This document shows positions 1-64,000 of a stretch of DNA of 64,000 bases, piece by piece. The position numbers and the translations under genes are program-made. The notes beneath the pieces are model-generated. The model ran no database searches. It was not told the origin of the DNA and worked only from the letters and a program-made list of their open reading frames with translations. Within the stretch, counting starts at the first letter, position 1. Each line of letters starts with the position of its first letter. Source of the DNA: Symploca sp. SIO3C6 (GTDB taxonomy: Bacteria; Cyanobacteriota; Cyanobacteriia; Cyanobacteriales; Coleofasciculaceae); NCBI GenBank assembly GCA_010692425.1, contig JAAHHJ010000014.1, positions 248,001 to 312,000 on the forward strand, in the 5' to 3' direction.

Positions 1-345
1 ATGACCATCCCATGGTTTTGTGACAAATTTGAACACTTTACCGGCATTGATGGCATCTACCAAATCCTCAACATCAGTGTAACCAGTCAAGATAATTCTG
101 ATGATATCTGGGTATTGAGCAGCAGTAAGGCTCAGAAACTCCGTGCCACTCATCAAGGGCATGCGCTGATCGGAAATAATCACAGCCACATCCCCTTCTG
201 AAGCTAAAATTTTGAGTGCTGCCGGTCCACTTTCGGCTCTCAAGACTTTATAGTCTCGATAAAAAGTCCGGTAAAGCAAGTCAAGGTTGTCTGGTTCGTC
301 ATCGACAACCAACAATTTAGGCTTACGAGTTTCTTGAGACATCAT
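1..345 (-). CDS. Response regulator receiver domain protein (partial, runs off left edge)
   Basis: Reading the minus strand from an ATG at 345 gives 115 residues that continue past base 1. The N-terminus reads LLVVDDEPDNLDLL, followed by the phospho-acceptor stretch IISDQRMP, then ILTGYTD and the conserved lysine in VTKPWD. These are the acidic pocket, phospho-Asp, Thr and Lys of a CheY-like receiver domain. A second ATG directly follows the first (342). The output domain lies outside the window, so the function beyond phosphorelay signalling cannot be told. Receivers with the LTGYTD...VTKPWD pattern are often joined to GGDEF, HD-GYP or kinase domains (family knowledge). No neighbouring kinase is visible. 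Confidence 0.85.
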   Translation of the reverse strand, partial: MMSQETRKPKLLVVDDEPDNLDLLYRTFYRDYKVLRAESGPAALKILASEGDVAVIISDQRMPLMSGTEFLSLTAAQYPDIIRIILTGYTDVEDLVDAINAGKVFKFVTKPWDGH

Positions 346-1709
346 GCACTGCTCTTCTGCTGCCATAGCTTGTCGGATGAAAACTTTCTGCATCAAGATC
401 ACAGACTCTTCCCGAGCTTTGATGGCAACCTCACCCTCGAGTCAGTACTAAAGTTATCAATCCTAATTTTGATGCTGACTTTAACAAGCATAAGACCTCG
501 AAACACATGGAATCTGGAGTAGTGGTTGACTTTGTATACCCCAATTGATTTTAATTTTTGTTTGAGTATATGTTTGTGTCCTTGAGTCTAGAGTTATGTT
601 ATTGAATTGCAGGTGAGCCTCTATTAGGGAAGTCCAAGAAATAAATTGTCCAATTTACTTGCCAGAACGACGATCTGATTCTTCTTCCCCTGTCCCCCAT
701 GCTTGTGTTGTTTTCCCTACGATTGGATATTTTTTTATGTGTAAGTCCCTTACTTAAATTGCTTACAGTGAGCAGTTTAGTGTAATACATTCTTCCTTGA
801 GCCTCTGATCCTCATTTCAGGTCGTTAGAGACATACATGAAAATTCTTAGCTGATCCGGATAATGGGTTGTTGATGAATTGGGCATCTGGTAAAGCTGTG
901 CTTTGACTAGTTGCCCACCAATTTGATGGTTGATGGGTGTTATAACTTATTCTCCCGGAGTTACTGGAACTACACTGTTATGGATGATCAAAGTTTGTTT
1001 GCCGGAGTAGTAGGATTGATTTGAAAACTGCAAAATGCCCTTTTCAAGTTCTAGTGAAGCTAGATCTAATACTTTGCAGACATACCCTAATTTAGTTCAA
1101 CACACCACTTGTACAATAGTATCCTTATAGCCAAACTAGAAATTTAGGCGAAGAACTTGGACTTGGCGCAGGCAAAGACCTGCCTTAGTTGGCTACTGAG
1201 AAGAAATTAAGTAAGCTAATGCACATTTAACTTGCATATTTTAGTAAGAGAGGGGGTGAGAGCTTAGCAGTTACACTTGGGTTGGACGGCAAAAATTCTC
1301 CCCCTTGCCCACTCTCTCACTTCTCCCTGAAGTCTTCCAAATGCTTTCTTAAATTTGTAACAGCTGACTCTAGAGTGGTAATCGGGTTACAATCTCCTGC
1401 TTTTGCTTCCCTAATCTTAACTAAGATTTTAAAGATGATAGCTAAACCAATACAGGGAGAGGCTTTTGGCATAAGTTATGCTAACAGAAATGGCTAACAT
1501 CCCCAAGAGCAGATGATCAATCTCATACTACTGGAGGATCGCCAAAGGAGCAGATCAGATGCTATATAAAGCTAGGGACTCGATACAATTGGTTAGACAT
1601 CTATGGAAACAGAATTTCCACCTAATTTTAAAAGTGAAGAAACAAAAGGATTCGTCCCCAGTGCTTGCCTGCTTAATGTTGAGATTTTGTTAATCCCGAA
1701 AGTTGCCCC
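346..1709. other. Gene-poor stretch
   Basis: About 1.36 kb between the divergent response regulator and the acetyltransferase. Only short open frames without codon structure or recognisable motifs are present. I see no RNA gene, strong hairpin or repeat array. It presumably holds the two divergent promoters. Confidence 0.5.
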
Positions 1710-2375
1710 TTGTATAGTCTCCAAAGTATTTTCGTGGTTGTGAAACCCTGCTTCTGTTTGATAACGCCCTGGGAAAGTACTCCTGCTGTTGAAGATGCAG
1801 TAGCTATTGGTGTTTCTGGCTTCACCATTCGCAGAGTTCAAGAGCATGATTTAAGCACTCTCGCTGAAGTTCTGGCAGATAGTTTTCACCCTCGCACAGG
1901 TCTAATGGGTTGGGCTTATCCTATGTTGCGATTGGGAATTTATGAAGATTTGCGCAATCGACTACGCTCCAATTTACCCCACTATGTCTGTCTAGTTGCC
2001 ATTGCTAAGTTCTCTACAGTAACTGGCTATCGTGAAGAAATTGCAGGTACCGTCGAAATTACACTCCGTTCTACTTCTTCTTGGCAACTGGGCAAAAGCC
2101 AGTATCCGTATGTCTCTAACCTGGCAGTCAAACACTCCTGTAGACGTCACGGAGTTGCTAGGCAATTGCTTCTTTCGTGTGAGCAAACTGCAAGAGAGTG
2201 GGGCTTTCAAGACCTCTATCTACATGTACTCGAAGACAATCATCACGCACAGCGACTTTATCTCAAAACTGGTTATAAACTGCGTCAGGTTGAATTTAGC
2301 TATCTTTCTTGGTGGCTGAGGCGTCCTAAGCGCCTATTCTTGCAAAAGCACCTGAGTAGTGCCTCAATTACATAG
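1710..2375 (+). CDS. GNAT family N-acetyltransferase
   Basis: The protein of about 220 residues has a GNAT core in its second half. A beta-strand VSNLAVKHSCRRHGVARQLL carries the acetyl-CoA pyrophosphate loop (R-R-H-G-V-A pattern). It is followed by LYLHVLEDNHHAQRLYLKTGY, the typical final helix in which the Tyr assists catalysis in this superfamily. The frame opens with TTG at 1710; no ATG lies between it and FTIRRVQEHD, where homology to the fold begins, so the true start is uncertain. Substrate (protein N-terminus, small molecule or antibiotic) cannot be read from the sequence. It stands alone with no operon partner. Confidence 0.75.
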   Translation: MYSLQSIFVVVKPCFCLITPWESTPAVEDAVAIGVSGFTIRRVQEHDLSTLAEVLADSFHPRTGLMGWAYPMLRLGIYEDLRNRLRSNLPHYVCLVAIAKFSTVTGYREEIAGTVEITLRSTSSWQLGKSQYPYVSNLAVKHSCRRHGVARQLLLSCEQTAREWGFQDLYLHVLEDNHHAQRLYLKTGYKLRQVEFSYLSWWLRRPKRLFLQKHLSSASIT

Positions 2376-2703
2376 AAAAGTTCTAGAAGTCTTGAACAAG
2401 GAGCGTTGCAGTTAGAACCAATGTTAGTTTAGTATTTGAAAATCTTAGCGGTTCTTGTGTGGAGAGGGATTGGGTAAGGGTGATTAGACCTCTAACCAAG
2501 CAGCATGCCATAAAATGGAGTTACAAGGTTGACAAACAACGAATGATCCTGATCTGAGTTGGTTTGACAAGTTAATGGAAAATAGATGATAAATTCAACT
2601 CCTCTTCTTTTGTGTTCTCAAAAACTTACATAATCAAGTTGTGCCGTCGTGCTTTTGGTTGGAGTGTGTCTCTGCTTTCGGAAGTTCAGCAATACGAGTT
2701 GAG
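2376..2703. other. Short intergenic stretch
   Basis: About 330 bases between the acetyltransferase and the next probable start. I see no gene, RNA or clear terminator in it. Confidence 0.4.
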
Positions 2704-3282
2704 ATGGAGAGCGAAAATAAACAGCGTTGCCAGACAGCTCTTTATGAAGAGGAGGTGCTTGCCCGCCTTACAGGTTTCGCCAACTCTCAAGGCTATAGTG
2801 CCATGAAACAGGAAGGCAATAACCACGGCAAAGATGATAATCAAGACTCACAAGCATTGAGAATCCTCAAACAGCTGCATGATAAACAACTGCTCATCGT
2901 TAATAGCAGGCGTCGGAATGGCTTAATCATATATAAGCGTTATCACGCCGAGTTTGCAGGTCCTGGATCGGCTGTAGGGGGTCTATTTGATCTTGATTGT
3001 CAGAAAGTATTGCCAGTAGGCAACCTTTCGCTGACTAATCCTGAATCAGCTGATGAGCGACAACGGGCTTATTTGATTCGGCGACAGTGGATTCGACTGA
3101 CTAAACAAATCACAGAAAAATCATTGCCATTGCAGCGTGCTCAGACAATTCTCAATCAGTTTGAGCAATATTTTGACAATGAGACCATTGCTCAACTGCC
3201 GGATCATGCGTTCGCACTGTTGGTGGGTGTCTTACCCCATACAATTAGAAAAGTGCGTAATAGCGACGACCGGGATTTTTAA
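2704..3282 (+). CDS. Hypothetical protein
   Basis: I do not recognise this protein of about 192 residues. The ATG at 2704 (MESENKQRCQ) is preferred over an upstream start at 2641, because the extra 21 residues are hydrophobic/cysteine-rich and unlike the rest. The N-terminal half is polar (ARLTGFANSQGYSAMKQ, then an HGKDDNQD stretch). The middle carries basic RRRNGLIIYKRYH. The last third is helical (RQWIRLTKQITEKSLPLQRAQTILNQFEQYF). There is no signal peptide or membrane segment. A small cytoplasmic, possibly nucleic-acid-interacting protein is one reading, but no motif supports a function. Confidence 0.5.
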   Translation: MESENKQRCQTALYEEEVLARLTGFANSQGYSAMKQEGNNHGKDDNQDSQALRILKQLHDKQLLIVNSRRRNGLIIYKRYHAEFAGPGSAVGGLFDLDCQKVLPVGNLSLTNPESADERQRAYLIRRQWIRLTKQITEKSLPLQRAQTILNQFEQYFDNETIAQLPDHAFALLVGVLPHTIRKVRNSDDRDF

Positions 3283-3359
3283 GGGTAGATGCACTTTACC
3301 ACCATTAATGTTAAATTTTCAAGCCTAGATGTCTAAAGCAAGTTTTAAGAAAGTTGGTA

Positions 3360-4190
3360 TCAACAGGATTTCAACACTAAAATCGTCACTTCTGGTGGAC
3401 AAAACAGCCGCCCTGGTGAGTAAGTCCCTAAGCCACGATTAACATACAGCTGATTTGCCCCTACCTGATGAAGCCCCTGGGACCATTCCCAATGCTTAAC
3501 TATATTGGAACATTTACTCATATAAGGTATCCGTCGTCGCCATGCTCTTGGAAGATAGTGCTGGAGAATTTGCATAATTTTTGGTAATGGTCCCAATCCT
3601 GGAATCACGATTTGACCACCATGGGTATGACCAGACAACTGTAAATCTACTCGCCACGGTTGCAAAAATTCGGCACTGTCAGGATTGTGCGATAGTATGA
3701 TGCAGGTTTTTTTGGGGTCAAGCTGGTTCATTATTGGTGCGGGATTGAACCTCCACCAAGAAAAGTCAGCTAATCCTACTAGAGGTAATTCTGGGCCGAG
3801 GGGGTAAGCTACTTCATTCCACAACACTCGTACCCCAATGCTAGTTAGGGCATTGGTAATTTTTGCTTTTGAGTCGCGGTGGTGAAGATCATGGTTGCCC
3901 AGCACCGCATAAACTCCAGTGCGGCTTTGCAGATACTTCAGATGTTTAACTAACTCATAGATTGGTTCTGGAGCATGGGTTACGTAGTCGCCAGTCAAAA
4001 CTACTAAGTCAGGTTGGGCCTCATTAGTAGCTGCAATTGCTTGAGCTAGAACTTTTTCCGATAGCCTGAAGCCATCGTAATGAAAATCTGAAAGCTGTAC
4101 AAGTTTTGTCCCCTGCAATGAGTTAGGTAAATTGGCGATCGCCACCTTCACGTTTTCAATACTTAAGGGTTCTGAAAATCTCCAGTTCAT
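3360..4190 (-). CDS. Metallophosphoesterase (calcineurin-like, YkuE/YaeI-type)
   Basis: 276 residues with the full set of dinuclear metal ligands of the calcineurin-like phosphoesterase fold in order: QLSDFHYD (D, H), LTGDYV (D), LGNHDLHH (N, H), ILSHNPD (H) and SGHTHGGQ (H, H). Proteins of this size and motif spacing include YkuE/YaeI-like phosphohydrolases, some acting on UDP-2,3-diacylglucosamine or phospholipids (family knowledge; substrate here unknown). Unlike many relatives it has no obvious N-terminal membrane anchor. It is transcribed towards the hypothetical gene at 2704-3282, so the two are convergent. Confidence 0.85.
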   Translation of the reverse strand: MNWRFSEPLSIENVKVAIANLPNSLQGTKLVQLSDFHYDGFRLSEKVLAQAIAATNEAQPDLVVLTGDYVTHAPEPIYELVKHLKYLQSRTGVYAVLGNHDLHHRDSKAKITNALTSIGVRVLWNEVAYPLGPELPLVGLADFSWWRFNPAPIMNQLDPKKTCIILSHNPDSAEFLQPWRVDLQLSGHTHGGQIVIPGLGPLPKIMQILQHYLPRAWRRRIPYMSKCSNIVKHWEWSQGLHQVGANQLYVNRGLGTYSPGRLFCPPEVTILVLKSC

Positions 4191-5406
4191 ACAGCTTAAT
4201 TCAACTTCCTTAACAACTGCGATTCCAGCATAACTCAGAGGTAAATTACACTAGTCAAACAGCATCTAATCTAACCAATATGAGGGCAGATTAGTCTCTA
4301 GACACGATAAAAAGGAAGAATTATAGCTTCTGAACTTTAGCCTTTATACTTATAGCAATGTGTGTTCAGGTATTGACAATTTTAAGGGACAAAGAATTGC
4401 GAAAACCTTTATCTGACAAGCTTTTTTATCACCTGTTCACTGTTCCCTATTTCCTGTTACCTGCGCGCAGTGCTATAGTTCCAATTAAGATTAAGCTGTT
4501 ACCCATTTAAATCATATTTTTATTTGATACTGGTTAATAGCCCAAACGCTTATTCCTTGTATCTTAGATCCTCGGAGCCTTATGCCTTGTTGTTGTGCAT
4601 TTTTACTGTACAACAGCTTATCTGACCGCTGGAGTATAAATAAGCAGTCACTCAAGTTTTTTTATACCATTTCATGAAAATTATAATATAAATTCTTCCT
4701 CTGCTTGCCTGAAGGTATCAACCTTAAAGTGAAACTGTATTACTTTGACAGACTATCTGCTGGAGATAAGAATTCGCTAAACTTCACACAAAATTCACGT
4801 TGTTGATTATTAGTTGAAGATTTGACCAACTACCTAGCCATCTCATCATCAGCCGATTAAATTGTTAGGGAACAACCCAAAAACTGTGATTTAACTAACT
4901 CAATATTAACTATCTTGAACTTTCAGGGGTACAAATCATCGGCTTATTTCCTCGCTCATACCAAGATAAGTGAATGCTTCCATACTTTCACAACTGCGTC
5001 TACTCAGGGATAAACAGCAAGTTCTATTAACTTATGAACACAACTAGCATCTAAATTCTGTCCTTTAGCTACTCGGGCTAGATCTTGCAACGCTGGAATA
5101 GTCCCCACAACTTCATCAATTGATAACTTCCAATATATAAAGGAGTAAGTAAATTGGTAAAGAATACTGACAATAAATTTGCTGTTGTCGTTAGTACTCC
5201 CTTGAGTGCTGCCTTTAGTCTTGACACTGACTTGGATAGAGGGACAGGCAGATAATAGCAATTTCATAAAATAGTGCAATCTCTAAATTGCTCTTTGTCA
5301 AGCATAAAGCTTCTTAGTAGCAGTAGAGATACCTTGACGAGGTATCTCTACTGTTTAATTACTCAGTACAAATTGTAATTTACGAGAGAGAATTTCAACT
5401 TTCTCC
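4191..5406. other. Gene-poor, AT-rich stretch with one doubtful small ORF
   Basis: About 1.2 kb between two minus-strand genes. A 91-codon minus-strand frame at 5004-5279 (ending DASCVHKLIELAVYP) is the only sizeable ORF. It lacks a convincing ribosome site and I do not recognise it, so I treat it as doubtful or a remnant. The stretch also contains the perfect hairpin listed at 5321-5353. Confidence 0.45.
5321..5353 (-). terminator. Perfect 14-bp hairpin downstream of the cytochrome c gene
   Basis: Arms cagtagagatacct and aggtatctctactg are exactly complementary around a 5-nt loop. The hairpin lies about 54 bases beyond the stop of the minus-strand cytochrome gene. There is no good U-tract on that strand, so intrinsic termination is plausible but unproven. 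An RNA-stabilising or processing role is an alternative. Confidence 0.4.
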
Positions 5407-7212
5407 CTATAGGGTTTTCAAATATTCCACTAAAGCCCAACGTTCATCTTCGCTTAGCTCTGGACCAATTACACCTTCTCCAGTACCATCACCCTTGAAT
5501 TCATGTCCAGCGTTAGAATTCCCAGTAATCGCAGTATCTAACAAAAATCCACCAGGGATTTTATCCTTTTGAAAGCCTACGTATTTAGGATCGAATTCCT
5601 TTGTGCCAAGATAGAATTTCTGACTGCGTTGCTCGGCAGGCAGGAGCATTTCATAAAGATTGGGTACTGAACCATTGTGTAGGAAAGGTGCGGTTGCCCA
5701 AATCCCATTTAGTGGTCGAGCCTTGTAAGCTAAAGGGGAACGAATCTTATCAGGGCGATAACCATCGTAGGCGTACCTTTGTTCCTTAGTTAACCCCAAT
5801 TGATCATATTTTTTCTCTACTGTTTTGTCAACAGCGAATTTTAATGCAAATTCAGCCTTGACAATGCCATCTGTTTCAAAATCTTCCTCACCATCTTGAC
5901 TCTCGTAACCAACTTTACTAGCAAGGGAATCAATATTTACTGTCCGCTGGAACCAGTTTACAGCCTGTTTCGGATCAGTACCAATGTCGTAAAGATTTTT
6001 CATCGTCACTTTCAAGTATTGGCGCTCTGTTTCCCCCAATTTCGTCCAGTACTCATCCGCCTTAAACTCCTCAGAATCCATGGGTGGTAAGTGGCAAACT
6101 TGACAATTTTGCTGATAAAGCTGTTTACCTTGGGCAGCTTTATCAGAGTCAATTTCACCTAAGATATACTCTGGCCATTTGGGCGCAATTAAACCATTAA
6201 AAATCGAATATCCACTCAATAATTCTTCGATTTCAAAGAGTTTTTCCACATTGACGTTGGACTCAAAAACCTGAGAGTGAGGGGAGTTGGGATCTAAATT
6301 CACCCGCGAGAATACACCCATCGCTTCTCCAGCATTGCGCGCCATTGGTTGCATCACAGAGCCGTTATACTGTACCCAATCAAACCAAGATGATGACCAT
6401 ATATGGGGGAAATTAACAGGAGCATCTGCTACTCGGTAGTTTTCTGAGTTTAGTTCTCTACCGAAAACAAAATTACCGATTCGTCCCAGGGCATCTAGGC
6501 GAGCAAAACCTTCTTCAGTCGGATAAAGATTTTTGACTTCGTCTGCAAATTCTTTCCCTTGAGCAATTACAGATTTCAGCTTTTGTTTTAATTGCTTACG
6601 TTCTTCAGTAGTGTAGTTTTCTCCCAATACTTTGTCAGCAAATCTATTAAAACGAGGGGGGTACAAATCTGTTAAAAACAAGGCTAATCCAAAAGCTGTT
6701 TTAAACTTTTTGAGATTCACCATACTCGGTCCACCTTCAACGCGAATGCCTTTGCCTTGGTAATTAATTTGAGCAGTATGGCAAGCTGCACAGGTAAGAC
6801 CAATGACGGTATCAGTTGCACCAGTTTGGGGATCAAAATAGTTTTCGGTTTTGGCAAAACCTACAGGAATACTGTCTGGATTGTCAGCATTTTTGTTATC
6901 AGGAAGTAAGCCGAAGCCACCTAAAAATTTTGGGTCAATAAAAGGACCTGTTGAGCCCCACCAGGAGAGCTTTGGTTGCTCTAAAGATATAAACCATTTA
7001 TAGGGAATGATTGATTCCAAGGCTGAACCCTGAGTAGCGTGATACCACCATTGCCAATCTTCTTCTTTCCAATTCTGGTCAGTCCATACTACTTCTACTG
7101 GTTCATCAGGTGGAACTTTAATTTTTGTCCAAATCAAAAGATTAATCGCTAATGGTGCAATCAAGACCAAGACTACGGCGATCAAAATACCAATCAACCA
7201 CTTTTTGACCAT
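5407..7212 (-). CDS. Di-haem cytochrome c, RoxA/cytochrome c peroxidase-like
   Basis: 601 residues. An N-terminal hydrophobic segment (about residues 5-30) would anchor the protein or export it. Two covalent haem motifs follow: CAACH near residue 141 and CQVCH near residue 370. After the second haem come RSPLAYKARPLNGIWATAPFLHNGSVPNLYEML, the peroxidase-family signature containing a distal ligand region (PFLHNGSVP). Length, spacing of about 230 residues between haems and this signature match the RoxA / di-haem peroxidase-like group rather than short MauG/CcpA enzymes (family knowledge). It probably acts in the thylakoid or periplasmic space as an oxidase or peroxidase; the substrate is unknown. 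Monocistronic by position. Confidence 0.8.
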   Translation of the reverse strand: MVKKWLIGILIAVVLVLIAPLAINLLIWTKIKVPPDEPVEVVWTDQNWKEEDWQWWYHATQGSALESIIPYKWFISLEQPKLSWWGSTGPFIDPKFLGGFGLLPDNKNADNPDSIPVGFAKTENYFDPQTGATDTVIGLTCAACHTAQINYQGKGIRVEGGPSMVNLKKFKTAFGLALFLTDLYPPRFNRFADKVLGENYTTEERKQLKQKLKSVIAQGKEFADEVKNLYPTEEGFARLDALGRIGNFVFGRELNSENYRVADAPVNFPHIWSSSWFDWVQYNGSVMQPMARNAGEAMGVFSRVNLDPNSPHSQVFESNVNVEKLFEIEELLSGYSIFNGLIAPKWPEYILGEIDSDKAAQGKQLYQQNCQVCHLPPMDSEEFKADEYWTKLGETERQYLKVTMKNLYDIGTDPKQAVNWFQRTVNIDSLASKVGYESQDGEEDFETDGIVKAEFALKFAVDKTVEKKYDQLGLTKEQRYAYDGYRPDKIRSPLAYKARPLNGIWATAPFLHNGSVPNLYEMLLPAEQRSQKFYLGTKEFDPKYVGFQKDKIPGGFLLDTAITGNSNAGHEFKGDGTGEGVIGPELSEDERWALVEYLKTL

Positions 7213-7445
7213 ACTTCTCTATCCTGTTAAACATAAGTTATCGAACAAACATGACCTTACTATTGCTGTTAAATCGATGTTAATTCTACTTATCTAAGAC
7301 TCTGGGAAAATTTTACGTTGACTAAACACAATTATATTTATTTTTTTGATACTTCTGGGCAAATGTGAAGAAATTTTAACTATGAACAATTAACTATGAA
7401 CTATCAACTAGCCTGAGATGACCAAGGCTTCTGCCCTGGAGCCTT

Positions 7446-9140
7446 CTATCTTCTGCCTTCTTTTGACTTACGCTCTTGAAGTTTCAAGCGAATTTCCGCA
7501 TGAAATTCACGGGTAATCGGATAGAAATAGGCAAGAATTAGACCAAATATTAGAAATAGGGTTGGTAGAGGTCCAATGGCAATGCGAATTGCTAGTAGTG
7601 CTGAATCTGGCTGTGTGGGGATAACTTCTCCAGCTGTGGATTCAATAAATCCTGCTGCTTCTAAAGCTAGACCAACTAAAAACAACCCTAGCGCCAAGCC
7701 AAATTTTTGTAGCAAGACCATGAAACCATAAAAAATACCTTCGCGACGTTGACCAGTGTTAAGTTCATCTAGTTCGATTACATCTGGCACCATTGACCAA
7801 GGAATAAGATAGGCAACCGAGACGCCAAAACCAGCTATTACTGCTAAAACATACATCAAATTAGTTTGACCAGGCTGAAGCAAGAATAAACCTGCTTGAG
7901 CGATAATCCAAAGAGTCATACCCATGAAGTAAACGGCTTTTTTTCCAACTCTTTCACTGATAATTCTCCAGAAAAATAACATAACTAAGGCGGTGCCTTG
8001 AACGCCTAGGGCAACAAGAGTGGAATCAGTATTTTTTAAGCCCATCCAACTGACTACGAAGTAAACCAAAATTGAGGCAGTTAACTGTACAGCTAGCCAA
8101 GAACAAAGATAAATACCAATCAAATATAAAAAGGGTCGATTACTGAAAACAACCTTTAGTTGCTGGATAAAAGTTAGGGCTGGTATATCTTCACTTTGAG
8201 AACGTTTTCTGACAGCGTCACTACTGCTTAGGTGAGGTTCAGGGGTGGAAAAAAGTAGGGTTATGCCAAATAGAGTAATTTGTAAACCAATTAGAATTAC
8301 CGCTATGCTAATCAGGTCAAATCTTCCTGGTGCAGCTAGGAAATTAGCAGTTAAAGGGATAATGCGGAGTATGCCGTAGCACACAAATAAAGCGCCAATT
8401 CCAGTGAGGATATTACCGAAAATTTGCTTTTGTTTCGCTGCTAATATCGGTTGTGCTCCCCGCTCCTGGATACGGAAAACAGACCAAAATATTGGTATAA
8501 CTGAGAGTACAGTACAGATCAATCCTAAGACTAAATATTGCTTGCCAGGGTCATCTTGATATTCGCTAAAACTCAACCCCGCCAAAACTAAAGATAAAAC
8601 ACTCGCACCAATCGAAAAACTAAAGCGGAAACTATTGAGACTGGTACGCTCGTTGTAGTCTTGAGTTAACTCTGGGGTGAGGGCAGCGTAGGGTAAATTG
8701 ACAATAGTGTAGGCAATGTTAAATAGAACGCCAATAGTGACGTAGTAACTAAATAGCAACCAGTTATTGACAGTATCGTTATTGCTGAAGTGAGGAACAA
8801 TCCACTGTAAGCAAAACAAAAGACCAAAGGGAATTGCACCGAATAGCATCCAAGGTAAACGACGCCCCCAGCGAGTGCGAGTGCGATCGCTAAAGACTCC
8901 GATAATAGGATCATTAATTGCATCGGAAATTTTACCGATCATCAACACACTGCCCGCCAAGCCAGCTGGCAAACCAGCAACGTTGGTGAAGAAAGGCAAC
9001 AGGAAAAATACTAAAATGTTGGCAGTCATGGCTGGACCCATATCACCAGCGCCATAGGCCAGTTTAGTGGAGAAACTCAGCTTTTCAGGTTTGGGCGTCG
9101 CTAGGGGAACACCAGACTCAGAAGGGGAAATGTCACTCAT
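7446..9140 (-). CDS. MFS transporter, GPH (MelB-like) sugar:cation symporter family
   Basis: 564 residues with about 12 hydrophobic segments. The N-terminal region KLAYGAGDMGPAM is the family hallmark of glycoside-pentoside-hexuronide symporters. The cytoplasmic loop GVFSDRTRTRWGRRLPWML corresponds to the GPH loop 2-3 signature D-x-x-x-x-x-x-x-G-R-R. Helices 3-4 hold YTIVNLPYAALTPELTQDYNERTSLNSFR, again typical. The predicted job is secondary transport of a sugar or similar solute in the plasma membrane. Substrate cannot be inferred, since neither neighbour is a catabolic gene. The frame starts with ATG and an N-terminal proline-rich cytoplasmic tail of about 25 residues. Confidence 0.85.
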   Translation of the reverse strand: MSDISPSESGVPLATPKPEKLSFSTKLAYGAGDMGPAMTANILVFFLLPFFTNVAGLPAGLAGSVLMIGKISDAINDPIIGVFSDRTRTRWGRRLPWMLFGAIPFGLLFCLQWIVPHFSNNDTVNNWLLFSYYVTIGVLFNIAYTIVNLPYAALTPELTQDYNERTSLNSFRFSFSIGASVLSLVLAGLSFSEYQDDPGKQYLVLGLICTVLSVIPIFWSVFRIQERGAQPILAAKQKQIFGNILTGIGALFVCYGILRIIPLTANFLAAPGRFDLISIAVILIGLQITLFGITLLFSTPEPHLSSSDAVRKRSQSEDIPALTFIQQLKVVFSNRPFLYLIGIYLCSWLAVQLTASILVYFVVSWMGLKNTDSTLVALGVQGTALVMLFFWRIISERVGKKAVYFMGMTLWIIAQAGLFLLQPGQTNLMYVLAVIAGFGVSVAYLIPWSMVPDVIELDELNTGQRREGIFYGFMVLLQKFGLALGLFLVGLALEAAGFIESTAGEVIPTQPDSALLAIRIAIGPLPTLFLIFGLILAYFYPITREFHAEIRLKLQERKSKEGRR

Positions 9141-9262
9141 GGCAGCTTGTCTACTTGCAACCTGGACTCAATCTCATCAGCCTAAGATAACCTCTAATCA
9201 ATCTAAATGACCGGATTGTTGTACTATTTTGTTTGATTCTAATGTCTTCCTAGGCGCTTTCT

Positions 9263-9790
9263 ATGCCAGAACTTTACCTGTCCTGGTCTGAGTACCACCA
9301 AAAAATCGAACAGCTTGCTGCCATAATCTATCACAGCAACTGGGACTTTAACCAAATTGTCTGCATTGCTAAGGGCGGTTTGCGAGTTGGTGATATCCTT
9401 TGCCGAGTTTACCATCAGCCACTGGCAATTATTTCTGCCTCTTCCTATACTGGACCAGAGAATCGCCTCCGAGGTTCTATTACCTTTTCTAAGCACCTGG
9501 CAATGACTGTTGAGCAATTAGGATCTCGCGTCTTGCTAGTAGATGACTTAGTAGATTCTGGAATCAGCTTACAGGAGACTGTCAAATGGTTAAAGCGAGA
9601 GCATGGTGCTGCAATTACAGAGATTCGTACTGCTGTGATTTGGTACAAAGCTTGCTCTGTCTTCAAGCCTGATTATTACATAGACTATTTACCAGATAAC
9701 CCCTGGATTCATCAGCCCTTTGAAACCTATGAACATACTAGTCCTGCTGAACTAGCGGCAAGTTATCAGCACTTAGCAGTTAGAGATTAG
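9263..9790 (+). CDS. Type I phosphoribosyltransferase
   Basis: 175 residues. The PRPP-binding loop reads VLLVDDLVDSGISL, the classic type I PRTase motif with two adjacent Asp residues. An upstream IVCIAKGGLRVGD loop supplies the pyrophosphate-binding backbone. The size and the DNPWIHQPFE C-terminus (aromatic residues able to stack on a purine) resemble xanthine/hypoxanthine PRTases, so purine salvage is the best guess. It is divergent from the GPH transporter, with about 120 bases between them. Confidence 0.8.
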   Translation: MPELYLSWSEYHQKIEQLAAIIYHSNWDFNQIVCIAKGGLRVGDILCRVYHQPLAIISASSYTGPENRLRGSITFSKHLAMTVEQLGSRVLLVDDLVDSGISLQETVKWLKREHGAAITEIRTAVIWYKACSVFKPDYYIDYLPDNPWIHQPFETYEHTSPAELAASYQHLAVRD

Positions 9791-9897
9791 CTTTTAAGGA
9801 TGTCTCAAGTCCAATCCTTTCTTAGAAGTGAGGGGCATTAACTCTGGGACAACTTTCTCAATGAGCTCCTTCCAGTCTAGGGAAATAAAAGTTAGAG

Positions 9898-10212
9898 CCT
9901 TGTAACCTCAGTAGATCGAAAAGTTTTGTCCTAAGCTGCGCTCAGCTTGATAAAACTGGGCTTCCAGGCGCTTCTTTAAGAAAGCGATCGCCATAATCTT
10001 GCCTCGCCATGACAATACATTTGTTCTAGTCGCGGTTCAATACATAATTTTTACTTATAATTAAACCCAGGATTTACTCAACTTGAATATATTCAAAAAA
10101 ACTTTTTTCAAAAAGTTCTCCTGGGAAAAAGTATCGCAGAATACAAATTTGTTGAGGATCGCTCCTGAAACGAAACTTTTCGATCTACTGAGTCTAAGTT
10201 CCAGTTACAAGG
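9898..10212. mobile_element. MITE-like element with long inverted termini
   Basis: A 20-bp perfect inverted repeat (ctcagtagatcgaaaagttt at 9907-9926 against its complement at 10173-10192) is flanked outside by a second matching pair, ccttgtaac (9898-9906) and gttacaagg (10204-10212). The right arm has 11 extra bases between the two blocks; the left has none. The ~315-bp interior contains no ORF. A non-coding segment closed by long inverted termini is what a miniature inverted-repeat element looks like. It ends 3 bases beyond the exbD stop, so its folded RNA could also terminate transcription. Confidence 0.55.
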
Positions 10213-10215
10213 AAG

Positions 10216-10617
10216 TTAGGGTTTCTGAGCAGCGATCGCTAATTTTACGCCTTTAACTCTACGCAGGCGATCCATTACCTCTACCACCTGACCATGATTA
10301 ACTTGTTGATCGGCATTGACAATCACGATTGTCTCTGAATTTGACTTCACCAGAGAACTTACCTTCTCCTGTAGTGCCTCTAGCTGAATTGGTTTACGAT
10401 TAAGTGCAATCGCGCCATCAGGCTTAATTGTTACAGTAACTTCGCTACTGGGCTGGCGTTGAGCTGTTGTAGCTTGTGGTAAATTAACTGGCAGCCCTTG
10501 GGAGCGGGTTAAAGACAGCGTTGAAATAATGAAGAACGCCAGAACCGAGAACACGACATCAATCATCGGTACCAGGTTAATCTCCATGGGCTTCTCTAAC
10601 TCATCGGGTAGACGCAT
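10216..10617 (-). CDS. exbD: ExbD/TolR-family energy transducer
   Basis: 133 residues. One transmembrane helix (about residues 15-38, LVPMIDVVFSVLAFFIIST) carries the essential proton-conducting Asp (D20 in PMIDVV). A periplasmic domain follows, with the ExbD/TolR ending in which TIVIVNADQQVNHGQVVEVMDRLRRVKGVKLAIA is diagnostic. It overlaps the upstream exbB by 17 bases, so the two are translationally coupled. With ExbB and TonB it would convert the proton gradient into force on outer-membrane receptors. The nearby tonB, fec-type genes and receptor make siderophore uptake more likely than a Tol function. Confidence 0.93.
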   Translation of the reverse strand: MRLPDELEKPMEINLVPMIDVVFSVLAFFIISTLSLTRSQGLPVNLPQATTAQRQPSSEVTVTIKPDGAIALNRKPIQLEALQEKVSSLVKSNSETIVIVNADQQVNHGQVVEVMDRLRRVKGVKLAIAAQKP

Positions 10618-11251
10618 AGAAAGGCTCTCCTTGTTCGTAGTTAAGACGATAAAGCAGTTCCAACTGACCTCCGTATTCCTGAATCAAGGCTAGCTCTCGT
10701 AGGTAAAACCCCCGAAACATATTAGCAAACAGCAGAGTAAAAATTGCCACCACTAATCCCATCACAGTGGAGACCAAAGCCTCAGAGATGCCACCAGTGA
10801 CTCCTGTGGTGCTGCTGCCGTCCACCTCACCAATTCTCAGAGCAGAAAAAGCCCTAATCAAGCCCAAAATCGTGCCGAGTAGACCCAGTAGCGGTGAGAC
10901 GCTGATAATGGTCTCAAACACAGTACTAAATCGCTTCAGAGTAGAAAGTTCCGCCTGGGATGCACTTTCTAAGGCTAAGCGAAATTCTTCCGGATTGGGG
11001 TTTTCTAAGTCTAAAGCTTCTAGAAAAATGCGGCAAAGGGGCAAATCAGCATTCTGCCTTAGTCTGGAAATTGCCATTGAAGGGTTGGCTCTATAGAGCT
11101 TAAGGGCTTCTTTTGCTACTCGGCGTTGCCGACGCTTGAGGCGAAACCAAAACGCTAGACGCTCGATAACCAGGGTAAAAGACACCAGGGAAAATGTTAG
11201 TAAAGGCCAGGCAACTATGCCACCCCTTGTCCAAAAATCGTCAATTGGCAT
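10601..11251 (-). CDS. exbB: ExbB/MotA-TolQ family proton channel subunit
   Basis: 216 residues with three membrane segments: near residues 12-33, and the pair around 115-135 and 155-180. The conserved stretch ETIISVSPLLGLLGTILGLIRAF and the following GGISEALVSTVMGLVVAI are the MotA/TolQ/ExbB channel helices. Large cytoplasmic loops carry basic residues. The gene is divergent from tonB with a 573-base shared upstream region and precedes exbD. It forms the pentameric proton channel of the TonB motor (family knowledge). Confidence 0.93.
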   Translation of the reverse strand: MPIDDFWTRGGIVAWPLLTFSLVSFTLVIERLAFWFRLKRRQRRVAKEALKLYRANPSMAISRLRQNADLPLCRIFLEALDLENPNPEEFRLALESASQAELSTLKRFSTVFETIISVSPLLGLLGTILGLIRAFSALRIGEVDGSSTTGVTGGISEALVSTVMGLVVAIFTLLFANMFRGFYLRELALIQEYGGQLELLYRLNYEQGEPFYASTR

Positions 11252-11824
11252 ACACTCTCTCTATAATTATCAAAAATATTTTTTTAGAGTACAGTAGATC
11301 ATTCTACAAGAATATCTTGAGATTAATTATCAATAAAACTAATTTTATAATCAATTAATCTTGAAGATTCTTATTGGGCTAGAGTTTAAATCTCTGTTAA
11401 GACTAGCGTTCTCCAGAGCTTTGGAATTGAGGTTATTGGAGATTGAAGCTCTTTATCCGTAGACTTTTAGCCCCTTGACAGCCTATTCAAGCCGAGAGTC
11501 CAATTTTGCTTGATATAACTTTTACTCAACTATATAATATGTTCTAATCCTGATTATGTGTTCTGTTCCCTTTCAAGAAAAATTAGCAATAAAGCTGCTC
11601 AATTCACAATTTTTTAGCTGCTCATTATTGCCATTAATAGTAAATAACTACTTATCTTATCCAAGTTGTGGTAGTTTTCAACTGTTGAAGGCAGGGTTGA
11701 CACAAGCTGATTGCTTCTCTATCGGAATGCTCAACCTGAGTCGAGAGCATCGTCATTCTTTTGTATGTGTTGATCAATCTCTATTTTTATTTTGTCAAAA
11801 TTTAAGTTTTAAGGATAATCAAGC
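11252..11824. promoter_or_regulatory. Divergent exbBD / tonB control region
   Basis: 573 AT-rich bases between divergent exbB and tonB. An ataattat core lies about 12-20 bases upstream of the exbB start. A dyad with arms gattaatt and aattaatc spans 11321-11360. Such AT-rich dyads between iron-uptake genes are where Fur usually binds, but neither matches the Fur consensus well, so this is inference. No convincing gene is seen inside. Confidence 0.35.
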
Positions 11825-13453
11825 ATGAGCATTTCCAGCTTCTGTATAGAGCAGCGTGAGCTTGAACAAGAGGCTCTCAAGAAGTTTCTCGCCATTAGTC
11901 TGGTGGGTTCAGCAGTGCTACATGTGGCGCTAGCCTTCAGCATCAACTGGCTTGCTAAGGAACCGGAATTTGTTAATGAACCGATTGAAATAATTCTTGT
12001 CGAGGAACCAGAGCCGCCACCGGCTCAGCCAAAAGAAGAAAAATTGGAGTCTCCTCCAATTCCTGAGCCTCCTCCAGTTAAACCACCGCAGATCCAGGAG
12101 TTGATTGAAACCAAGATAGCGGAGGCTCCTCAACCACTACCACCGACACCAGTTACACCTCAAAAACCAGTAGCGCCAAAACCACCACCAGTAGTTTCAA
12201 AACCTATCGAGACGAGCAGGCAACCACAGCCCAAGATTAAAACTCCTAATCAACCTGACTTTACCCCTAATGAAACTGCTCCTATCTCACCACCGAAGGC
12301 AATAGCAGCCAATCAGTCGGTACCGTCACGACCAAATCACAATTCTCAACCACTTTCAACTCCACCAGATGTTGAAAGAAAACTCTCTCAAAGCTTGAAT
12401 TCCTCCACTAATTCCCCAGTAACCCCATCACCAGATATCAGCCCCACAGCACCAGAGGAAGTGGCTGTTAATCAGTCGGCACCGCCACGACCAAATCACA
12501 ATTCTCAACCACTTTCAACTCCATCAGATGTGGAGAGAAAACTCTCTCAAAGTTTGAATTCCTCCACTAATTCCCCAGTAACCCAATCAACAGATATCAG
12601 CCCCACAGCACCAGGGGAAGTGGCTGTTAATCAGTCGGCACCGCCACGACCAAATCACAATTCTCAACCACTTTCAACTCCATCAGATGTGGAGAGAAAA
12701 CTCTCTCAAAGTTTCAATTCCTCCACTAATTCCTCAGTGACCCAATCAACAGATGCTAGCCCCACAGCACCAGGGGAAGTGGCTGTTAATCGTTCGGTAC
12801 CCACAAAACCGGCAATGGCTTCTAGTTCACTTGCACCTTCATCAGCAGATTCGAGGCAATTTAGTGATTTTAGCGGTAGTGATTCCTCATCGGTATCACC
12901 AGGTGGCAGTGAAGAGCAAGGTAGTCCTACTTCCCCTGGTGAAGTAGTCGCCGCTAGCTCAGCGCCAGCCAAACCAGAAATTAGAGAAGGTGGTGGTGGT
13001 TTGCTTTGTGTTCGCAGATGTAATCCGAAATATCCCTCTTCACTCAATGGTGAAGAAGGTACCACGATTGTTCGGGTTGTAGTAGATCAAAATGGTAATG
13101 TCGTTGAGACAGAAGTGGCACGGAATAGTGGTAATTCGCAGGTAGATCAAGAAGCGCTTACAGCTGCCAAGAAAATGAGGTTTTCAGCACCAGCAGGTGG
13201 AGGTTTGGTGGCGGTTAGGGTAAATATTAACTTTACGGTGGAAGGCTCTGAGTTTGATCGTCAAGCTCGTGAACGTCAGGAGCAGATGGAACGTGAACGC
13301 TTAGCGCGTGAACGTGAACAGGCACAAGAGGAAGCTCGTCAACGAGCACAAAAAGAAGCTCGTCAAAGGGAAATTCGCCAACAGCAAGAACAGGAAGCTC
13401 GTGAACAAGCCGAATCGGAGGAAGAACTACCACAGCCGACAGCTGTAGAGTAA
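11825..13453 (+). CDS. tonB: TonB-like protein with internal repeats and charged C-terminal tail
   Basis: 542 residues. A single N-terminal anchor (about 18-42, AISLVGSAVLHVALAFSINWLA) is followed by a very long proline-rich spacer (EPEPPPAQP, IPEPPPVKPP) that would span the periplasm. The spacer includes three 53-residue repeats. The TonB C-terminal domain lies at about 395-465, with YPSSLNGEEGTTIVRVVVDQNGNVVETEVARNSGN...LTAAKKMRFSAP. Unusually, about 75 further residues follow, almost all E/R/Q/A (RERQEQMERERLAREREQ), predicted to form a single charged helix. Ordinary TonB ends at the receptor-binding domain. The start is an ATG after a purine-rich stretch (aaggataatcaagc). It energises receptors such as the one at the right edge. 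Confidence 0.88.
   Translation: MSISSFCIEQRELEQEALKKFLAISLVGSAVLHVALAFSINWLAKEPEFVNEPIEIILVEEPEPPPAQPKEEKLESPPIPEPPPVKPPQIQELIETKIAEAPQPLPPTPVTPQKPVAPKPPPVVSKPIETSRQPQPKIKTPNQPDFTPNETAPISPPKAIAANQSVPSRPNHNSQPLSTPPDVERKLSQSLNSSTNSPVTPSPDISPTAPEEVAVNQSAPPRPNHNSQPLSTPSDVERKLSQSLNSSTNSPVTQSTDISPTAPGEVAVNQSAPPRPNHNSQPLSTPSDVERKLSQSFNSSTNSSVTQSTDASPTAPGEVAVNRSVPTKPAMASSSLAPSSADSRQFSDFSGSDSSSVSPGGSEEQGSPTSPGEVVAASSAPAKPEIREGGGGLLCVRRCNPKYPSSLNGEEGTTIVRVVVDQNGNVVETEVARNSGNSQVDQEALTAAKKMRFSAPAGGGLVAVRVNINFTVEGSEFDRQARERQEQMERERLAREREQAQEEARQRAQKEARQREIRQQQEQEAREQAESEEELPQPTAVE
12311..12787 (+). repeat. Three tandem 159-bp in-frame repeats in tonB
   Basis: Units begin at 12311, 12470 and 12629, exactly 159 bases apart, each opening aatcagtcgg; a degenerate fourth start is at 12788. 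Each encodes 53 residues (NQSAPPRPNHNSQPL... to ...TAPGEVAV). Copies 2 and 3 are nearly identical, which points to recent unit duplication and a spacer of variable length. Confidence 0.9.
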
Positions 13454-13553
13454 ACGGTAAAATCAACTCGTACTCACTATTTTTTATTATGTAGAGTTCC
13501 CACTTGTACAGAATCTGCAAACATAAAAAGTACTCAAAACTAAATGTTCAAAA

Positions 13554-14648
13554 ATGAAAACAGAACAGTTGAGAATTTCTTCATTGAAGATGGATACAAT
13601 TAGACGATTTGGAATAACTTTATTAATTGCTTCAGGCTTAAATATTGCCAGCTTAGTCAGTAATTTACCTCAAGCCTGGGCAGACGTTATTACCTTAACA
13701 GATGGTGGTCGTTGCGAAGGGAAAATTAGCAATGGCAGCCTTAACGGTCAAGGAGTCTGCTCCTACGCTAATGGTGATCGCTATGAGGGCAACTTCTCTG
13801 ACGGCAAAAAACAAGGTAAAGGCATCTATACTTTTGCCTCGGGAGACCGTTACGAAGGAGAGTTCAGTGATGACAATATCAGTGGCAAAGGTGTTCGGAT
13901 ATATGCCGATGGCGACCGCTACGAAGGGGAGTTTAGTCAAGGTGTTCCCAATGGTACTGGAATTTATATTTCTGCCAATGGGGGTCGTTTTGAGGGAGAA
14001 TTTCGTAATGGTGCCCCCAGTGGCAAAGGCACTTTTATTTTCACTAATGGTAATCGCTGCTCTGGAGAAGTAAGTGACTCTCAGATCAACAGTGCTGGGG
14101 TATGCGAATACAAAAATGGGAATCGCTATGAAGGTTCATTGCGTAACTCTCAGCCCAATGGTCAAGGGACTTACACTTTTGCTTCTGGAGGCTCTTATAA
14201 AGGAGAGTTTCAAGATGGTCAGTTTAATGGCACTGGTGTGAGAGAATACGCCAATGGGAACCGCTATGAAGGGGAATTTAGCAACGGCAAGCCAGAGGGG
14301 AAAGGAGTTTTTATTATTGCCAATGATGGTCGTTACGAAGGAAGTTTTAGTAACGGTAAGTTTAATGGTTCTGGGGTTTATGTTTTTGAAAATGGCAACC
14401 GCTATGAGGGTCAATTCAGTAACGGTAAGTTTCAAGGAACTGGAACCTACAATTTTGCCAATGGCGATACCTGCTCTGGAGAGTTCAGCGATGGTAAATT
14501 GAACGGTTCTGGTGTCTGCAAATATGCCAATGGAGATACCTACGAAGGGGAATTTAGCAACGGTGATAAACAGGGGAAAGGAACCTACATCTTTGCTGAT
14601 GGTACCCGTATGGAAGGAACTTGGCAAAATGGTGAACTGCAAAATTAG
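13554..14648 (+). CDS. Secreted MORN-repeat protein
   Basis: 364 residues. A signal peptide ends near PQAWA-DVIT (about residue 43); if the second ATG (13590) is used, the signal is of standard length. The mature part is built of about 14 MORN units of 23 residues with core G-x-RYEGEF-x-x-G-x-x-x-GxG-x-Y. Some units read RCSGE or TCSGE with cysteine in place of the tyrosine. MORN repeats form an extended beta-hairpin sheet that binds lipids or proteins (family knowledge). It sits between tonB and the first permease gene, 10 bases ahead of the latter, so it is probably co-transcribed with iron uptake. A role in uptake is inference only. Confidence 0.8.
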   Translation: MKTEQLRISSLKMDTIRRFGITLLIASGLNIASLVSNLPQAWADVITLTDGGRCEGKISNGSLNGQGVCSYANGDRYEGNFSDGKKQGKGIYTFASGDRYEGEFSDDNISGKGVRIYADGDRYEGEFSQGVPNGTGIYISANGGRFEGEFRNGAPSGKGTFIFTNGNRCSGEVSDSQINSAGVCEYKNGNRYEGSLRNSQPNGQGTYTFASGGSYKGEFQDGQFNGTGVREYANGNRYEGEFSNGKPEGKGVFIIANDGRYEGSFSNGKFNGSGVYVFENGNRYEGQFSNGKFQGTGTYNFANGDTCSGEFSDGKLNGSGVCKYANGDTYEGEFSNGDKQGKGTYIFADGTRMEGTWQNGELQN

Positions 14649-14658
14649 GATTGTTTAG

Positions 14659-15693
14659 ATGACAAGACAGACTGCTATTGCCAGTGGAGTAGGTGGGAGA
14701 AAATCTGGCCCTTTGCTGTTGACAGGTTTGTTAGTGAGTCTGTTGATTCTTTGGCTTTGCCTAATGGCAAGTATTACCTTGGGAGCAGCTGATATTTCCT
14801 TGGGTGAAGTTTATCAAGCCTTGAGGGCTTTTGACGGTTCCACTGACCATCTGATTATCCGTACTGTTAGATTGCCCCGCACCATCACTGCCATGCTCGT
14901 GGGTGCTGCTTTAGCGGTTGCTGGCGCTCTCATGCAAGGAATAACCCGCAACCCTCTAGCTGATCCTGGCATCTTGGGCATTAGCAGCGGTGCTGCTTTG
15001 GCTGTGGTTGTGGCAACTTTTGTCTTTGGCACCAACTCACTGAATATTTATGCCTGGCTGGCTTTTTTAGGAGCAGGGATCACCGCTATTACAGTCTATT
15101 TTCTTGGTTCCCTAGGTCGAGGGGGGCTGACTCCTTTGAACCTGACGATTGCAGGTGCTGCTCTGACAGCTTTTATCTCTTCAGTTACCAGTGGAATTTT
15201 AATTATCAGCCAACGCACCCTTGAAGAAATTCGGTTTTGGTTAGCTGGTTCCCTTGCAGGTAGGGATATAAACCTATTATTGCAGGTTTTGCCTTACTTT
15301 TGTATCGGACTACTGTTAGCCTTTGCTCTGGGAAAGCAAATCACCACCATGAGTCTTGGGGAAGACGTGGCAAAGGGGTTAGGTCAAGAGACAGTCTGGG
15401 TAAAAGTCATGGCGGCTTTGAGTATTGTTCTGCTAGCAGGAGCAAGTGTAGCTATTGCTGGACCAATTGGATTTATTGGCTTAGTTATTCCCCATATTGT
15501 CCGTATTCTTGTCGGTCTCGATTATCGTTGGATTCTGCCCTATAGTGCAATCTTGGGAGCATTGATACTGGTAGTTGCTGATATCTGTGCTCGATTAGTA
15601 ATTAAGCCTCAGGAACTGCCAGTTGGGCTAATGATGCCTCTGATTGGGGCTCCTTTTTTTATCTATCTGATTCGATCAAAACTGAAGCGGTGA
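14659..15693 (+). CDS. Iron-siderophore ABC transporter permease, FecCD family (first copy)
   Basis: 344 residues with about 9-10 hydrophobic helices. Family signatures are [42 protein letters not shown] (FecCD/BtuC hallmark), the coupling-helix region following GEDVAKGLG, and [19 protein letters not shown] near the end. It imports a ferric siderophore (or another chelate) across the plasma membrane with the second permease and the ATPase downstream. It follows the MORN gene by 10 bases and precedes the second permease by about 40. Confidence 0.92.
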
Positions 15694-15732
15694 AGAAAAA
15701 GATGGTGAAATAGAAAGAAAAAAATTGAAAAC

Positions 15733-16779
15733 ATGAAGAATAATTGGTTAGTAATACGCCAAAAAAAATTACTCTTTTCTTTTCATATTGACCGACGTGT
15801 TCCAGCTGTATTAACAGCCTTGGGAATAGTGACGTTTGCAGGAATGCTATTGAGCGTGGGACAGGGAGATTATCCAATCCCAACCCTTGAGGTTTTAAAA
15901 AGTATCTTGGGTTTACAGACAGTTAATGCAGATTATCCTTTCATTATCAATACTCTGCGTCTACCTAGAACAATAGTTGCCTTTCTGATTGGGGTAGGAT
16001 TGGCGATCGCTGGCACTATTACCCAGGGTATCACGCGTAATCCCCTAGCAGCTCCCGGCATCATTGGCGTTAATGCTGGTGCTTCCTTGGCTGCTATCAC
16101 CTTAATTGTACTGCTGCCCTCTGCCCCTGTAGTTGCCCTCCCTATAGCTGCCTTTGGCGGTGCTCTTACTGTTGCTCTGTTGATTTATTTATTGGCTTGG
16201 AAAGGGGGGACTTCACCAGTTCGTCTAATTCTAGTAGGTGTGGGTTTCAGTTTAATTGCTGGCGCTTTGAGCAACTTGATGGTAACTTTTGGGGAAATTA
16301 ATAATGTCTCTCAAGCCTTGGTTTGGTTAGCAGGTAGTGTCTACGGACGCAGTTGGGAACAAGTACAGGCTTTGTTACCCTGGTTAGTTATTTTTGGGTC
16401 ACTAGCATTGTTACTAACGCGAGAGTTAAATACTCTGAATCTGGGAGACGATATTGCTCGCAGTTTAGGTTCTTGGGTGGAGTGGCAGCGGGGTTTGTTG
16501 CTACTTACCAGTGTTGCTTTAGCAGGAGCCTGCGTTGCCACCGCTGGTTCAGTTGGTTTTGTGGGATTAATGGCACCACACCTAGCGCGGCAGTTGGTTG
16601 GACCTTCCCATGAAAGTTTAATGCCGACAGCAGCAATGATGGGGGGAATGATTGTTGTCTTGGCAGACTTGCTGGGAAGGTTACTCTTTGCGCCGATTGA
16701 GCTTCCTTGCGGCATTGTTACAGCAATTATTGGTGGCCCCTATTTTATCTATTTACTAATCCAAACTGGCAAAAGTTGA
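15733..16779 (+). CDS. Iron-siderophore ABC transporter permease, FecCD family (second copy)
   Basis: 348 residues, the heterodimer partner of the preceding permease. It carries the same landmarks: [51 protein letters not shown] and GSVGFVGLMAPHLARQLVG. Two different FecCD subunits in tandem are typical of Fec/Fep/Fhu-like importers of ferric siderophores. The stop codon (16777-16779) coincides with the beginning of an IS-derived segment that now separates it from its ATPase. Confidence 0.92.
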   Translation: MKNNWLVIRQKKLLFSFHIDRRVPAVLTALGIVTFAGMLLSVGQGDYPIPTLEVLKSILGLQTVNADYPFIINTLRLPRTIVAFLIGVGLAIAGTITQGITRNPLAAPGIIGVNAGASLAAITLIVLLPSAPVVALPIAAFGGALTVALLIYLLAWKGGTSPVRLILVGVGFSLIAGALSNLMVTFGEINNVSQALVWLAGSVYGRSWEQVQALLPWLVIFGSLALLLTRELNTLNLGDDIARSLGSWVEWQRGLLLLTSVALAGACVATAGSVGFVGLMAPHLARQLVGPSHESLMPTAAMMGGMIVVLADLLGRLLFAPIELPCGIVTAIIGGPYFIYLLIQTGKS

Positions 16780-17192
16780 CATCCTCCCAGCGCGTGTTTC
16801 GCGGGATTCCTAGCCTCACGATTAGGTTTTTCTGCTTCAATCGTACATATCTAGACACAATCTTCAAACTATGCCCCCGACATCGATACGTCCACAGACA
16901 TTTGACTCCACCAAGAGTCCCGATTCCACAAGCCCTGCGGTACGGTTATGTATCGAAAAAATCTATTCGCTTTGCGTCTTTCAGGGGTGGACTTTCCATT
17001 GCCCTGTAAGCTTATCCCAGTCTGCCAACTTTTCTGCGCCGTCGCCAAAAATTACGAACTTCGATCTGTTAGGCTGTCTGTCCCCGTTGTCTGGGTGGGT
17101 CAACGACCAAAAGTATCTTACCACAAAGTAAAGTTAATGGGAGGCGCGGCATTCCTCTCGTCGCTGAAAGCGAGAGTCTCCTGCCGCGAAGA
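16780..17192. mobile_element. IS200/IS605-type remnant between permease and ATPase genes
   Basis: A non-coding ~410-bp segment, foreign to the operon. It begins with a hairpin, cccagcgcgtgtttcgcggg (16786-16805), and a gattcctagcctcacgatt stretch like the right ends of cyanobacterial IS200/IS605 elements. It ends with a long palindrome at 17146-17187 (outer arms gcggca/tgccgc, inner arms ctctcg/cgagag). I see no intact tnpA or tnpB; short open frames inside have no domain. The right palindrome ends 8 bases before the ATPase start, so the element supplies that gene's leader. Confidence 0.5.
17146..17187 (+). promoter_or_regulatory. Strong palindrome immediately before the fecE-type start
   Basis: Outer stem gcggca/tgccgc and inner stem ctctcg/cgagag with a short loop, belonging to the IS remnant. 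Only gaagaaag separates it from the ATG at 17196. A folded leader at this place could hinder or protect translation of the ATPase gene. Confidence 0.45.
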
Positions 17193-17195
17193 AAG

Positions 17196-18029
17196 ATGAA
17201 ACTGGAAAAACCCGAGCTCAACTTACTCGAAGCTAGGCAAGTTACTCTTGCCTATGACGGTGCGCCGATTATTCTAGACCTTAACTTGGTAATTCCCTCT
17301 GGCAAAATTACAGTACTAGTAGGTGCTAATGGCTGTGGAAAGTCAACTTTACTACGAGGGCTGGCGCGACTGCTCAAACCCCGTGGAGGGAACGTCTACC
17401 TAGATGGTGCTGCAATTTTCAAGTTATCGACAAAAACCGTAGCCAAACAGTTAGGAATTCTACCTCAAGGACCAACAGCACCAGAGGGGTTGACTGTACG
17501 GGATCTAGTGGCTCAAGGTCGTTATCCTTACCAGAATTGGTGGCAGCAGTGGTCTAAAGATGATCAGTTCTTAGTCGAGGAGGCACTGGCAATTACGGAG
17601 ATGACTCAGTTAGCTGATCGAGTACTAGAGAGTCTCTCTGGCGGACAACGACAGAGGGCCTGGATTGCCATGGCTCTGGCTCAGGATACAGACATTCTGC
17701 TGCTGGATGAACCGACTACTTTCTTGGATTTGGCACACCAAGTGGAGGTGTTGGATTTGCTCTATGAACTCCATCAAAGGAAGGGACGAACTATTGTTAT
17801 GGTACTACATGACCTCAATTTAGCTTGTCGCTATGCTGATAATTTGGTAGCCATGCGGCAGGGTCAGATTTATACAATGGGAGTACCAGAACAGGTGATG
17901 ACTGAAGGGATGGTGCGAGAAGTGTTCGGTTTAGAATGTCGTATTGTAGCGGATCCGGTAGCAGGAACGCCGATGTGTGTGCCCATGGGTCGTAAAGTAA
18001 AGGTAAGCCAGCAGCCTAATAGTTTTTAG
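17196..18029 (+). CDS. Iron-siderophore ABC transporter ATPase, FecE/FepC-like
   Basis: 277 residues with a complete ABC set: Walker [17 protein letters not shown]-loop region LGILPQGP, signature [12 protein letters not shown], Walker [14 protein letters not shown] and switch His in [14 protein letters not shown]. The [16 protein letters not shown] segment and the length are those of FecE/FepC/FhuC importers. It powers the two permeases upstream, from which it is now separated by the IS remnant. Its start follows the palindrome by a few bases and has only a weak gaagaaag ribosome site. Confidence 0.92.
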
Positions 18030-18056
18030 GGTCAAGGAAGATATCACTCGTGCAGA

Positions 18057-18254
18057 ATGCAACATTGGATAGAGGTATTTTCTAGATTAAATCGTTTAAG
18101 TAAGCTGTCAATAGGAGTAACTCTTATAGTGCTGTTAATTTCAGCTTGCAGCAGCAATTCTCCTTCCCTTTTAGTTGGTAAGAATGACATTACTTCTTCA
18201 TCTGAGGAACTCTCCTCAAGGTCTTCTTGCTTAGTAGTTAAGCATTACTTTGTT
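18057..18254 (+). pseudogene. 5' fragment of a fecB-type siderophore-binding lipoprotein gene
   Basis: The first 66 codons encode a lipoprotein signal peptide (LSIGVTLIVLLISAC, lipobox ISAC) and the start of the mature protein. SCLVVKHYF aligns with DCRTIQHEM of the intact homologue at 60216-61259. Homology then stops where an IS-type hairpin begins. The matching 3' end survives at 19520-19651, so the gene was broken by the TnpB element and roughly 230 central codons are missing. In position it was the binding protein of the importer encoded just upstream. Confidence 0.8.
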
Positions 18255-19519
18255 GAGCCACTCCCACGAATTGAATTCGTGGGATTCAGGCATCAAGCAG
18301 AGATTGCAGGCACAGCCTGTCTAACATCTCCTACGCCTAGGGTTGAACTCCCAACCCTTTTAATATTTAATGCGGCATTCCCATCTCGATCATTTTCAAG
18401 GTGACAGGATGGACAACGCCAACGACGAACTTCTAAATCCAAAGACTCTAAAACATGCCCACAGTGATAACAAGTTTTACTCGACGGATACCATCGGTCA
18501 ATGTAGATGACCAATTTACCTTTTTTGAGAGCAACCCACTCTAAAATCTGCAAAAATTCTCCAAAAGCTAAGTCAGAAACTTTTCGCCCCCAAAGACGTT
18601 GCATTCCTTTAAGGTTTAAGCTCTCAAAACACAGAACATCAAATCTGTTGGTGAGTTGGTGTGCTAGCTTCCAGAACCAGTCACGGCGACAATTGAAAAC
18701 TTTTTCGTATTGCCTAGCCAAATCTTTTCTGGCTTTTTCTCTACCTTTAGAACCTTTAAGCTTTTTAGACAATTGCTGACTAGCACTACGAACTTTATTG
18801 AGTGATTGCTTCAAAAATTGAGGCGATTCAATTTTGAATCCTTCTGAACAAATCAAGAAAGTTTTTAGCCCAAAATCAAAACCAGCGATTCTACTCGTCT
18901 CGGCTTTAATTGTAGGTTCTTCTTTGTTGTCAACCACAACACTCACAAATAGCTCCCCTAAAGGAGTTCTTTTGATAGTCAAGGTTTTAACAATTCCCTC
19001 AATTGGTCTAGATTTCCAGAATTGATACACACGCTTTCCAATCTTGAGACGATTTCCTCCCAAGAATTTATAGCCTGCTTGCTTAAGAGTGAAGGATTTG
19101 TACTTTTTAACTTTCTTGAAATTTGGTGGTCTTGCCCCCTTTTTGTGATGTTTGAAAAATCGCTGATACCCTTTCTCGATTCGCTGGCAAATGTCTTGCA
19201 CAGCTTGAGAGCCTACTAGTTGCCAAAACTGATTACGCTTGCGGAGTTTGGCAAGATGTTTTTGAAGCTTGGCACAGCTCAAGTGTTGACCCCAGATTCG
19301 GTAGTACCGCTTGTGGATGGCAATGGCGTGATTGTAGATAACTCCAGCAGCATTGAGCGACCGCTTGAGATATCGATTGCGCTTGTGAGCGTATAGCTTG
19401 AACTTCAAAGCCTTCATGCTATTTATGATAGTATGTCTACAATCGAGGATCAACCAAACAGCTAACGCGGCTTGAAAGCCTTAACGCCACATCCCACCCT
19501 TAAAAGACGTGGGCTTTGC
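18255..19519 (-). mobile_element. IS200/IS605-family element carrying tnpB only
   Basis: Element inserted inside a fecB-type gene; borders are approximate. The low-coordinate end has a hairpin cccacgaattgaattcgtggg (18269-18288 region) just beyond the tnpB stop. The high-coordinate end has ccacatcccacccttaaaagacgtggg, again a foldable terminus. There is no tnpA, so it is of the stand-alone tnpB type, mobilised in trans if at all. The 3' end of tnpB plus the terminal hairpin is where the guide (omega) RNA of TnpB systems is normally made (established for the family). Confidence 0.75.
18293..19417 (-). CDS. tnpB: TnpB RNA-guided endonuclease of IS200/IS605 family
   Basis: About 374 residues from the ATG at 19417 (MKALKFKLYAHK); 12 more codons upstream are open but the start fits the family. 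The split RuvC site appears intact: Asp in IAGFDFGLKTFL, Glu in LCFESLNLKGM and the last Asp in ENDRDGNAALNI. The zinc ribbon C-x-x-C pairs (CYHCG and CPSC) lie between the last two. The N-terminal helix-turn-helix-like segment (NAAGVIYNHAIAIHKRYY) is typical. It sits antisense inside the disrupted binding-protein gene. Confidence 0.9.
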   Translation of the reverse strand: MKALKFKLYAHKRNRYLKRSLNAAGVIYNHAIAIHKRYYRIWGQHLSCAKLQKHLAKLRKRNQFWQLVGSQAVQDICQRIEKGYQRFFKHHKKGARPPNFKKVKKYKSFTLKQAGYKFLGGNRLKIGKRVYQFWKSRPIEGIVKTLTIKRTPLGELFVSVVVDNKEEPTIKAETSRIAGFDFGLKTFLICSEGFKIESPQFLKQSLNKVRSASQQLSKKLKGSKGREKARKDLARQYEKVFNCRRDWFWKLAHQLTNRFDVLCFESLNLKGMQRLWGRKVSDLAFGEFLQILEWVALKKGKLVIYIDRWYPSSKTCYHCGHVLESLDLEVRRWRCPSCHLENDRDGNAALNIKRVGSSTLGVGDVRQAVPAISA

Positions 19520-19651
19520 TTACCTCTCTGTAAAACTGGGCATGTTTACTTCGTCGATGGTCAGCTTTGGGGTCGAATTAGGGGACCACTAGCTACAGAA
19601 CTAATTATCGATCAAGTTGGCAAGATTTTTCTCGATAATGAAGTTTCGTGA
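19520..19651 (+). pseudogene. 3' fragment of the disrupted fecB-type gene
   Basis: Reading in the frame of GHVYFVDGQLWGRIRGP at 19538 gives about 38 residues ending TGA at 19649-19651. VYFVDG-x-LWG-x-IRGP-x-ATELI is the C-terminal signature of cyanobacterial FecB-type iron-siderophore binding proteins, so this is the other half of the gene beginning at 18057. The stop overlaps the best start of the following ATPase gene (ATG at 19638), which suggests the original operon was translationally coupled here. Confidence 0.75.
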
Positions 19652-20456
19652 TCTGAAACTCAAATCAATAGTGACATCTATGCATGAGAAATTGCCGAAA
19701 TCTGTTCCTTCTACATCGGAAGAAGGAGTTACCCAAATTTCTTCATCCTCTTCTCTCCAGCTAGAAGTTTCAAAAGAAAACACTATCAATCACCCAGTCC
19801 TATCAGCAAAAAGCTTAGGCAGACAAGTACAAAACCGATGGGTTTGGCAGGGCTTGAACTTTGAGTTATACCCAGGAGAGGGTTTAGGGATAGCTGGCCC
19901 TTCGGGGGCAGGCAAGAGCCTACTACTACGAGCAATTGCTGGTCTTGATCCAGTTCAAGCCGGTAAAATTACCTTCGCTGATCAGCCTCTTGCTTCTTGG
20001 TCAATGCCTCACTATCGCAGCATGGTTATCTACCTTCACCAGCGTCCTGCCATTATGGAAGGAACTGTAGAAGAAAACTTTCGGCAAGTCTACACTCTGC
20101 GTAGTCACCGAGACAAGGTTTACAATCGCCACAAAATTCTCGAATATTTAGAAATACTTGGCCGTCGGGCTGATTTTCTGGAGCGCCACAGCAGTGCCCT
20201 TTCCGGTGGAGAAGCACAGATAGTTGCTTTTTTACGCGTACTCCAGCTTCAACCGCAAATCCTCCTATTCGATGAACCGACAGCTTCCTTGGATGCCCAG
20301 ACTACTCAGTGTTTTGAGGACTTAGTTAAAACTTGGCTGACCAAACAACCAAAACGGGCTTACCTCTGGACTAGCCATGACCCAGTACAGCTCACAAGAG
20401 TAATAAACCGTTCAATTACTATATCATCTGATCAGGAAATATCTGATGGAAAGTAG
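19638..20456 (+). CDS. fetA: ABC transporter ATP-binding protein, FetA-like
   Basis: About 272 residues. Walker A is AGPSGAGKSLLLRAI, the signature SALSGGEAQIV, Walker B ILLFDEPTASLD and the switch His lies in WTSHDPVQL. The ATG at 19638 overlaps the broken binding-protein stop; TTG at 19617 and ATG at 19680 are alternatives, and the first ~45 residues before the ABC core (YPGEGLGIAGPSG) are poorly conserved. It overlaps the next gene by 11 bases. With that UPF0014 permease it forms a FetAB-type pair, linked in E. coli to iron export and oxidative-stress resistance (established knowledge). The direction of transport here is not visible. Confidence 0.82.
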   Translation: MKFRDLKLKSIVTSMHEKLPKSVPSTSEEGVTQISSSSSLQLEVSKENTINHPVLSAKSLGRQVQNRWVWQGLNFELYPGEGLGIAGPSGAGKSLLLRAIAGLDPVQAGKITFADQPLASWSMPHYRSMVIYLHQRPAIMEGTVEENFRQVYTLRSHRDKVYNRHKILEYLEILGRRADFLERHSSALSGGEAQIVAFLRVLQLQPQILLFDEPTASLDAQTTQCFEDLVKTWLTKQPKRAYLWTSHDPVQLTRVINRSITISSDQEISDGK

Positions 20457-21246
20457 CTACATTCCCATTAGCAACTGGCAACTTGTAGGGGCAACAGCTT
20501 TAATTGTGATTAATGTTGCACTTTCATTTGCCCTGAAACTAGGCTTGGGACAGCGCTTGGGCATAGCAGCTATGCGAATGGTTGTTCAGCTGTTGCTAGT
20601 TGGCTATGTTCTGGAGTGGGTGTTTACGCTTCAATCGCCCTTACTAGTCTTGCTGCTGACGCTCCTGATGAGTGTAATCGCAGGAAGTGCCTCTGTCAAT
20701 CGCACTCGCCGTCGCTTTGCTGGGATTTATGGGAACAGTTTTATTTCAATTGCAGCTTCCGCGGCTTTGGTAACTGGTTTGACGGTGGAAGGCATTATTC
20801 AAGTTGAACCTTGGTACAATCCCCAGTACTTAATTCCGCTATTAGGCATGGTTTTGGGAAATGCTGTCACGGGCACTTCTTTAGCTTTAGACCGTTTTAT
20901 GGAAGAATTGAACAGCCATCGGGAGCAGGTTGAGGCGCTCTTGGCATTGGGCGCTACCCGCTGGGAGGCTGCCCACGGAACGGTTAGAGAAGCTCTCAGA
21001 ACCGGGATGATTCCTACAATCAATTCGATGATGGTGATGGGGTTAGTTAGCTTGCCGGGAATGATGACGGGCCAGATTCTAGCTGGAGCATTCCCGACAG
21101 ATGCCGTGCGTTACCAGATTTTGATCATCTTTACCATTGCAGCAGGTACTGCTCTGGCTTGTTTGGGTACTATCTTGTTAGCTTTTAGAGCCTTGTTTAG
21201 TCCCCAACACCAGCTACGTCTGGAGCGATTGCACAAGACAAGATGA
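20446..21246 (+). CDS. fetB: ABC transporter permease, FetB / UPF0014 family
   Basis: 266 residues with about seven hydrophobic helices. Family hallmarks are YLIPLLGMVLGNAVTGTSLALDRFMEEL, EALLALGATRWEAAHGTVREALRTGMIPTINSMMVMGLVSLPGMMTGQILAG, which almost alone define FetB/YbbM proteins. The start ATG lies inside the fetA end (11-base overlap). It is placed after the siderophore importer and before the synthesis cluster, consistent with iron balance: import, storage and export genes grouped together. Confidence 0.88.
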   Translation: MESSYIPISNWQLVGATALIVINVALSFALKLGLGQRLGIAAMRMVVQLLLVGYVLEWVFTLQSPLLVLLLTLLMSVIAGSASVNRTRRRFAGIYGNSFISIAASAALVTGLTVEGIIQVEPWYNPQYLIPLLGMVLGNAVTGTSLALDRFMEELNSHREQVEALLALGATRWEAAHGTVREALRTGMIPTINSMMVMGLVSLPGMMTGQILAGAFPTDAVRYQILIIFTIAAGTALACLGTILLAFRALFSPQHQLRLERLHKTR

Positions 21247-22023
21247 TTTCGTCCAAATTTCTATTTAAAAGGGCTAGCGATTGAGCCTCAAGCCTTTGAT
21301 CAGTCTCTATTTTCAGGATTAGTTCAGCCAGTAGCAGAAAGTGCTGACTTTTGATTCCAAGCATTGATTGCGTTTCGGCAAAATCACCTGCGCCTGAGTA
21401 GGTACTTTTCTTGTTTGTTAAATTTTTCTAAATTGACTCAAAAACTTTACTCTGAGCAAATAATATTATCTTTATTGATAACTGTTACTAATAATTGAGG
21501 GAAAGTAACACGGTGAACTTTTTAATAGCAAAGATAAAATTAAGATAAATTACTCTTCAAAGCGCTTTCAGAAAGCAAACTCACTTTTTATACAATTTTA
21601 AGAAGGTTGTGCTGTTTGCTATACACCGATTTGAGTAACCTAACTGGAGTTTTTGAGGGGAGCTAATTTTCTTCAAACTCTTGTCTAGCAAGGGACACAG
21701 GCTTGCGGATTGTGATTACATACTTTGAGTCCAAAAGAAAATACATAGGTTTTTGTTATGGTAAACAATTGTTTGAATTATAAAAATTGTCCTCACATAA
21801 ACAGAAACATAGGTTACTATTTCCACAGGAGTTTAATAAATGCTAAAAATAATTGAAAAAGAAAAGCAATAAGCTCCTGTGCCTAAGCATCTGTGTATTT
21901 AGTGACCATTCATTGTGTTTATGATAATAGTTGAGAATTTTTCCGTGTCTTAGAAAGAGATTTGAGTGAAGTACTCAGTTTACTAATTAAGTTGTTAACT
22001 ACGTTGCTCAGGATTTTTGTTTG
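21247..22023. promoter_or_regulatory. Upstream region of the biosynthetic cluster
   Basis: About 775 AT-rich bases without a gene. It is the obvious place for the main promoter of the plus-strand synthesis genes, since later gaps are mostly under 150 bases. A candidate iron-regulator site is listed separately at 21463-21495. No riboswitch or tRNA is recognised. Confidence 0.45.
21463..21495 (+). promoter_or_regulatory. Candidate Fur-type operator
   Basis: An AT-rich dyad, ttatc (21466) and gataa (21477) separated by six bases, followed by ataatt. Fur sites are AT-rich GATAAT/ATTATC inverted repeats. The match here is partial and the AT content of the region makes chance occurrence easy, so this is only a candidate. 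Confidence 0.2.
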
Positions 22024-22281
22024 ATGGATATCCCTAAAGCGATGGATGCTCTCAAGACAATACTTGTTGATTTGGGTATCCCTGTTGAGTCAGTTAATAA
22101 AGATACTTTACTGCGCAAGGATCTCCAGCTTGACTCCACCGAGACAGTAGAAATTTCCCTGGGCCTCAAACGTCAACTGGGAGTCAACGTCAAGCTTGAA
22201 GCTAGGGAGGATATGACGCTAGCCCAAGTCTGTAATCTGATTGAGGCAGCAGTGTCTGCCGGCCCCAAGAATGTTGCCTGA
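22024..22281 (+). CDS. Discrete acyl/aryl carrier protein
   Basis: 85 residues starting MDIPKAMDALK; TTG at 22021 directly precedes the ATG. The phosphopantetheine serine is in KDLQLDSTETVEISLGLKRQLGV, the DSx motif with threonine replacing the usual leucine after Ser. The domain is a helical carrier protein of normal length. It overlaps the PPTase gene that follows by 11 bases, and an aryl ligase and salicylate synthase come next, so it most likely carries salicylate as an aryl carrier protein (inference from context). Confidence 0.82.
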   Translation: MDIPKAMDALKTILVDLGIPVESVNKDTLLRKDLQLDSTETVEISLGLKRQLGVNVKLEAREDMTLAQVCNLIEAAVSAGPKNVA

Positions 22282-22666
22282 GCTAGAATCAACTGCTGAA
22301 GTTAAGGGGATCGGTATTGATCTGATACCTATCTCCAGGATTGCCAAATTGATCGACTGCTATGACCACCAAACGTTGAATCTGTTGTTTACTCCCAGCG
22401 AGATCGACCTTTGCCAATCAGCTAGTGATCCCGACCAGTTTTATGCAGTGTGCTTTGCCACCAAGGAAGCTGTGGGTAAAGCTCTAGGTACTGGCTTAGC
22501 TGGCATTGGTTGGAATGAAATTGAAGCCAAGATTATACAAGGTAGATTGACCATTGAAGTCTCTGGGGAAGCAAGTGTTCAGGCCAAAAAACGTGGTGTG
22601 CAAGCATGGATAGCCACTTGGTGCCATTGGGGTCAACAGGTTTTGGTTCATGTCATTGCTCATTAA
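22271..22666 (+). CDS. Holo-ACP synthase (AcpS-type PPTase)
   Basis: 131 residues from the ATG at 22271, preferred over an upstream start at 22241 because GIGIDLIPISRI then falls near the N-terminus as in AcpS. The Mg2+-binding Asp is in GIDL and the Glu in FATKEAVGKALGTG; both are present, so the enzyme looks active. It transfers phosphopantetheine from CoA to carrier proteins. Overlapping the ACP gene, it is probably dedicated to it; whether it also serves the NRPS/PKS carriers is unknown (those usually need a Sfp-type enzyme). Confidence 0.85.
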   Translation: MLPELESTAEVKGIGIDLIPISRIAKLIDCYDHQTLNLLFTPSEIDLCQSASDPDQFYAVCFATKEAVGKALGTGLAGIGWNEIEAKIIQGRLTIEVSGEASVQAKKRGVQAWIATWCHWGQQVLVHVIAH

Positions 22667-22691
22667 AGCCTAAGTCTAAAAGGAAAATGGG

Positions 22692-24230
22692 ATGAAAAGT
22701 ATTTCTGAACAGTTACCTAGTATTTTCAACATTGCAGCTTACTTTTTTGAAGGCCATCAGGCAGAGAAATATAGCGAGAGAGTAGCTTTTTATCATCGGG
22801 ATCAGACCTATACTTATGCCCAAGTAAGCAGTTCAGTAAAACGCACTGCTCGATTACTATCCGAGGTGGGCTTGGAGCGGGAAAATCGTCTGGCGATTTT
22901 GTTACCAGATACTCCAGAGTTTGTTTTTGCCTTCTGGGGTACAATCTGGTTAGGTGCTGTGCCAGTTCCGATTAATAATGCTTGCAGTTGTGATGACATT
23001 CAGTATATTCTGCAAGACTCACGGGCCAGGATTTTGCTGACTACTAGAGAGTGGCAAGAGAAACTAGCACCTATTGAGTCTCCGTTTTTGAAGCACGTTC
23101 TGCTTTCCGATGGAGAAAACCCATTTCTATCCCTGCTTAATCAGCAGGACGAACAGCTAGTTTTTGCCGAAACTTCTCGTGATGAACCTGCTTTTTGGCT
23201 TTATACCTCCGGCAGTACCGGTCGGCCAAAAGGTGTAGTTCATCTCCACCAAAGTATAGTAATCTCTGTAGAGTACTACGGTAAAGCCACTCTTGGTTTA
23301 CACAAAGATGACATTACCTATTCAGTTGCCAATATGGCTTTTGCCTATGGTCTAGGGAATAGCCTATATATGCCAATGGCCGTTGGAGGTGCTGCTGTAC
23401 TGTCTAATGCCAACAACGCTTTTGAGATCATCTCTGATATTGAGCGTTACCGGCCCACAGTTTTGTTTGGTATACCAAGTGTCTATGCTAGCCTTCTCGC
23501 TGTGCATGAGATCTCTCCTTTAGATGTTTCTTCTCTACGCTTATGTGTATCTGCAGCTGAGCAGCTACCTAAAAGTATCTGGCACAAGTGGCTGAAGACT
23601 TATAACCATGAAATTTGTGAAGGGATTGGAACTACTGAGTTTTTACATATTTTTCTCTCCAACCGACTAGGAGGATGTAAACCAGGTAGTTCCGGTTACC
23701 CAGTTCCTGGTTATGATGTTCAGGTTGTAGATGACAATGGTGTTCCCTGTAATCCTGGTGAAATTTGCAATCTTCAAGTTAGTGGAGAGAGCCTGATGCT
23801 GGGATACTGGAACCGACTTCAAGAGACGCGGAAAGCTATCTACGGTCAAACTATGCGGACTGGGGATAAGTATATGCGTGATGCTGACGGCTACTTCAAA
23901 TTTATGGGGCGTAAAGATGATCTGTTTAAAATTAATGGCCAGTGGATATCACCTTTGGAAATAGAGGATGTTTTACATCAACATCCTCAAGTTCTTGAAG
24001 TTGCCGTGATCCCAGAGTCTAATCAGGGTGAACAGTTAACTCAAATTGTTGCTTATGTAAGCCTTAAGCCAGAACAAAAACCGTCTTCGGAAATAGAAGA
24101 TAACATTCGTAAATTTTCTAAAGAGCGATTACCCCATTTTAAGGCTCCAAAAAAAATTCACTTTGTGGAAAACTTGCCGCGTACATCAACAGGAAAAATT
24201 CACCGCAAGTTATTAGTTAAATCTATCTAA
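22692..24230 (+). CDS. Aryl-acid AMP ligase (benzoate-CoA ligase-like), probable salicylate activator
   Basis: 512 residues of the ANL superfamily. The P-loop FWLYTSGSTGRPKGVVHLHQ, the mid motif EGIGTTEFLHIFLSNR, the hinge region GDKYMRDADGYFKFMGRKDDLFKINGQWISPLEIE and the catalytic lysine in RTSTGKIHRKLL are all intact. The layout is closest to benzoate/4-hydroxybenzoate-CoA ligases rather than EntE/YbtE (family impression). Next to salicylate synthase and a free ACP, the likely reaction is salicylate + ATP to salicyl-AMP, then transfer to the carrier at 22024. True CoA ligation is the alternative. Confidence 0.82.
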   Translation: MKSISEQLPSIFNIAAYFFEGHQAEKYSERVAFYHRDQTYTYAQVSSSVKRTARLLSEVGLERENRLAILLPDTPEFVFAFWGTIWLGAVPVPINNACSCDDIQYILQDSRARILLTTREWQEKLAPIESPFLKHVLLSDGENPFLSLLNQQDEQLVFAETSRDEPAFWLYTSGSTGRPKGVVHLHQSIVISVEYYGKATLGLHKDDITYSVANMAFAYGLGNSLYMPMAVGGAAVLSNANNAFEIISDIERYRPTVLFGIPSVYASLLAVHEISPLDVSSLRLCVSAAEQLPKSIWHKWLKTYNHEICEGIGTTEFLHIFLSNRLGGCKPGSSGYPVPGYDVQVVDDNGVPCNPGEICNLQVSGESLMLGYWNRLQETRKAIYGQTMRTGDKYMRDADGYFKFMGRKDDLFKINGQWISPLEIEDVLHQHPQVLEVAVIPESNQGEQLTQIVAYVSLKPEQKPSSEIEDNIRKFSKERLPHFKAPKKIHFVENLPRTSTGKIHRKLLVKSI

Positions 24231-24280
24231 TAGCTTACACAGTAATCGTTGAGTAATTATTCAAGATAGGAAAAAAAATA

Positions 24281-25609
24281 ATGGTAGTAGCTTTAAAATC
24301 AACACCAACAATTAAGTATCAAGAAACCTTTCTGACTGGACGAAGAAATCCCATAGTCGTTTTACAGAATCTCTTGCAAGACGGGGTTTTTAATAATTAT
24401 GTTATGTATGAAGGAAAAGGTGAGGTTCGTATCGCTGGTAATGAGCTAGCAAAGGTGTCTGTCAATCAGGCTTGTGTCTCGCTCAAAGGTATAGGTAATT
24501 CCTATTCTGAGCCAGTTAGTGACCCCTTTCAACAAGTAGATAATTTACTAGCATCTTTACCAATTGAAAATTGGACAGCCTATGGTTATGTCGGCTTTGA
24601 TATTGCTGGATTTTACTCTGCATACTCCAAAGCAATTGAGCAAGAACTGCTTTATTTTTTAATTCCAGAAACCGAACTACGTTTTACAGAGGATGGAGTT
24701 TACGTCAGAAGTACTAGGTCATTAGATCGAATCCGAAAAACATTATTGATTGACCATCAAATTCCAGATTATAGATCAGCTTCTATAGAATTTAATTTTG
24801 CTGATCGCGACATGTATCAGAGCCGCATTGAAACTTTAATTGAGGCAATTAAAAATGACGAATTACAGAAAGCGATTATTTCCCGTCCTCTGAAATTCAC
24901 TGGTGATTTAGACCTGCTTGGAACTTACGTAGTTGGGGCAAAAGTCAATAATTCAGCACGTTCCTATTGTCTAAATATCGGAGATGTGCGTGCAGTTGGC
25001 TTTAGTCCTGAAACTCTCATGGAAGTAGATCAATATCGGTCAGTTGTGACTAATCCCTTAGCAGGAACTAGACCTCGTGGCGAAAACAAACAAGAGGATA
25101 AGCGCTTATATGATGAACTGTTTAACAATGCTAAAGAGGTTAAAGAACATGCACTTTCTGTTTGGTTAGCACAAAGTGAGATTAGCTCGATTTGCTTGCC
25201 AGGAACTGTTCAAATTTTTAATTTCATGGAGGTAAAAAAATACCGTACCGTACAACACTTATCATCAAGAGTTGGTGGTGTTCTCAAGCCCGGAAATACT
25301 TCTTGGGATGCTTTGAAGGTATTGTTTCCAGGAATTACTGTTTCTGGGATTGATAAACAACAAGCTCTGGAATGGATTGAGCGTCTTGAGGATGAGCCAA
25401 GAGGGATTTATGCCGGTGGCATTGGTTGGATAGACAGCAGGGGCACAGCAGATATAGCTATCTCCCTGCGCTCTGTTTACCAATACGGTAACAATATTTA
25501 CCTCAATGCTGGAGCTGGTATCATTGCTGAATCAATTCCCCAAAAAGAATATATAGAGTCGGTAAACAAGATGAACACCATGCTAACAAATGTGGTGTTG
25601 AAATCATAA
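24281..25609 (+). CDS. Salicylate synthase (Irp9/MbtI/YbtS type)
   Basis: 442 residues of the chorismate-utilising (anthranilate synthase component I-like) family; size fits Irp9 and MbtI, which convert chorismate through isochorismate to salicylate in a single Mg2+-dependent enzyme. Visible landmarks: QKAIISRPLKFTG, YCLNIGDVRAVGFSPETLMEV, the NPLAGTRPRGENKQED block, ELFNNAKEVKEHALSV, the VQHLSSRVGGVL segment and PRGIYAGGIGWID. No separate isochorismatase or pyruvate lyase gene is nearby, which favours a complete salicylate synthase. It provides the starter acid of the pathway. Isochorismate synthase alone is less likely. Confidence 0.85.
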   Translation: MVVALKSTPTIKYQETFLTGRRNPIVVLQNLLQDGVFNNYVMYEGKGEVRIAGNELAKVSVNQACVSLKGIGNSYSEPVSDPFQQVDNLLASLPIENWTAYGYVGFDIAGFYSAYSKAIEQELLYFLIPETELRFTEDGVYVRSTRSLDRIRKTLLIDHQIPDYRSASIEFNFADRDMYQSRIETLIEAIKNDELQKAIISRPLKFTGDLDLLGTYVVGAKVNNSARSYCLNIGDVRAVGFSPETLMEVDQYRSVVTNPLAGTRPRGENKQEDKRLYDELFNNAKEVKEHALSVWLAQSEISSICLPGTVQIFNFMEVKKYRTVQHLSSRVGGVLKPGNTSWDALKVLFPGITVSGIDKQQALEWIERLEDEPRGIYAGGIGWIDSRGTADIAISLRSVYQYGNNIYLNAGAGIIAESIPQKEYIESVNKMNTMLTNVVLKS

Positions 25610-25621
25610 ATAATAGTAGCA

Positions 25622-26098
25622 ATGATGTCTGGGATTCCAATTGGGAGTTCAACTTTAGAAGTTGATGAGAGCGCTCTTCAGGGTTCACCTATTTCTGAGT
25701 CTGACTCCCTCAAAATTATTGGTCATGGTCTTGAGATTGTCGAAACTACGTACATCAAGGAACTCGTAGAACAATTAGGGGAGTCTTTTGAAAGGAGGTA
25801 TTTCACAGTTAGTGAGTGCAATGCTTATGAGTCTGGAGACAAGCGTATTCAATATCTAGCTGGTCGTTTTGCGGCTAAAAAAGCAATACTCAACACCCTA
25901 GGGAAAGAAGGGGGTAAAGATACTTCTTTTCTGGATATTGAAGTCAAACGATTGCCCACAGGTCAACCTTCAGTATTACTACATGGTCAATGCCTAGAAA
26001 TTGCGACAAAATTCGGTATTACCAAATGGTTACTGAGTATTAGTCATACATTTTCCTATGCTGCAGCTAGTGTATTTGCCTTAGGCAGTAAAGGTTAG
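25622..26098 (+). CDS. AcpS-like protein with altered metal site
   Basis: 158 residues. The C-terminal ~125 align with AcpS: IIGHGLEIVETTYIKELVEQLG matches the GIGTDIVEI strand but with Glu for the Mg2+-binding Asp, and GRFAAKKAILNTLGK matches FAxKEAxxKALG but with Lys for the second metal ligand Glu. The KRLPTGQPSVLLHG and WLLSISHTFSYAAASVFAL strands of AcpS are kept. With both acidic ligands changed it is probably not an ordinary PPTase; a structural or inhibitory role, or specialised chemistry, is possible. It lies 12 bases after salicylate synthase, in the starter operon. Confidence 0.7.
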   Translation: MMSGIPIGSSTLEVDESALQGSPISESDSLKIIGHGLEIVETTYIKELVEQLGESFERRYFTVSECNAYESGDKRIQYLAGRFAAKKAILNTLGKEGGKDTSFLDIEVKRLPTGQPSVLLHGQCLEIATKFGITKWLLSISHTFSYAAASVFALGSKG

Positions 26099-26228
26099 CG
26101 ATTCTAGAACGATTGGCTTTACTACTAGCTAAAAAAACAAGACAAAACCCTTTGAGTTGAACTTCAGAGAACATGTAAATGGTATTCGTTTGGGGATAAT
26201 CTGAGCAGAAATTTAGCTTCTGAAAATC

Positions 26229-27758
26229 ATGACAAATCGACCAGTAGGTATTCGCTCTCTTGCAGTCAGCTTTCCAAGCACAATACGTACCAATGATTAT
26301 TGGCAAAATAAGTTTCCAGATTTGTTTGGTGGGGCCAAGCAAAAAAGAGCGAGATTGTCTAGGAAAACTACATCTATTTCTGACAATAATGGGCTTGGTA
26401 TTTGGTCACAAGAAGTAGCACCCTATCTGTCAGACCCCTTTCGAGGTAATGTTGAGCGAAGAGTGCTGGCTCCAGATGAATCATCATTGAAACTGGAATA
26501 TCAGGCAGCCAAGGATGCCCTGAAAGCGGCAAAAATATCCCCTGAAGAAGTAGATTTAATGATTGTTGCCTCGCTCTTGTCTGAACAAATGGGAGCTGGT
26601 AATGCTGCTTACCTCGCCCGTCAATTAAAACTAAATGCACCAGCCTGGAATTTAGAATCCACCTGTTCAAGTGCCTTGGTGGCGCTTCAGAATGCTCATG
26701 CCTTGATCCAAATTGGAGAATACCGTAATGTGTTGGTAGTTGTCTCCCAAATAGGTTCTAAGTCTGTTGATGAGCAGGATACTCTTTCGTTATCAATGGG
26801 GGATGGTGCTGGAGCGTTTGTAGTTGACAGGCTCAAACCTAACCAAGGTATTCTTGGAAGCAAAATTATTCATACTAACGCTACTTGTGAGGCTTATTTA
26901 CATGAACTAGTGACAGATGATCAAGGTAAGCCTAGGATGCGTACTAGAACAGGTGAAAATGCCAATATGCTGGCTGAAACAGCTGTTGATTCTGTTCGGA
27001 GTTGCTGCCAAGGTGCGCTCAAAGCTGCTGGTGTTAGCCTTGAAGAAATCGACTTTTTCGCTTTTAATACTCCGACTGCCTGGTATGCCAGCGTCTGTAC
27101 GCGAGCACTGGACATTAATCCTGAGCGCACAATCAATCTCTACCCTCGGTATGCTAATATTGGATCTGTCCTTCCAATTGCCAATCTCTACCACGCGGCA
27201 CAAGCGGGTAAAATTAGCGAAAACGACCTGGTACTCGTCTACACTAATGGTGCGGCAGCCACGGCAGCAGCGATGGTAATGCGCTGGGGAGAGGTGACGC
27301 TCGGAAAAGCACCTGCACCCCCCATTAGTATTACTGAGCAGGATGAGAGAATTGAGCAATTTGGAAAAGGATCTATCTCCAAAGAGCAATCCCCAGCTAC
27401 TAAATCAAGTTCTATTTCCCGAGAAGCACTCTTTGCTGCCGAACCAGAGAAACGACAGCAAATGTTGGAGGTTTATCTTTTAGAATGGCTAGTTAGTTCA
27501 CTTCAGATCACCTTAGCAGAAATTAGCCTTCACCATCCTCTCGCTTTATTGCTTGACTCTTTAATGGCATTTGAACTCAGGAGAAGAATTGAGAATGATT
27601 TAGGAGTGCTGGTACCCGTAGAAAGATTTTTTGGTGAAAATAATATAGCTAAACTAACTAAGTTACTACTAAATCAATTAGCCTTAACGAATCTAGTTGT
27701 ATCAGAACCTGTAGTTGAAGTTAAGGAAGAAGAAGAAAGGGAAAAAATAAGTTTGTAA
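26229..27758 (+). CDS. KASIII-like acyltransferase fused to a C-terminal carrier domain
   Basis: 509 residues. Residues 1-360 have the thiolase fold of FabH-like enzymes: nucleophile C146 in ESTCSSALVAL, glycine-rich MGDGAGAFVVD, and the Asn position in YANIGSVLPIANL. The region where FabH has its catalytic His (PHQAN) reads FNTPTAWY (N280-T281-P282-T283), so no His is visible there. Residues about 410-495 form an ACP with S444 in LLLDSLMAFEL. KASIII-like enzymes such as ChlB3 and ChlB6 move 6-methylsalicylyl groups between carriers rather than condensing (established knowledge). Here it could pass salicylate from the free ACP to its own carrier for the first NRPS. Confidence 0.78.
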   Translation: MTNRPVGIRSLAVSFPSTIRTNDYWQNKFPDLFGGAKQKRARLSRKTTSISDNNGLGIWSQEVAPYLSDPFRGNVERRVLAPDESSLKLEYQAAKDALKAAKISPEEVDLMIVASLLSEQMGAGNAAYLARQLKLNAPAWNLESTCSSALVALQNAHALIQIGEYRNVLVVVSQIGSKSVDEQDTLSLSMGDGAGAFVVDRLKPNQGILGSKIIHTNATCEAYLHELVTDDQGKPRMRTRTGENANMLAETAVDSVRSCCQGALKAAGVSLEEIDFFAFNTPTAWYASVCTRALDINPERTINLYPRYANIGSVLPIANLYHAAQAGKISENDLVLVYTNGAAATAAAMVMRWGEVTLGKAPAPPISITEQDERIEQFGKGSISKEQSPATKSSSISREALFAAEPEKRQQMLEVYLLEWLVSSLQITLAEISLHHPLALLLDSLMAFELRRRIENDLGVLVPVERFFGENNIAKLTKLLLNQLALTNLVVSEPVVEVKEEEEREKISL

Positions 27759-27882
27759 CTGAAGCTGAAAGCACTAAGCCTTTTTAGTACAATAATTACG
27801 CTAACAAGGATTGATTTAGTTAAGAAAATTAGCTATTTTTATCTAGCTGCAAAAAAGCAAACATTAGATTTATTGTCTGGTT

Positions 27883-30800
27883 ATGGATCTACATTTACTG
27901 TTAAACGATCTTTCCAACAAAGGTATAAAACTGTCTGCTAATGGAAGTTTCCTAAATGTTGATGCCCCTAAAGGGTTGATGACAACAGAACTGCGGGAAT
28001 CATTGGTCGAGCATAAAGCAGAAATTCTAATGTTGCTACACCAGAGCAGCATCAGTGCTAGTGATACTTCTCTACCAGCAGTTGTGCCAGCGCCAGAGTC
28101 ACGCTACAAACCTTTTCCCCTTACTGATATGCAGCATGCCTTTTGGGTAGGCCGCAGCGGGGTATTTGAGCTAGGCAATGTAGCTAATCATGGTTACTAC
28201 GAGATTGAAGGTTATGATTTAGATTTAGAACAACTCAATTGTGCACTGCAAAAAGTAATTGAACGTCACGATATGCTCAGGGCTGTGGTGTTACCTGATG
28301 GTCAACAGCAAGTTCTTGAACAAGTACCTCCCTATCAAATTGAAGTCTTAGATTTGAGGGGAAAAGATGAGCAAACCGTAACTTCAGAGATTGAAGTGAT
28401 TCGCCAGCGCATGTCCCATCAGGTATTGCCAGCTGACCAATGGCCATTATTCGAGTTTAGGGCAACATGTTTGGATGGGGAACGTGTTCGGCTGCATGTT
28501 AGCTACGATTTGCAGGTGTTCGACGCTTGGAGTCTGTTTCGTCTATTTGATGAATGGTTTCAACTTTACAAAAATCCTCAGGTAGAATTACAGCCACTAG
28601 AACTTTCATTTCGGGATTATGTCTTAGCAGAGCAAGCTTTGCAAGAGACTCAATTGTACAAGCGATCGCAACAATATTGGTTAAACCGCTTAGACAACTT
28701 ACCACCGGCTCCAGAGTTGCCTCTAGATAAGCGTCCTAGTGAACTCAAACAGCACATATGCAAGCGTTATGATGGGCGTTTAGAGCCAACAGAATGGCAG
28801 AGGTTAAAGCAGCGAGCAGCTCAAGTTGGTTTAACCCCTTCTGGAATTTTACTTGCTGCTTTTGCAGAAATCTTGACAGTTTGGAGCAAGAGTCCTCGGT
28901 TTACAATCAGCCTTGCCCTGTTTAATCGTTTACCACTACACCCGCAAGTTAATGAAATTTTGGGAGATTTCATCTCAGCAACGCTACTAACAGTAGACAA
29001 TTCTATCTTTGAACCATTTAGTAATCGCGCTCTTCGTATACAGCAGCAACTGTGGCAGGACTTAGAACATCGTTACTTTAGCGGAGTGCGAGTGATCCGA
29101 GAACTAGCTCATCAAAAAGGTACAGCTCCCAGCGCTATCCCTGTTGTTTTCACCAGCACCCTTGGTTTAAGTTCACTCGGTCAAGAAACATCAACCTTCA
29201 GTCATTTTGGAGAGTTAGTCTATGGCATCAGCCAAGCTTCCCAGGCTTGGATGGATGTCCAAGTTTGGGAGGAAAAAGGGGAATTGACATTCAACTGGGA
29301 TGTGGTTGAGGAGCTATTCCCTGAAGGTCTGATCCAAGAAATGTTTGAGACTTATTGCCGTTTCCTCAAACAACTGGCAACTTCGGAGGCTGCTTGGCTT
29401 GAGACTAACCGACAATTGCTCCCTCCTGCCCAATTAGCACAGCGATGTCTAGTCAATGCTACAGTCGCACCAGTTTCTGAGCAAATGCTGCACACTTTGT
29501 TTGCAGCACAAGTGCAAGTTAGAGGGAATGAGCATGCTCTCATTTCATCCCAGCGCAGCCTGAGCTATCAGGAGTTATATGAACTTTCAAATCAGGTTGC
29601 TCATAAGCTTAGGTCATTGGGGACAACTCCCAACCAACTGGTAGCGGTGGTTATGGAGAAAGGTTGGGAACAGATTGTAGCAGTTATGGGCATTTTAACT
29701 TCCGGTGCTGCCTACGTCCCCATAGATCCGGGTTTACCTCAAGAGCGAAGGGAGTATATTCTCAACAATAGTGAAGTTGGTATTGTTTTGACCCAATCTT
29801 GGCTTAACGAGAAGCTTTCTTGGCCAGAAGGGGTTGTACGGCTGTGCATAAATGACCAACATCTATCAAATGAGAGTAAGGAACCGCTAGAGCCGATTCA
29901 GACACCTGATGATTTAGCTTACCTCATCTACACCTCTGGTTCCACAGGTGTTCCGAAAGGGGTAATGATTAATCATCGTGGTCCTGTCAACACGATCATT
30001 GATATTAACCAACGCTTTGGTGTTAGCCCAACTGACCGAGTTTTAGCTCTGTCTTCCCTTAGTTTTGACTTGTCAGTTTACGATATCTTTGGCACCTTAG
30101 CTGCTGGGGGAACTATTATTATCCCCAAAGCCTCGTGCGATCGCGAACCTGCTCACTGGGCTCAATTGATACGACAGCATCAAGTTACCATTTGGAACTC
30201 AGTACCAGCCTTAATGCAAATGATGGTTGACTATGCTGTAGATGACCCTCAAATTCTGGCTTCTTTGCGCTTGGTCTTACTCAGTGGAGATTGGCTGCCA
30301 CTAACTTTGCCTACTCAAATTAAAGCCCAGGTTAAAGAGGTTGAAGTAATCAGTTTGGGAGGTGCTACTGAAGCCTCCATCTGGTCTATTCTTTATCCGA
30401 TTAAAGCAATTGATCCGGCTTGGAAAAGTATTCCCTATGGTTGTCCCATGGCTAACCAGCGTTTCTATGTACTCAATGAGTTACTAGAACCAAGTCCAGT
30501 GTGGGTTCCAGGGCAGCTTTACATTGGCGGAATTGGGCTGGCGATGGGTTACTGGCAGCAGGAAGCAAAAACTACAGCTAGTTTTATTACCCATCCTTGT
30601 ACAGGAGAGCGATTGTACCGGACAGGTGATTTGGGTCGTTATCTTCCTGATGGGAATATTGAATTTATTGGTCGAGAAGACTTCCAAGTCAAGATTGGTG
30701 GATATCGCATTGAGTTAGGGGAAATTGAAGCAGTGTTGGGACAGTATCCTACTGTGGATAAAGCAGTAGTTGCAGTAGCAGGTAAACAACTGAGCGAAAA

Positions 30801-31350
30801 GCGTGTCGTAGCCTATGTTGTTCCTTACCAGGAAATCTCTTCTGATCAGTTGCGGAGTTTCCTGCATGAAAAATTACCAGAATATATGATACCGTCAGCT
30901 TTCGTATTTCTGGAAGTTTTACCGTTATCATCAAATGGAAAAGTAGACCGTCGTGCGCTCCCTAATCCAGAAATTTTACTTCGGGAATTGGAAGTTAATT
31001 ATGTAGCACCCCAGAATGATCTAGAGGAAACTATTGCTACTGTGTGGCAACAAGTGTTGGATTTAGAAAAAGTGGGAGTAAATAATAACTTTTTTGAAAT
31101 CGGTGGCAACTCATTACTAATTACAAAAATTTACAGTCAACTTAAAAATGTTTTCCCTAATGAGGTAGAATGTATATCGTTAGTTGATTTATTTAAATAT
31201 CCAACAATTAGTGCTCTGGCTAAATACTTAAACCAAGCTCAGCAAGCAGCATCACCAGAGCTACGAAATTCTGAATTGATTAAACAATTGGCAGCAGGCA
31301 AAAATCGCCTAAGACAAAAATTTAAAAAATCAAAAGCAGTTAATTTGTAG
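27883..31350 (+). CDS. NRPS module: TubC docking - Cy - A(Cys) - PCP
   Basis: 1155 residues. 1-55 is a TubC-type docking domain (IKLSANGSFLNVDAPKG). About 75-500 is a heterocyclisation domain: LTDMQHAFWVGR at the start and the Cy hallmark D209-LQVF-D214-AW-S217 instead of HHxxxDG. The adenylation domain (about 530-960) keeps YTSGSTGVPKG, SLGGATEASIW, TGD and NGKVDRR. Reading the ten specificity positions (D729, L730, Y733, N, L, S, L, I, W, K) gives DLYNLSLIWK, the standard cysteine code. The PCP serine is S1077 (IGGNSL). It should condense an aryl starter with Cys and cyclise to a hydroxyphenyl-thiazoline, as in yersiniabactin and pyochelin. Confidence 0.93.
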   Translation: MDLHLLLNDLSNKGIKLSANGSFLNVDAPKGLMTTELRESLVEHKAEILMLLHQSSISASDTSLPAVVPAPESRYKPFPLTDMQHAFWVGRSGVFELGNVANHGYYEIEGYDLDLEQLNCALQKVIERHDMLRAVVLPDGQQQVLEQVPPYQIEVLDLRGKDEQTVTSEIEVIRQRMSHQVLPADQWPLFEFRATCLDGERVRLHVSYDLQVFDAWSLFRLFDEWFQLYKNPQVELQPLELSFRDYVLAEQALQETQLYKRSQQYWLNRLDNLPPAPELPLDKRPSELKQHICKRYDGRLEPTEWQRLKQRAAQVGLTPSGILLAAFAEILTVWSKSPRFTISLALFNRLPLHPQVNEILGDFISATLLTVDNSIFEPFSNRALRIQQQLWQDLEHRYFSGVRVIRELAHQKGTAPSAIPVVFTSTLGLSSLGQETSTFSHFGELVYGISQASQAWMDVQVWEEKGELTFNWDVVEELFPEGLIQEMFETYCRFLKQLATSEAAWLETNRQLLPPAQLAQRCLVNATVAPVSEQMLHTLFAAQVQVRGNEHALISSQRSLSYQELYELSNQVAHKLRSLGTTPNQLVAVVMEKGWEQIVAVMGILTSGAAYVPIDPGLPQERREYILNNSEVGIVLTQSWLNEKLSWPEGVVRLCINDQHLSNESKEPLEPIQTPDDLAYLIYTSGSTGVPKGVMINHRGPVNTIIDINQRFGVSPTDRVLALSSLSFDLSVYDIFGTLAAGGTIIIPKASCDREPAHWAQLIRQHQVTIWNSVPALMQMMVDYAVDDPQILASLRLVLLSGDWLPLTLPTQIKAQVKEVEVISLGGATEASIWSILYPIKAIDPAWKSIPYGCPMANQRFYVLNELLEPSPVWVPGQLYIGGIGLAMGYWQQEAKTTASFITHPCTGERLYRTGDLGRYLPDGNIEFIGREDFQVKIGGYRIELGEIEAVLGQYPTVDKAVVAVAGKQLSEKRVVAYVVPYQEISSDQLRSFLHEKLPEYMIPSAFVFLEVLPLSSNGKVDRRALPNPEILLRELEVNYVAPQNDLEETIATVWQQVLDLEKVGVNNNFFEIGGNSLLITKIYSQLKNVFPNEVECISLVDLFKYPTISALAKYLNQAQQAASPELRNSELIKQLAAGKNRLRQKFKKSKAVNL

Positions 31351-31461
31351 CCTTGATTGATTAGTGAAGTGTTGATTATTAACTAGATGTGGCTGTAACT
31401 GCTGCGTTGGCAAGCAAGACTAGGCATTATGTATACAGCTGGATAATAAATAATTAGAACT

Positions 31462-34400
31462 ATGCAATCTCAACAAACTGGCTTAGAAGTAGCAGTAATT
31501 GGTATTTCAGGACGTTTTCCAGGAAGCAAAAATATTGATGATTTTTGGGAAAACCTAAGAAATGGAGTAGAATTAACTTCGGTTTTCCCAGATGCGGAAT
31601 CCAAAGATATAGATATAAAATCTAATGGGTCTAACAAACCTAATAAAACTATCAAAGCAGGTGCTGTTCTTGACAATGTTGAACTCTTTGACGCTTCATT
31701 CTTCGGCTTCAATCCCAGAGAAGCTGAAACTATGGATCCACAACACCGCCTGTTTTTAGAATGTGCCTGGGAGGTTCTGGAAGATGCTGGCTATAACTCC
31801 GAAATCGAACAAAGACCAATAGGAGTTTACGCTGGGGTAGGAATGGGCACTTATTTGCTCTATAACCTGACGCCAAACCACGAATTAATGAAATCAAGGG
31901 GTTTCTTGCCCACCTTAGTTGGAGTTGATAAAGATTATCTCCCCACTCGCGTCTCTTACAAATTAAACCTCAAAGGACCGAGCCTTAGTGTAGGAACAGC
32001 TTGTTCTAGTTCATTAGTAGCAGTTCATTTAGCATGTCAAAGTTTACTTAGTGGTGAATGTGACATGTCTTTAGCTGCTGGTGTTGCCGTCAAAGTTCCC
32101 CAAAACGAAGTAACACTTTCTCCAGGAGAAATTGCTTCTTCTGATGGACATTGTCGAGCTTTCGATGCCAGGGCAAATGGCACAATTGGCGGTAACGGGA
32201 TCGGAGTTGTTCTCCTCAAACGACTGGAAGATGCGATCGCAGATCGAGATCATATTTATGCAGTTATTAAAGGTTCAGCTATTAATAATGATGGTGCTGT
32301 AAAAGTTGGCTACACAGCGCCTAGTGAAGAGGGTCAAACCAGAGCAATTAGAGCAGCTCAAATAATGGCTGAAGTTGAGCCGGAAACAATCACGTATTTG
32401 GAAACCCATGGAACTGGAACCCCCTTGGGAGACCCGATTGAAATCGCAGCCATGACCAAAGCTTTTCGAGCCGTTACTGATAAAAAAGGCTACTGTGGGA
32501 TTGGCTCAGTCAAAACCAATATCGGGCATTTGGATGCTGCTGCTGGGATTGCAGGTTTAATCAAAACTGTTCTGGCACTCAAAAGCAAACAGCTGCCTCC
32601 AACGCTCAACTTTGAGACTCCCAATCCTCAAATTGATTTTGCTAATAGCCCATTTTACGTTAACAATGAGCTTTCTGAGTGGAACGCAAACGGCACCCCT
32701 CGCCGTGCTGGGGTTAGTTCCTTCGGGTTTGGTGGTACCAATGCTCATGTAATTTTGGAGGAGTCACCAGTTCTGGAAGCATCTAGTCTTTCCAGATCCA
32801 GGCAATTACTAGTAATTTCAGCTAAAACCAGTTCGGCATTGGAAACTGCTACGGCTAATTTAGCCAATCACTTAAAGCAGCACTCAGAAATTAACCTCGC
32901 CGATGTCGCTTATACTCTTCAAGTTGGTCGTCGGGCACTTAACTATCGCCGGATGGTTATAGTAGAAGACATTGAGGATGCCATTAAGGCTCTAGAGTCA
33001 GAGCCGCAAAGAGTTTTTACCAATTTCATTGAATCAAGCGATCGCTCCGTTGTCTTTATGTTCACAGGTCAGGGAGCACAGTATGTGAACATGGCGCGAG
33101 AAACATACCAGAGTGAAGCGATATTCCGCCAAGAGTGCGATCGCTGTTGTGAATTGCTCAAGCCTCAGCTAGGGTTTGATTTGCGCCAACTGCTCTACCC
33201 AACAGAGGCAGAATCTGAAAAGGCAGCGCAGCAGTTACAGCAAACTGCTATTACTCAACCAGCATTGTTTGTAATTGAGTATGCTCTAGCTAAATTGTGG
33301 ATGTCGTGGGGAGTGCATCCTGTGGCGATGATTGGTCACAGCATCGGGGAATATGTGGCAGCGTGTCTTGCTGGTGTGTTTTCCCTAGAAGATGCTTTGG
33401 CTCTGGTGACGGCACGGGGTAAACTAATGCAGCAACTACCCTCAGGAAGCATGCTAGCAATTCCCATGTCGGAAAAAGAGGTGCAACCCCTTTTAGGTGA
33501 AACACTCTCTCTGGCAGTCATTAACAGTTCATCCTCCTGTGTCGTTTCAGGTACAACAGAAGCTATAGAAGCACTACAAAATCAGTTAGCTTCCTCTGGC
33601 GTCGATTGCCGTCGTCTACACACTTCTCATGCCTTCCATTCTCAGATGATGGAGCCTATTTTGGAGCCCTTCCAAGAACAGGTCAAACAAGTAAGGCTCA
33701 AGCCACCACAAATTCCTTACATTTCTAATCTCACTGGTACTTGGATTACCCCTCAGGAGGCAACTAATCCTGACTACTGGACTTCTCATCTAAGGCAAAC
33801 GGTGCGCTTTGCTGAAGGTTTGCAAGAGTTATTGAAAAAACCTGCTCAAGTTCTGCTAGAGGTTGGTCCGGGTAGAACTTTAAGTAAATTAGCCAAACAG
33901 CATCACCAGAAACAAGCTGAGCAGGTGGTGTTAACTTCACTACGCCACCCTCAAGAAAAACAATCGGATGTAGAGTTTTTGTTGAACACACTGGGTCAGC
34001 TCTGGCTGGCTGGGGTGCAGGTGGATTGGTCAGGGTTTTATGCTCATGAGCAGCGTCATCGTCTTCCCTTACCAACCTATCCTTTTGAGCGTCAGCGTTA
34101 CTGGATTGAGCCACCTCAACTGGGAGAGAATAACCACACAACTCCGGTATCACTCGAGAAAAAGCCGGATATTGCTGATTGGTTTTACTTGCCTTTCTGG
34201 AAGCCATCAGTGCCCCCAGCATCACCAAAACCAAGAGAATTAACCTCACAAAAATCTTGCACTCTGGTGTTTATCGATGAGTGTGGTTTGGGTAGCCAAT
34301 TACTCAAGGGACTCCGAAGAGACAACCAAGAGGTGATTACTGTCAAAGTCGGAACATATTTCACCCAAGTTAACGAGAGTCTATATACTATCAATCCTCA

Positions 34401-36159
34401 ACAAAGTAATGACTACGAGGCTTTACTAAATGAGCTTCGAGCACAACAGAAACTGCCAGAAACAATAGTTCATTTGTGGAATGTTACACCTGTAACTCAG
34501 ACTCAATCAGGACTCGCAGGAGTTGAGGAAGCTCAAGAAACAGGGTTCTACAGCCTTCTGTTTCTAGCCCAAGCACTAGGGAAACAGAATCTGAGTGAGC
34601 AGTTGCCAATTACGATTGTCTCTAATAATATGCAGTCAGTGACAGGAGAAGAAGTGCTTTCTCCAGAGAAGGCAACTATACTTGGACCAGTCAAAGTAAT
34701 TCCCCAAGAATACCCAAACATCAGCTGTCGTAGTATTGATGTAGTTGTTCCGGCAGCCGGAAGTTGGCAACAGGAGAAACTCACAGAGCAACTATTAACA
34801 GAACTGAGAGCTCCTATCTCTGAGCAGTTGATTGCCTACCGAAATCATAATCGTTGGCGACAAAGCTATGAGGCAGTGCGACTTGAGCAATCTCTCGAAG
34901 AGACACCAAGATTAAGAGAAGAAGGAGTTTATCTAATTACAGGGGGACTCGGAGGTATTGGGCTAGTACTGGCGAAACATTTGGCAAAAACAGTACGCGC
35001 CAAACTGATTTTGACGGGGCGTTCAGCTTTTCCTGCCAGGGAAGAATGGGATAGCTGGTTGGAAACTCACGATGAGACTGATAGCACCAGCAGCAAAATT
35101 CTCAAAGTAAAAGAACTTGAAGAGTTGGGTGCAGAAGTTTTGGTGATTAGTGCTGATGTGGCTAACCTCGCACAAATGACTGATGCGATCGCTCAGACCC
35201 AAAAGCACTTTGGTCAGCTCAATGGTGTAATCCATGCTGCCGGAGTTCCTGGTGGCGGAGTAATTCAGAGAAAAACCCAGGAAGAAACAGAAAGAATTCT
35301 AGCCCCCAAAGTCAAGGGTACACTGGTTCTTGAGGCTAGCTTAAAGGAAGTTGAGTTAGATTTCTTGATCCTGACATCATCCATGGTTTCTATTTTAGGG
35401 GAATTTGGTCAGGTAGACTATGCTGGAGCTAATGCTTTTCTTGATGTTTTTACTCACCACAAAACCTCTGAGCAAAACTCGTTTACCCTATGTATCAATT
35501 GGGGAGCTTGGCAAGAGGTAGGGATGGCTGTAAATACAGCACGACCAAAACAACTCCAAGAATCTTACATAGAGAATCTTCAACAGGGAATATTACCCAA
35601 AGAGGGCATAGATGTTTTAATGCGCCTTTTAGGAAGTAAGCTGTCTCAAGTAGTAGTATCGCCCACTGATTTACCCAGTTTGTTGAAACAGCACCATAGT
35701 GATAGTGGACTACTTTCCCAGTTAGAAAAAACCAACATATTAAAACCGAAACATCCACGACCAGAACTGAGTATTGCCTATGTTACTCCCAGAAATGAAA
35801 TAGAGCGTAAATTTGCTAACATCTTGCAACAACTTCTCGGTATTGAAAAAGTGGGAATTTATGACAACTTTTTTGAGTTAGGTGGGGATTCTCTGCTTAG
35901 CATTCAGGTGGCATTGAAAGCAAAACAAACTAGTTTGCAAATTATGCCAAATCAGCTTTTTGAGCATCCAACAATTGCAGATTTAGCAGCCGTAGCTGTC
36001 ACGCTCCAGACAATAAATGAGGAGAATATGGAGGTCGAAAACATAAGCTACAGCCAGTCTTCCAAAACTGAAGATTATACGCCTTCAGACTTCCCTCAAG
36101 CCAATCTGACTCAAACAGAGCTTGACAAATTCTTGACAAAAATCAACCGTAAGGATTGA
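31462..36159 (+). CDS. Type I PKS module: KS - AT(malonyl) - KR - ACP
   Basis: 1565 residues. KS at about 10-435 with C181 in TACSSS, plus ETHGTGT and KTNIGHLDAAAG histidines. AT at about 540-860 with S627 in GHSIGEY; the selectivity motif HAFH (723-726) points to malonyl-CoA. A structural plus catalytic KR spans about 890-1345, with NADPH loop GGLGGIG from 1161 and catalytic Y1320 in DYAGANAF. No dehydratase, enoylreductase or methyltransferase is seen. ACP serine is S1477 (LGGDSL). The tail YTPSDFPQANLTQTELDKFL is the linker normally fused to a C domain, and the next gene begins with that C domain. It adds a beta-hydroxy ketide unit to the thiazoline intermediate. Confidence 0.92.
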   Translation: MQSQQTGLEVAVIGISGRFPGSKNIDDFWENLRNGVELTSVFPDAESKDIDIKSNGSNKPNKTIKAGAVLDNVELFDASFFGFNPREAETMDPQHRLFLECAWEVLEDAGYNSEIEQRPIGVYAGVGMGTYLLYNLTPNHELMKSRGFLPTLVGVDKDYLPTRVSYKLNLKGPSLSVGTACSSSLVAVHLACQSLLSGECDMSLAAGVAVKVPQNEVTLSPGEIASSDGHCRAFDARANGTIGGNGIGVVLLKRLEDAIADRDHIYAVIKGSAINNDGAVKVGYTAPSEEGQTRAIRAAQIMAEVEPETITYLETHGTGTPLGDPIEIAAMTKAFRAVTDKKGYCGIGSVKTNIGHLDAAAGIAGLIKTVLALKSKQLPPTLNFETPNPQIDFANSPFYVNNELSEWNANGTPRRAGVSSFGFGGTNAHVILEESPVLEASSLSRSRQLLVISAKTSSALETATANLANHLKQHSEINLADVAYTLQVGRRALNYRRMVIVEDIEDAIKALESEPQRVFTNFIESSDRSVVFMFTGQGAQYVNMARETYQSEAIFRQECDRCCELLKPQLGFDLRQLLYPTEAESEKAAQQLQQTAITQPALFVIEYALAKLWMSWGVHPVAMIGHSIGEYVAACLAGVFSLEDALALVTARGKLMQQLPSGSMLAIPMSEKEVQPLLGETLSLAVINSSSSCVVSGTTEAIEALQNQLASSGVDCRRLHTSHAFHSQMMEPILEPFQEQVKQVRLKPPQIPYISNLTGTWITPQEATNPDYWTSHLRQTVRFAEGLQELLKKPAQVLLEVGPGRTLSKLAKQHHQKQAEQVVLTSLRHPQEKQSDVEFLLNTLGQLWLAGVQVDWSGFYAHEQRHRLPLPTYPFERQRYWIEPPQLGENNHTTPVSLEKKPDIADWFYLPFWKPSVPPASPKPRELTSQKSCTLVFIDECGLGSQLLKGLRRDNQEVITVKVGTYFTQVNESLYTINPQQSNDYEALLNELRAQQKLPETIVHLWNVTPVTQTQSGLAGVEEAQETGFYSLLFLAQALGKQNLSEQLPITIVSNNMQSVTGEEVLSPEKATILGPVKVIPQEYPNISCRSIDVVVPAAGSWQQEKLTEQLLTELRAPISEQLIAYRNHNRWRQSYEAVRLEQSLEETPRLREEGVYLITGGLGGIGLVLAKHLAKTVRAKLILTGRSAFPAREEWDSWLETHDETDSTSSKILKVKELEELGAEVLVISADVANLAQMTDAIAQTQKHFGQLNGVIHAAGVPGGGVIQRKTQEETERILAPKVKGTLVLEASLKEVELDFLILTSSMVSILGEFGQVDYAGANAFLDVFTHHKTSEQNSFTLCINWGAWQEVGMAVNTARPKQLQESYIENLQQGILPKEGIDVLMRLLGSKLSQVVVSPTDLPSLLKQHHSDSGLLSQLEKTNILKPKHPRPELSIAYVTPRNEIERKFANILQQLLGIEKVGIYDNFFELGGDSLLSIQVALKAKQTSLQIMPNQLFEHPTIADLAAVAVTLQTINEENMEVENISYSQSSKTEDYTPSDFPQANLTQTELDKFLTKINRKD

Positions 36160-36243
36160 TAAAAATAAACAATTTAGTTCCAATTTCCAACTTATAGATG
36201 CTAGTAATCTATAGCTAAGCTTTAATTTCTTCCAAGAAAACCA

Positions 36244-37653
36244 ATGAAAACACAAAATATCCAAGATATCTACGAACTCTCTGCGATACAGCATGGCATT
36301 CTATTTCACTGTTTATATGCTCCCGAATCAGAATTCTATTTGGTTCAGACAACTTTTGCCTTACGTGGTGAATTAAACTTGATTGCTTTTGATCGCGCCT
36401 GGCAGCAAGTGGTGGCTCGGCACGCAAGTTTACGTACCAGTTTTTATTGGGAAGATATTAACAAACCACTACAAGTTGTGCATAAGCAAGTAAAAATACC
36501 CATAGAGCAACAAGATTGGCGGGGATTCGATCCAGTCGAACAACAAAAGCTATTAGAGTCTTTTCTGGAGCGCGATCGCCAGCAGGGCTTTGATTTGTCC
36601 CAAGAATGCTTGATGCGAATAACTTTACTCCGTCTAACTGCTCATTCTTACAAATTCATCCTGACCGGGCACTTTATCAACGCCGATGGTTGGTCATCAT
36701 CGATTATTATTAATAATTTCTTGCAACTTTACGAAGCATTTTGTCAGGCTAAAGAGGTGTCTTTAGCAGCTGCTACTCCCTTTAGAAAGTACATTACCTG
36801 GTTGCAACGACAGGATTTATCTAAAGGCAAGGTGTTCTGGCAGCAGGCACTAAAGGGACTAAAAGCACCTACTATTCTAGCCAATTTGTATGCTAACAAC
36901 TTTTCCAGCCAGGTAAAAACACATGATCATCAAAGAATCTTTCTATCGGAGATAAAAACAGCAGCACTAATGTCCTTTACACGACAGCATCAGATAACGC
37001 TGAACACACTCATTCTGGGAGCTTGGGCTTGGCTTCTGAGTCGATACAGTGGTGAAAAAAAAGTGGTCTATGGGTGTACTACTTTCGGCCGTCCAGTAGA
37101 TATCGTAGGAATCGATTCAATGGTGGGGAACATGGTAAACAGCTTGCCCGTATGGGTCGAAGTTGATGATCAGCAGCTTCTACTGCCTTGGCTCAAGCAG
37201 TTTCAACAGCAACTGCTTGAAATGCGTCAGTATGAATACGTTCCGCTGGTAGAGATTCAAGAGTGTACTGAAATACCACAAAATGTTCCTCTTTTCGAGA
37301 GCTTAGTAGTGTTTGAAAAATTACCACTGTCTTCGCAGTGGTCTACTCTTAAAAGTTATGAGGGGCTAGAAATGGAGGTAGCTGATATTTGGTACAAGAC
37401 AAACTATCCCCTAAATATAGTGGTTTATCCCTCTGATAAATTGATACTCGAAATCGCTCACCATTGTCACCTTTTTGATGCTGCTACAGTTACTGGTATG
37501 CTTCAGCATTTGGAGACATTACTCCAAGGCATGGTAGCTAATCCTGAAGTGCGTCTCAAAGACTTATCTTTGTTAACACCAACTCAGCAGCAGTTCAGAC
37601 TAATGTTGGAAAAAGAAGCGACATTTGATTTTGATTTTGCTTTGTGTAGCTAA
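36244..37653 (+). CDS. Stand-alone NRPS condensation-domain protein with altered active site
   Basis: 469 residues, a full-length C domain and nothing else. The opening DIYELSAIQHGILFHCLYAPES is the C1 motif of LCL-type domains that normally follow a carrier within the same chain. The C3 motif HHxxxDG reads H143-F144-INA-D148-G149: the second, catalytic histidine is phenylalanine (DNA cac-ttt at 36670-36675). Other landmarks such as VVARHASLRTSF, YGCTTFGRP and MVGNMVNSLPV are kept. Either it is a docking/scaffold or ester-forming relic, or catalysis uses other residues. It follows PKS 1 by 84 bases and precedes the Dab genes. Confidence 0.88.
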   Translation: MKTQNIQDIYELSAIQHGILFHCLYAPESEFYLVQTTFALRGELNLIAFDRAWQQVVARHASLRTSFYWEDINKPLQVVHKQVKIPIEQQDWRGFDPVEQQKLLESFLERDRQQGFDLSQECLMRITLLRLTAHSYKFILTGHFINADGWSSSIIINNFLQLYEAFCQAKEVSLAAATPFRKYITWLQRQDLSKGKVFWQQALKGLKAPTILANLYANNFSSQVKTHDHQRIFLSEIKTAALMSFTRQHQITLNTLILGAWAWLLSRYSGEKKVVYGCTTFGRPVDIVGIDSMVGNMVNSLPVWVEVDDQQLLLPWLKQFQQQLLEMRQYEYVPLVEIQECTEIPQNVPLFESLVVFEKLPLSSQWSTLKSYEGLEMEVADIWYKTNYPLNIVVYPSDKLILEIAHHCHLFDAATVTGMLQHLETLLQGMVANPEVRLKDLSLLTPTQQQFRLMLEKEATFDFDFALCS

Positions 37654-37786
37654 GTAGGTAGCTGAGATAAACAAAGCTAGTCAAATCAATATAAAAGTAT
37701 CTTCATGTATTGATTATTCCAGTTTTGAGTTAATTTACTTAAAACAAAGTATAAAGTATAATGATTAAATCAAAGGAAAGAAGTTT

Positions 37787-38680
37787 ATGATAGCTACATT
37801 TTCAGAAATTGAAAGGTGTTATAAACTTTCAAGCAGAGAATTTCAATCGAATTATGTTGAAAAAGCAAAACCTGTAATCATTACAGGACTAATAAAAGAC
37901 TGGAGTTGCTATAGAAAATGGTCGTTGGAATATTTTTCAAAGATTACTCCTGAACTTAAGATATATGTCAAATCATTTAAAAATAATACAATTCAATTAA
38001 ACAACTTTACTTTGGAAGAATATACCAATATCTTGGAAAAATTTGAAATAACCAAGAAAAGTAAATCCAATATTGATTTGCCTCCATATTGTCATGATCT
38101 ACCGCTCTTTAGCTTGATTCCTTCACTAATAAAAGATGTTCAACCATTTCCACTAAATTATTTACCGGAATGGTATTGGCACAAATGGTGGCGTCATTGT
38201 CAATTCTTTCTAGGAGCTTCTAGTAGCCTTACACCATTACATTTTGACTGTCTTCTGACCAACAATCTTTTCTTTCAAATTTCTGGACGTAAAAGATTTA
38301 CTCTAATCATGGCTAATGATGCTGAATATTGCTATCGGCACGGCTGGCGTTGGTTTATGGTTGATCCTGAAAATCCAGATTTAGAGAAATATCCTCAATA
38401 CAAAAGAGTCAACCCAATTACGTTTATTGTGAATCCCGGAGACATTTTATATATGCCTCCTGGCACCTTGCATCATGTTAGAAGCCTAGATATGTCGGTT
38501 TCTTTTAATATAGATTGGCATACAAAAAAAAGCTCATTGAATAGTCTAGCATCTGTTTTTAGAGGTATGCCACCCAAAAATTTATACTATAACTTTTTGT
38601 TGACAATGGGTTTAGGATTAAAAGTTCCACAATCAATTATTTTTCCTTTTTATAAATCCTATCTCAATTATGTTTCTTAA
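37787..38680 (+). CDS. JmjC/cupin_8-type Fe(II)/2-oxoglutarate oxygenase
   Basis: 297 residues with the double-stranded beta-helix metal triad: H152-x-D154 in TPLHFDCLLTNNLFFQISGRKRF and the distal His in MPPGTLHHVRSLD (H229 or H230). KPVIITGLIKDWSCYRKWSLEYF is the N-terminal signature of FIH-like cupin_8 proteins. Such enzymes hydroxylate amino-acid side chains using Fe(II) and 2-oxoglutarate. Located between a free C domain and a diaminobutyrate aminotransferase, it may hydroxylate the amino acid held on the next NRPS; a beta-hydroxylated residue would give an extra metal ligand (inference). Codon use is markedly AT-rich compared with the PKS/NRPS genes. Ribosome site aaaggaaag precedes the ATG. 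Confidence 0.82.
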   Translation: MIATFSEIERCYKLSSREFQSNYVEKAKPVIITGLIKDWSCYRKWSLEYFSKITPELKIYVKSFKNNTIQLNNFTLEEYTNILEKFEITKKSKSNIDLPPYCHDLPLFSLIPSLIKDVQPFPLNYLPEWYWHKWWRHCQFFLGASSSLTPLHFDCLLTNNLFFQISGRKRFTLIMANDAEYCYRHGWRWFMVDPENPDLEKYPQYKRVNPITFIVNPGDILYMPPGTLHHVRSLDMSVSFNIDWHTKKSSLNSLASVFRGMPPKNLYYNFLLTMGLGLKVPQSIIFPFYKSYLNYVS

Positions 38681-38787
38681 TTAATTTACTAAGACAAAAA
38701 TAAAGACAACAATTCCAATAAAAAACTAATCAAAATTATTCTTATCATTAGCTTTGTTTGGAATTCTAATAAAAGGAGATCAATACA

Positions 38788-40041
38788 GTGAACGTTTTTG
38801 AAAAAAATGAGTCAAATGTCAGAAGTTACTGTCGCAGTTTCCCCGCTGTATTCCATAGATCTAAAGGTTCTATTGTGTACTCTGATTCAGGGAAAGAATA
38901 TATAGACTTCCTTGCTGGCGCAGGTGCTTTGAATTATGGGCATAATAATGACTATATAAAACAAGAGGTAATATTATATCTAGAGGCTGATGCTATTACC
39001 CATGGTCTAGATTTTTACACATCTGCTAAAGAAAGGTTTCTGGCAAAGTTTTTAGAAAATGTGTTAACTCCAAAATCCCTGGACTATCGAATACAATTTT
39101 GTGGTCCAACAGGAACAAATGCTGTTGAAGCAGCTTTAAAGTTAGCAAGAAAAATCAAAAAAAGAACAGGAATATTCTCCTTCATGGGAGCCTATCATGG
39201 AATGACATTGGGGAGTTTATCAGTTACTGGCAATACTACTATACGCTCAGGAATATGGGGAACATCAAATAACGTAACATTTATGCCTTACCCCTATGGA
39301 TTTATGGAAACGATTGACACGATAGAATATATAGAGTCAGTACTCAACGATGTCAATTCCGGAATTGAAAAACCAGCAGCAATCATATTTGAAACAGTAC
39401 AAGCTGAAGGGGGAGTGATTGTTGCGCCAATTGAATGGATGCAGAAACTTAGAGAGTTGTGTTATCAGCATGATATTCTATTAATTTGTGATGATATTCA
39501 AGTTGGTTGTGGGAGAACTGGTCCGTTCTTTTCTTTTGAAAGAGCAAATATAGTTCCTGATATGGTGGTACTCTCAAAATCTATAAGTGGTTACGGTTTT
39601 CCGATGTCACTATTGTTGATTAAACCAGAGTTAGATATTTGGGAACCTGCTGAGCATACTGGTACTTTTAGAGGTAATCAACTGGCATTTGTGGGTGGAA
39701 CAGCAGCTTTAGAATATAGAGAAAATATCCAACTTGAAAAGGATGTAAAAGTTAAAGAGTCTTTTTTAAAGGCTTTTCTAGATGAAGAAATACAATCAAT
39801 TAGTGCAGAAATAACTATACGTGGAATTGGTATGATTTGGGGGATTGATATTACTAATTTTGGAGGTTCAGCTTTAGCTAAAAAGATAGCTTCACGCTGT
39901 TTTGAATTGGGCTTAATAGTTGAAAGAGTTGGAAGAAATGATACTGTTATCAAAATTTTGCCTCCTTTAACAATTAATATGACTGTTTTACAAAAAGGGT
40001 GCTCAATCATAAAACAAGCTTTTAATGAATGTTTAGTGTAG
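38788..40041 (+). CDS. L-2,4-diaminobutyrate aminotransferase (EctB/Dat type)
   Basis: 417 residues, class III PLP aminotransferase. GTG start preceded by AGGAG (aaaaggagatcaatacag). Landmarks: FLAGAGALNYGHNN, FCGPTGTNAVEAALKLAR, FSFMGAYHGMTLGSLSVTGN, LICDDIQVGCGRTGPFFSFE and the PLP lysine K264 in VVLSKSISGYG. FLAGAGALNYGHNN with GAYHGMT is specific for diaminobutyrate-2-oxoglutarate transaminases, which make Dab from aspartate semialdehyde. No ectoine genes (ectA, ectC) are near, so Dab is more likely a building block for the adjacent NRPS than an osmolyte precursor. AT-rich like its upstream neighbour. Confidence 0.9.
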   Translation: MNVFEKNESNVRSYCRSFPAVFHRSKGSIVYSDSGKEYIDFLAGAGALNYGHNNDYIKQEVILYLEADAITHGLDFYTSAKERFLAKFLENVLTPKSLDYRIQFCGPTGTNAVEAALKLARKIKKRTGIFSFMGAYHGMTLGSLSVTGNTTIRSGIWGTSNNVTFMPYPYGFMETIDTIEYIESVLNDVNSGIEKPAAIIFETVQAEGGVIVAPIEWMQKLRELCYQHDILLICDDIQVGCGRTGPFFSFERANIVPDMVVLSKSISGYGFPMSLLLIKPELDIWEPAEHTGTFRGNQLAFVGGTAALEYRENIQLEKDVKVKESFLKAFLDEEIQSISAEITIRGIGMIWGIDITNFGGSALAKKIASRCFELGLIVERVGRNDTVIKILPPLTINMTVLQKGCSIIKQAFNECLV

Positions 40042-40091
40042 AAATTTTTTTTTGACGGGAATAGTATATTTTTGGAATGAGGTAAATAACA

Positions 40092-42923
40092 ATGATGATT
40101 GAAACAATAGGGAAACATAATATATTTGATGTTTCTTTTGCAGATAAAATTTATTGGTTGAACCAACTAGCAGGAGAACTACCTGAGACAAACATCATAA
40201 CAGATTATGTAAGACCTAGACTGTATAGCGGTAGAAATAAATTCATAAAGTTTGAACTTAATGATTACCTATCTCAAGCAGTTATTAAACTCAGTAACAG
40301 TTCTTATTTTTCAATATACTTGTTTTTGTTGTCAGTCTTTAATATTTTGCTTGAAAAATATGCTCGCAATAATGAACTAATTGTAGGAATACCTTCTTAT
40401 AACAAAGAATGTATTGAAAATCCTTTTAATAGAATCCTTCCCCTGCGGACTAATCTGAAGAAGCAACTAACATTTAAAGAATTACTGACTCAAGTTAAAG
40501 ACACGACAATCAATGCTTATATTCATCAAAACTATAATTTTAATGAATTATCTCGATTGTTGAAGTTACCACAAAGCCAGAATCGTTGCCCAATTTTTGA
40601 CATAGTTATCTTACTAGAAAACATTCACAGTCATGATGAAATTGTAGAATTTAACAATGATCTAACAATTTCTTTTGTAGTAAATGGCAATAGTATTAGA
40701 GGGACAATCTATTACAGCGAATCTCTTTTTCAAGATGAAACTATAAAGTCAATCAGTAGACACTACACTAATGTTATTGAATGTGTTATTAATCAGCCTA
40801 ACATTAAAATATCAGACATTGCTTTCCTTAAGGAAGATGACCAGCATCAGCTCTTAGAAAAATTTAATGATAATCGGAAAAATTATCCTATTAACCAAAC
40901 TATTAATGAATTATTTGAAAAACAGGTTGAACATACTCCCCATAACATAGCTGTTGTTTTTGAAGACACTCAATTAAGCTATCAAGAGTTAAATAAAAGA
41001 GCTAATCAACTAGCTATATTTTTACGAAAATTAGGTTTAAAAAAAGGAGATTTTGTTGGCATTTTCAAAGATCGAGACATCAACTTTCTGGTAGCTATTC
41101 TCGCTATATACAAAGCTGGCGGAGCTTACATACCTATAGATAGCACCTATCCACTGGATAGAATTAAATACATGCTATCTAATAGCGAAATTAGGTTTCT
41201 CTTAACAGACTCCTTTTCCCTAAATATTTTGCATGAACTTGTAGAAGATTGTTCTAGATTAAAATATATTACCTGTTTAGATACTAAGCCTAATGAGCTA
41301 GTAAAAGCTAAAACAGCCAAGGTAAATATATACGATAAATTTGATTTTGATAAGTTACCGAAGGAAAATCTAGAGGTAATTAACGAAGCAATTGATCCGG
41401 CTTACATGCTCTATACGTCCGGTTCAACCGGACTGCCTAAAGGTGCAATTGTTAGGCATGATGGAGCAATCAATCATATTTATGCCGAATTTGATGAACT
41501 AGAGCTAAATGAAGATTTCGTTTTTCTACAAAGCGCCCCTTCTTCAACAGATATTTCTGTCTGGCAATTTCTAGCGCCACTTTTAATTGGTGGAAAGACC
41601 GTCATAGTAGATCTTGAAACCGTTGCTATTGCAGAAAAACTGTTTAAAGTTCTTAAAAGCCAAAAAATTACGGTTGTTGAATTAGTACCAGCCTTATTCA
41701 GGGAATTACTAGACTATACTTCTCAATTATCAACTCGCCAAAGATTGTTACCTGATCTGAAGTGGATAATGGTGGTTGGAGAACCGGAGTCAGTACAGCG
41801 GGTCAATCAGTGGCTGAGTATTTATCCTTCAATCAGGGTAGTTAATGCTTACGGACCAACCGAGGCTGCCGATGATATTACTCAATTTGTTGTTGACAAG
41901 CCTTTACCAGAAAACCAACGGACGGTTCCTATTGGTAAACCTTTAGCCAACTTAAATCTCTATATTCTTGACTCTCAGATGCAACTAGTTCCGATTGGGG
42001 TTCCTGGAGAGATTTGTGTATCAGGTATTGGTGTGGGGGATGGGTATTGGAAAAATGAAGAGAAAACAAACTTAAGCTTTGTTCCTAACCCATTTCCAAG
42101 TTCTAAAAAGCCTTTGCCAGCGAATAACAGAGATTTAATTTACAAAACTGGAGATCTAGGAAGGTGGTTACCTGATGGGAATATTGAGTTCTTAGGGCGC
42201 ATTGACAATCAAGTGAAGATTCGTGGCTTCCGCATCGAACTTGGAGAAATTGAGGCACTACTGGCTCAGCATCCGTCTGTGCGGGAGACTGTGGTTGTGG
42301 TTAGGGAGGATAATCCTGGCGATAAGTATTTAGCTGCCTATGTTGTCCCTTTTTCTGAGGTTCAAGTGCTGTCTGGGAATGGGGAAAATCAACAACCGAC
42401 TGAAGACTCAGTAATCACTAGTGAACTGGTACCACAGCTGCGGAACTTCCTGAAAGAAAAGCTGCCAGAACACATGACACCATCAGCTTTTGTCCTACTG
42501 GAAAGGTTACCGTTAGCCCCCAGTGGCAAGGTAGATCGCCGAGCACTACCAACACCAGATACATCAAGAAGTGATTTGAAAAAGGGCTTTGTGCCACCCC
42601 GTACTCCTGCAGAAGAGACTGTAGCTGCCATTTGGGCTAATGTTTTAGGGCAGGAACAGGTAGGCGTTTATGACAACTTCTTTGAGCTGGGGGGACATTC
42701 TCTGCGGGCAATTCAAATCATTTCACGCTTACGTGAAGCCTTTCAAATAGAATTACTGATGAGTCATCTATTTGAGTTTCCCTGTGTAGCTGATTTAGCC
42801 TTGATTATTGAAGAAATTCTTATTGAAGAATTGGAAAAAGAAGAGTTGAAGCAAATCACTGAAGACCAAACCCAAGAACTCGTGTCAGCCGTTGAAATAA
42901 ATAATCAACAGATTATCGATTAA
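40092..42923 (+). CDS. NRPS: half C domain - A (probable Dab) - PCP
   Basis: 943 residues. The first ~250 are only the C-terminal lobe of a C domain (it begins KIYWLNQLAGELPETN, the half-way point), so no HHxxxDG exists. The A domain (about 270-800) has intact YTSGSTGLPKG (S443), NAYGPTE, YKTGDLGRW and GKVDRR. Pocket residues read D487, I, W, E, M, V, A, D, D, K: two or three acids in the pocket would suit a basic side chain, and the neighbouring gene makes Dab, so Dab is the best guess. PCP serine S870 (LGGHSL). The 5' half is AT-rich and the 3' half is not. Probably loads and presents Dab for the oxygenase. Confidence 0.88.
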   Translation: MMIETIGKHNIFDVSFADKIYWLNQLAGELPETNIITDYVRPRLYSGRNKFIKFELNDYLSQAVIKLSNSSYFSIYLFLLSVFNILLEKYARNNELIVGIPSYNKECIENPFNRILPLRTNLKKQLTFKELLTQVKDTTINAYIHQNYNFNELSRLLKLPQSQNRCPIFDIVILLENIHSHDEIVEFNNDLTISFVVNGNSIRGTIYYSESLFQDETIKSISRHYTNVIECVINQPNIKISDIAFLKEDDQHQLLEKFNDNRKNYPINQTINELFEKQVEHTPHNIAVVFEDTQLSYQELNKRANQLAIFLRKLGLKKGDFVGIFKDRDINFLVAILAIYKAGGAYIPIDSTYPLDRIKYMLSNSEIRFLLTDSFSLNILHELVEDCSRLKYITCLDTKPNELVKAKTAKVNIYDKFDFDKLPKENLEVINEAIDPAYMLYTSGSTGLPKGAIVRHDGAINHIYAEFDELELNEDFVFLQSAPSSTDISVWQFLAPLLIGGKTVIVDLETVAIAEKLFKVLKSQKITVVELVPALFRELLDYTSQLSTRQRLLPDLKWIMVVGEPESVQRVNQWLSIYPSIRVVNAYGPTEAADDITQFVVDKPLPENQRTVPIGKPLANLNLYILDSQMQLVPIGVPGEICVSGIGVGDGYWKNEEKTNLSFVPNPFPSSKKPLPANNRDLIYKTGDLGRWLPDGNIEFLGRIDNQVKIRGFRIELGEIEALLAQHPSVRETVVVVREDNPGDKYLAAYVVPFSEVQVLSGNGENQQPTEDSVITSELVPQLRNFLKEKLPEHMTPSAFVLLERLPLAPSGKVDRRALPTPDTSRSDLKKGFVPPRTPAEETVAAIWANVLGQEQVGVYDNFFELGGHSLRAIQIISRLREAFQIELLMSHLFEFPCVADLALIIEEILIEELEKEELKQITEDQTQELVSAVEINNQQIID

Positions 42924-42975
42924 GTTTATCTATCCTTATAGTCCTTCTATTTAGTTGTGTTCAAATCTGAAACTG

Positions 42976-45900
42976 ATGGATTTACAGAAAAAAGAAAAGA
43001 TAGTAGCACGACGGTCTAAGCTTTCGCCCGCTCAACAGATGCTTCTTCAAAAGCGTTTGCGAAGTGAAATCAAGTCAGATTCTAAATTAAATATTATTCC
43101 TCGACGTTCTAGCACTTCCCCTGCACCTTTATCTTTTTCCCAGCAGCGGTTATGGTTTCTTCAGCAATTGGAGCCCAGCAGCGCTTTTTACAATGAGCAT
43201 GGTTCTATACAACTGACTGGTTTTCTCAATGTGGCAGCACTTGAGCAAAGTATCAACGAAATTGTGCGACGTCACGAATCTCTGCGCACTACTTTCGAGA
43301 TGATGGAGGGGCAACCAGTTCAAATCATTGCCCCAAACTTGAGCTTAACACTGCCAGTAATAGATCTACAGGATTTACCGGAAGCTGAGCAGAAAACCGA
43401 AGTCAAGCTGCTAGAAACCAAACAGATCCAACAGCCCTTCGATTTGATTCAAGGTCCGTTGCTGCGGTGGATGCTGCTACAGCTAGGTAAACAGAAACAT
43501 ATATTGCTATTTACTGTACATCACATTGTCTTTGATGGCTGGTCAGTGGGCGTAATGTTTCGTGAATTGTCAGACTTTTACCAAGCATTCTCTACCGGAA
43601 AACCTGCGTCGTTGCCTGAACTGCCAATCCAATATGCAGACTTTGCCCTCTGGCAGCAACAGGATTTACACAAAGAGAAGCTACAATCCCAACTGTCTTA
43701 CTGGAAGCAGCAATTGGCAAATGCTCCAACCATGCTGCAACTTTCTACAGACAGACCACGACCACCCGTGCAGAGCCACCGTGGGGCTAAGCAGACATTT
43801 TTGCTGCCTAAGAGTTTGACCGTAGCACTTCAGGCGATTGGGAAGAAAGCTGAGACTACCTTATTCATAACGTTGCTGAGTGCCTTCAAAATTTTGCTCT
43901 ACCGTTACACAGGGCAGGAAGACATCGTAGTTGGTTCAGGGATAGTCAATCGTAACCGAGCTGAAATTGAAGGACTGATTGGGTGTTTTGTTAACAGCCT
44001 GGTACTGCGCACTGATCTTTCAAATAACCCGACCTTTGAGGAACTCTTAGGTCGAGTGCGAACCGTGACCATGGGAGCTTATGCTCACAAAGATCTGCCC
44101 TTTGGAAAGCTGGTAGAGGAACTGCGGCAAGAACGGGATGCCAACTACAACCCACTTTTCCAGGTGTCGTTTGCCTTACAAAATAATCCGAAGGGGAAAT
44201 TTGAACTGCCTGGTCTAACCATAACTTTCTTGGAAGTTGAACGCACCAAGGCAGTGTTGGATTTGCGCTTGGACATTACAGAGACTGATGAGGGACTAGA
44301 GTGTTTTTGGGAATACAGCACTGACTTGTTTGATGCTGCCACGATTATCCGGATGAGTGGGCACTTTCAAACTTTGCTGGAGGCGATTGCAGTTAATCCA
44401 CAGCAGCGAATTTCTCAATTGCCTATACTGACTGAAGCTGAAGAGCAACAGTTGTTGAGTGAGTGGAATCAAACCCAGGTTCCTTATCCCAAAGATATCT
44501 GTATCCACCAGTTGTTTGAAGCTCAGGTAGAGAAAACACCCGATGCTGTAGCGGTAGTATTTGAAGATCAACAGCTAACTTATAGGGAACTAAACCAGCA
44601 AGCTAATCAGCTGGCACACTACCTGAAAAAACTGGGCGCGAAACCAGAAGTCTTGGTTGGCATCTGCGTCGAGCGATCGCTCGAAATGATCATTGGGCTA
44701 TTGGGCATTCTCAAAGCTGGTGGAGCTTTTGTACCTATAGACCCAGCATATACCCAAGAAGACTTGGCGTACATGTTGTCAGATTCACAAGTTTCATTGC
44801 TGTTGACAACTAAAGAGTTAGGGGCAAAACTACCTGAGCATCAAGCAAATGTAGTTGAGATTGATACTGACTGGGAGATAATTCATGAGGAAAGTAGAGA
44901 AAATCCTCTAACTGATCTAAACTCCGAGAACTTAGCCTATGTAATTTACGCTTCAGAGTCTGCAGAAAAGCCCAAGGGAGTTCTCACCATCCACAAGGGA
45001 TTGTGCAACCTAGTAGAGGCACAAATTAGCCTCTTTGATGTGAAACCAGAAAGCCGTGTACTCCTATTTTTTTCCTTGAGTTTTGATGTCTCTATCGGGG
45101 AAATTTTTACGACTTTTTCTTCTGGAGCGACGCTATATCTAGGAAAGCCAGAATCCTTCCTTTCAGGGTCTGCTTTGATGCAACTCTTGCGTGAGTATGC
45201 TATTAACCATGTTAGTTTGCTGCCGTCAGCTCTGAGGCTACTACTCCATGAGGAATTACCATCTTTGCGGACGATTATAGTTAGCGGAGAAAATTGCTCA
45301 AGCGAACTGGTAACTTTCTGGTCAAAAGATCGGAAATTATTCAACGTTTATGGATCGACAGAAGCTACTATCTGTACTGCTGTCGCTGAGTGTGATCATG
45401 GTAGCCAGAAACTTGGCATTTGTCGTCCAATTGCCAACAAACAACTGTATATTCTAGACAGCAATCTTCAAACAGTACCTATTGGTATTCCCGGCGAATT
45501 GTACATTGGTGGTATTGGTCTTGCCCGAGGTTATCTCAACTGCCCAGAATTGACTTCCCAGAAGTTTATTTTCAATCCCTTCAGTGATGAACCTGGAGCC
45601 CGACTCTATAAAACGGGGGACTTGTGCCGTTATCTTCCCAATGGCAACATCGAGTATTTGGGATCTATTGATCATCAGGTAAGAATTCGCGGCTTGCGTA
45701 TTGAACTGACAGAAATTGAAGCTGCTCTGGCAAAGCACCCCGCCATCAAGGAGGTAGTAGTTATTGTCCGGGAAGAAGACTCTGATGACAAGCAGTTAGT
45801 AGCGTATTTGGTTCAGAACCAAGAACTGAATCTTACTATTAGTGAACTGCAAAACTTCCTGAAAGAGAAGTTACCTATCTATATGATGCCATCAGTTTTT

Positions 45901-46350
45901 GTAGTGCTAGAGGCTTTACCTTTAACACTCAATGGTAAAGTAGACAAGCGCACTCTACCGGCACCAGAAAATTGCCTACAGTTAAAGGAAGCTTATGTAA
46001 TGCCTCAAACTGAAGCAGAGCGGCTCATTGCTACTGTTTGGCAAGAAATGCTTCAACTAGAAAAAGTAGGTATTAATGATAATTTCTTTAGCTTGGGGGG
46101 ATATTCATTACTTCTCGTCAAAACTCAAGCAAAGTTAAACGAAATCTTTAGTAAAGAAATATCAGTGCTTGAACTTTTTCAGTACACAACTATAAAAAGT
46201 CTGGCACAATATCTAAATAATAAAACTGATGTAGAAAAAAATAAAAAAACTACTTCTAGAAATATACAAAACCGTGCAAGTAAGCAAAAAGAAGCTCTAA
46301 AGAAACAGAAACAATTGCTCAAGCAACGAGGGGGAAAAGCAAATGGATAA
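42976..46350 (+). CDS. NRPS module: C - A (degenerate) - PCP
   Basis: 1124 residues from the ATG at 42976 (a TTG at 42955 is less likely). The C domain has an intact HHIVFDG beginning at H182. In the A domain the ATP-binding A3 loop, normally SGSTG, reads S660-E-S-A-E (YASESAEKPKG), and A8 has GSIDHQ...ELTEIE instead of GRxDxQ...ELGEIE. A5 (VYGSTEAT), A7 (YKTGD) and A10 (NGKVDKR) remain. Loss of both glycines of the loop suggests little or no adenylation. PCP serine S1044 (LGGYSL) is present, so the carrier might be loaded by another A domain. C-terminal basic helix (KQKEALKKQKQLLKQ) is a docking tail for the next KS. Overlaps the PKS gene by 8 bases. Confidence 0.9.
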   Translation: MDLQKKEKIVARRSKLSPAQQMLLQKRLRSEIKSDSKLNIIPRRSSTSPAPLSFSQQRLWFLQQLEPSSAFYNEHGSIQLTGFLNVAALEQSINEIVRRHESLRTTFEMMEGQPVQIIAPNLSLTLPVIDLQDLPEAEQKTEVKLLETKQIQQPFDLIQGPLLRWMLLQLGKQKHILLFTVHHIVFDGWSVGVMFRELSDFYQAFSTGKPASLPELPIQYADFALWQQQDLHKEKLQSQLSYWKQQLANAPTMLQLSTDRPRPPVQSHRGAKQTFLLPKSLTVALQAIGKKAETTLFITLLSAFKILLYRYTGQEDIVVGSGIVNRNRAEIEGLIGCFVNSLVLRTDLSNNPTFEELLGRVRTVTMGAYAHKDLPFGKLVEELRQERDANYNPLFQVSFALQNNPKGKFELPGLTITFLEVERTKAVLDLRLDITETDEGLECFWEYSTDLFDAATIIRMSGHFQTLLEAIAVNPQQRISQLPILTEAEEQQLLSEWNQTQVPYPKDICIHQLFEAQVEKTPDAVAVVFEDQQLTYRELNQQANQLAHYLKKLGAKPEVLVGICVERSLEMIIGLLGILKAGGAFVPIDPAYTQEDLAYMLSDSQVSLLLTTKELGAKLPEHQANVVEIDTDWEIIHEESRENPLTDLNSENLAYVIYASESAEKPKGVLTIHKGLCNLVEAQISLFDVKPESRVLLFFSLSFDVSIGEIFTTFSSGATLYLGKPESFLSGSALMQLLREYAINHVSLLPSALRLLLHEELPSLRTIIVSGENCSSELVTFWSKDRKLFNVYGSTEATICTAVAECDHGSQKLGICRPIANKQLYILDSNLQTVPIGIPGELYIGGIGLARGYLNCPELTSQKFIFNPFSDEPGARLYKTGDLCRYLPNGNIEYLGSIDHQVRIRGLRIELTEIEAALAKHPAIKEVVVIVREEDSDDKQLVAYLVQNQELNLTISELQNFLKEKLPIYMMPSVFVVLEALPLTLNGKVDKRTLPAPENCLQLKEAYVMPQTEAERLIATVWQEMLQLEKVGINDNFFSLGGYSLLLVKTQAKLNEIFSKEISVLELFQYTTIKSLAQYLNNKTDVEKNKKTTSRNIQNRASKQKEALKKQKQLLKQRGGKANG

Positions 46351-49300
46351 GTGGGAAACAGAAGCTTCTGTAGAACCAATAGCCATAATCGGCATGGTAG
46401 GTCGTTTTCCGGGAGCTAAAAATGTTGATGAGTTTTGGCAAAACTTGCACGATGGTGTGGAGTCTATTTCCTTCTTCACTGATGAAGAATTAGTTGCTGC
46501 AGGTATAGATTCAAAAAAACTGAGTAACCCCAATTATGTCAAAGCAGGCAGTGTATTGTCAGACGTTGAGATGTTTGACGCCTCATTTTTTAACTTTGCG
46601 CCTTCTGAAGCTGAAGTTACTGATCCCCAACATCGTCTGTTCCTAGAATGCGCTTGGGAAGCTCTGGAAAATGCTGGTTATGACTCTGAATCATACGAAG
46701 GTCGCATTGGTGTTTATGCTGGTTCTGAATTCAACAGCTACTTGTTATTGAATATCAACCGTAATCTTGAAACTGCAGAAGATTTTTTCCGGTTAGTACA
46801 TGGCAATGATAAAGACTATGTAACTACAAGAGTTTCTTTCCAATTAAACCTAACTGGACCAAGTGTTAACGTTAACACTGCCTGTTCAACCTCTTTGGTG
46901 GCTGTCCAAATGGGCTGCCAAAGTTTGCTAAATTATCAGTCTGATCTGGTTTTGGCAGGAGGAGTAGCAGTTAACCTGCAAAAAGGATATTTGTACCAAG
47001 AGGGCATGATTCTTTCTCCTGATGGACATTGCCGATCCTTTGATGCTCAAGCCCAAGGGACGATTGATGGCAGTGGGGTGGGCATTGTGGTACTCAAAAG
47101 ATTAGAGGATGCCCTGGCAGATGGCGACTGTATTCAAGCAGTGATCAAAGGTTCAGCCATCAATAACGATGGTGCTTTGAAAGTGGGATATACAGCTCCC
47201 AGTGTAGATGGTCAAGCAGCAGTGATTTTAGAGGCTCAATCCTTAGCTGGAATAGATCCTGAGACCATCACCTATATAGAAGCTCATGGCACCGGAACTA
47301 CTCTAGGAGATCCTATTGAAATCGCAGCACTCAGACAAGCTTTTTCTACCAGTACCCAGAAGCAGGGCTTTTGTGGCATTGGCTCAGTAAAAACCAATTT
47401 TGGACATCTGGGTTCAGCTGCTGGTGTAACCGGCTTAATCAAGACAGTGCTAGCACTTAAAAACAAACAGATACCACCGAGCCTGCACTTTGAGAAACCT
47501 AATCCTGAGATAGACTTCGCCAACAGCCCTTTTTACGTCAATAGCAAGCTCTCAGAGTGGAACACCAACGGCACTCCTCGCCGTGCAGGAGTGAGTTCTT
47601 TTGGTATCGGGGGAACTAATGCTCATGTTGTCCTCGAAGAAGCCCCAACGGTTGAGCCTTCGGGAAAGTCCCGCCCCTGGCAGTTACTGCTACTGTCAGC
47701 CAAAACTAGCTCGGCTCTGGAGAAGGCAACAGCTAATTTAGCTCAACAATTGCATAGTGAACTGAAATTAGCAGATGTAGCTTACACCCTTAGCCTGGGG
47801 CGCAGAGCTTTCAACCATCGACGAATGCTAGTTTGCCAGGATGTTGAGCAGGCAAAGAGCGCGCTGAGTACCCTCGAGCCAAAACAAATTCTTACTCAAT
47901 TCCAAGAGCCTGGAGAGCGCTCAATAGTATTTATGTTCTCAGGGCAGGGGGCACAGTACGTCAATATGACGCGGGAACTCTACGAGGTTGAACCCACATT
48001 TCGTCAGCAGATAGATATGTGCTGTCAAATCCTCAAAGCTCACATTGGGTTCGACTTACGTCAAGTACTCTATCCCAGCCCAGAGCAACTAGCAGAAGCA
48101 TCAGAGCAACTGCAACAGACAGCAATTACCCAACCAGCACTGTTTGTCATTGAGTACGCCCTCACCCAATTATGGAAAGAATGGGGAGTCAATCCCACAG
48201 CAATGATTGGTCACAGCATTGGTGAATACGTAGCTGCCACAATCGCAGGAGTGTTTTCTTTGGAAGATGCCTTGGCACTGGTGGCTGCCAGAGGAAAGCT
48301 GATGCAGCAGTTACCCTCAGGGAGTATGCTGGCGGTGCCTCTTCCTGAAACAGAGGTGCAACCGTTTTTGGGTGAAACGCTCTCTCTAGCAGCGATTAAC
48401 GGTTCATCTTCCTGCGTAGTTTCGGGGGAAAAAGAAGCAGTAGAAGCATTAGAAAAACACTTAGCCTCCCAAGGAATAGAATGTCGTCGTTTACATACCT
48501 CCCACGCCTTCCATTCTCCAATGATGGAGCCGATCTTAGAGCCGTTTACTCAAAGGGTCAAACAAGTTAAGCTCCAACCTCCACAAATCCCCTACATATC
48601 TAATGTCACTGGCACTTGGATTACCTCACAGCAGGCAACAAATCCTTCCTATTGGGCAAATCATTTAAGGCAAACGGTGCGCTGGGGTGAAAGTTTGCAA
48701 GAGTTATTGAAACAACCAGCTCAGATTCTGTTAGAAATTGGACCTGGTCGAACCTTAACCACATTAGCAAAAAGACATCCAGATAAGAAAGCTGAGCAGG
48801 TTGCCCTCTCTTCAGTCAGACATCCCCAAGAAGCTGGCTCGGATGTAGAGTTTTTATTGAAGGCATTAGGTCGGTTGTGGCTAGCGGGAGTTGAGGTAGA
48901 TTGGTCAGGGTTTTATAGCCATGAGCAGCGCCATCGTCTCCCCTTACCAACTTATCCCTTTGAGCGTCAGCGTTACTGGATTGAGCTGCCCAAACAGGGA
49001 GATGATAAACGCGCCGCTCCAGTGTCACTGGAGAAAAAGCCGGATATCGCTGATTGGTTCTACATGCCTTGTTGGAAACAATCAGTACCCCCAATACCAA
49101 TCAAACAGGAACAATTAAGCTCACCAAAGTCTTGCACTCTGGTGTTTACTGATGAGTGTGGCTTGGGTAGCCAATTACTCGAGGGACTCCGAAGAGACAA
49201 TCAAGAGGTGATTACTGTCAAAGTTGGGGACAAGTTCAACCAGTTAACAGAGGGCGTATATACTCTCAATCCTCAACAAAGTAATGACTACGACAGTTTA

Positions 49301-50944
49301 CTCACTGAACTTCAACAACAACAGAAGCTACCAGAAACAATAGTTCATTTGTGGAGTCTCACACCTGTAACTCAAACTCAATCAGGACCGGCAGGAGTTG
49401 AGGAAGCTCAAGAAACCGGGTTCTACAGCCTTCTATTTCTAGCCAAAGCACTGGGGAAACAGCATCTGAGTGAGCAGTTGTCAATCACGGTTGTCTCTAA
49501 CAACATGCAGTCAGTGACGGGAGAAGAGTTGCTCTTTCCAGAGAAGGCAACTTTACTTGGACCAGTCAAAGTAATTCCCCAAGAATACCCAAACATCAGC
49601 TGTCGTAGTATTGATGTGGTTCTTCCCGCAGCCGGAAGTTGGCAACAGGAGAGACTTGCAGAGCAATTACTAACAGAACTGAAAGTCCCTATCTCTGAGG
49701 AGGTGATTGCCTACCGAGGTCATAATCGTTGGCTGCAAACTTTTGAACCAGTGCGACTCGAAGCATCTCTTGAGAAGACACCGAGGTTAAGAGAAGAAGG
49801 AGTTTATCTGATTACAGGGGGACTCGGGGGGATTGGACTAGTACTAGCAAAACATTTGGCAAAAACAGTACGCGCCAAACTGATTTTGACAGGGCGTTCA
49901 GCTTTTCCTGCAAGACTTGATTGGGATAGCTGGTTGGCAATTCACGATCAGACTGATAGCACCAGTCGCAAGATTCTCAAAGTACAAGAACTCGAAGAGT
50001 TGGGTGCAGAGGTTTTGGTGATTAGTGCTGATGTGGCAAATTTAGCACAAATGACCAATGCGATCGCTCAGGCTAAGTCAAAGTTTGGTCAGCTCCATGG
50101 TGTAATCCATGCTGCCGGAATTGTTGAAGGAAATTCATTGGACACTATTGCACAGATAAATAAAACTAAGTGTCAGCAGCAATTTCAACCCAAAGTCTAT
50201 GGACTTTTAGTATTAGAAAAAATCTTGCATAATCAAGAGCTAGATTTTTGTTTGTTAATGTCTTGTTTATCATCAGTTTTAGGAGGATTAGGATATGTGG
50301 CCTATGCAGCGGCCAATCTGTTTATGGATAATTTTGTGTACAGTTATAACCAAAACAATTTTATTGAATGGCTGAGCGTGAATTGGGATGATTTGCAAGT
50401 TGACGAAGAAAAAAAAGAAGCTACATATTTTGGCTCAAATTTATTTGAATTTGCGATAGAACCGGAAGCAGGTGTAAACCCATTACAAAGGATTTTAGGT
50501 TGTAGTAAATTCAATCAAGTAGTTGTCTCAACTCGAGACCTATACTCAAGGATTGACCAATGGACTAACCCTGAATCTTTGGCAGAGAAAGCTGCTGAAC
50601 AAAAAGCTTCACTTCACCCAAGACCAGATTTGCAGAATGCTTATGCGGCTTCCAGAAATGAGATTGAGCAGGTGATAGTCAAAATATGGCAAGAGGTTCT
50701 TGGGATTAACAACGTAGGTATCCACGATAATTTCTTTGAATTAGGGGGAGATTCACTGATGGCAATGCAAGTCATATCTCGGATAAAAAAAACACTTCAG
50801 ATAGAGTTGTCTATTAACAGCATGTTTGAGACACCCACTGTGGCTGGCATATCTGAACAAATTGAAAATATACACTTGACAACCCAACAACAGCAAACTT
50901 CCACCACTGCTGCTTTGGGTAGTCGTGAGGAGGGAGTATTATGA
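46343..50944 (+). CDS. Type I PKS module: KS - AT(malonyl) - KR - ACP (second copy)
   Basis: 1533 residues with the same order as the first PKS. KS C181 in TACSTS, EAHGTGT, KTNFGHLGSAAG; AT S625 in GHSIGEY with HAFH from 721, hence malonyl-CoA; KR NADPH loop GGLGGIG from 1159 and Y-x-x-x-N in VAYAAANLF; ACP S1471 (LGGDSL). Long stretches, especially AT to KR start, are nearly identical in DNA to the first PKS, while the post-Rossmann part of the KR differs. It follows a C-A-PCP module and precedes another, so it inserts a second beta-hydroxy two-carbon unit. Its stop overlaps the next start (ATGA). Confidence 0.92.
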   Translation: MDKWETEASVEPIAIIGMVGRFPGAKNVDEFWQNLHDGVESISFFTDEELVAAGIDSKKLSNPNYVKAGSVLSDVEMFDASFFNFAPSEAEVTDPQHRLFLECAWEALENAGYDSESYEGRIGVYAGSEFNSYLLLNINRNLETAEDFFRLVHGNDKDYVTTRVSFQLNLTGPSVNVNTACSTSLVAVQMGCQSLLNYQSDLVLAGGVAVNLQKGYLYQEGMILSPDGHCRSFDAQAQGTIDGSGVGIVVLKRLEDALADGDCIQAVIKGSAINNDGALKVGYTAPSVDGQAAVILEAQSLAGIDPETITYIEAHGTGTTLGDPIEIAALRQAFSTSTQKQGFCGIGSVKTNFGHLGSAAGVTGLIKTVLALKNKQIPPSLHFEKPNPEIDFANSPFYVNSKLSEWNTNGTPRRAGVSSFGIGGTNAHVVLEEAPTVEPSGKSRPWQLLLLSAKTSSALEKATANLAQQLHSELKLADVAYTLSLGRRAFNHRRMLVCQDVEQAKSALSTLEPKQILTQFQEPGERSIVFMFSGQGAQYVNMTRELYEVEPTFRQQIDMCCQILKAHIGFDLRQVLYPSPEQLAEASEQLQQTAITQPALFVIEYALTQLWKEWGVNPTAMIGHSIGEYVAATIAGVFSLEDALALVAARGKLMQQLPSGSMLAVPLPETEVQPFLGETLSLAAINGSSSCVVSGEKEAVEALEKHLASQGIECRRLHTSHAFHSPMMEPILEPFTQRVKQVKLQPPQIPYISNVTGTWITSQQATNPSYWANHLRQTVRWGESLQELLKQPAQILLEIGPGRTLTTLAKRHPDKKAEQVALSSVRHPQEAGSDVEFLLKALGRLWLAGVEVDWSGFYSHEQRHRLPLPTYPFERQRYWIELPKQGDDKRAAPVSLEKKPDIADWFYMPCWKQSVPPIPIKQEQLSSPKSCTLVFTDECGLGSQLLEGLRRDNQEVITVKVGDKFNQLTEGVYTLNPQQSNDYDSLLTELQQQQKLPETIVHLWSLTPVTQTQSGPAGVEEAQETGFYSLLFLAKALGKQHLSEQLSITVVSNNMQSVTGEELLFPEKATLLGPVKVIPQEYPNISCRSIDVVLPAAGSWQQERLAEQLLTELKVPISEEVIAYRGHNRWLQTFEPVRLEASLEKTPRLREEGVYLITGGLGGIGLVLAKHLAKTVRAKLILTGRSAFPARLDWDSWLAIHDQTDSTSRKILKVQELEELGAEVLVISADVANLAQMTNAIAQAKSKFGQLHGVIHAAGIVEGNSLDTIAQINKTKCQQQFQPKVYGLLVLEKILHNQELDFCLLMSCLSSVLGGLGYVAYAAANLFMDNFVYSYNQNNFIEWLSVNWDDLQVDEEKKEATYFGSNLFEFAIEPEAGVNPLQRILGCSKFNQVVVSTRDLYSRIDQWTNPESLAEKAAEQKASLHPRPDLQNAYAASRNEIEQVIVKIWQEVLGINNVGIHDNFFELGGDSLMAMQVISRIKKTLQIELSINSMFETPTVAGISEQIENIHLTTQQQQTSTTAALGSREEGVL

Positions 50945-53900
50945 AAACTATAGATGAGTTATTATCTTACTTTCAAAGTCTAGATGTAAGGCTCTGGGCC
51001 GATGGTGATCAGCTACATTACAATGCCCCCGAAGGAACGCTAACACCGACTCTGAAGTCTCAGTTGCGAGAGCGCAAATCAGACATAATTGACTTTTTGC
51101 AAAAAATTGATTTTGCCTCAAGTTCTAGTATTAATTCAATTCTGCCTATCCCAAGAGATAAAGAGCTACCCTTGTCCTTTGCACAGCAGCGGCTGTGGTT
51201 TCTCCAGCAGTTGCAACCAGATAGCTCTTTTTACAATGAATATGGAGCCTTACAGCTGACAGGTTCACTTGACATAGCAGCATTTGAGCAAAGTCTCAAC
51301 GGGATTGTGCGGCGTCACGAAGCTATGTGCACTACTTTCAAGATGGTGGAAGGGGAACCAGTTCAAACTATAGCCCCAAGCCTAACCTTAACACTGCCAG
51401 TGGTAGATTTGTGCGAGTTGCCAGAAGCTGAGCAGGCAAAAGAAGTCCAGAGGTTGTCGATTGAGCAGAGTCAACGCCCCTTCGACTTGGTTCAAGATCC
51501 TCTGTTCCGATTTACACTACTGCAGCTAAATGAACAGAAATATATTTGGCTATACACCATACATCACATTGTCTTTGATGATTGGTCAGTGGGCGTAATA
51601 ATTCGTGAATTGTCAGACCTTTACGAAGCCTTCTCTAGCGGAAAACCGGCGTCACTGCCTGAGTTGCCCATCCAATATGCTGACTTTGCTGTTTGGCAGC
51701 GACAACAGTTACAGGGAGAAAAGCTCAAGTCTCAACTGTCTTACTGGAAGCAGCAATTGTCAAATGCGCCACCCCTGCTGCAACTACCTACAGATCGACC
51801 ACGACCAACAGTTCAAACTTACCGGGGGGCAAAGCTATCATTCCTGTTGCCTAAGAGTTTGACTGAGGCACTTAAGGCTATTGCTCAGAAAGCACAGGCA
51901 ACTCTGTTCATGATCCTGCTGAGTGCCTTCAAACTATTGCTCTACCGCTACAGTGGGCAAGAAGACATCATCGTCAGTTCAGCTATTGCCAACCGTAACC
52001 GAGCTGAAATTGAAGGACTGATTGGTTTTTTTGTCAATGTGCTACTACTACGCACCGATTTTTCGGGCAACCCGACTTTTGAGGAACTCTTAGGTCAAGT
52101 GCGGAAGGTGACGATTGGAGCCTATGCTAACCAGGATTTGCCCTTTGAAAAGCTGGTGGAGGAACTACAACCAGAACGGCAGGTTAACTACAATCCGCTG
52201 TTTCAGGTGTCGTTTGGCTTACAAAATACTCCAAAGGTGAAATTTGAACTGCCTGGGCTAACCCTAACACCTGTTGAGGTTGAAGGCACCAGAGCTTTGC
52301 TGGATTTGCGCTTGGACATGACAGAGACGGATTCGGGGCTAGAGAGTTTCTGGGAATACAACATTGATTTGTTTGATGCTGCCACAATAAGCCGGATGAG
52401 TGGAAATTTCCAAACCTTGCTCGAAGCAATTGTGGAAAATCCCCAACAGCGAGTTTCTCAATTGCCCCTGTTGAGTGAAACCGAGCAGCATCTGTTGTTG
52501 AGAGAATGGAATCAAACTATAGCTCCTTATCCCAAAGATACCTGTATCCATCAGTTATTTGAAGCTCAGGTAGAGAAAACACCTGATGCTGTGGCGGTAG
52601 TATTTGAAGAGCAACAGCTCACCTATCGGGAACTAAACCAACGAGCGAATCAGTTGGCACACTATCTCAACAAGCTGGGGGTCAAACCAGAAATCCTGGT
52701 GGGCATCTGCGTAGAGCGATCGCTAGAAATGATTGTAGGCGTATTGGGCATTCTTAAAGCAGGTGGCGCGTATCTCCCCCTCGACCCAACATACCCCGCA
52801 GAGCGCCTTGCCTTTATGTTGTCAGATTCACAGGTTCCCATTCTCCTGAGAACACAGAAATTAGTCCACGAACCCCCCCAACACCATGCCCAAGTCATCT
52901 GCTTAGATGCAGACTGGACAACAATTGCACAAGAGAGTGAGCAGAACCCCGATAGTGGTATTACCGTCGAAAACTTGGCTTACCTAATCTATACCTCAGG
53001 CTCTACAGGGAAACCGAAAGGAGTCTTGGTTACTCATGAAGGATTGGGCAACCTAACCGAGGACAAGATTCGGACTTGTAAGGTTAAACCAGACAGCCGT
53101 ATTCTCCAATACTTCTCCTTGAGCTTTGATGCCTCCATTCCGGAATTAGTTATGGCTCTGGGTTCCGGTGCCGCCCTCCATCTGGCAAAGCTGGAGAATT
53201 TGCTTCCTGGCCCCGCCTTGATAAAGCTTTTACAGGAACAAGCCATTACTCATATTACGCTCCCTCCCCCAGCACTAGCGGTTCTGCCCGCTGCCGAATT
53301 GCCTGCTTTGCAAATGGTTCTAGTGGGAGGAGAAGCCCCTTCTCCTGAACTAATTGCCCAATGGTCAAAAGGGCGACTGTTTATCAATGCCTATGGTCCC
53401 ACTGAAACGACAGTCAACGCCAGTATGGTTGAGTGCGGCAACGACGGTCAAAAAATACCTACTGTGCGTCCTGCTGCCAATAAGCAACTTTACATTTTAG
53501 ACAAACATCTCCAACCTGTTCCCATCGGCGTGCCAGGGGAATTACATATTGGTGGAGTAGGTCTAGCGCGGGGCTACCTCAACCGTCCCGAAAAAACTGC
53601 TGAAGCCTTTATCCCCAATCCTTTTAGTGATCAACCAGGAAGCCGTCTCTATAAAACGGGAGATTTAGCCTGTTACCTGAGTGATGGTCATATCAAGCTT
53701 CTCGGTCGCCTCGATCATCAGGTAAAGTTGCGCGGTTTCCGCATCGAACTCGGAGAAATCGAAGCTGCACTAGTCAAACACCCAGCAGTGCGGGAGACCC
53801 TAGTCCTAGCCCGAGAAGACAAGCCTGGAAACAAGCGCCTAGTTGCCTATGTAGTCGCCAACTTAGATGAGCTGGACTCCAATGCTCAGACCTGGGAAAC

Positions 53901-54342
53901 TCAATCCCAATTGATTCGGCAGTTAGTTCCCCAACTACGTAGCTTGGTCAAACAGATGCTGCCGGAATATATGAGACCTAGTGCCTTTGTCATTCTGGAG
54001 GCATTACCCCTCAATCCCAATGGTAAAGTAGACCGCTGGGCTCTGCCTGTACCCGATACGGCTCGACCGGAATTAGAAGCCGCCTTTGTCGCCCCTCGCA
54101 CTCCCACAGAACAAGTCCTGGCTGAGATTTTTGCCCTACTGCTGGAGGTTGAGCAGGTGGGTGTTCATGACGATTTCTTTGAGTTGGGAGGACATTCCTT
54201 GCTGGCAACCCAACTCATTACTCAGTTGCATAAAAGGTTAGAGGTCGAGGTGACAGTTATTGACCTGTTTAAAGTGCCTACCGTAGCCGGTGTAGCTGAA
54301 CGCATAGAAATGATTAATGACAGGACTTACGCAGATGACTAG
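50941..54342 (+). CDS. NRPS module: TubC docking - C - A - PCP (last module)
   Basis: 1133 residues. 1-58 is a TubC-like docking domain (VRLWADGDQLHYNAPEGTL). The C motif is H208-H209-IVF-D213-D214: both His are kept, but the motif glycine is Asp. The A domain is intact (YTSGSTGKPKG, NAYGPTETT, YKTGD, GKVDRW). Pocket residues read D, A, P, T, L, G, A, V, N, K, which I cannot assign; the mostly small, neutral pocket argues against charged substrates. PCP serine S1086 (LGGHSL) lies near the end, and nothing follows: no thioesterase, reductase or terminal C domain. The release step must be done by another protein. Confidence 0.9.
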   Translation: MKTIDELLSYFQSLDVRLWADGDQLHYNAPEGTLTPTLKSQLRERKSDIIDFLQKIDFASSSSINSILPIPRDKELPLSFAQQRLWFLQQLQPDSSFYNEYGALQLTGSLDIAAFEQSLNGIVRRHEAMCTTFKMVEGEPVQTIAPSLTLTLPVVDLCELPEAEQAKEVQRLSIEQSQRPFDLVQDPLFRFTLLQLNEQKYIWLYTIHHIVFDDWSVGVIIRELSDLYEAFSSGKPASLPELPIQYADFAVWQRQQLQGEKLKSQLSYWKQQLSNAPPLLQLPTDRPRPTVQTYRGAKLSFLLPKSLTEALKAIAQKAQATLFMILLSAFKLLLYRYSGQEDIIVSSAIANRNRAEIEGLIGFFVNVLLLRTDFSGNPTFEELLGQVRKVTIGAYANQDLPFEKLVEELQPERQVNYNPLFQVSFGLQNTPKVKFELPGLTLTPVEVEGTRALLDLRLDMTETDSGLESFWEYNIDLFDAATISRMSGNFQTLLEAIVENPQQRVSQLPLLSETEQHLLLREWNQTIAPYPKDTCIHQLFEAQVEKTPDAVAVVFEEQQLTYRELNQRANQLAHYLNKLGVKPEILVGICVERSLEMIVGVLGILKAGGAYLPLDPTYPAERLAFMLSDSQVPILLRTQKLVHEPPQHHAQVICLDADWTTIAQESEQNPDSGITVENLAYLIYTSGSTGKPKGVLVTHEGLGNLTEDKIRTCKVKPDSRILQYFSLSFDASIPELVMALGSGAALHLAKLENLLPGPALIKLLQEQAITHITLPPPALAVLPAAELPALQMVLVGGEAPSPELIAQWSKGRLFINAYGPTETTVNASMVECGNDGQKIPTVRPAANKQLYILDKHLQPVPIGVPGELHIGGVGLARGYLNRPEKTAEAFIPNPFSDQPGSRLYKTGDLACYLSDGHIKLLGRLDHQVKLRGFRIELGEIEAALVKHPAVRETLVLAREDKPGNKRLVAYVVANLDELDSNAQTWETQSQLIRQLVPQLRSLVKQMLPEYMRPSAFVILEALPLNPNGKVDRWALPVPDTARPELEAAFVAPRTPTEQVLAEIFALLLEVEQVGVHDDFFELGGHSLLATQLITQLHKRLEVEVTVIDLFKVPTVAGVAERIEMINDRTYADD

Positions 54343-54743
54343 ATAAAACGCTATCTGTAGTGTGGGCAAAGGAGAACACTACAAAAGAACTAAGTACCTC
54401 CAATAAAAATTGATAACTAGTCTCAAAGTTTGAAGTTTTTTCTTTTTTTATAGAATAATCACTTCAATTCTAAAATTAATTCAGATTATTCTGTAGTCAG
54501 CTTAATAATTGAAAGTTCATTTGATCAACAATACCAACAAATTATGATTAGCACTCAACAAACTGTAAATTATCCCAAGGATGACAGACAGCATTACCGA
54601 ACTTCAGGGAGCAGGGTTTTTCCAAGATCATACAACCTAATTAAACCCCTTTTTCTTCAATATAGTGATTGGAAAAGTACAGTAGTTTTGATAGGTAAAT
54701 AGGGTCATAAACTGATTAATAAAAACTATATTCTGCCCTTCAT
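54343..54743. other. Intergenic gap within the cluster
   Basis: About 400 AT-rich bases after the last NRPS. No gene is seen. Because it is the largest gap in the plus-strand run, a separate promoter for the genes downstream is likely here, but I see no clear operator. Confidence 0.4.
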
Positions 54744-55217
54744 ATGACCCAACATAAACTTCCTTCTCGACTCTATTTACTTGTTCCTTGGGACTTACCT
54801 ATCCAGCAACAACTCAATGAGGCCAACAAAATCAAGTTGCGTCACATACTCAAACATTTGTTACACGCTTTAGAGCTGTCTTCCTATAAGGAAGCGCTAG
54901 ATATCATTAACCAAGAATTAGCTAATCTCGACATGAGTCATGTGTTACCGGCTTCAGTTGCTTCTACTCAAACCATGCTAAAACTTTGGGAAATTGAAGA
55001 TTTCAACAATTATTTTAAATTGATGCATGTACAAACGAAAGAACCTGCAGACTGTGTTATCTGGAGTCTCCTCACCGCCTATCAAACCTTTCTTACACTC
55101 GACGAATCTGGCAGTGAATTCGATTCGACTCAAGTTGAGTATTTGAAAGAGGGATTTAGAAGCTACGCTTACATGCTAGCAAGAGTTTTTAGCCTATCGT
55201 TAGAGGAAATCAAATGA
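54744..55217 (+). CDS. Hypothetical helical protein of the cluster (first of pair)
   Basis: 157 residues that I do not recognise. Composition and pattern are mostly alpha-helical (LRHILKHLLHALELSSYKEALDIINQELANL, then a long C-terminal helix VEYLKEGFRSYAYMLARVFSLSLEEIK). No signal peptide, membrane segment or catalytic motif. Its last four bases ATGA contain the start of the next gene, so the two are translationally coupled and their products may interact. Position between the last NRPS and the thioesterase suggests a role in product maturation or in the same regulon. Confidence 0.65.
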   Translation: MTQHKLPSRLYLLVPWDLPIQQQLNEANKIKLRHILKHLLHALELSSYKEALDIINQELANLDMSHVLPASVASTQTMLKLWEIEDFNNYFKLMHVQTKEPADCVIWSLLTAYQTFLTLDESGSEFDSTQVEYLKEGFRSYAYMLARVFSLSLEEIK

Positions 55218-55807
55218 CTAAAGTAATGACTAAAGCAATGACTAAAGTTGAAATACAACGAATTTGGGAAGTATTTCACTGGTCATTTTTTGTCTATATC
55301 CAAGGTTTGATTATCTGTTTGAATCGTTTTGAAATCGACATCGCGGCAGGTAATTTTCAACAAGCTCAAGTTGAACTAGAAACAGCAACTGATTTAATGT
55401 TTGCATCTGGAGCAGCGATGGAACTTGCAGGAAATTTCGGCAGGCAAGACTACGAAAATCTAATTCGTCCTGAGATGATGCCTCCTAATGTTCGCTCAGA
55501 AAACTTTAGTGGACTCATGTCTTGGGATCATGCCTTACTGATCAAGATTTGGAAAAGACTTAGCCCAGTTTTTGAGACACTGCCTGCTTCACTCCATCCT
55601 CAGCACGCTCGATTTGTTGCAGCCTATGTTAGCTTGTCCAACTCCCACACAGCAGTTTGTAAAAAGTTTGGAGGTGATCAGAAAGGAAGTTTGCGTTGTA
55701 ACAAAAGTTCGGCAGTGAGTAGGTTAGAGAAATTTGGCGACAATCGTTTAAAATTAATAAATCCAAATCATTTAGTTACTGATGGTTGCCCATTCTATCC
55801 AAGTTAA
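55214..55807 (+). CDS. Hypothetical helical protein of the cluster (second of pair), tandem starts
   Basis: 197 residues, unrecognised. The beginning is a threefold 12-base repeat, atgactaaag-t/c-a, giving MTKVMTKAMTK with three possible starts in frame. The body is predicted helical with a pattern like haem- or metal-binding helical-bundle enzymes (FNRFEIDIAAGNFQQAQVELETATDLMFASGAAMEL; LHPQHARFVAAYVSLSNSHTAVCKKF), several His/Glu/Asp residues being suitably spaced, but no family motif is certain. Ends CPFYPS. As it is coupled to 54744-55217 and followed by a terminator-like hairpin, the pair form one unit. An oxidative tailoring role is only a guess. Confidence 0.65.
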   Translation: MTKVMTKAMTKVEIQRIWEVFHWSFFVYIQGLIICLNRFEIDIAAGNFQQAQVELETATDLMFASGAAMELAGNFGRQDYENLIRPEMMPPNVRSENFSGLMSWDHALLIKIWKRLSPVFETLPASLHPQHARFVAAYVSLSNSHTAVCKKFGGDQKGSLRCNKSSAVSRLEKFGDNRLKLINPNHLVTDGCPFYPS

Positions 55808-55962
55808 GTTTTAGCAATAGCGGTCGCTAGTATATTTGGCTAGATACCAATTCTACTCGCTCACAAACTCATTAACTTCAGCCCTACTAGCTAGTAATGA
55901 ATTGATTGAAGTTAATACTTACTAAAAATTAGCAGAAGAAAATTATTGCTCTCAATAAAAAT

Positions 55963-55987
55963 CTCCTTAATTTCTTTAATTAAGGAG
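55963..55987 (+). terminator. Possible terminator after the hypothetical pair
   Basis: A 10-bp stem, ctccttaatt with aattaaggag, around a five-base loop, about 155 bases after the stop at 55807. No strong U-run follows, so termination is uncertain. The rest of the 55808-56130 gap shows no gene. Confidence 0.35.
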
Positions 55988-56130
55988 TTAGTTGATAATA
56001 GACACTAATTCCTTCTTAATCATTGTGGTGTCTTGTTGATTATTTAAACTAAATTTAACAACCCCAGTTCTAGCCTATAAAACCCTGTTTGCAACCTTAT
56101 TTGTCGTCAGTAGATGATAGTGGAGAAATA

Positions 56131-56916
56131 ATGACAACAGCACAAACTTCTAAGTCCTGGGTTATCTGTCCTAAACCCAATTCTCGGGCAAAACTGCGAC
56201 TCTTCTGCTTTCACTATGCCGGTGGAGGAGCGTCGAATTTTCGATTTTATTCAGACAATTTACCCTCATCAATTGAGGTTTGTTCAATTGAACTACCAGG
56301 GCGCGGATTCCGATTGAAGGAGACTGCCTTCACGAGTCTCGATCCATTAGTTCAAGCGATCGCAGATACCCTCCTTCCCCTTCTTGATAAGCCTTTTGCC
56401 TTCTTCGGGTACAGCATGGGTGCACTAGTTAGCTTTGAACTGACCCGCCTACTTCGCAGAAAGTATAACTTGAATCCAATTCATCTGTTTGTCTGTGCTC
56501 ATCGCGCTCCTCAGCTTCCTGATCCAGATCCACCTCTCCACAATCTACCAGAATCAGAATTCTGGGATGAACTGTGCAAACTTGAGGGAACACCTCAGGA
56601 AGTATTAGAAAATTCCGAACTAAAGCAACTACTTCTTCCTACCCTAAGGGCAGACTTTACTGTTATCGAAACTTATGCTTATGCTGCCGAGCCACCGCTA
56701 GATTGTCCCATCACCGCTTTTGGGGGTTTGCAGGATCAAAAGGCTAGTTATGACCAGTTAAACGCTTGGCAAGAGCAGACAAATGCAGTATTCTCGCTAA
56801 AGATGCTTCCTGGTAATCACTTCTTTCTACACTCTGCCCAGTCACTTTTGCTCGAGTTTATATCCCAAGACCTACACCGATTAGTCAACAAGGTAGCCAA
56901 CCGGGATTTGCTATGA
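56131..56916 (+). CDS. Type II thioesterase
   Basis: 261 residues from the ATG at 56131, which has a GGAGA ribosome site 4 bases upstream; a TTG at 56089 is less likely. Alpha/beta hydrolase of the GrsT/RifR kind: FCFHYAGGGASNFRFYSDNLPSSIEVCSIELPGRG at the N-terminus, nucleophile Ser in GYSMG, Asp in AFGGLQDQK and His in PGNHFFLHS. TEII enzymes normally remove stalled or wrongly loaded groups from carriers. Because the last NRPS has no release domain, this protein might also free the product here, as is proposed for some systems. Confidence 0.9.
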   Translation: MTTAQTSKSWVICPKPNSRAKLRLFCFHYAGGGASNFRFYSDNLPSSIEVCSIELPGRGFRLKETAFTSLDPLVQAIADTLLPLLDKPFAFFGYSMGALVSFELTRLLRRKYNLNPIHLFVCAHRAPQLPDPDPPLHNLPESEFWDELCKLEGTPQEVLENSELKQLLLPTLRADFTVIETYAYAAEPPLDCPITAFGGLQDQKASYDQLNAWQEQTNAVFSLKMLPGNHFFLHSAQSLLLEFISQDLHRLVNKVANRDLL

Positions 56917-57016
56917 TACTTGTGCTACACCATGGGTTCCTTGAGTCAGCTTGTCACCCCCTCAAGCTAATTGCATCAACCGAGAAAGTGCCTCCCCATC
57001 TACCCACAAGAATAAT

Positions 57017-58429
57017 ATGAGTTACGATCAAAAAGTTCCCCCACTAAGTACTGAAAAACTTAATTTTTACAAACCTCAAAGGTTAATTCCCTACTCTTCA
57101 ACTCCTGGTTTTATACAGGACTTTAACTTCCCAACTCGCCCTTTGAAATACTTAGATACCCTTAATCGGCGTTATGGAGATTGTTTTTTAATAGGTGGTA
57201 AAAAGTCCCCACTAGTTTGTTTAAGTAACCCCAAAGCAATTGAAGCGGTTTTTACTGCTGACCCAGAACTGTTTGACGTTGCTAGCGGGCACGAATACTT
57301 GCAATTTATCCTTAGAGAAAACTCAATTTTGAGGCATGATGGAGCTTCTCATAAGCGCATAAGGAAGCTATTAACTCCTGCTTATCAGAGTATGTACCAC
57401 CAATACACCTATGGTCAGCTTATCTATGACGTTACTCGTCAACTGACAGCGCAATGGAGAGTCGGTCAGCCCTTCCTGGTCAATTCCTCCATGCGAGAAA
57501 TTTCCCTTCAGGTGATTTTGCGAATTTTATTCGGTCTAGATGAGGTAGAGCGTTTAAATCAATTCCAGTCACAGTTTATGGCAATGATAAACTCTGTTGA
57601 TTTTGCCATTGATAGTTTTGATTTTTGGAGTTATATACCGGAGTCACTTGGACAAAAAATTCGGCAAAAAATGGGAGTACTAAGTCCATGGGAACAGTTT
57701 TCTGAGCAACTTCAAAAAACAGACCAACTTATCCTAGACGAGATTCAAGAACGTCGGAAGCAGGGAAACGTCCATGGCAAGGATGTACTGACCTTGTTGA
57801 TGTCAATTAGAGACGACGTAGGTCAAACAATAATGACAGAGCAAGAGTTGCGTGATGCCCTCATGGATATTATAGTGGGCGCACAAGCCTTACCTTTGAG
57901 CTTGACCTGGGTATTGTACTGGATTCATCACTCACCAGAGATTCATTATAAACTGCGTTGCGAACTTGAATCTATCGGTGAGCTATTCAACCCTCAAAAA
58001 ATATGCCAACTTCCCTATTTTAATGCTATCTGCCAGGAATCCTTTCGTATTTATCCAGTCAATAATATCTTTTTAAGGAAGCTAAAGGCACCACTAGAAA
58101 TAATGGGTCACCACTTTGAAGCAGGTACAATCCTAATGCCTTGCGAGTATCTAACCCATCGCCGGGAAGATTTGTACCCTGAACCAAATTGTTTTAAGCC
58201 TGAGCGATTTTTAGAAAGAAAGTTCTCACGCTATGAATATTTTCCCTTTGGTGGTGGTCACCGTAGTTGTATGGGCATGTTATTTGTAAAAACTCAAATT
58301 AAACTAGTAATTGCAACAATTTTGTCGCATTTTCAGCTGGCGATAATTAATCGTGATCCTGTTAGACCAATACACCGGGGTCTTTTTAGCTTGGGATCTC
58401 CTAGTGATCTGTGGATGGTTTGTAATTGA
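57017..58429 (+). CDS. Cytochrome P450 with atypical I-helix
   Basis: 470 residues from the ATG at 57017; an upstream TTG at 56951 would add 22 residues of low-complexity sequence. The haem loop FPFGGGHRSCMG (C418) and the K-helix ESFR are intact, with PERF further on. In the I-helix the oxygen-activating A-G-x-E/D-T motif reads V-G-A-Q290-A291, so both the acid and the alcohol are missing. That resembles P450s that do not perform ordinary monooxygenation (family knowledge). The protein is similar in build to the cyanobacterial CYP110 group. Last plus-strand gene of the cluster, so product tailoring (hydroxylation, desaturation, coupling) is likely. Confidence 0.88.
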   Translation: MSYDQKVPPLSTEKLNFYKPQRLIPYSSTPGFIQDFNFPTRPLKYLDTLNRRYGDCFLIGGKKSPLVCLSNPKAIEAVFTADPELFDVASGHEYLQFILRENSILRHDGASHKRIRKLLTPAYQSMYHQYTYGQLIYDVTRQLTAQWRVGQPFLVNSSMREISLQVILRILFGLDEVERLNQFQSQFMAMINSVDFAIDSFDFWSYIPESLGQKIRQKMGVLSPWEQFSEQLQKTDQLILDEIQERRKQGNVHGKDVLTLLMSIRDDVGQTIMTEQELRDALMDIIVGAQALPLSLTWVLYWIHHSPEIHYKLRCELESIGELFNPQKICQLPYFNAICQESFRIYPVNNIFLRKLKAPLEIMGHHFEAGTILMPCEYLTHRREDLYPEPNCFKPERFLERKFSRYEYFPFGGGHRSCMGMLFVKTQIKLVIATILSHFQLAIINRDPVRPIHRGLFSLGSPSDLWMVCN

Positions 58430-58801
58430 TGTCTACTAGTGACTTGATTAACTTGATGTTGAACATCGGGGCTTAAGTACCTGAATTTCTTAGAAAGAGT
58501 GCGTACGCTATCTCTGAAAGCCTTACACCATCTAGGGTGTACCCCGATTAAAGCTTACCGTTGATTCACGACAGTGTGTTGTTGGAGTTCAACAAGACAT
58601 CAGAATCAATTAGACTTGGAACAAAAAGAAATTTCCTATTGATCGTTGATCTCAGAAATTTATCTTATTTTTTCAAAACACCAACTTTCAGCCTCCAAAT
58701 CAGCTTCTCAAATCAATTTGTGAGAAATGCGGGGGAAGCTTTTTGCGATCGCATCTACCAACGGCTTTTGACCACACCCTATTTGAGACAGTTCCTTTTA
58801 C
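58430..58801. other. Convergent intergenic region
   Basis: About 370 bases between the plus-strand P450 and the minus-strand exporter. A small plus-strand frame at 58561 has no recognisable product and runs into the exporter gene antisense. No clear terminator hairpin is visible. Confidence 0.4.
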
Positions 58802-60136
58802 TCACCCGTTATTAGTCATATCGTGGTCTGGTAAAGTTTCCTCATTAGTCATATCGTGGTCTGGTAAAGTTTCCTCTACATTCCGCAGCGTTGGGAAGGC
58901 ATATCCACTCACACCAATTAACACAATGCCAATTGCGGTGATAACATAGAGTAAGGCAATACCGCTACCTGTTCCTGTGCCAAAGATTGGACCAAAAATG
59001 GATGCTAAAAGTCCTTCTGATTTCATTGCTGGTTCAAAAACTCTGTCAGCTAGCGGTCCAGCAATTAAGCTAGCTACCGATCCAATTATCATTCCCGTCG
59101 CTTCATTAGCAGCAAAAACCCGCCCCTGAATATGTGGTGGTACTTTGGTATACCAAATCGCATTGTTAGAACTGAATAACAAGGGGATATTCATAGAGGA
59201 GAACAACTTAGATCCAATCCAAATTAATGGTTTTTGACCTACACCCAAGACGATTTTGCCTAAGCCAGTACCGATAAAACCAACTAACATCCCACGAACT
59301 CGACGCTTAAAACCGCCCCACATACTTAAGATTAATGCTCCGATAACACCACCGACTCCAGCAGCAGTTAACACAGCACCTAAGACTTGAGCATTGCCAC
59401 CTGTACGGGCGAGAATCATGGGTTGATGCAAAGTTTCTCCTAATTGATGAACAAACCAAAATAAGGAGAAAGCGATGGTCATTGCTAATAAACTTGGCTT
59501 GGAAACAATGTAGCGAAAACCCAAAGCCATCTTTTGCCAAATCGTCTCACTTTCCAAGTTGGTTGTATCGGTTTGGGAGGGTTGGGGAATTTGAACCAAC
59601 AGTAATGTCCCCATAGCAACAACAAAGGTAATTATATCAATAATAAATATTCCTAATAATCCAATTACTGGATAGAGAGTACCAGCCAAGGCTGGAGCAA
59701 TAATCGCTGAAGCTTCAATCACAAAAGAACTCATACTGCTGGCACGAATGTAATGCTGCTTAGGTACCATCAAAGCAATTGAAGTGGAATAGGCAAGATT
59801 CTGAATATTCCCAAAGCAAGCACACAAAGCAACTAAAGCATAGAGATGCCAGATGAGTAAGTGGTTAGTTGAGTAGAGCAATCCCATAGTAATGACACAT
59901 AGAGCCACACAGGTATCAGCCAAAATCATCAGGTGCTTGCGGTTAAAGTAGTCTACAAGAATTCCAGAAAATAGCGAAGCAAAAACTTGTGGCAGTTGCA
60001 TAAAGAATGTCAGTAAAGCTATGGCTGTCGCTGTTTCAGTGAATTGCCAAATCCAAAGGAACAGGGCAAATATGCTCATGTTACTGCCAATCTTCGAGAT
60101 AAACTGACCACTCCAGATGATAAGGAAAGTACGCAC
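58802..60136 (-). CDS. MFS exporter, EntS-like (probable siderophore efflux)
   Basis: 444 residues with about 11-12 hydrophobic helices. Starts MRTFLIIWSGQFISKIGSNMSIFALFLWIWQFTETATAIALL, typical of the MFS_3 group that includes EntS and macrolide effluxers; LVDYFNRKHLMILADTCVAL is the A-like loop. Adjacent to a siderophore-binding lipoprotein and following a synthesis cluster, export of the finished siderophore is the likely job. The very end contains an 11-residue duplication (EETLPDHDMTN twice), from a 33-base tandem repeat at 58811-58876. Confidence 0.85.
   Translation of the reverse strand: MRTFLIIWSGQFISKIGSNMSIFALFLWIWQFTETATAIALLTFFMQLPQVFASLFSGILVDYFNRKHLMILADTCVALCVITMGLLYSTNHLLIWHLYALVALCACFGNIQNLAYSTSIALMVPKQHYIRASSMSSFVIEASAIIAPALAGTLYPVIGLLGIFIIDIITFVVAMGTLLLVQIPQPSQTDTTNLESETIWQKMALGFRYIVSKPSLLAMTIAFSLFWFVHQLGETLHQPMILARTGGNAQVLGAVLTAAGVGGVIGALILSMWGGFKRRVRGMLVGFIGTGLGKIVLGVGQKPLIWIGSKLFSSMNIPLLFSSNNAIWYTKVPPHIQGRVFAANEATGMIIGSVASLIAGPLADRVFEPAMKSEGLLASIFGPIFGTGTGSGIALLYVITAIGIVLIGVSGYAFPTLRNVEETLPDHDMTNEETLPDHDMTNNG
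58811..58876 (-). repeat. Two exact 33-bp tandem units at the exporter 3' end
   Basis: attagtcatatcgtggtctg... occurs twice back to back, encoding EETLPDHDMTN twice in the exporter tail. The copies look identical, so the duplication is recent. Confidence 0.85.
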
Positions 60137-60215
60137 AGCAAAATTGTTGAGTGTTTATTAAAAATATGAGTAATTAATCGGACTTAATAGTGGTAATTAT
60201 TTCAACAGGTTGAAC

Positions 60216-61259
60216 TTATTGAGTCGAAAGCAATTGTTCTTCGAGTTCGTTGAGATAAAGTTCAGTGCCAATTGAGCCTGGTAACCCTGCACATAGGTAA
60301 ATCGGAATGAAATACACTCGTCGGGCCTTACTAGCATCAAGAGATTGAGCGATCGCGTTTTCCTTCCATGCCTGTTTCAAGTTTGACAGTTGGTGGTCTT
60401 CAAAGTTTTCCGTACTCTTTAATTCGCTGAGATTCGCACTTAACAGAATAACTAAATCAGCGTCGTTCAATTGCGGTAGAGTTTCAAGAGAAAGAGGCAC
60501 CTGTGAGTCGGGAAAAGCCTTATCGAAGTTGGGCGGAGACACTAGTTGAAACCCCATGGCTTCTACTGGGGAACTGCAGGACTCATGAGAAATGCCTAAA
60601 TACATTGTCTGGAGTTGTGTTGCAACGAGCAACAGCACCTTGGGATGGGTAGCAACTAGGGGGGCAAAAGTTTCACGCGCCGAGGTAATTTGCTGCTCTG
60701 TTGCCTTCAGCAGTTGCTCTGCTTGCTCGGTAAGATTGACAGCTTGAGCAACTATCCTCAAACTTGCTTCTGGATCAGACTGATTTAGCAGCAATGTTGG
60801 TGCGATTTTAGAAAAAACCTTGTATTGATTATTATTAATGTTAGTGCCCAAAATCAAATCGGGCTTAGCCCTGATCATGTCTTCAAGGGAGGGGCTCTCA
60901 GCTAAGCCCACATTGATCAGTGGCTGAGTGATGCGCTCCCCCAAATAAGGAATTTGTTGATTGGGTTTGTCATAATCTCCCTGGTGAAACGCTATGTGGT
61001 CACTAAACCCGACTGGCTGAATATCCAGGACAAGTAGTGCTTCGAGTACATAGGGACCGAGTACTACGATTCTCTGGGGTTGACCACAAACCTCAGTTTC
61101 CCCCATCTCATGCTGAATGGTTCGACAGTCGGTGAGGTCAGATGATGAGACAGAAGCAGGTTCAAGTGTCAAACGATCAGTTTTTCCTTGGCAAGCCGCG
61201 ATCACAAATGCTGTTAGTATGCCCAAGACTAGAAGCCTAATTAACGAAATCATTCTCAC
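60216..61259 (-). CDS. Fe-siderophore ABC transporter substrate-binding lipoprotein (FecB-like)
   Basis: 347 residues. Lipoprotein signal: LLVLGILTAFVIAACQG, lipobox IAAC. Mature protein has the class III binding-protein fold: QRIVVLGPYVLEALLVLDIQPVGFS, EDMIRAKPDLILGTNI, the long connecting helix AEQLLKATEQQITSARETF, and VLLLVATQLQ. The end is VYFIPIYLCAGLPGSIGTELYLNELE. It is the only complete binding protein here and would serve the permease/ATPase genes at 14.7-18.0 kb whose own copy is broken (inference). Likely formed one operon with the receptor upstream and the exporter downstream (79 bases), now interrupted by a TnpB element. Confidence 0.9.
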   Translation of the reverse strand: MRMISLIRLLVLGILTAFVIAACQGKTDRLTLEPASVSSSDLTDCRTIQHEMGETEVCGQPQRIVVLGPYVLEALLVLDIQPVGFSDHIAFHQGDYDKPNQQIPYLGERITQPLINVGLAESPSLEDMIRAKPDLILGTNINNNQYKVFSKIAPTLLLNQSDPEASLRIVAQAVNLTEQAEQLLKATEQQITSARETFAPLVATHPKVLLLVATQLQTMYLGISHESCSSPVEAMGFQLVSPPNFDKAFPDSQVPLSLETLPQLNDADLVILLSANLSELKSTENFEDHQLSNLKQAWKENAIAQSLDASKARRVYFIPIYLCAGLPGSIGTELYLNELEEQLLSTQ

Positions 61260-61269
61260 AGATGTCCGA

Positions 61270-62770
61270 GTTTTTATTTACTATGAACTACTCCGCCTTA
61301 CTTCGTAGAAGGCGGAGTTTGAGCTCCGCCACTATCGGTAATTAGAAGTTTTTGCCGCTTCTTCGCCCCCAGTTGCGCCATAGCTCCCGTATGTTTACGA
61401 GTCTTTGACATAGAGCTTGAGGCTCCACGGTTAGAGGGGTTCGTCCCAAACCCCTGTGCCTGTAGGACACACACCATAGCAGCGGCTACGTCTCTGTCGG
61501 TTGTGAAACCACAGTGCTTACACTCATGAACTCTTTGGCTCAAATCTTTAGGTTCAGTTTTCCAGCACTTAGGGCATCGTTGGGTTGGCTTAATTTTTGT
61601 GGTTTTGACTTCGATGTAGACCCCGCCAGCCTCCTCAACCTTATACTTAACCTTTTGCTTGAAAGCACCAATTCCTACCTCTAGAAGTGAGCGATTAAGT
61701 CCTGTTTTTTGACGTTTACGCTTGCTACCTTTTTTGGCTTTACGAGTCATCCCTTTCAGGTTTAACTCTTCTGTAGCGACCAGGCTATTACTGCTGACAA
61801 TTTGTGTCGCTACTTTATGCTGCCAATCATCTCGTTGATTGGCTACTTTGCTGCTCAGCTTGGAGACTTGTTTTTTGGCTTGTTTCCAACGCTTAGAAGC
61901 TTTAAATTTTTTCTTCCTGTTGGGGGCTTGTTTACGCCTTAACTTCTTGGAAGCTTGTTTGACTTTCTCGCTGGCTTTAGCCAAAAATCTAGGGTTTTCT
62001 ACCTTAGTGCCGTTAGACATTGCTACAGCAGTTTTGCACCCAAAATCCAAACCTATAGCACCAGTACTAGTTTCTCTAACTGGGTCACAATTGACGGTGA
62101 TACTGGCGTACCATTTATGGTTTTTCCAGAGGATGGTGCAAGTGGTAGGTCTTCCCCAAGTCCTTGCCCTACCTCGCATTCGTATCTCACCAAGATTGGA
62201 CAACTCCAAAAAACCATGATCTCCAGTAGTATGAGCTTTCCAACCAGAACTGCAAGGATAAGTCCAACCACGATAGAGTCTGCCAGACTTGAATTTGGGA
62301 TATTTAGCTAAGCCTTTGAAAAAGCGATTGAAGGCAAAATCGACCCGTTTGAGAGTGGCTTGAAGAGCATGAGAACCCAGTTCTTTATATTCTGGGTGTA
62401 CTTGTTTAAAAGCGGGCAAACAATTTTGTTGCTCTAGGTAGTCAACTGAGTGATTGAACCGCCGATATTGAGTCTTTCGATTATACAATGCAGCGTTGTA
62501 TAAATCTTTATGCATTCTGCGCCAATAATGCAACTTTTTAGCTTGACTTTTGGTGGGGTACAGCCGAAAATTTACACGCCTCGCCTCCAATTACATCACC
62601 TCACTTAAGCGCTAATTATTGTTATATAATACCCTAAGTTAGACTAAATATGAAGGGTTTTCGGCAACTGAAGTTGCTCACACGGGCCTACCTTCCCCAC
62701 CGTTCGGCTGAGCGCTCACGTCGAAGCCCTACTCCGTTGAGGATGGGGATTGCCGCCAGGAATGTTCATT
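61270..62770 (-). mobile_element. IS200/IS605-family element with tnpB, between receptor and binding-protein genes
   Basis: Approximate borders. A hairpin (ctccgcc/ggcggag, 61291-61317) overlaps the 3' end of tnpB. The other end has ccccaccgttcggctgagcg with a returning gaggatgggg near 62695-62748, again a foldable terminus. No tnpA is present. It sits in the only gap between the TonB-dependent receptor and fecB genes, both on the same strand, and so splits what was probably one transcription unit. Confidence 0.7.
61298..62590 (-). CDS. tnpB: TnpB RNA-guided endonuclease of IS200/IS605 family
   Basis: 430 residues starting at TTG (62590), with gaggtg about 8 bases upstream; no ATG fits the frame better. 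RuvC residues: Asp in IGLDFGCKTAVA, Glu in LVATEELNLKGM, Asp in TTDRDVAAAM. Zinc ribbon CPKC...CKHC is intact. A lysine/arginine-rich insertion (RRKQAPNRKKKFKASKRWKQAKK) sits between the first and second RuvC parts. It is clearly a different subgroup from the TnpB at 18293-19417. Looks functional. Confidence 0.9.
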   Translation of the reverse strand: MEARRVNFRLYPTKSQAKKLHYWRRMHKDLYNAALYNRKTQYRRFNHSVDYLEQQNCLPAFKQVHPEYKELGSHALQATLKRVDFAFNRFFKGLAKYPKFKSGRLYRGWTYPCSSGWKAHTTGDHGFLELSNLGEIRMRGRARTWGRPTTCTILWKNHKWYASITVNCDPVRETSTGAIGLDFGCKTAVAMSNGTKVENPRFLAKASEKVKQASKKLRRKQAPNRKKKFKASKRWKQAKKQVSKLSSKVANQRDDWQHKVATQIVSSNSLVATEELNLKGMTRKAKKGSKRKRQKTGLNRSLLEVGIGAFKQKVKYKVEEAGGVYIEVKTTKIKPTQRCPKCWKTEPKDLSQRVHECKHCGFTTDRDVAAAMVCVLQAQGFGTNPSNRGASSSMSKTRKHTGAMAQLGAKKRQKLLITDSGGAQTPPSTK

Positions 62771-62827
62771 TGTAAAAATCCGACTTCTCTATAATGCCCT
62801 GCTGGCAATAGCATGAGTAGGGTAAGG

Positions 62828-64000
62828 TCAAAATTTTACTGAAACGGAAGCTCGAACCGTGAATGGATCACCTGGGTCAATAAATCTGACTCTGACGTCG
62901 CCTACACCCTTGATAAAATCAACATCAAAAAGATTCTCAATGTTCAGGCGGACTTGCCATCGGTTTCGACGGTAGAAAACAGCAGCATTAGTGAGAAAGT
63001 AGCTATCTACCTCAAAACTATTGGCTAAATCCCCCTGGCGCTCCCCCACAAAGTTAAATCCCAAACCAAAGCCTAGCCCCTCTAAATCCCCGGATTGAAT
63101 TTCATAGGTTGTCCACAAACTGGCGCTATGTTTAGGAACGCCGAACAATCTATTCCCTACAATATCAGCATTGTTGTCCTCGGTGACTTCAGCATCTATG
63201 AATGCATAAGAAGCAACAACATTCCAACCCGGTAGAACTTCTCCAATCAGGTCAAAATCAACACCTCGGCTCTGTTGCTCCCCAGTAGCTACGGAAGCAA
63301 AAGGATTTACCGGATCCTCCGTTGCCACGTTTTGCTTGGTGATGTCAAAGTAAGCGAGGGTTGCAGAGAGGCGGTCTTTAATTAGATCAGCTTTAATTCC
63401 CACTTCAAACCCCTCTCCTTCTTCAGGTTCTAAGGGGTCACCTTCGGCATCGGTTTCAAAAGCACTCGGCCTAAAGGTTTGAGAGTAGCTTGCATAGAGA
63501 GAAATTGGCTCAATCGGCTGGTAAACAATGCCAATTCGAGGGGTCAAAGCATCATCATATTCGTTGACCTCTGAGTCAGCCAGACGATCAGTTGTGTCTT
63601 GATCGACAATGTCAAAGCGCAACCCTGCTAGCAAAATTAAGTTATCCAAGATATCAATTTGATCTTGCAGGTAAATCCCGAGTCTTTCTGTTGTTCTGGC
63701 ATTGCTGATCCCGACCGGGATACTATCTATATCAGGTCTTGGAACAGCTGAGTAGTCTGGATTAAAAATGTCCAGAGGGGTCAAAAGTGCTGGGTCATTA
63801 AAATCAAATCTTATTTTTTCATCAAACTCCAGACGGGATAAATCTACCCCAAATAGAAGTGTGTGTTCTATCGAGCCGGTGTTAAATTTACCCTGGATAT
63901 TAGTGTATAGCGTGTAGGTCTCTTCCTGACTCGACTCCTGTGCAAATGTACGAGTCAAGATCCCAGTGGATTCATCTAGAAAAACTGGTAGCGCTAGCAC
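62828..64000 (-). CDS. TonB-dependent siderophore receptor (C-terminal part; runs off right edge)
   Basis: The last 390 residues of an outer-membrane receptor; the 5' part lies beyond base 64000, so the apparent first codon is not a start. Alternating beta-strands are visible, e.g. GIYLQDQIDILDNLILLAGLRFD, PISLYASYSQTFRPSAFETD, EPEEGEGFEVGIKADLIKDRLSATLAYFDITKQNV, RGVDFDLIGEVLPGWNVVASYAFIDAEV. RNRWQVRLNIENLFDVDF and the terminal Phe (SVSVKF) are the C-terminal signature of TonB-dependent siderophore receptors (FhuA/FpvA-like). It would capture the ferric siderophore using TonB-ExbBD. Confidence 0.9.
   Translation of the reverse strand: MLALPVFLDESTGILTRTFAQESSQEETYTLYTNIQGKFNTGSIEHTLLFGVDLSRLEFDEKIRFDFNDPALLTPLDIFNPDYSAVPRPDIDSIPVGISNARTTERLGIYLQDQIDILDNLILLAGLRFDIVDQDTTDRLADSEVNEYDDALTPRIGIVYQPIEPISLYASYSQTFRPSAFETDAEGDPLEPEEGEGFEVGIKADLIKDRLSATLAYFDITKQNVATEDPVNPFASVATGEQQSRGVDFDLIGEVLPGWNVVASYAFIDAEVTEDNNADIVGNRLFGVPKHSASLWTTYEIQSGDLEGLGFGLGFNFVGERQGDLANSFEVDSYFLTNAAVFYRRNRWQVRLNIENLFDVDFIKGVGDVRVRFIDPGDPFTVRASVSVKF

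Follow-up and report, generated by a model that had tools for sequence, protein, structure and literature searches.

A probable salicylate starter-loading cassette with a proposed KASIII-ACP adaptor, and a suggested split phosphopantetheinyl transferase, in the cyanobacterium Symploca sp. SIO3C6

A 64,000-nucleotide stretch of the Symploca sp. SIO3C6 genome (the window, referring throughout to the whole of this stretch) carries a compact cassette that, taken as a whole, we regard as probably a discrete salicylate starter loader with a KASIII-ACP protein as its adaptor, within a hybrid NRPS/PKS pathway that probably makes a metallophore. The genes run in the order free ACP, AcpS-like 1 (AcpS1), benzoate-CoA-ligase-family enzyme, salicylate synthase, AcpS-like 2 (AcpS2), KASIII-ACP, and an NRPS of TubC-Cy-A-PCP organization (Table 1), and every part of the starter-loading operon proposed in a sequence-only reading of this DNA is thus present. 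As we envisage the pathway, salicylate would be made by the salicylate synthase, activated by the ligase (a predicted salicylate:ACP, or CoA, ligase), and loaded onto the free ACP as its predicted first carrier. Cys146 of the KASIII domain would then accept the salicyl group from the free ACP and pass it to the protein's own C-terminal ACP, with neither decarboxylation nor chain extension. A short linear motif at the C-terminus would bind the TubC domain and so present the KASIII-borne ACP to the first NRPS at its Cy domain, where salicyl would be joined to cysteine. AcpS1 and AcpS2, each with one side of the AcpS site, would most likely activate the free ACP jointly, and the Sfp-type enzyme of the genome may activate the DSL-type ACP borne by the KASIII protein.

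Table 1. Features of the cassette, in positions of the window; the borders of the C-terminal ACP were placed by eye on the predicted structure.
Feature	Position	Strand	Characteristics
Free ACP	22024..22281	+	PF00550, 22.2 bits against a cut-off of 20.8; LQLDST site
AcpS-like 1	22271..22666	+	has Asp of GID, Glu of KEA and the next Lys; lacks TGxP and SxSH
Benzoate-CoA-ligase-family enzyme	22692..24230	+	TIGR02262, 478.5 bits against a cut-off of 375.25
Salicylate synthase	24281..25609	+	TIGR03494, 338.3 bits against a cut-off of 325.15
AcpS-like 2	25622..26098	+	has TGxP and SISH; Mg-side Asp replaced by Glu, Glu by Lys
KASIII-ACP gene, 509 aa	26229..27758	+	ACP_syn_III, ACP_syn_III_C, PP-binding at residues 421-480
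KASIII domain	26229..27308	+	Cys146, Asn280 at the His site, Asn310
C-terminal ACP of the KASIII protein	27420..27701	+	Ser444 in LLLDSLMAF
C-terminal tail of KASIII-ACP, EREKISL	27735..27755	+	putative short linear motif for a TubC (beta-hairpin docking) domain
TubC docking domain, first NRPS	27883..28047	+	PF18563, E 9.6e-16
Condensation and adenylation domains and carrier, first NRPS	28048..31350	+	Pfam domain matches

A Pfam domain search of the first NRPS (27883-31350) found TubC_N, Condensation, AMP-binding and PP-binding domains, with the condensation domain not preceded by any carrier, in agreement with the earlier statement that no aryl carrier is fused to this protein. Its condensation domain is probably of the heterocyclisation type, judging from its position and its likeness to FatH of the fatuamide cluster (see below), and its adenylation domain has what we take to be a Cys code. 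The co-occurrence of KASIII-ACP with the ACP, ligase and salicylate synthase is far beyond chance: all three lie together in 33 of 41 non-redundant KASIII-ACP loci, within the stretch examined around each, and none of the three was found in five; L066 has none of them with 10 kb upstream searched. Salicylate synthase was found in 13 of 386 genomes, and all 10 genomes with a full KASIII-ACP belong to those 13. The majority of loci came from a scan with two seed patterns, one of them F[AV]FNTPTA. The KASIII-ACP counts leave out L025, L027 and L035, which are the same records as L052, L059 and L074, as well as L094 (742 aa, with no identification for its C-terminal part and no match to the tail). 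L077 and L088, two truncated proteins shorter than the limit set for KASIII-ACP, are likewise left out. Two type II PKS-like clusters, L113 and L114, contain ACP-AcpS1-ligase-salicylate synthase without KASIII-ACP and without AcpS2.

The KASIII domain has a predicted FabH/PqsBC/PqsD-like fold; the AlphaFold model (mean pLDDT 82) matches the thiolase-type fold with Z up to 40.3 across residues 1-359, and the nearest sequence is also a FabH (2ebd, E 1.2e-30). Cys146, within ESTCSSALVA, is invariant in the 41 KASIII-ACPs, as is Asn310 (YANIG). The Cys-His-Asn triad of KASIII condensing enzymes such as FabH is broken at its middle position, where Asn280 of FNTPTAWY aligns with the 'HQAN' His of Aquifex FabH. 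This site is Asn in 40/41 proteins and Ser in the other, a count that is biased because most loci were found through the seed pattern F[AV]FNTPTA; among the proteins retrieved only through protein search, it is Asn in 9/9. No substitute invariant His was found elsewhere. The replacement makes the site unlike one for classical decarboxylative condensation, as had been argued from the sequence. Asn is nonetheless no mark of ACP-to-ACP shuttling, since it is shared with 23 of 30 other rows (among them L094, the truncated KASIII-ACP L077, and L078_0, a distant KASIII) and with 8 of the 13 standalone KASIIIs that were retrieved independently of the motif. FabH, PqsD and PqsBC are among the nearest folds and sequences, and PqsD binds anthranilate covalently according to the title of PDB entry 3h77, but the classical His is missing from the window KASIII.

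The label of a ChlB3/ChlB6-type enzyme is not supported by comparison. ChlB3 and CerJ likewise use a KASIII fold to move an acyl group, in ChlB3 a 6-methylsalicylyl group to an ACP, but they work through a Cys-His-Asp triad, and the available text mentions no fused ACP for them (PMC9573744). Membership is rejected on the triad, which is Cys-Asn-Asn here, and the sequence match to CerJ is weak (E 2.5e-6). The absence of CerJ and ChlB3 among the best 50 structure matches listed excludes nothing. The H295N mutant of CerJ is reported to be dead, His to Asn abolishing malonyl transfer (PMC9573744); this is the very change seen at the His site of KASIII-ACP, and it counts against a transfer reading.

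The role of KASIII-ACP as a go-between is nevertheless supported by the invariance of Cys146 and by two natural fusions, described below, in which its ACP faces the Cy domain, although both the transfer through Cys146 and the direction of flow are inferred from the sequences. The missing catalytic His and the same fusions would also suit a KASIII acting as scaffold or gate, with the KASIII-fused ACP loaded directly by the ligase and the free ACP serving another step. We think this unlikely, given that Cys146 is retained in all 41 proteins, that the free ACP and ligase are still together in L113 and L114 where there is no KASIII-ACP, and that the ligase of the Gloeocapsa glo cluster loads a comparable ACP in engineered form (PMC11744666). 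Another route would have the ligase yield salicyl-CoA, from which the KASIII loads its own ACP, leaving the free ACP as a reservoir or halogenation platform. The ligase does fall in a CoA-ligase family, FabH enzymes classically take acyl-CoA, and halogenase-like genes lie beside KASIII-ACP in five loci. This route is nonetheless distinctly improbable, as the free ACP adjoins the ligase, or is separated from it by AcpS1 alone, in the complete loci and in L113 and L114, and the comparable glo ligase gives salicyl-ACP in vitro (PMC11744666). FabH-like condensation of salicyl with malonyl-ACP, for which the FabH fold and the retained Cys and Asn could be cited, is hardly credible: the His is Asn in 40/41, the Cy domain comes directly next in the fused forms, and fatuamide A, whose cluster has this cassette, carries salicyl joined directly to its thiazoline with no extra C2 between them (PMC11877528), which speaks against a C2 extension.

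The preferred go-between reading leads from the KASIII-borne ACP, which has a DSL site in 41/41 proteins, to the first NRPS. All 39 unfused KASIII-ACPs end in the tail [EQ]x0-1[ILVFM]x[LIF], a pattern composed post hoc after inspection of the tails; it is absent from free ACPs (0/35), ligases (0/35), salicylate synthases (0/39) and AcpS2 (0/27), and occurs in 4/28 AcpS1 and 1/29 standalone KASIIIs. A TubC domain is present on the NRPS in 37/37 unfused KASIII-ACP loci with a visible downstream Cy domain (35 through tblastn, and L067 and L093 by eye); L033 has no NRPS match within its 15.5 kb. L043 (1578 aa) and L087 (1587 aa) are single-ORF KASIII-ACP-Cy-A-PCP fusions with no tail and no TubC match, and the KASIII-borne ACP therefore faces this Cy domain. 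The sequences thus show both a TubC_N on the acceptor and, at the C-terminus of the donor, a short linear motif; in a docking pair of solved structure, the final five tail residues bind the docking domain (PMC6195595). The distribution of tail, TubC and fusions thus favours the earlier suggestion that this ACP docks to TubC, and a contact of the same kind may be expected here.

The cassette is less new than the sequence-only reading implied, being already present in the fat cluster of fatuamide A (PMC11877528), with a 'KACP' in the anachelin cluster (PMC4247773). FatB-FatH follow the gene order of the window and are similar in length: an ACP, a PPTase, a benzoate-CoA-ligase-family enzyme, a salicylate synthase, an AcpS-like protein, a KAS III and Cy-A(Cys)-PCP, with a ligase gene of 1539 nt as in the window and a KAS III gene of 1524 nt against 1530; FatC is 459 nt against 396 in the window, and the downstream modules differ (PMC11877528). 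In the available main text FatG and FatF are each mentioned once, in a table (PMC11877528). In the legend to the anachelin figure, SalS and a salicylyl CoA/PCP ligase are accompanied by a 'KACP, KSIII acyl carrier protein' (PMC4247773); by description, anachelin is set apart by serine as the first residue in the published proposal (PMC6562677). No role for the KASIII is given in the available text of either the fatuamide (PMC11877528) or the anachelin (PMC4247773) cluster account. Neither the adaptor nor the split enzyme discussed below was found proposed in the literature on KASIII with salicyl, ChlB3/CerJ, leptochelin and heterodimeric PPTases, most subscription papers lying outside the scope of that search. 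If the explanation is right, KASIII-ACP, recurrent in cyanobacterial salicylate clusters, links a starter carrier of type II style to an NRPS, and such an adaptor could be used for starter-unit engineering.

Loading of the free ACP by the ligase, also proposed earlier, gains support from analogy: it is predicted from the gene set of L113 and L114, and the glo ligase loads salicylate onto an engineered ACP in vitro (PMC11744666). The PDB neighbours of the window ligase are anthranilate- and benzoate-CoA ligases. L113 and L114 look similar to gloPKS, the salicylate-primed type II PKS of Gloeocapsa PCC 7428 (PMC11744666), and share with the window an ACP with a DST site, AcpS1, the ligase and the salicylate synthase; compared by description, gloPKS differs in that its carrier feeds KS-CLF directly (PMC11744666). 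The gloACP is activated by none of Sfp, AcpS and its cognate PPTase (PMC11744666). The window's free ACP was aligned with 39 more rows, some of them duplicates. Thr directly follows the ACP Ser in 25/30 rows with AcpS1 and in 0/8 without (Fisher p 2.6e-5), the latter eight having Val or Ile. This covariation is suggestive only, because the tree of ligase and salicylate synthase shows just two independent losses of AcpS1 (paired test p 0.5). Against it stand five rows with AcpS1 that have Val or Leu after the Ser, and the Gln at the other glo position, which is kept in 5/8 rows without AcpS1, although in gloACP T35L alone gives only about 5% conversion (PMC11744666).

The two AcpS-type genes, absent from the sequence-only reading, turned out to be the odder part of the cassette. 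AcpS1 retains the Mg side, with Asp in 26/26 (two gaps), Glu in 28/28 and Lys in 28/28, and has lost the SxSH half of the site, with His in 7/28. AcpS2 keeps the first Ser and the His of SxSH in 27/27 and an invariant Gly and Pro of TGxP; its Mg side is largely gone, with Asp in 5/26 (one gap) and Glu in 6/27, and both together in 3/27 (L050, L054, L059). The Sfp-type PPTase of the same genome (L118) has the same two residue sets, GKP and NLSHS first in the chain and GIDLE and KEAYLK later, but in a single polypeptide rather than two genes. Each of AcpS1 and AcpS2 resembles one half of Sfp, and their complementary losses suggest a phosphopantetheinyl transferase split over two genes. The Mg-side Asp and Glu are essential in group II PPTases (PMC4103896).

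We tentatively extend this to a fuller account, which we hold at somewhat under an even chance: having lost opposite halves of the AcpS site, which in the trimer of this group I PPTase lies between subunits, the two proteins would work only as a heteromer. This would be an independently evolved equivalent of Sfp encoded by two genes, dedicated to the free, mostly DST-type ACP, after which the Cys-Asn-Asn KASIII-ACP would move salicyl to the DSL-type carrier, and this carrier would dock with the NRPS. Such a split enzyme would explain why gloACP is left inactive by its own PPTase alone, and would offer a natural model for the two-domain Sfp layout arising from AcpS. It is also conceivable, if doubtful, that each carrier has its own dedicated PPTase, with AcpS1 and AcpS2 acting separately, or that AcpS2 is a decaying relic. 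AcpS1 mostly adjoins the free ACP and AcpS2 adjoins KASIII-ACP; L033, L113 and L114 have AcpS1 without a neighbouring AcpS2; the three AcpS2 proteins with both Asp and Glu point the same way; and dN/dS of AcpS2 is raised, at 0.18-0.62 in four pairs and 2.7 in L064/L065, the last from very few differences. Yet most AcpS2 proteins lack the essential Asp and/or Glu while their SxSH Ser and His and TGxP Gly and Pro are invariant, the KASIII-borne ACP is DSL in every protein, and the three AcpS1-only genomes each have another AcpS-family gene.

The loci with AcpS1 alone dispose of the notion that the two genes form an obligate pair within a locus. Each of the eight AcpS1 genomes has exactly one further AcpS-family gene (profile A3, E 1e-6), which is AcpS2 in five; G005 and G008 have an intact AcpS instead, and G070 a degenerate gene that retains SGQP and IAHT. 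This is modest evidence, because 105 of 386 genomes contain AcpS-family genes (no more than ten candidates per genome being scored). Among cassette genomes without the AcpS pair, G336 has another AcpS-family match, and the same profile search gave none in G129, G191 and G338. Tandem duplication is not favoured as a simple origin of the two genes, which fall in separate groups of an AcpS tree built from short proteins and weakly supported, with two (L135, L150) of its 14 'intact' rows failing the motif check. In that tree AcpS2 falls together with L123 and L126, both intact single genes (SH-aLRT 93), and AcpS1 forms a separate long-branch group (SH-aLRT 94).

The starter-loading gene set around a KASIII-ACP fusion, as claimed by the sequence-only reading, is present in the window with all its parts, in a run of seven tightly packed genes, all on the + strand. 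The adenylation pocket of the NRPS reads, by eye, DLYNLSLIWK, which we take to be a cysteine code, and the TonB-like, FecCD, ABC and MFS genes that the window also carries fit a metallophore product. The salicylate starter cassette itself is already published. The fatuamide cluster, in the text and Table 2 of its report, has an identical gene order and similar gene lengths (PMC11877528), and a 'KSIII acyl carrier protein' is named in the legend to the anachelin cluster (PMC4247773). The cluster descriptions in these two accounts assign the cassette KASIII no reaction (PMC11877528, PMC4247773), the fatuamide main text mentioning FatG once, within a table (PMC11877528), and our literature search found no paper giving it one.

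Genes of the salicylate starter cassette and the NRPS that follows it (window coordinates)
Feature	Position	Strand
Free ACP	22024-22281	+
AcpS-like 1 (AcpS1)	22271-22666	+
Benzoate-CoA-ligase-family enzyme	22692-24230	+
Salicylate synthase	24281-25609	+
AcpS-like 2 (AcpS2)	25622-26098	+
KASIII-ACP, 509 aa	26229-27758	+
NRPS: TubC, condensation, adenylation and carrier domains	27883-31350	+

Within the assembly line, window 36244-40041 encodes an EctB-like diaminobutyrate aminotransferase (TIGR02407, 577.5 bits) together with a Cupin_8/JmjC-type protein and a stand-alone condensation domain; these genes hint at a residue that is hydroxylated or of diaminobutyrate type. An IS605 OrfB-type transposase (PF01385, E 2.2e-17) lies downstream of the cluster at 61298-62590.

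KASIII protein matches at E 1e-60 occur in 19 of 386 cyanobacterial genomes, with the full KASIII-ACP in ten of the 19; salicylate synthase is found in 13 genomes, all ten included. A scan of species genomes added 50 loci, a set biased towards the Asn motif by the use of F[AV]FNTPTA as one of two seed patterns, and 41 KASIII-ACP ORFs remain once duplicates, truncated copies and locus L094 are taken out. ACP, ligase and salicylate synthase all lie within the fetched stretch at 33 of these 41 loci, salicylate synthase alone at three (at one of which, L031, the ligase and ACP are 8-10 kb off), and none of the three genes at five. A second salicylate synthase of genome G278 (L116:7857-10100) adjoins a gene that by eye is methyltransferase-like, with no further cassette match in a 20 kb stretch.

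The most plausible role of KASIII-ACP is that of an adaptor, by which salicyl would pass, probably via Cys146, from a carrier of type II style to one that faces the NRPS. Both the cassette anatomy and the docking partner, proposed from the sequence alone to be the TubC domain of the NRPS, are well supported: a short C-terminal tail (e.g. EREKISL) is present on 39/39 unfused KASIII-ACPs, and a TubC domain lies opposite in 37/37 with a visible NRPS. At L043 and L087 KASIII-ACP and a Cy-A-PCP module form a single protein, and these fused proteins have no TubC match. The regular expression for the tail was composed after the tails had been inspected; among controls it matches ACP 0/35, ligase 0/35, salicylate synthase 0/39, AcpS1 4/28, AcpS2 0/27 and standalone KASIII 1/29. 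In a solved docking pair the docking domain gains a strand from the final five residues of the tail (PMC6195595). In the type II PKS-like loci L113 and L114, KS and cyclase genes accompany those for the ACP, AcpS1, the ligase and salicylate synthase, and KASIII-ACP is missing; in the comparable gloPKS, the salicylate-primed type II PKS of Gloeocapsa PCC 7428, the ligase puts salicylate on an engineered ACP, after which KS-CLF uses it (PMC11744666). KASIII-ACP thus occurs where an NRPS is the acceptor. In fatuamide A salicyl is attached directly to a thiazoline (PMC11877528), so chain extension is not expected at the KASIII-ACP step.

Cys146 and Asn310 are each kept in 41/41 KASIII-ACP ORFs, of which 40 carry Asn in the FabH His column (Asn280) and one carries Ser; the column is Asn in 9/9 KASIII-ACPs from the protein search alone, and in 8/13 standalone homologues from that search, the rest having Thr, Tyr or His. 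The predicted structure has a FabH / PqsBC / PqsD type fold, and among solved sequences a FabH is closest (E 1.2e-30), with CerJ distant (E 2.5e-6). Both ChlB3 and CerJ rely on a Cys-His-Asp triad, and the H295N mutant of CerJ is inactive (PMC9573744). KASIII-ACP may act as ChlB3 does, but the defining triad of ChlB3 and CerJ is not shared, so the catalysis must differ. KASIII homologues without an ACP lie beside a ThDP enzyme at L074:4821-11578, L037:7418-10325 and L091:7725-11086, most with the His-to-Asn change, and at L074 also beside an aromatic amino acid lyase, an AMP ligase and a chorismate mutase; this looks like a further aromatic acyl pathway, one that also occurs in the myxobacterium Minicystis (L091).

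The complementary loss of motifs in AcpS1 and AcpS2 is a more surprising observation than the adaptor, and is directly testable. AcpS1 keeps the Mg side (Asp 26/26, Glu 28/28, Lys 28/28), with TGxP and SxSH gone (His of SxSH in 7/28); in AcpS2 the retained motifs are SxSH (Ser and His in 27/27) and TGxP (Gly and Pro in 27/27), with the Mg side mostly gone (Asp retained in 5/26, Glu in 6/27, both in 3/27). In AcpS itself, Asp and Glu probably come from one subunit and SxSH from its neighbour, as the order of the motifs suggests. In the Sfp-type enzyme of the window genome, GKP and NLSHS, the set of AcpS2, precede GIDLE and KEAYLK, the set of AcpS1. The active site of AcpS lies between subunits; in human PPT, which is Sfp-like, Ser110 and His111 bind CoA and Asp129 and Glu181 bind Mg, mutation of Asp129 or Glu181 costs orders of magnitude, and the hinge is given as Glu133 (PMC2148441), which puts Asp129 on the domain boundary.

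AcpS1, AcpS2 and the Sfp-type enzyme are the only PF01648 genes in the window genome. Both AcpS genes occur in 25 of 33 complete loci, neither in seven and AcpS1 alone in one. The three AcpS1-only genomes each have another AcpS-family gene; that of G070 has KQA for KEA and no GID motif, and retains SGQP and IAHT. L123 and L126, the nearest intact single AcpS genes identified, have all motifs, which suggests that the losses in AcpS2 are derived. In 4/5 pairs AcpS2 is under relaxed yet purifying selection; the value for the fifth pair rests on very few differences. Further intact single AcpS genes (L180:8190-8567 and L181:8281-8658), which share 54% and 52% identity with AcpS2 across the matched region, belong to a conserved island that also contains an ACP-like gene and others, named by eye.

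The residue after the carrier Ser is Thr in 25/38 free ACPs and Leu in 41/41 KASIII-borne ACPs. In gloACP, the gloPKS carrier, this Thr and Gln31 block Sfp, the double mutant being ~95% converted and T35L alone ~5% (PMC11744666). Activation of gloACP failed with Sfp, with AcpS and with the cognate PPTase (PMC11744666, PMC12391972); according to the glo authors, it was not clear whether their PPTase had folded. At loci without AcpS1 the ACP Ser is followed by Val or Ile (Thr 0/8, resting on two independent losses only), and Gln at the other glo position is kept in 5/8. By analogy, the cassette PPTase of L113 and L114 would be linked to the glo PPTase.

FAD-dependent halogenase-like genes (L048:11643-13289; L049:8291-9973 and 11573-13225; L051:11558-13213; L064:11601-13271; L090:11478-12953) sit between KASIII-ACP and the NRPS, at L049 on both sides of KASIII-ACP. 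The profile-scanned L048 copy matches PF04820 (E 2e-15), the others being called by eye, and their position suggests that carrier-bound salicyl may be halogenated at these loci. The window has no such gene, despite cassette proteins 89-96% identical to those of L048. A PhyH-type dioxygenase (L068:11834-12808, E 1.3e-38) occupies the corresponding place at L068. At L049 a broken KASIII fragment (7446-8162) is followed by a halogenase-like gene and then, close downstream, by the intact KASIII-ACP, an arrangement that a local duplication would leave.
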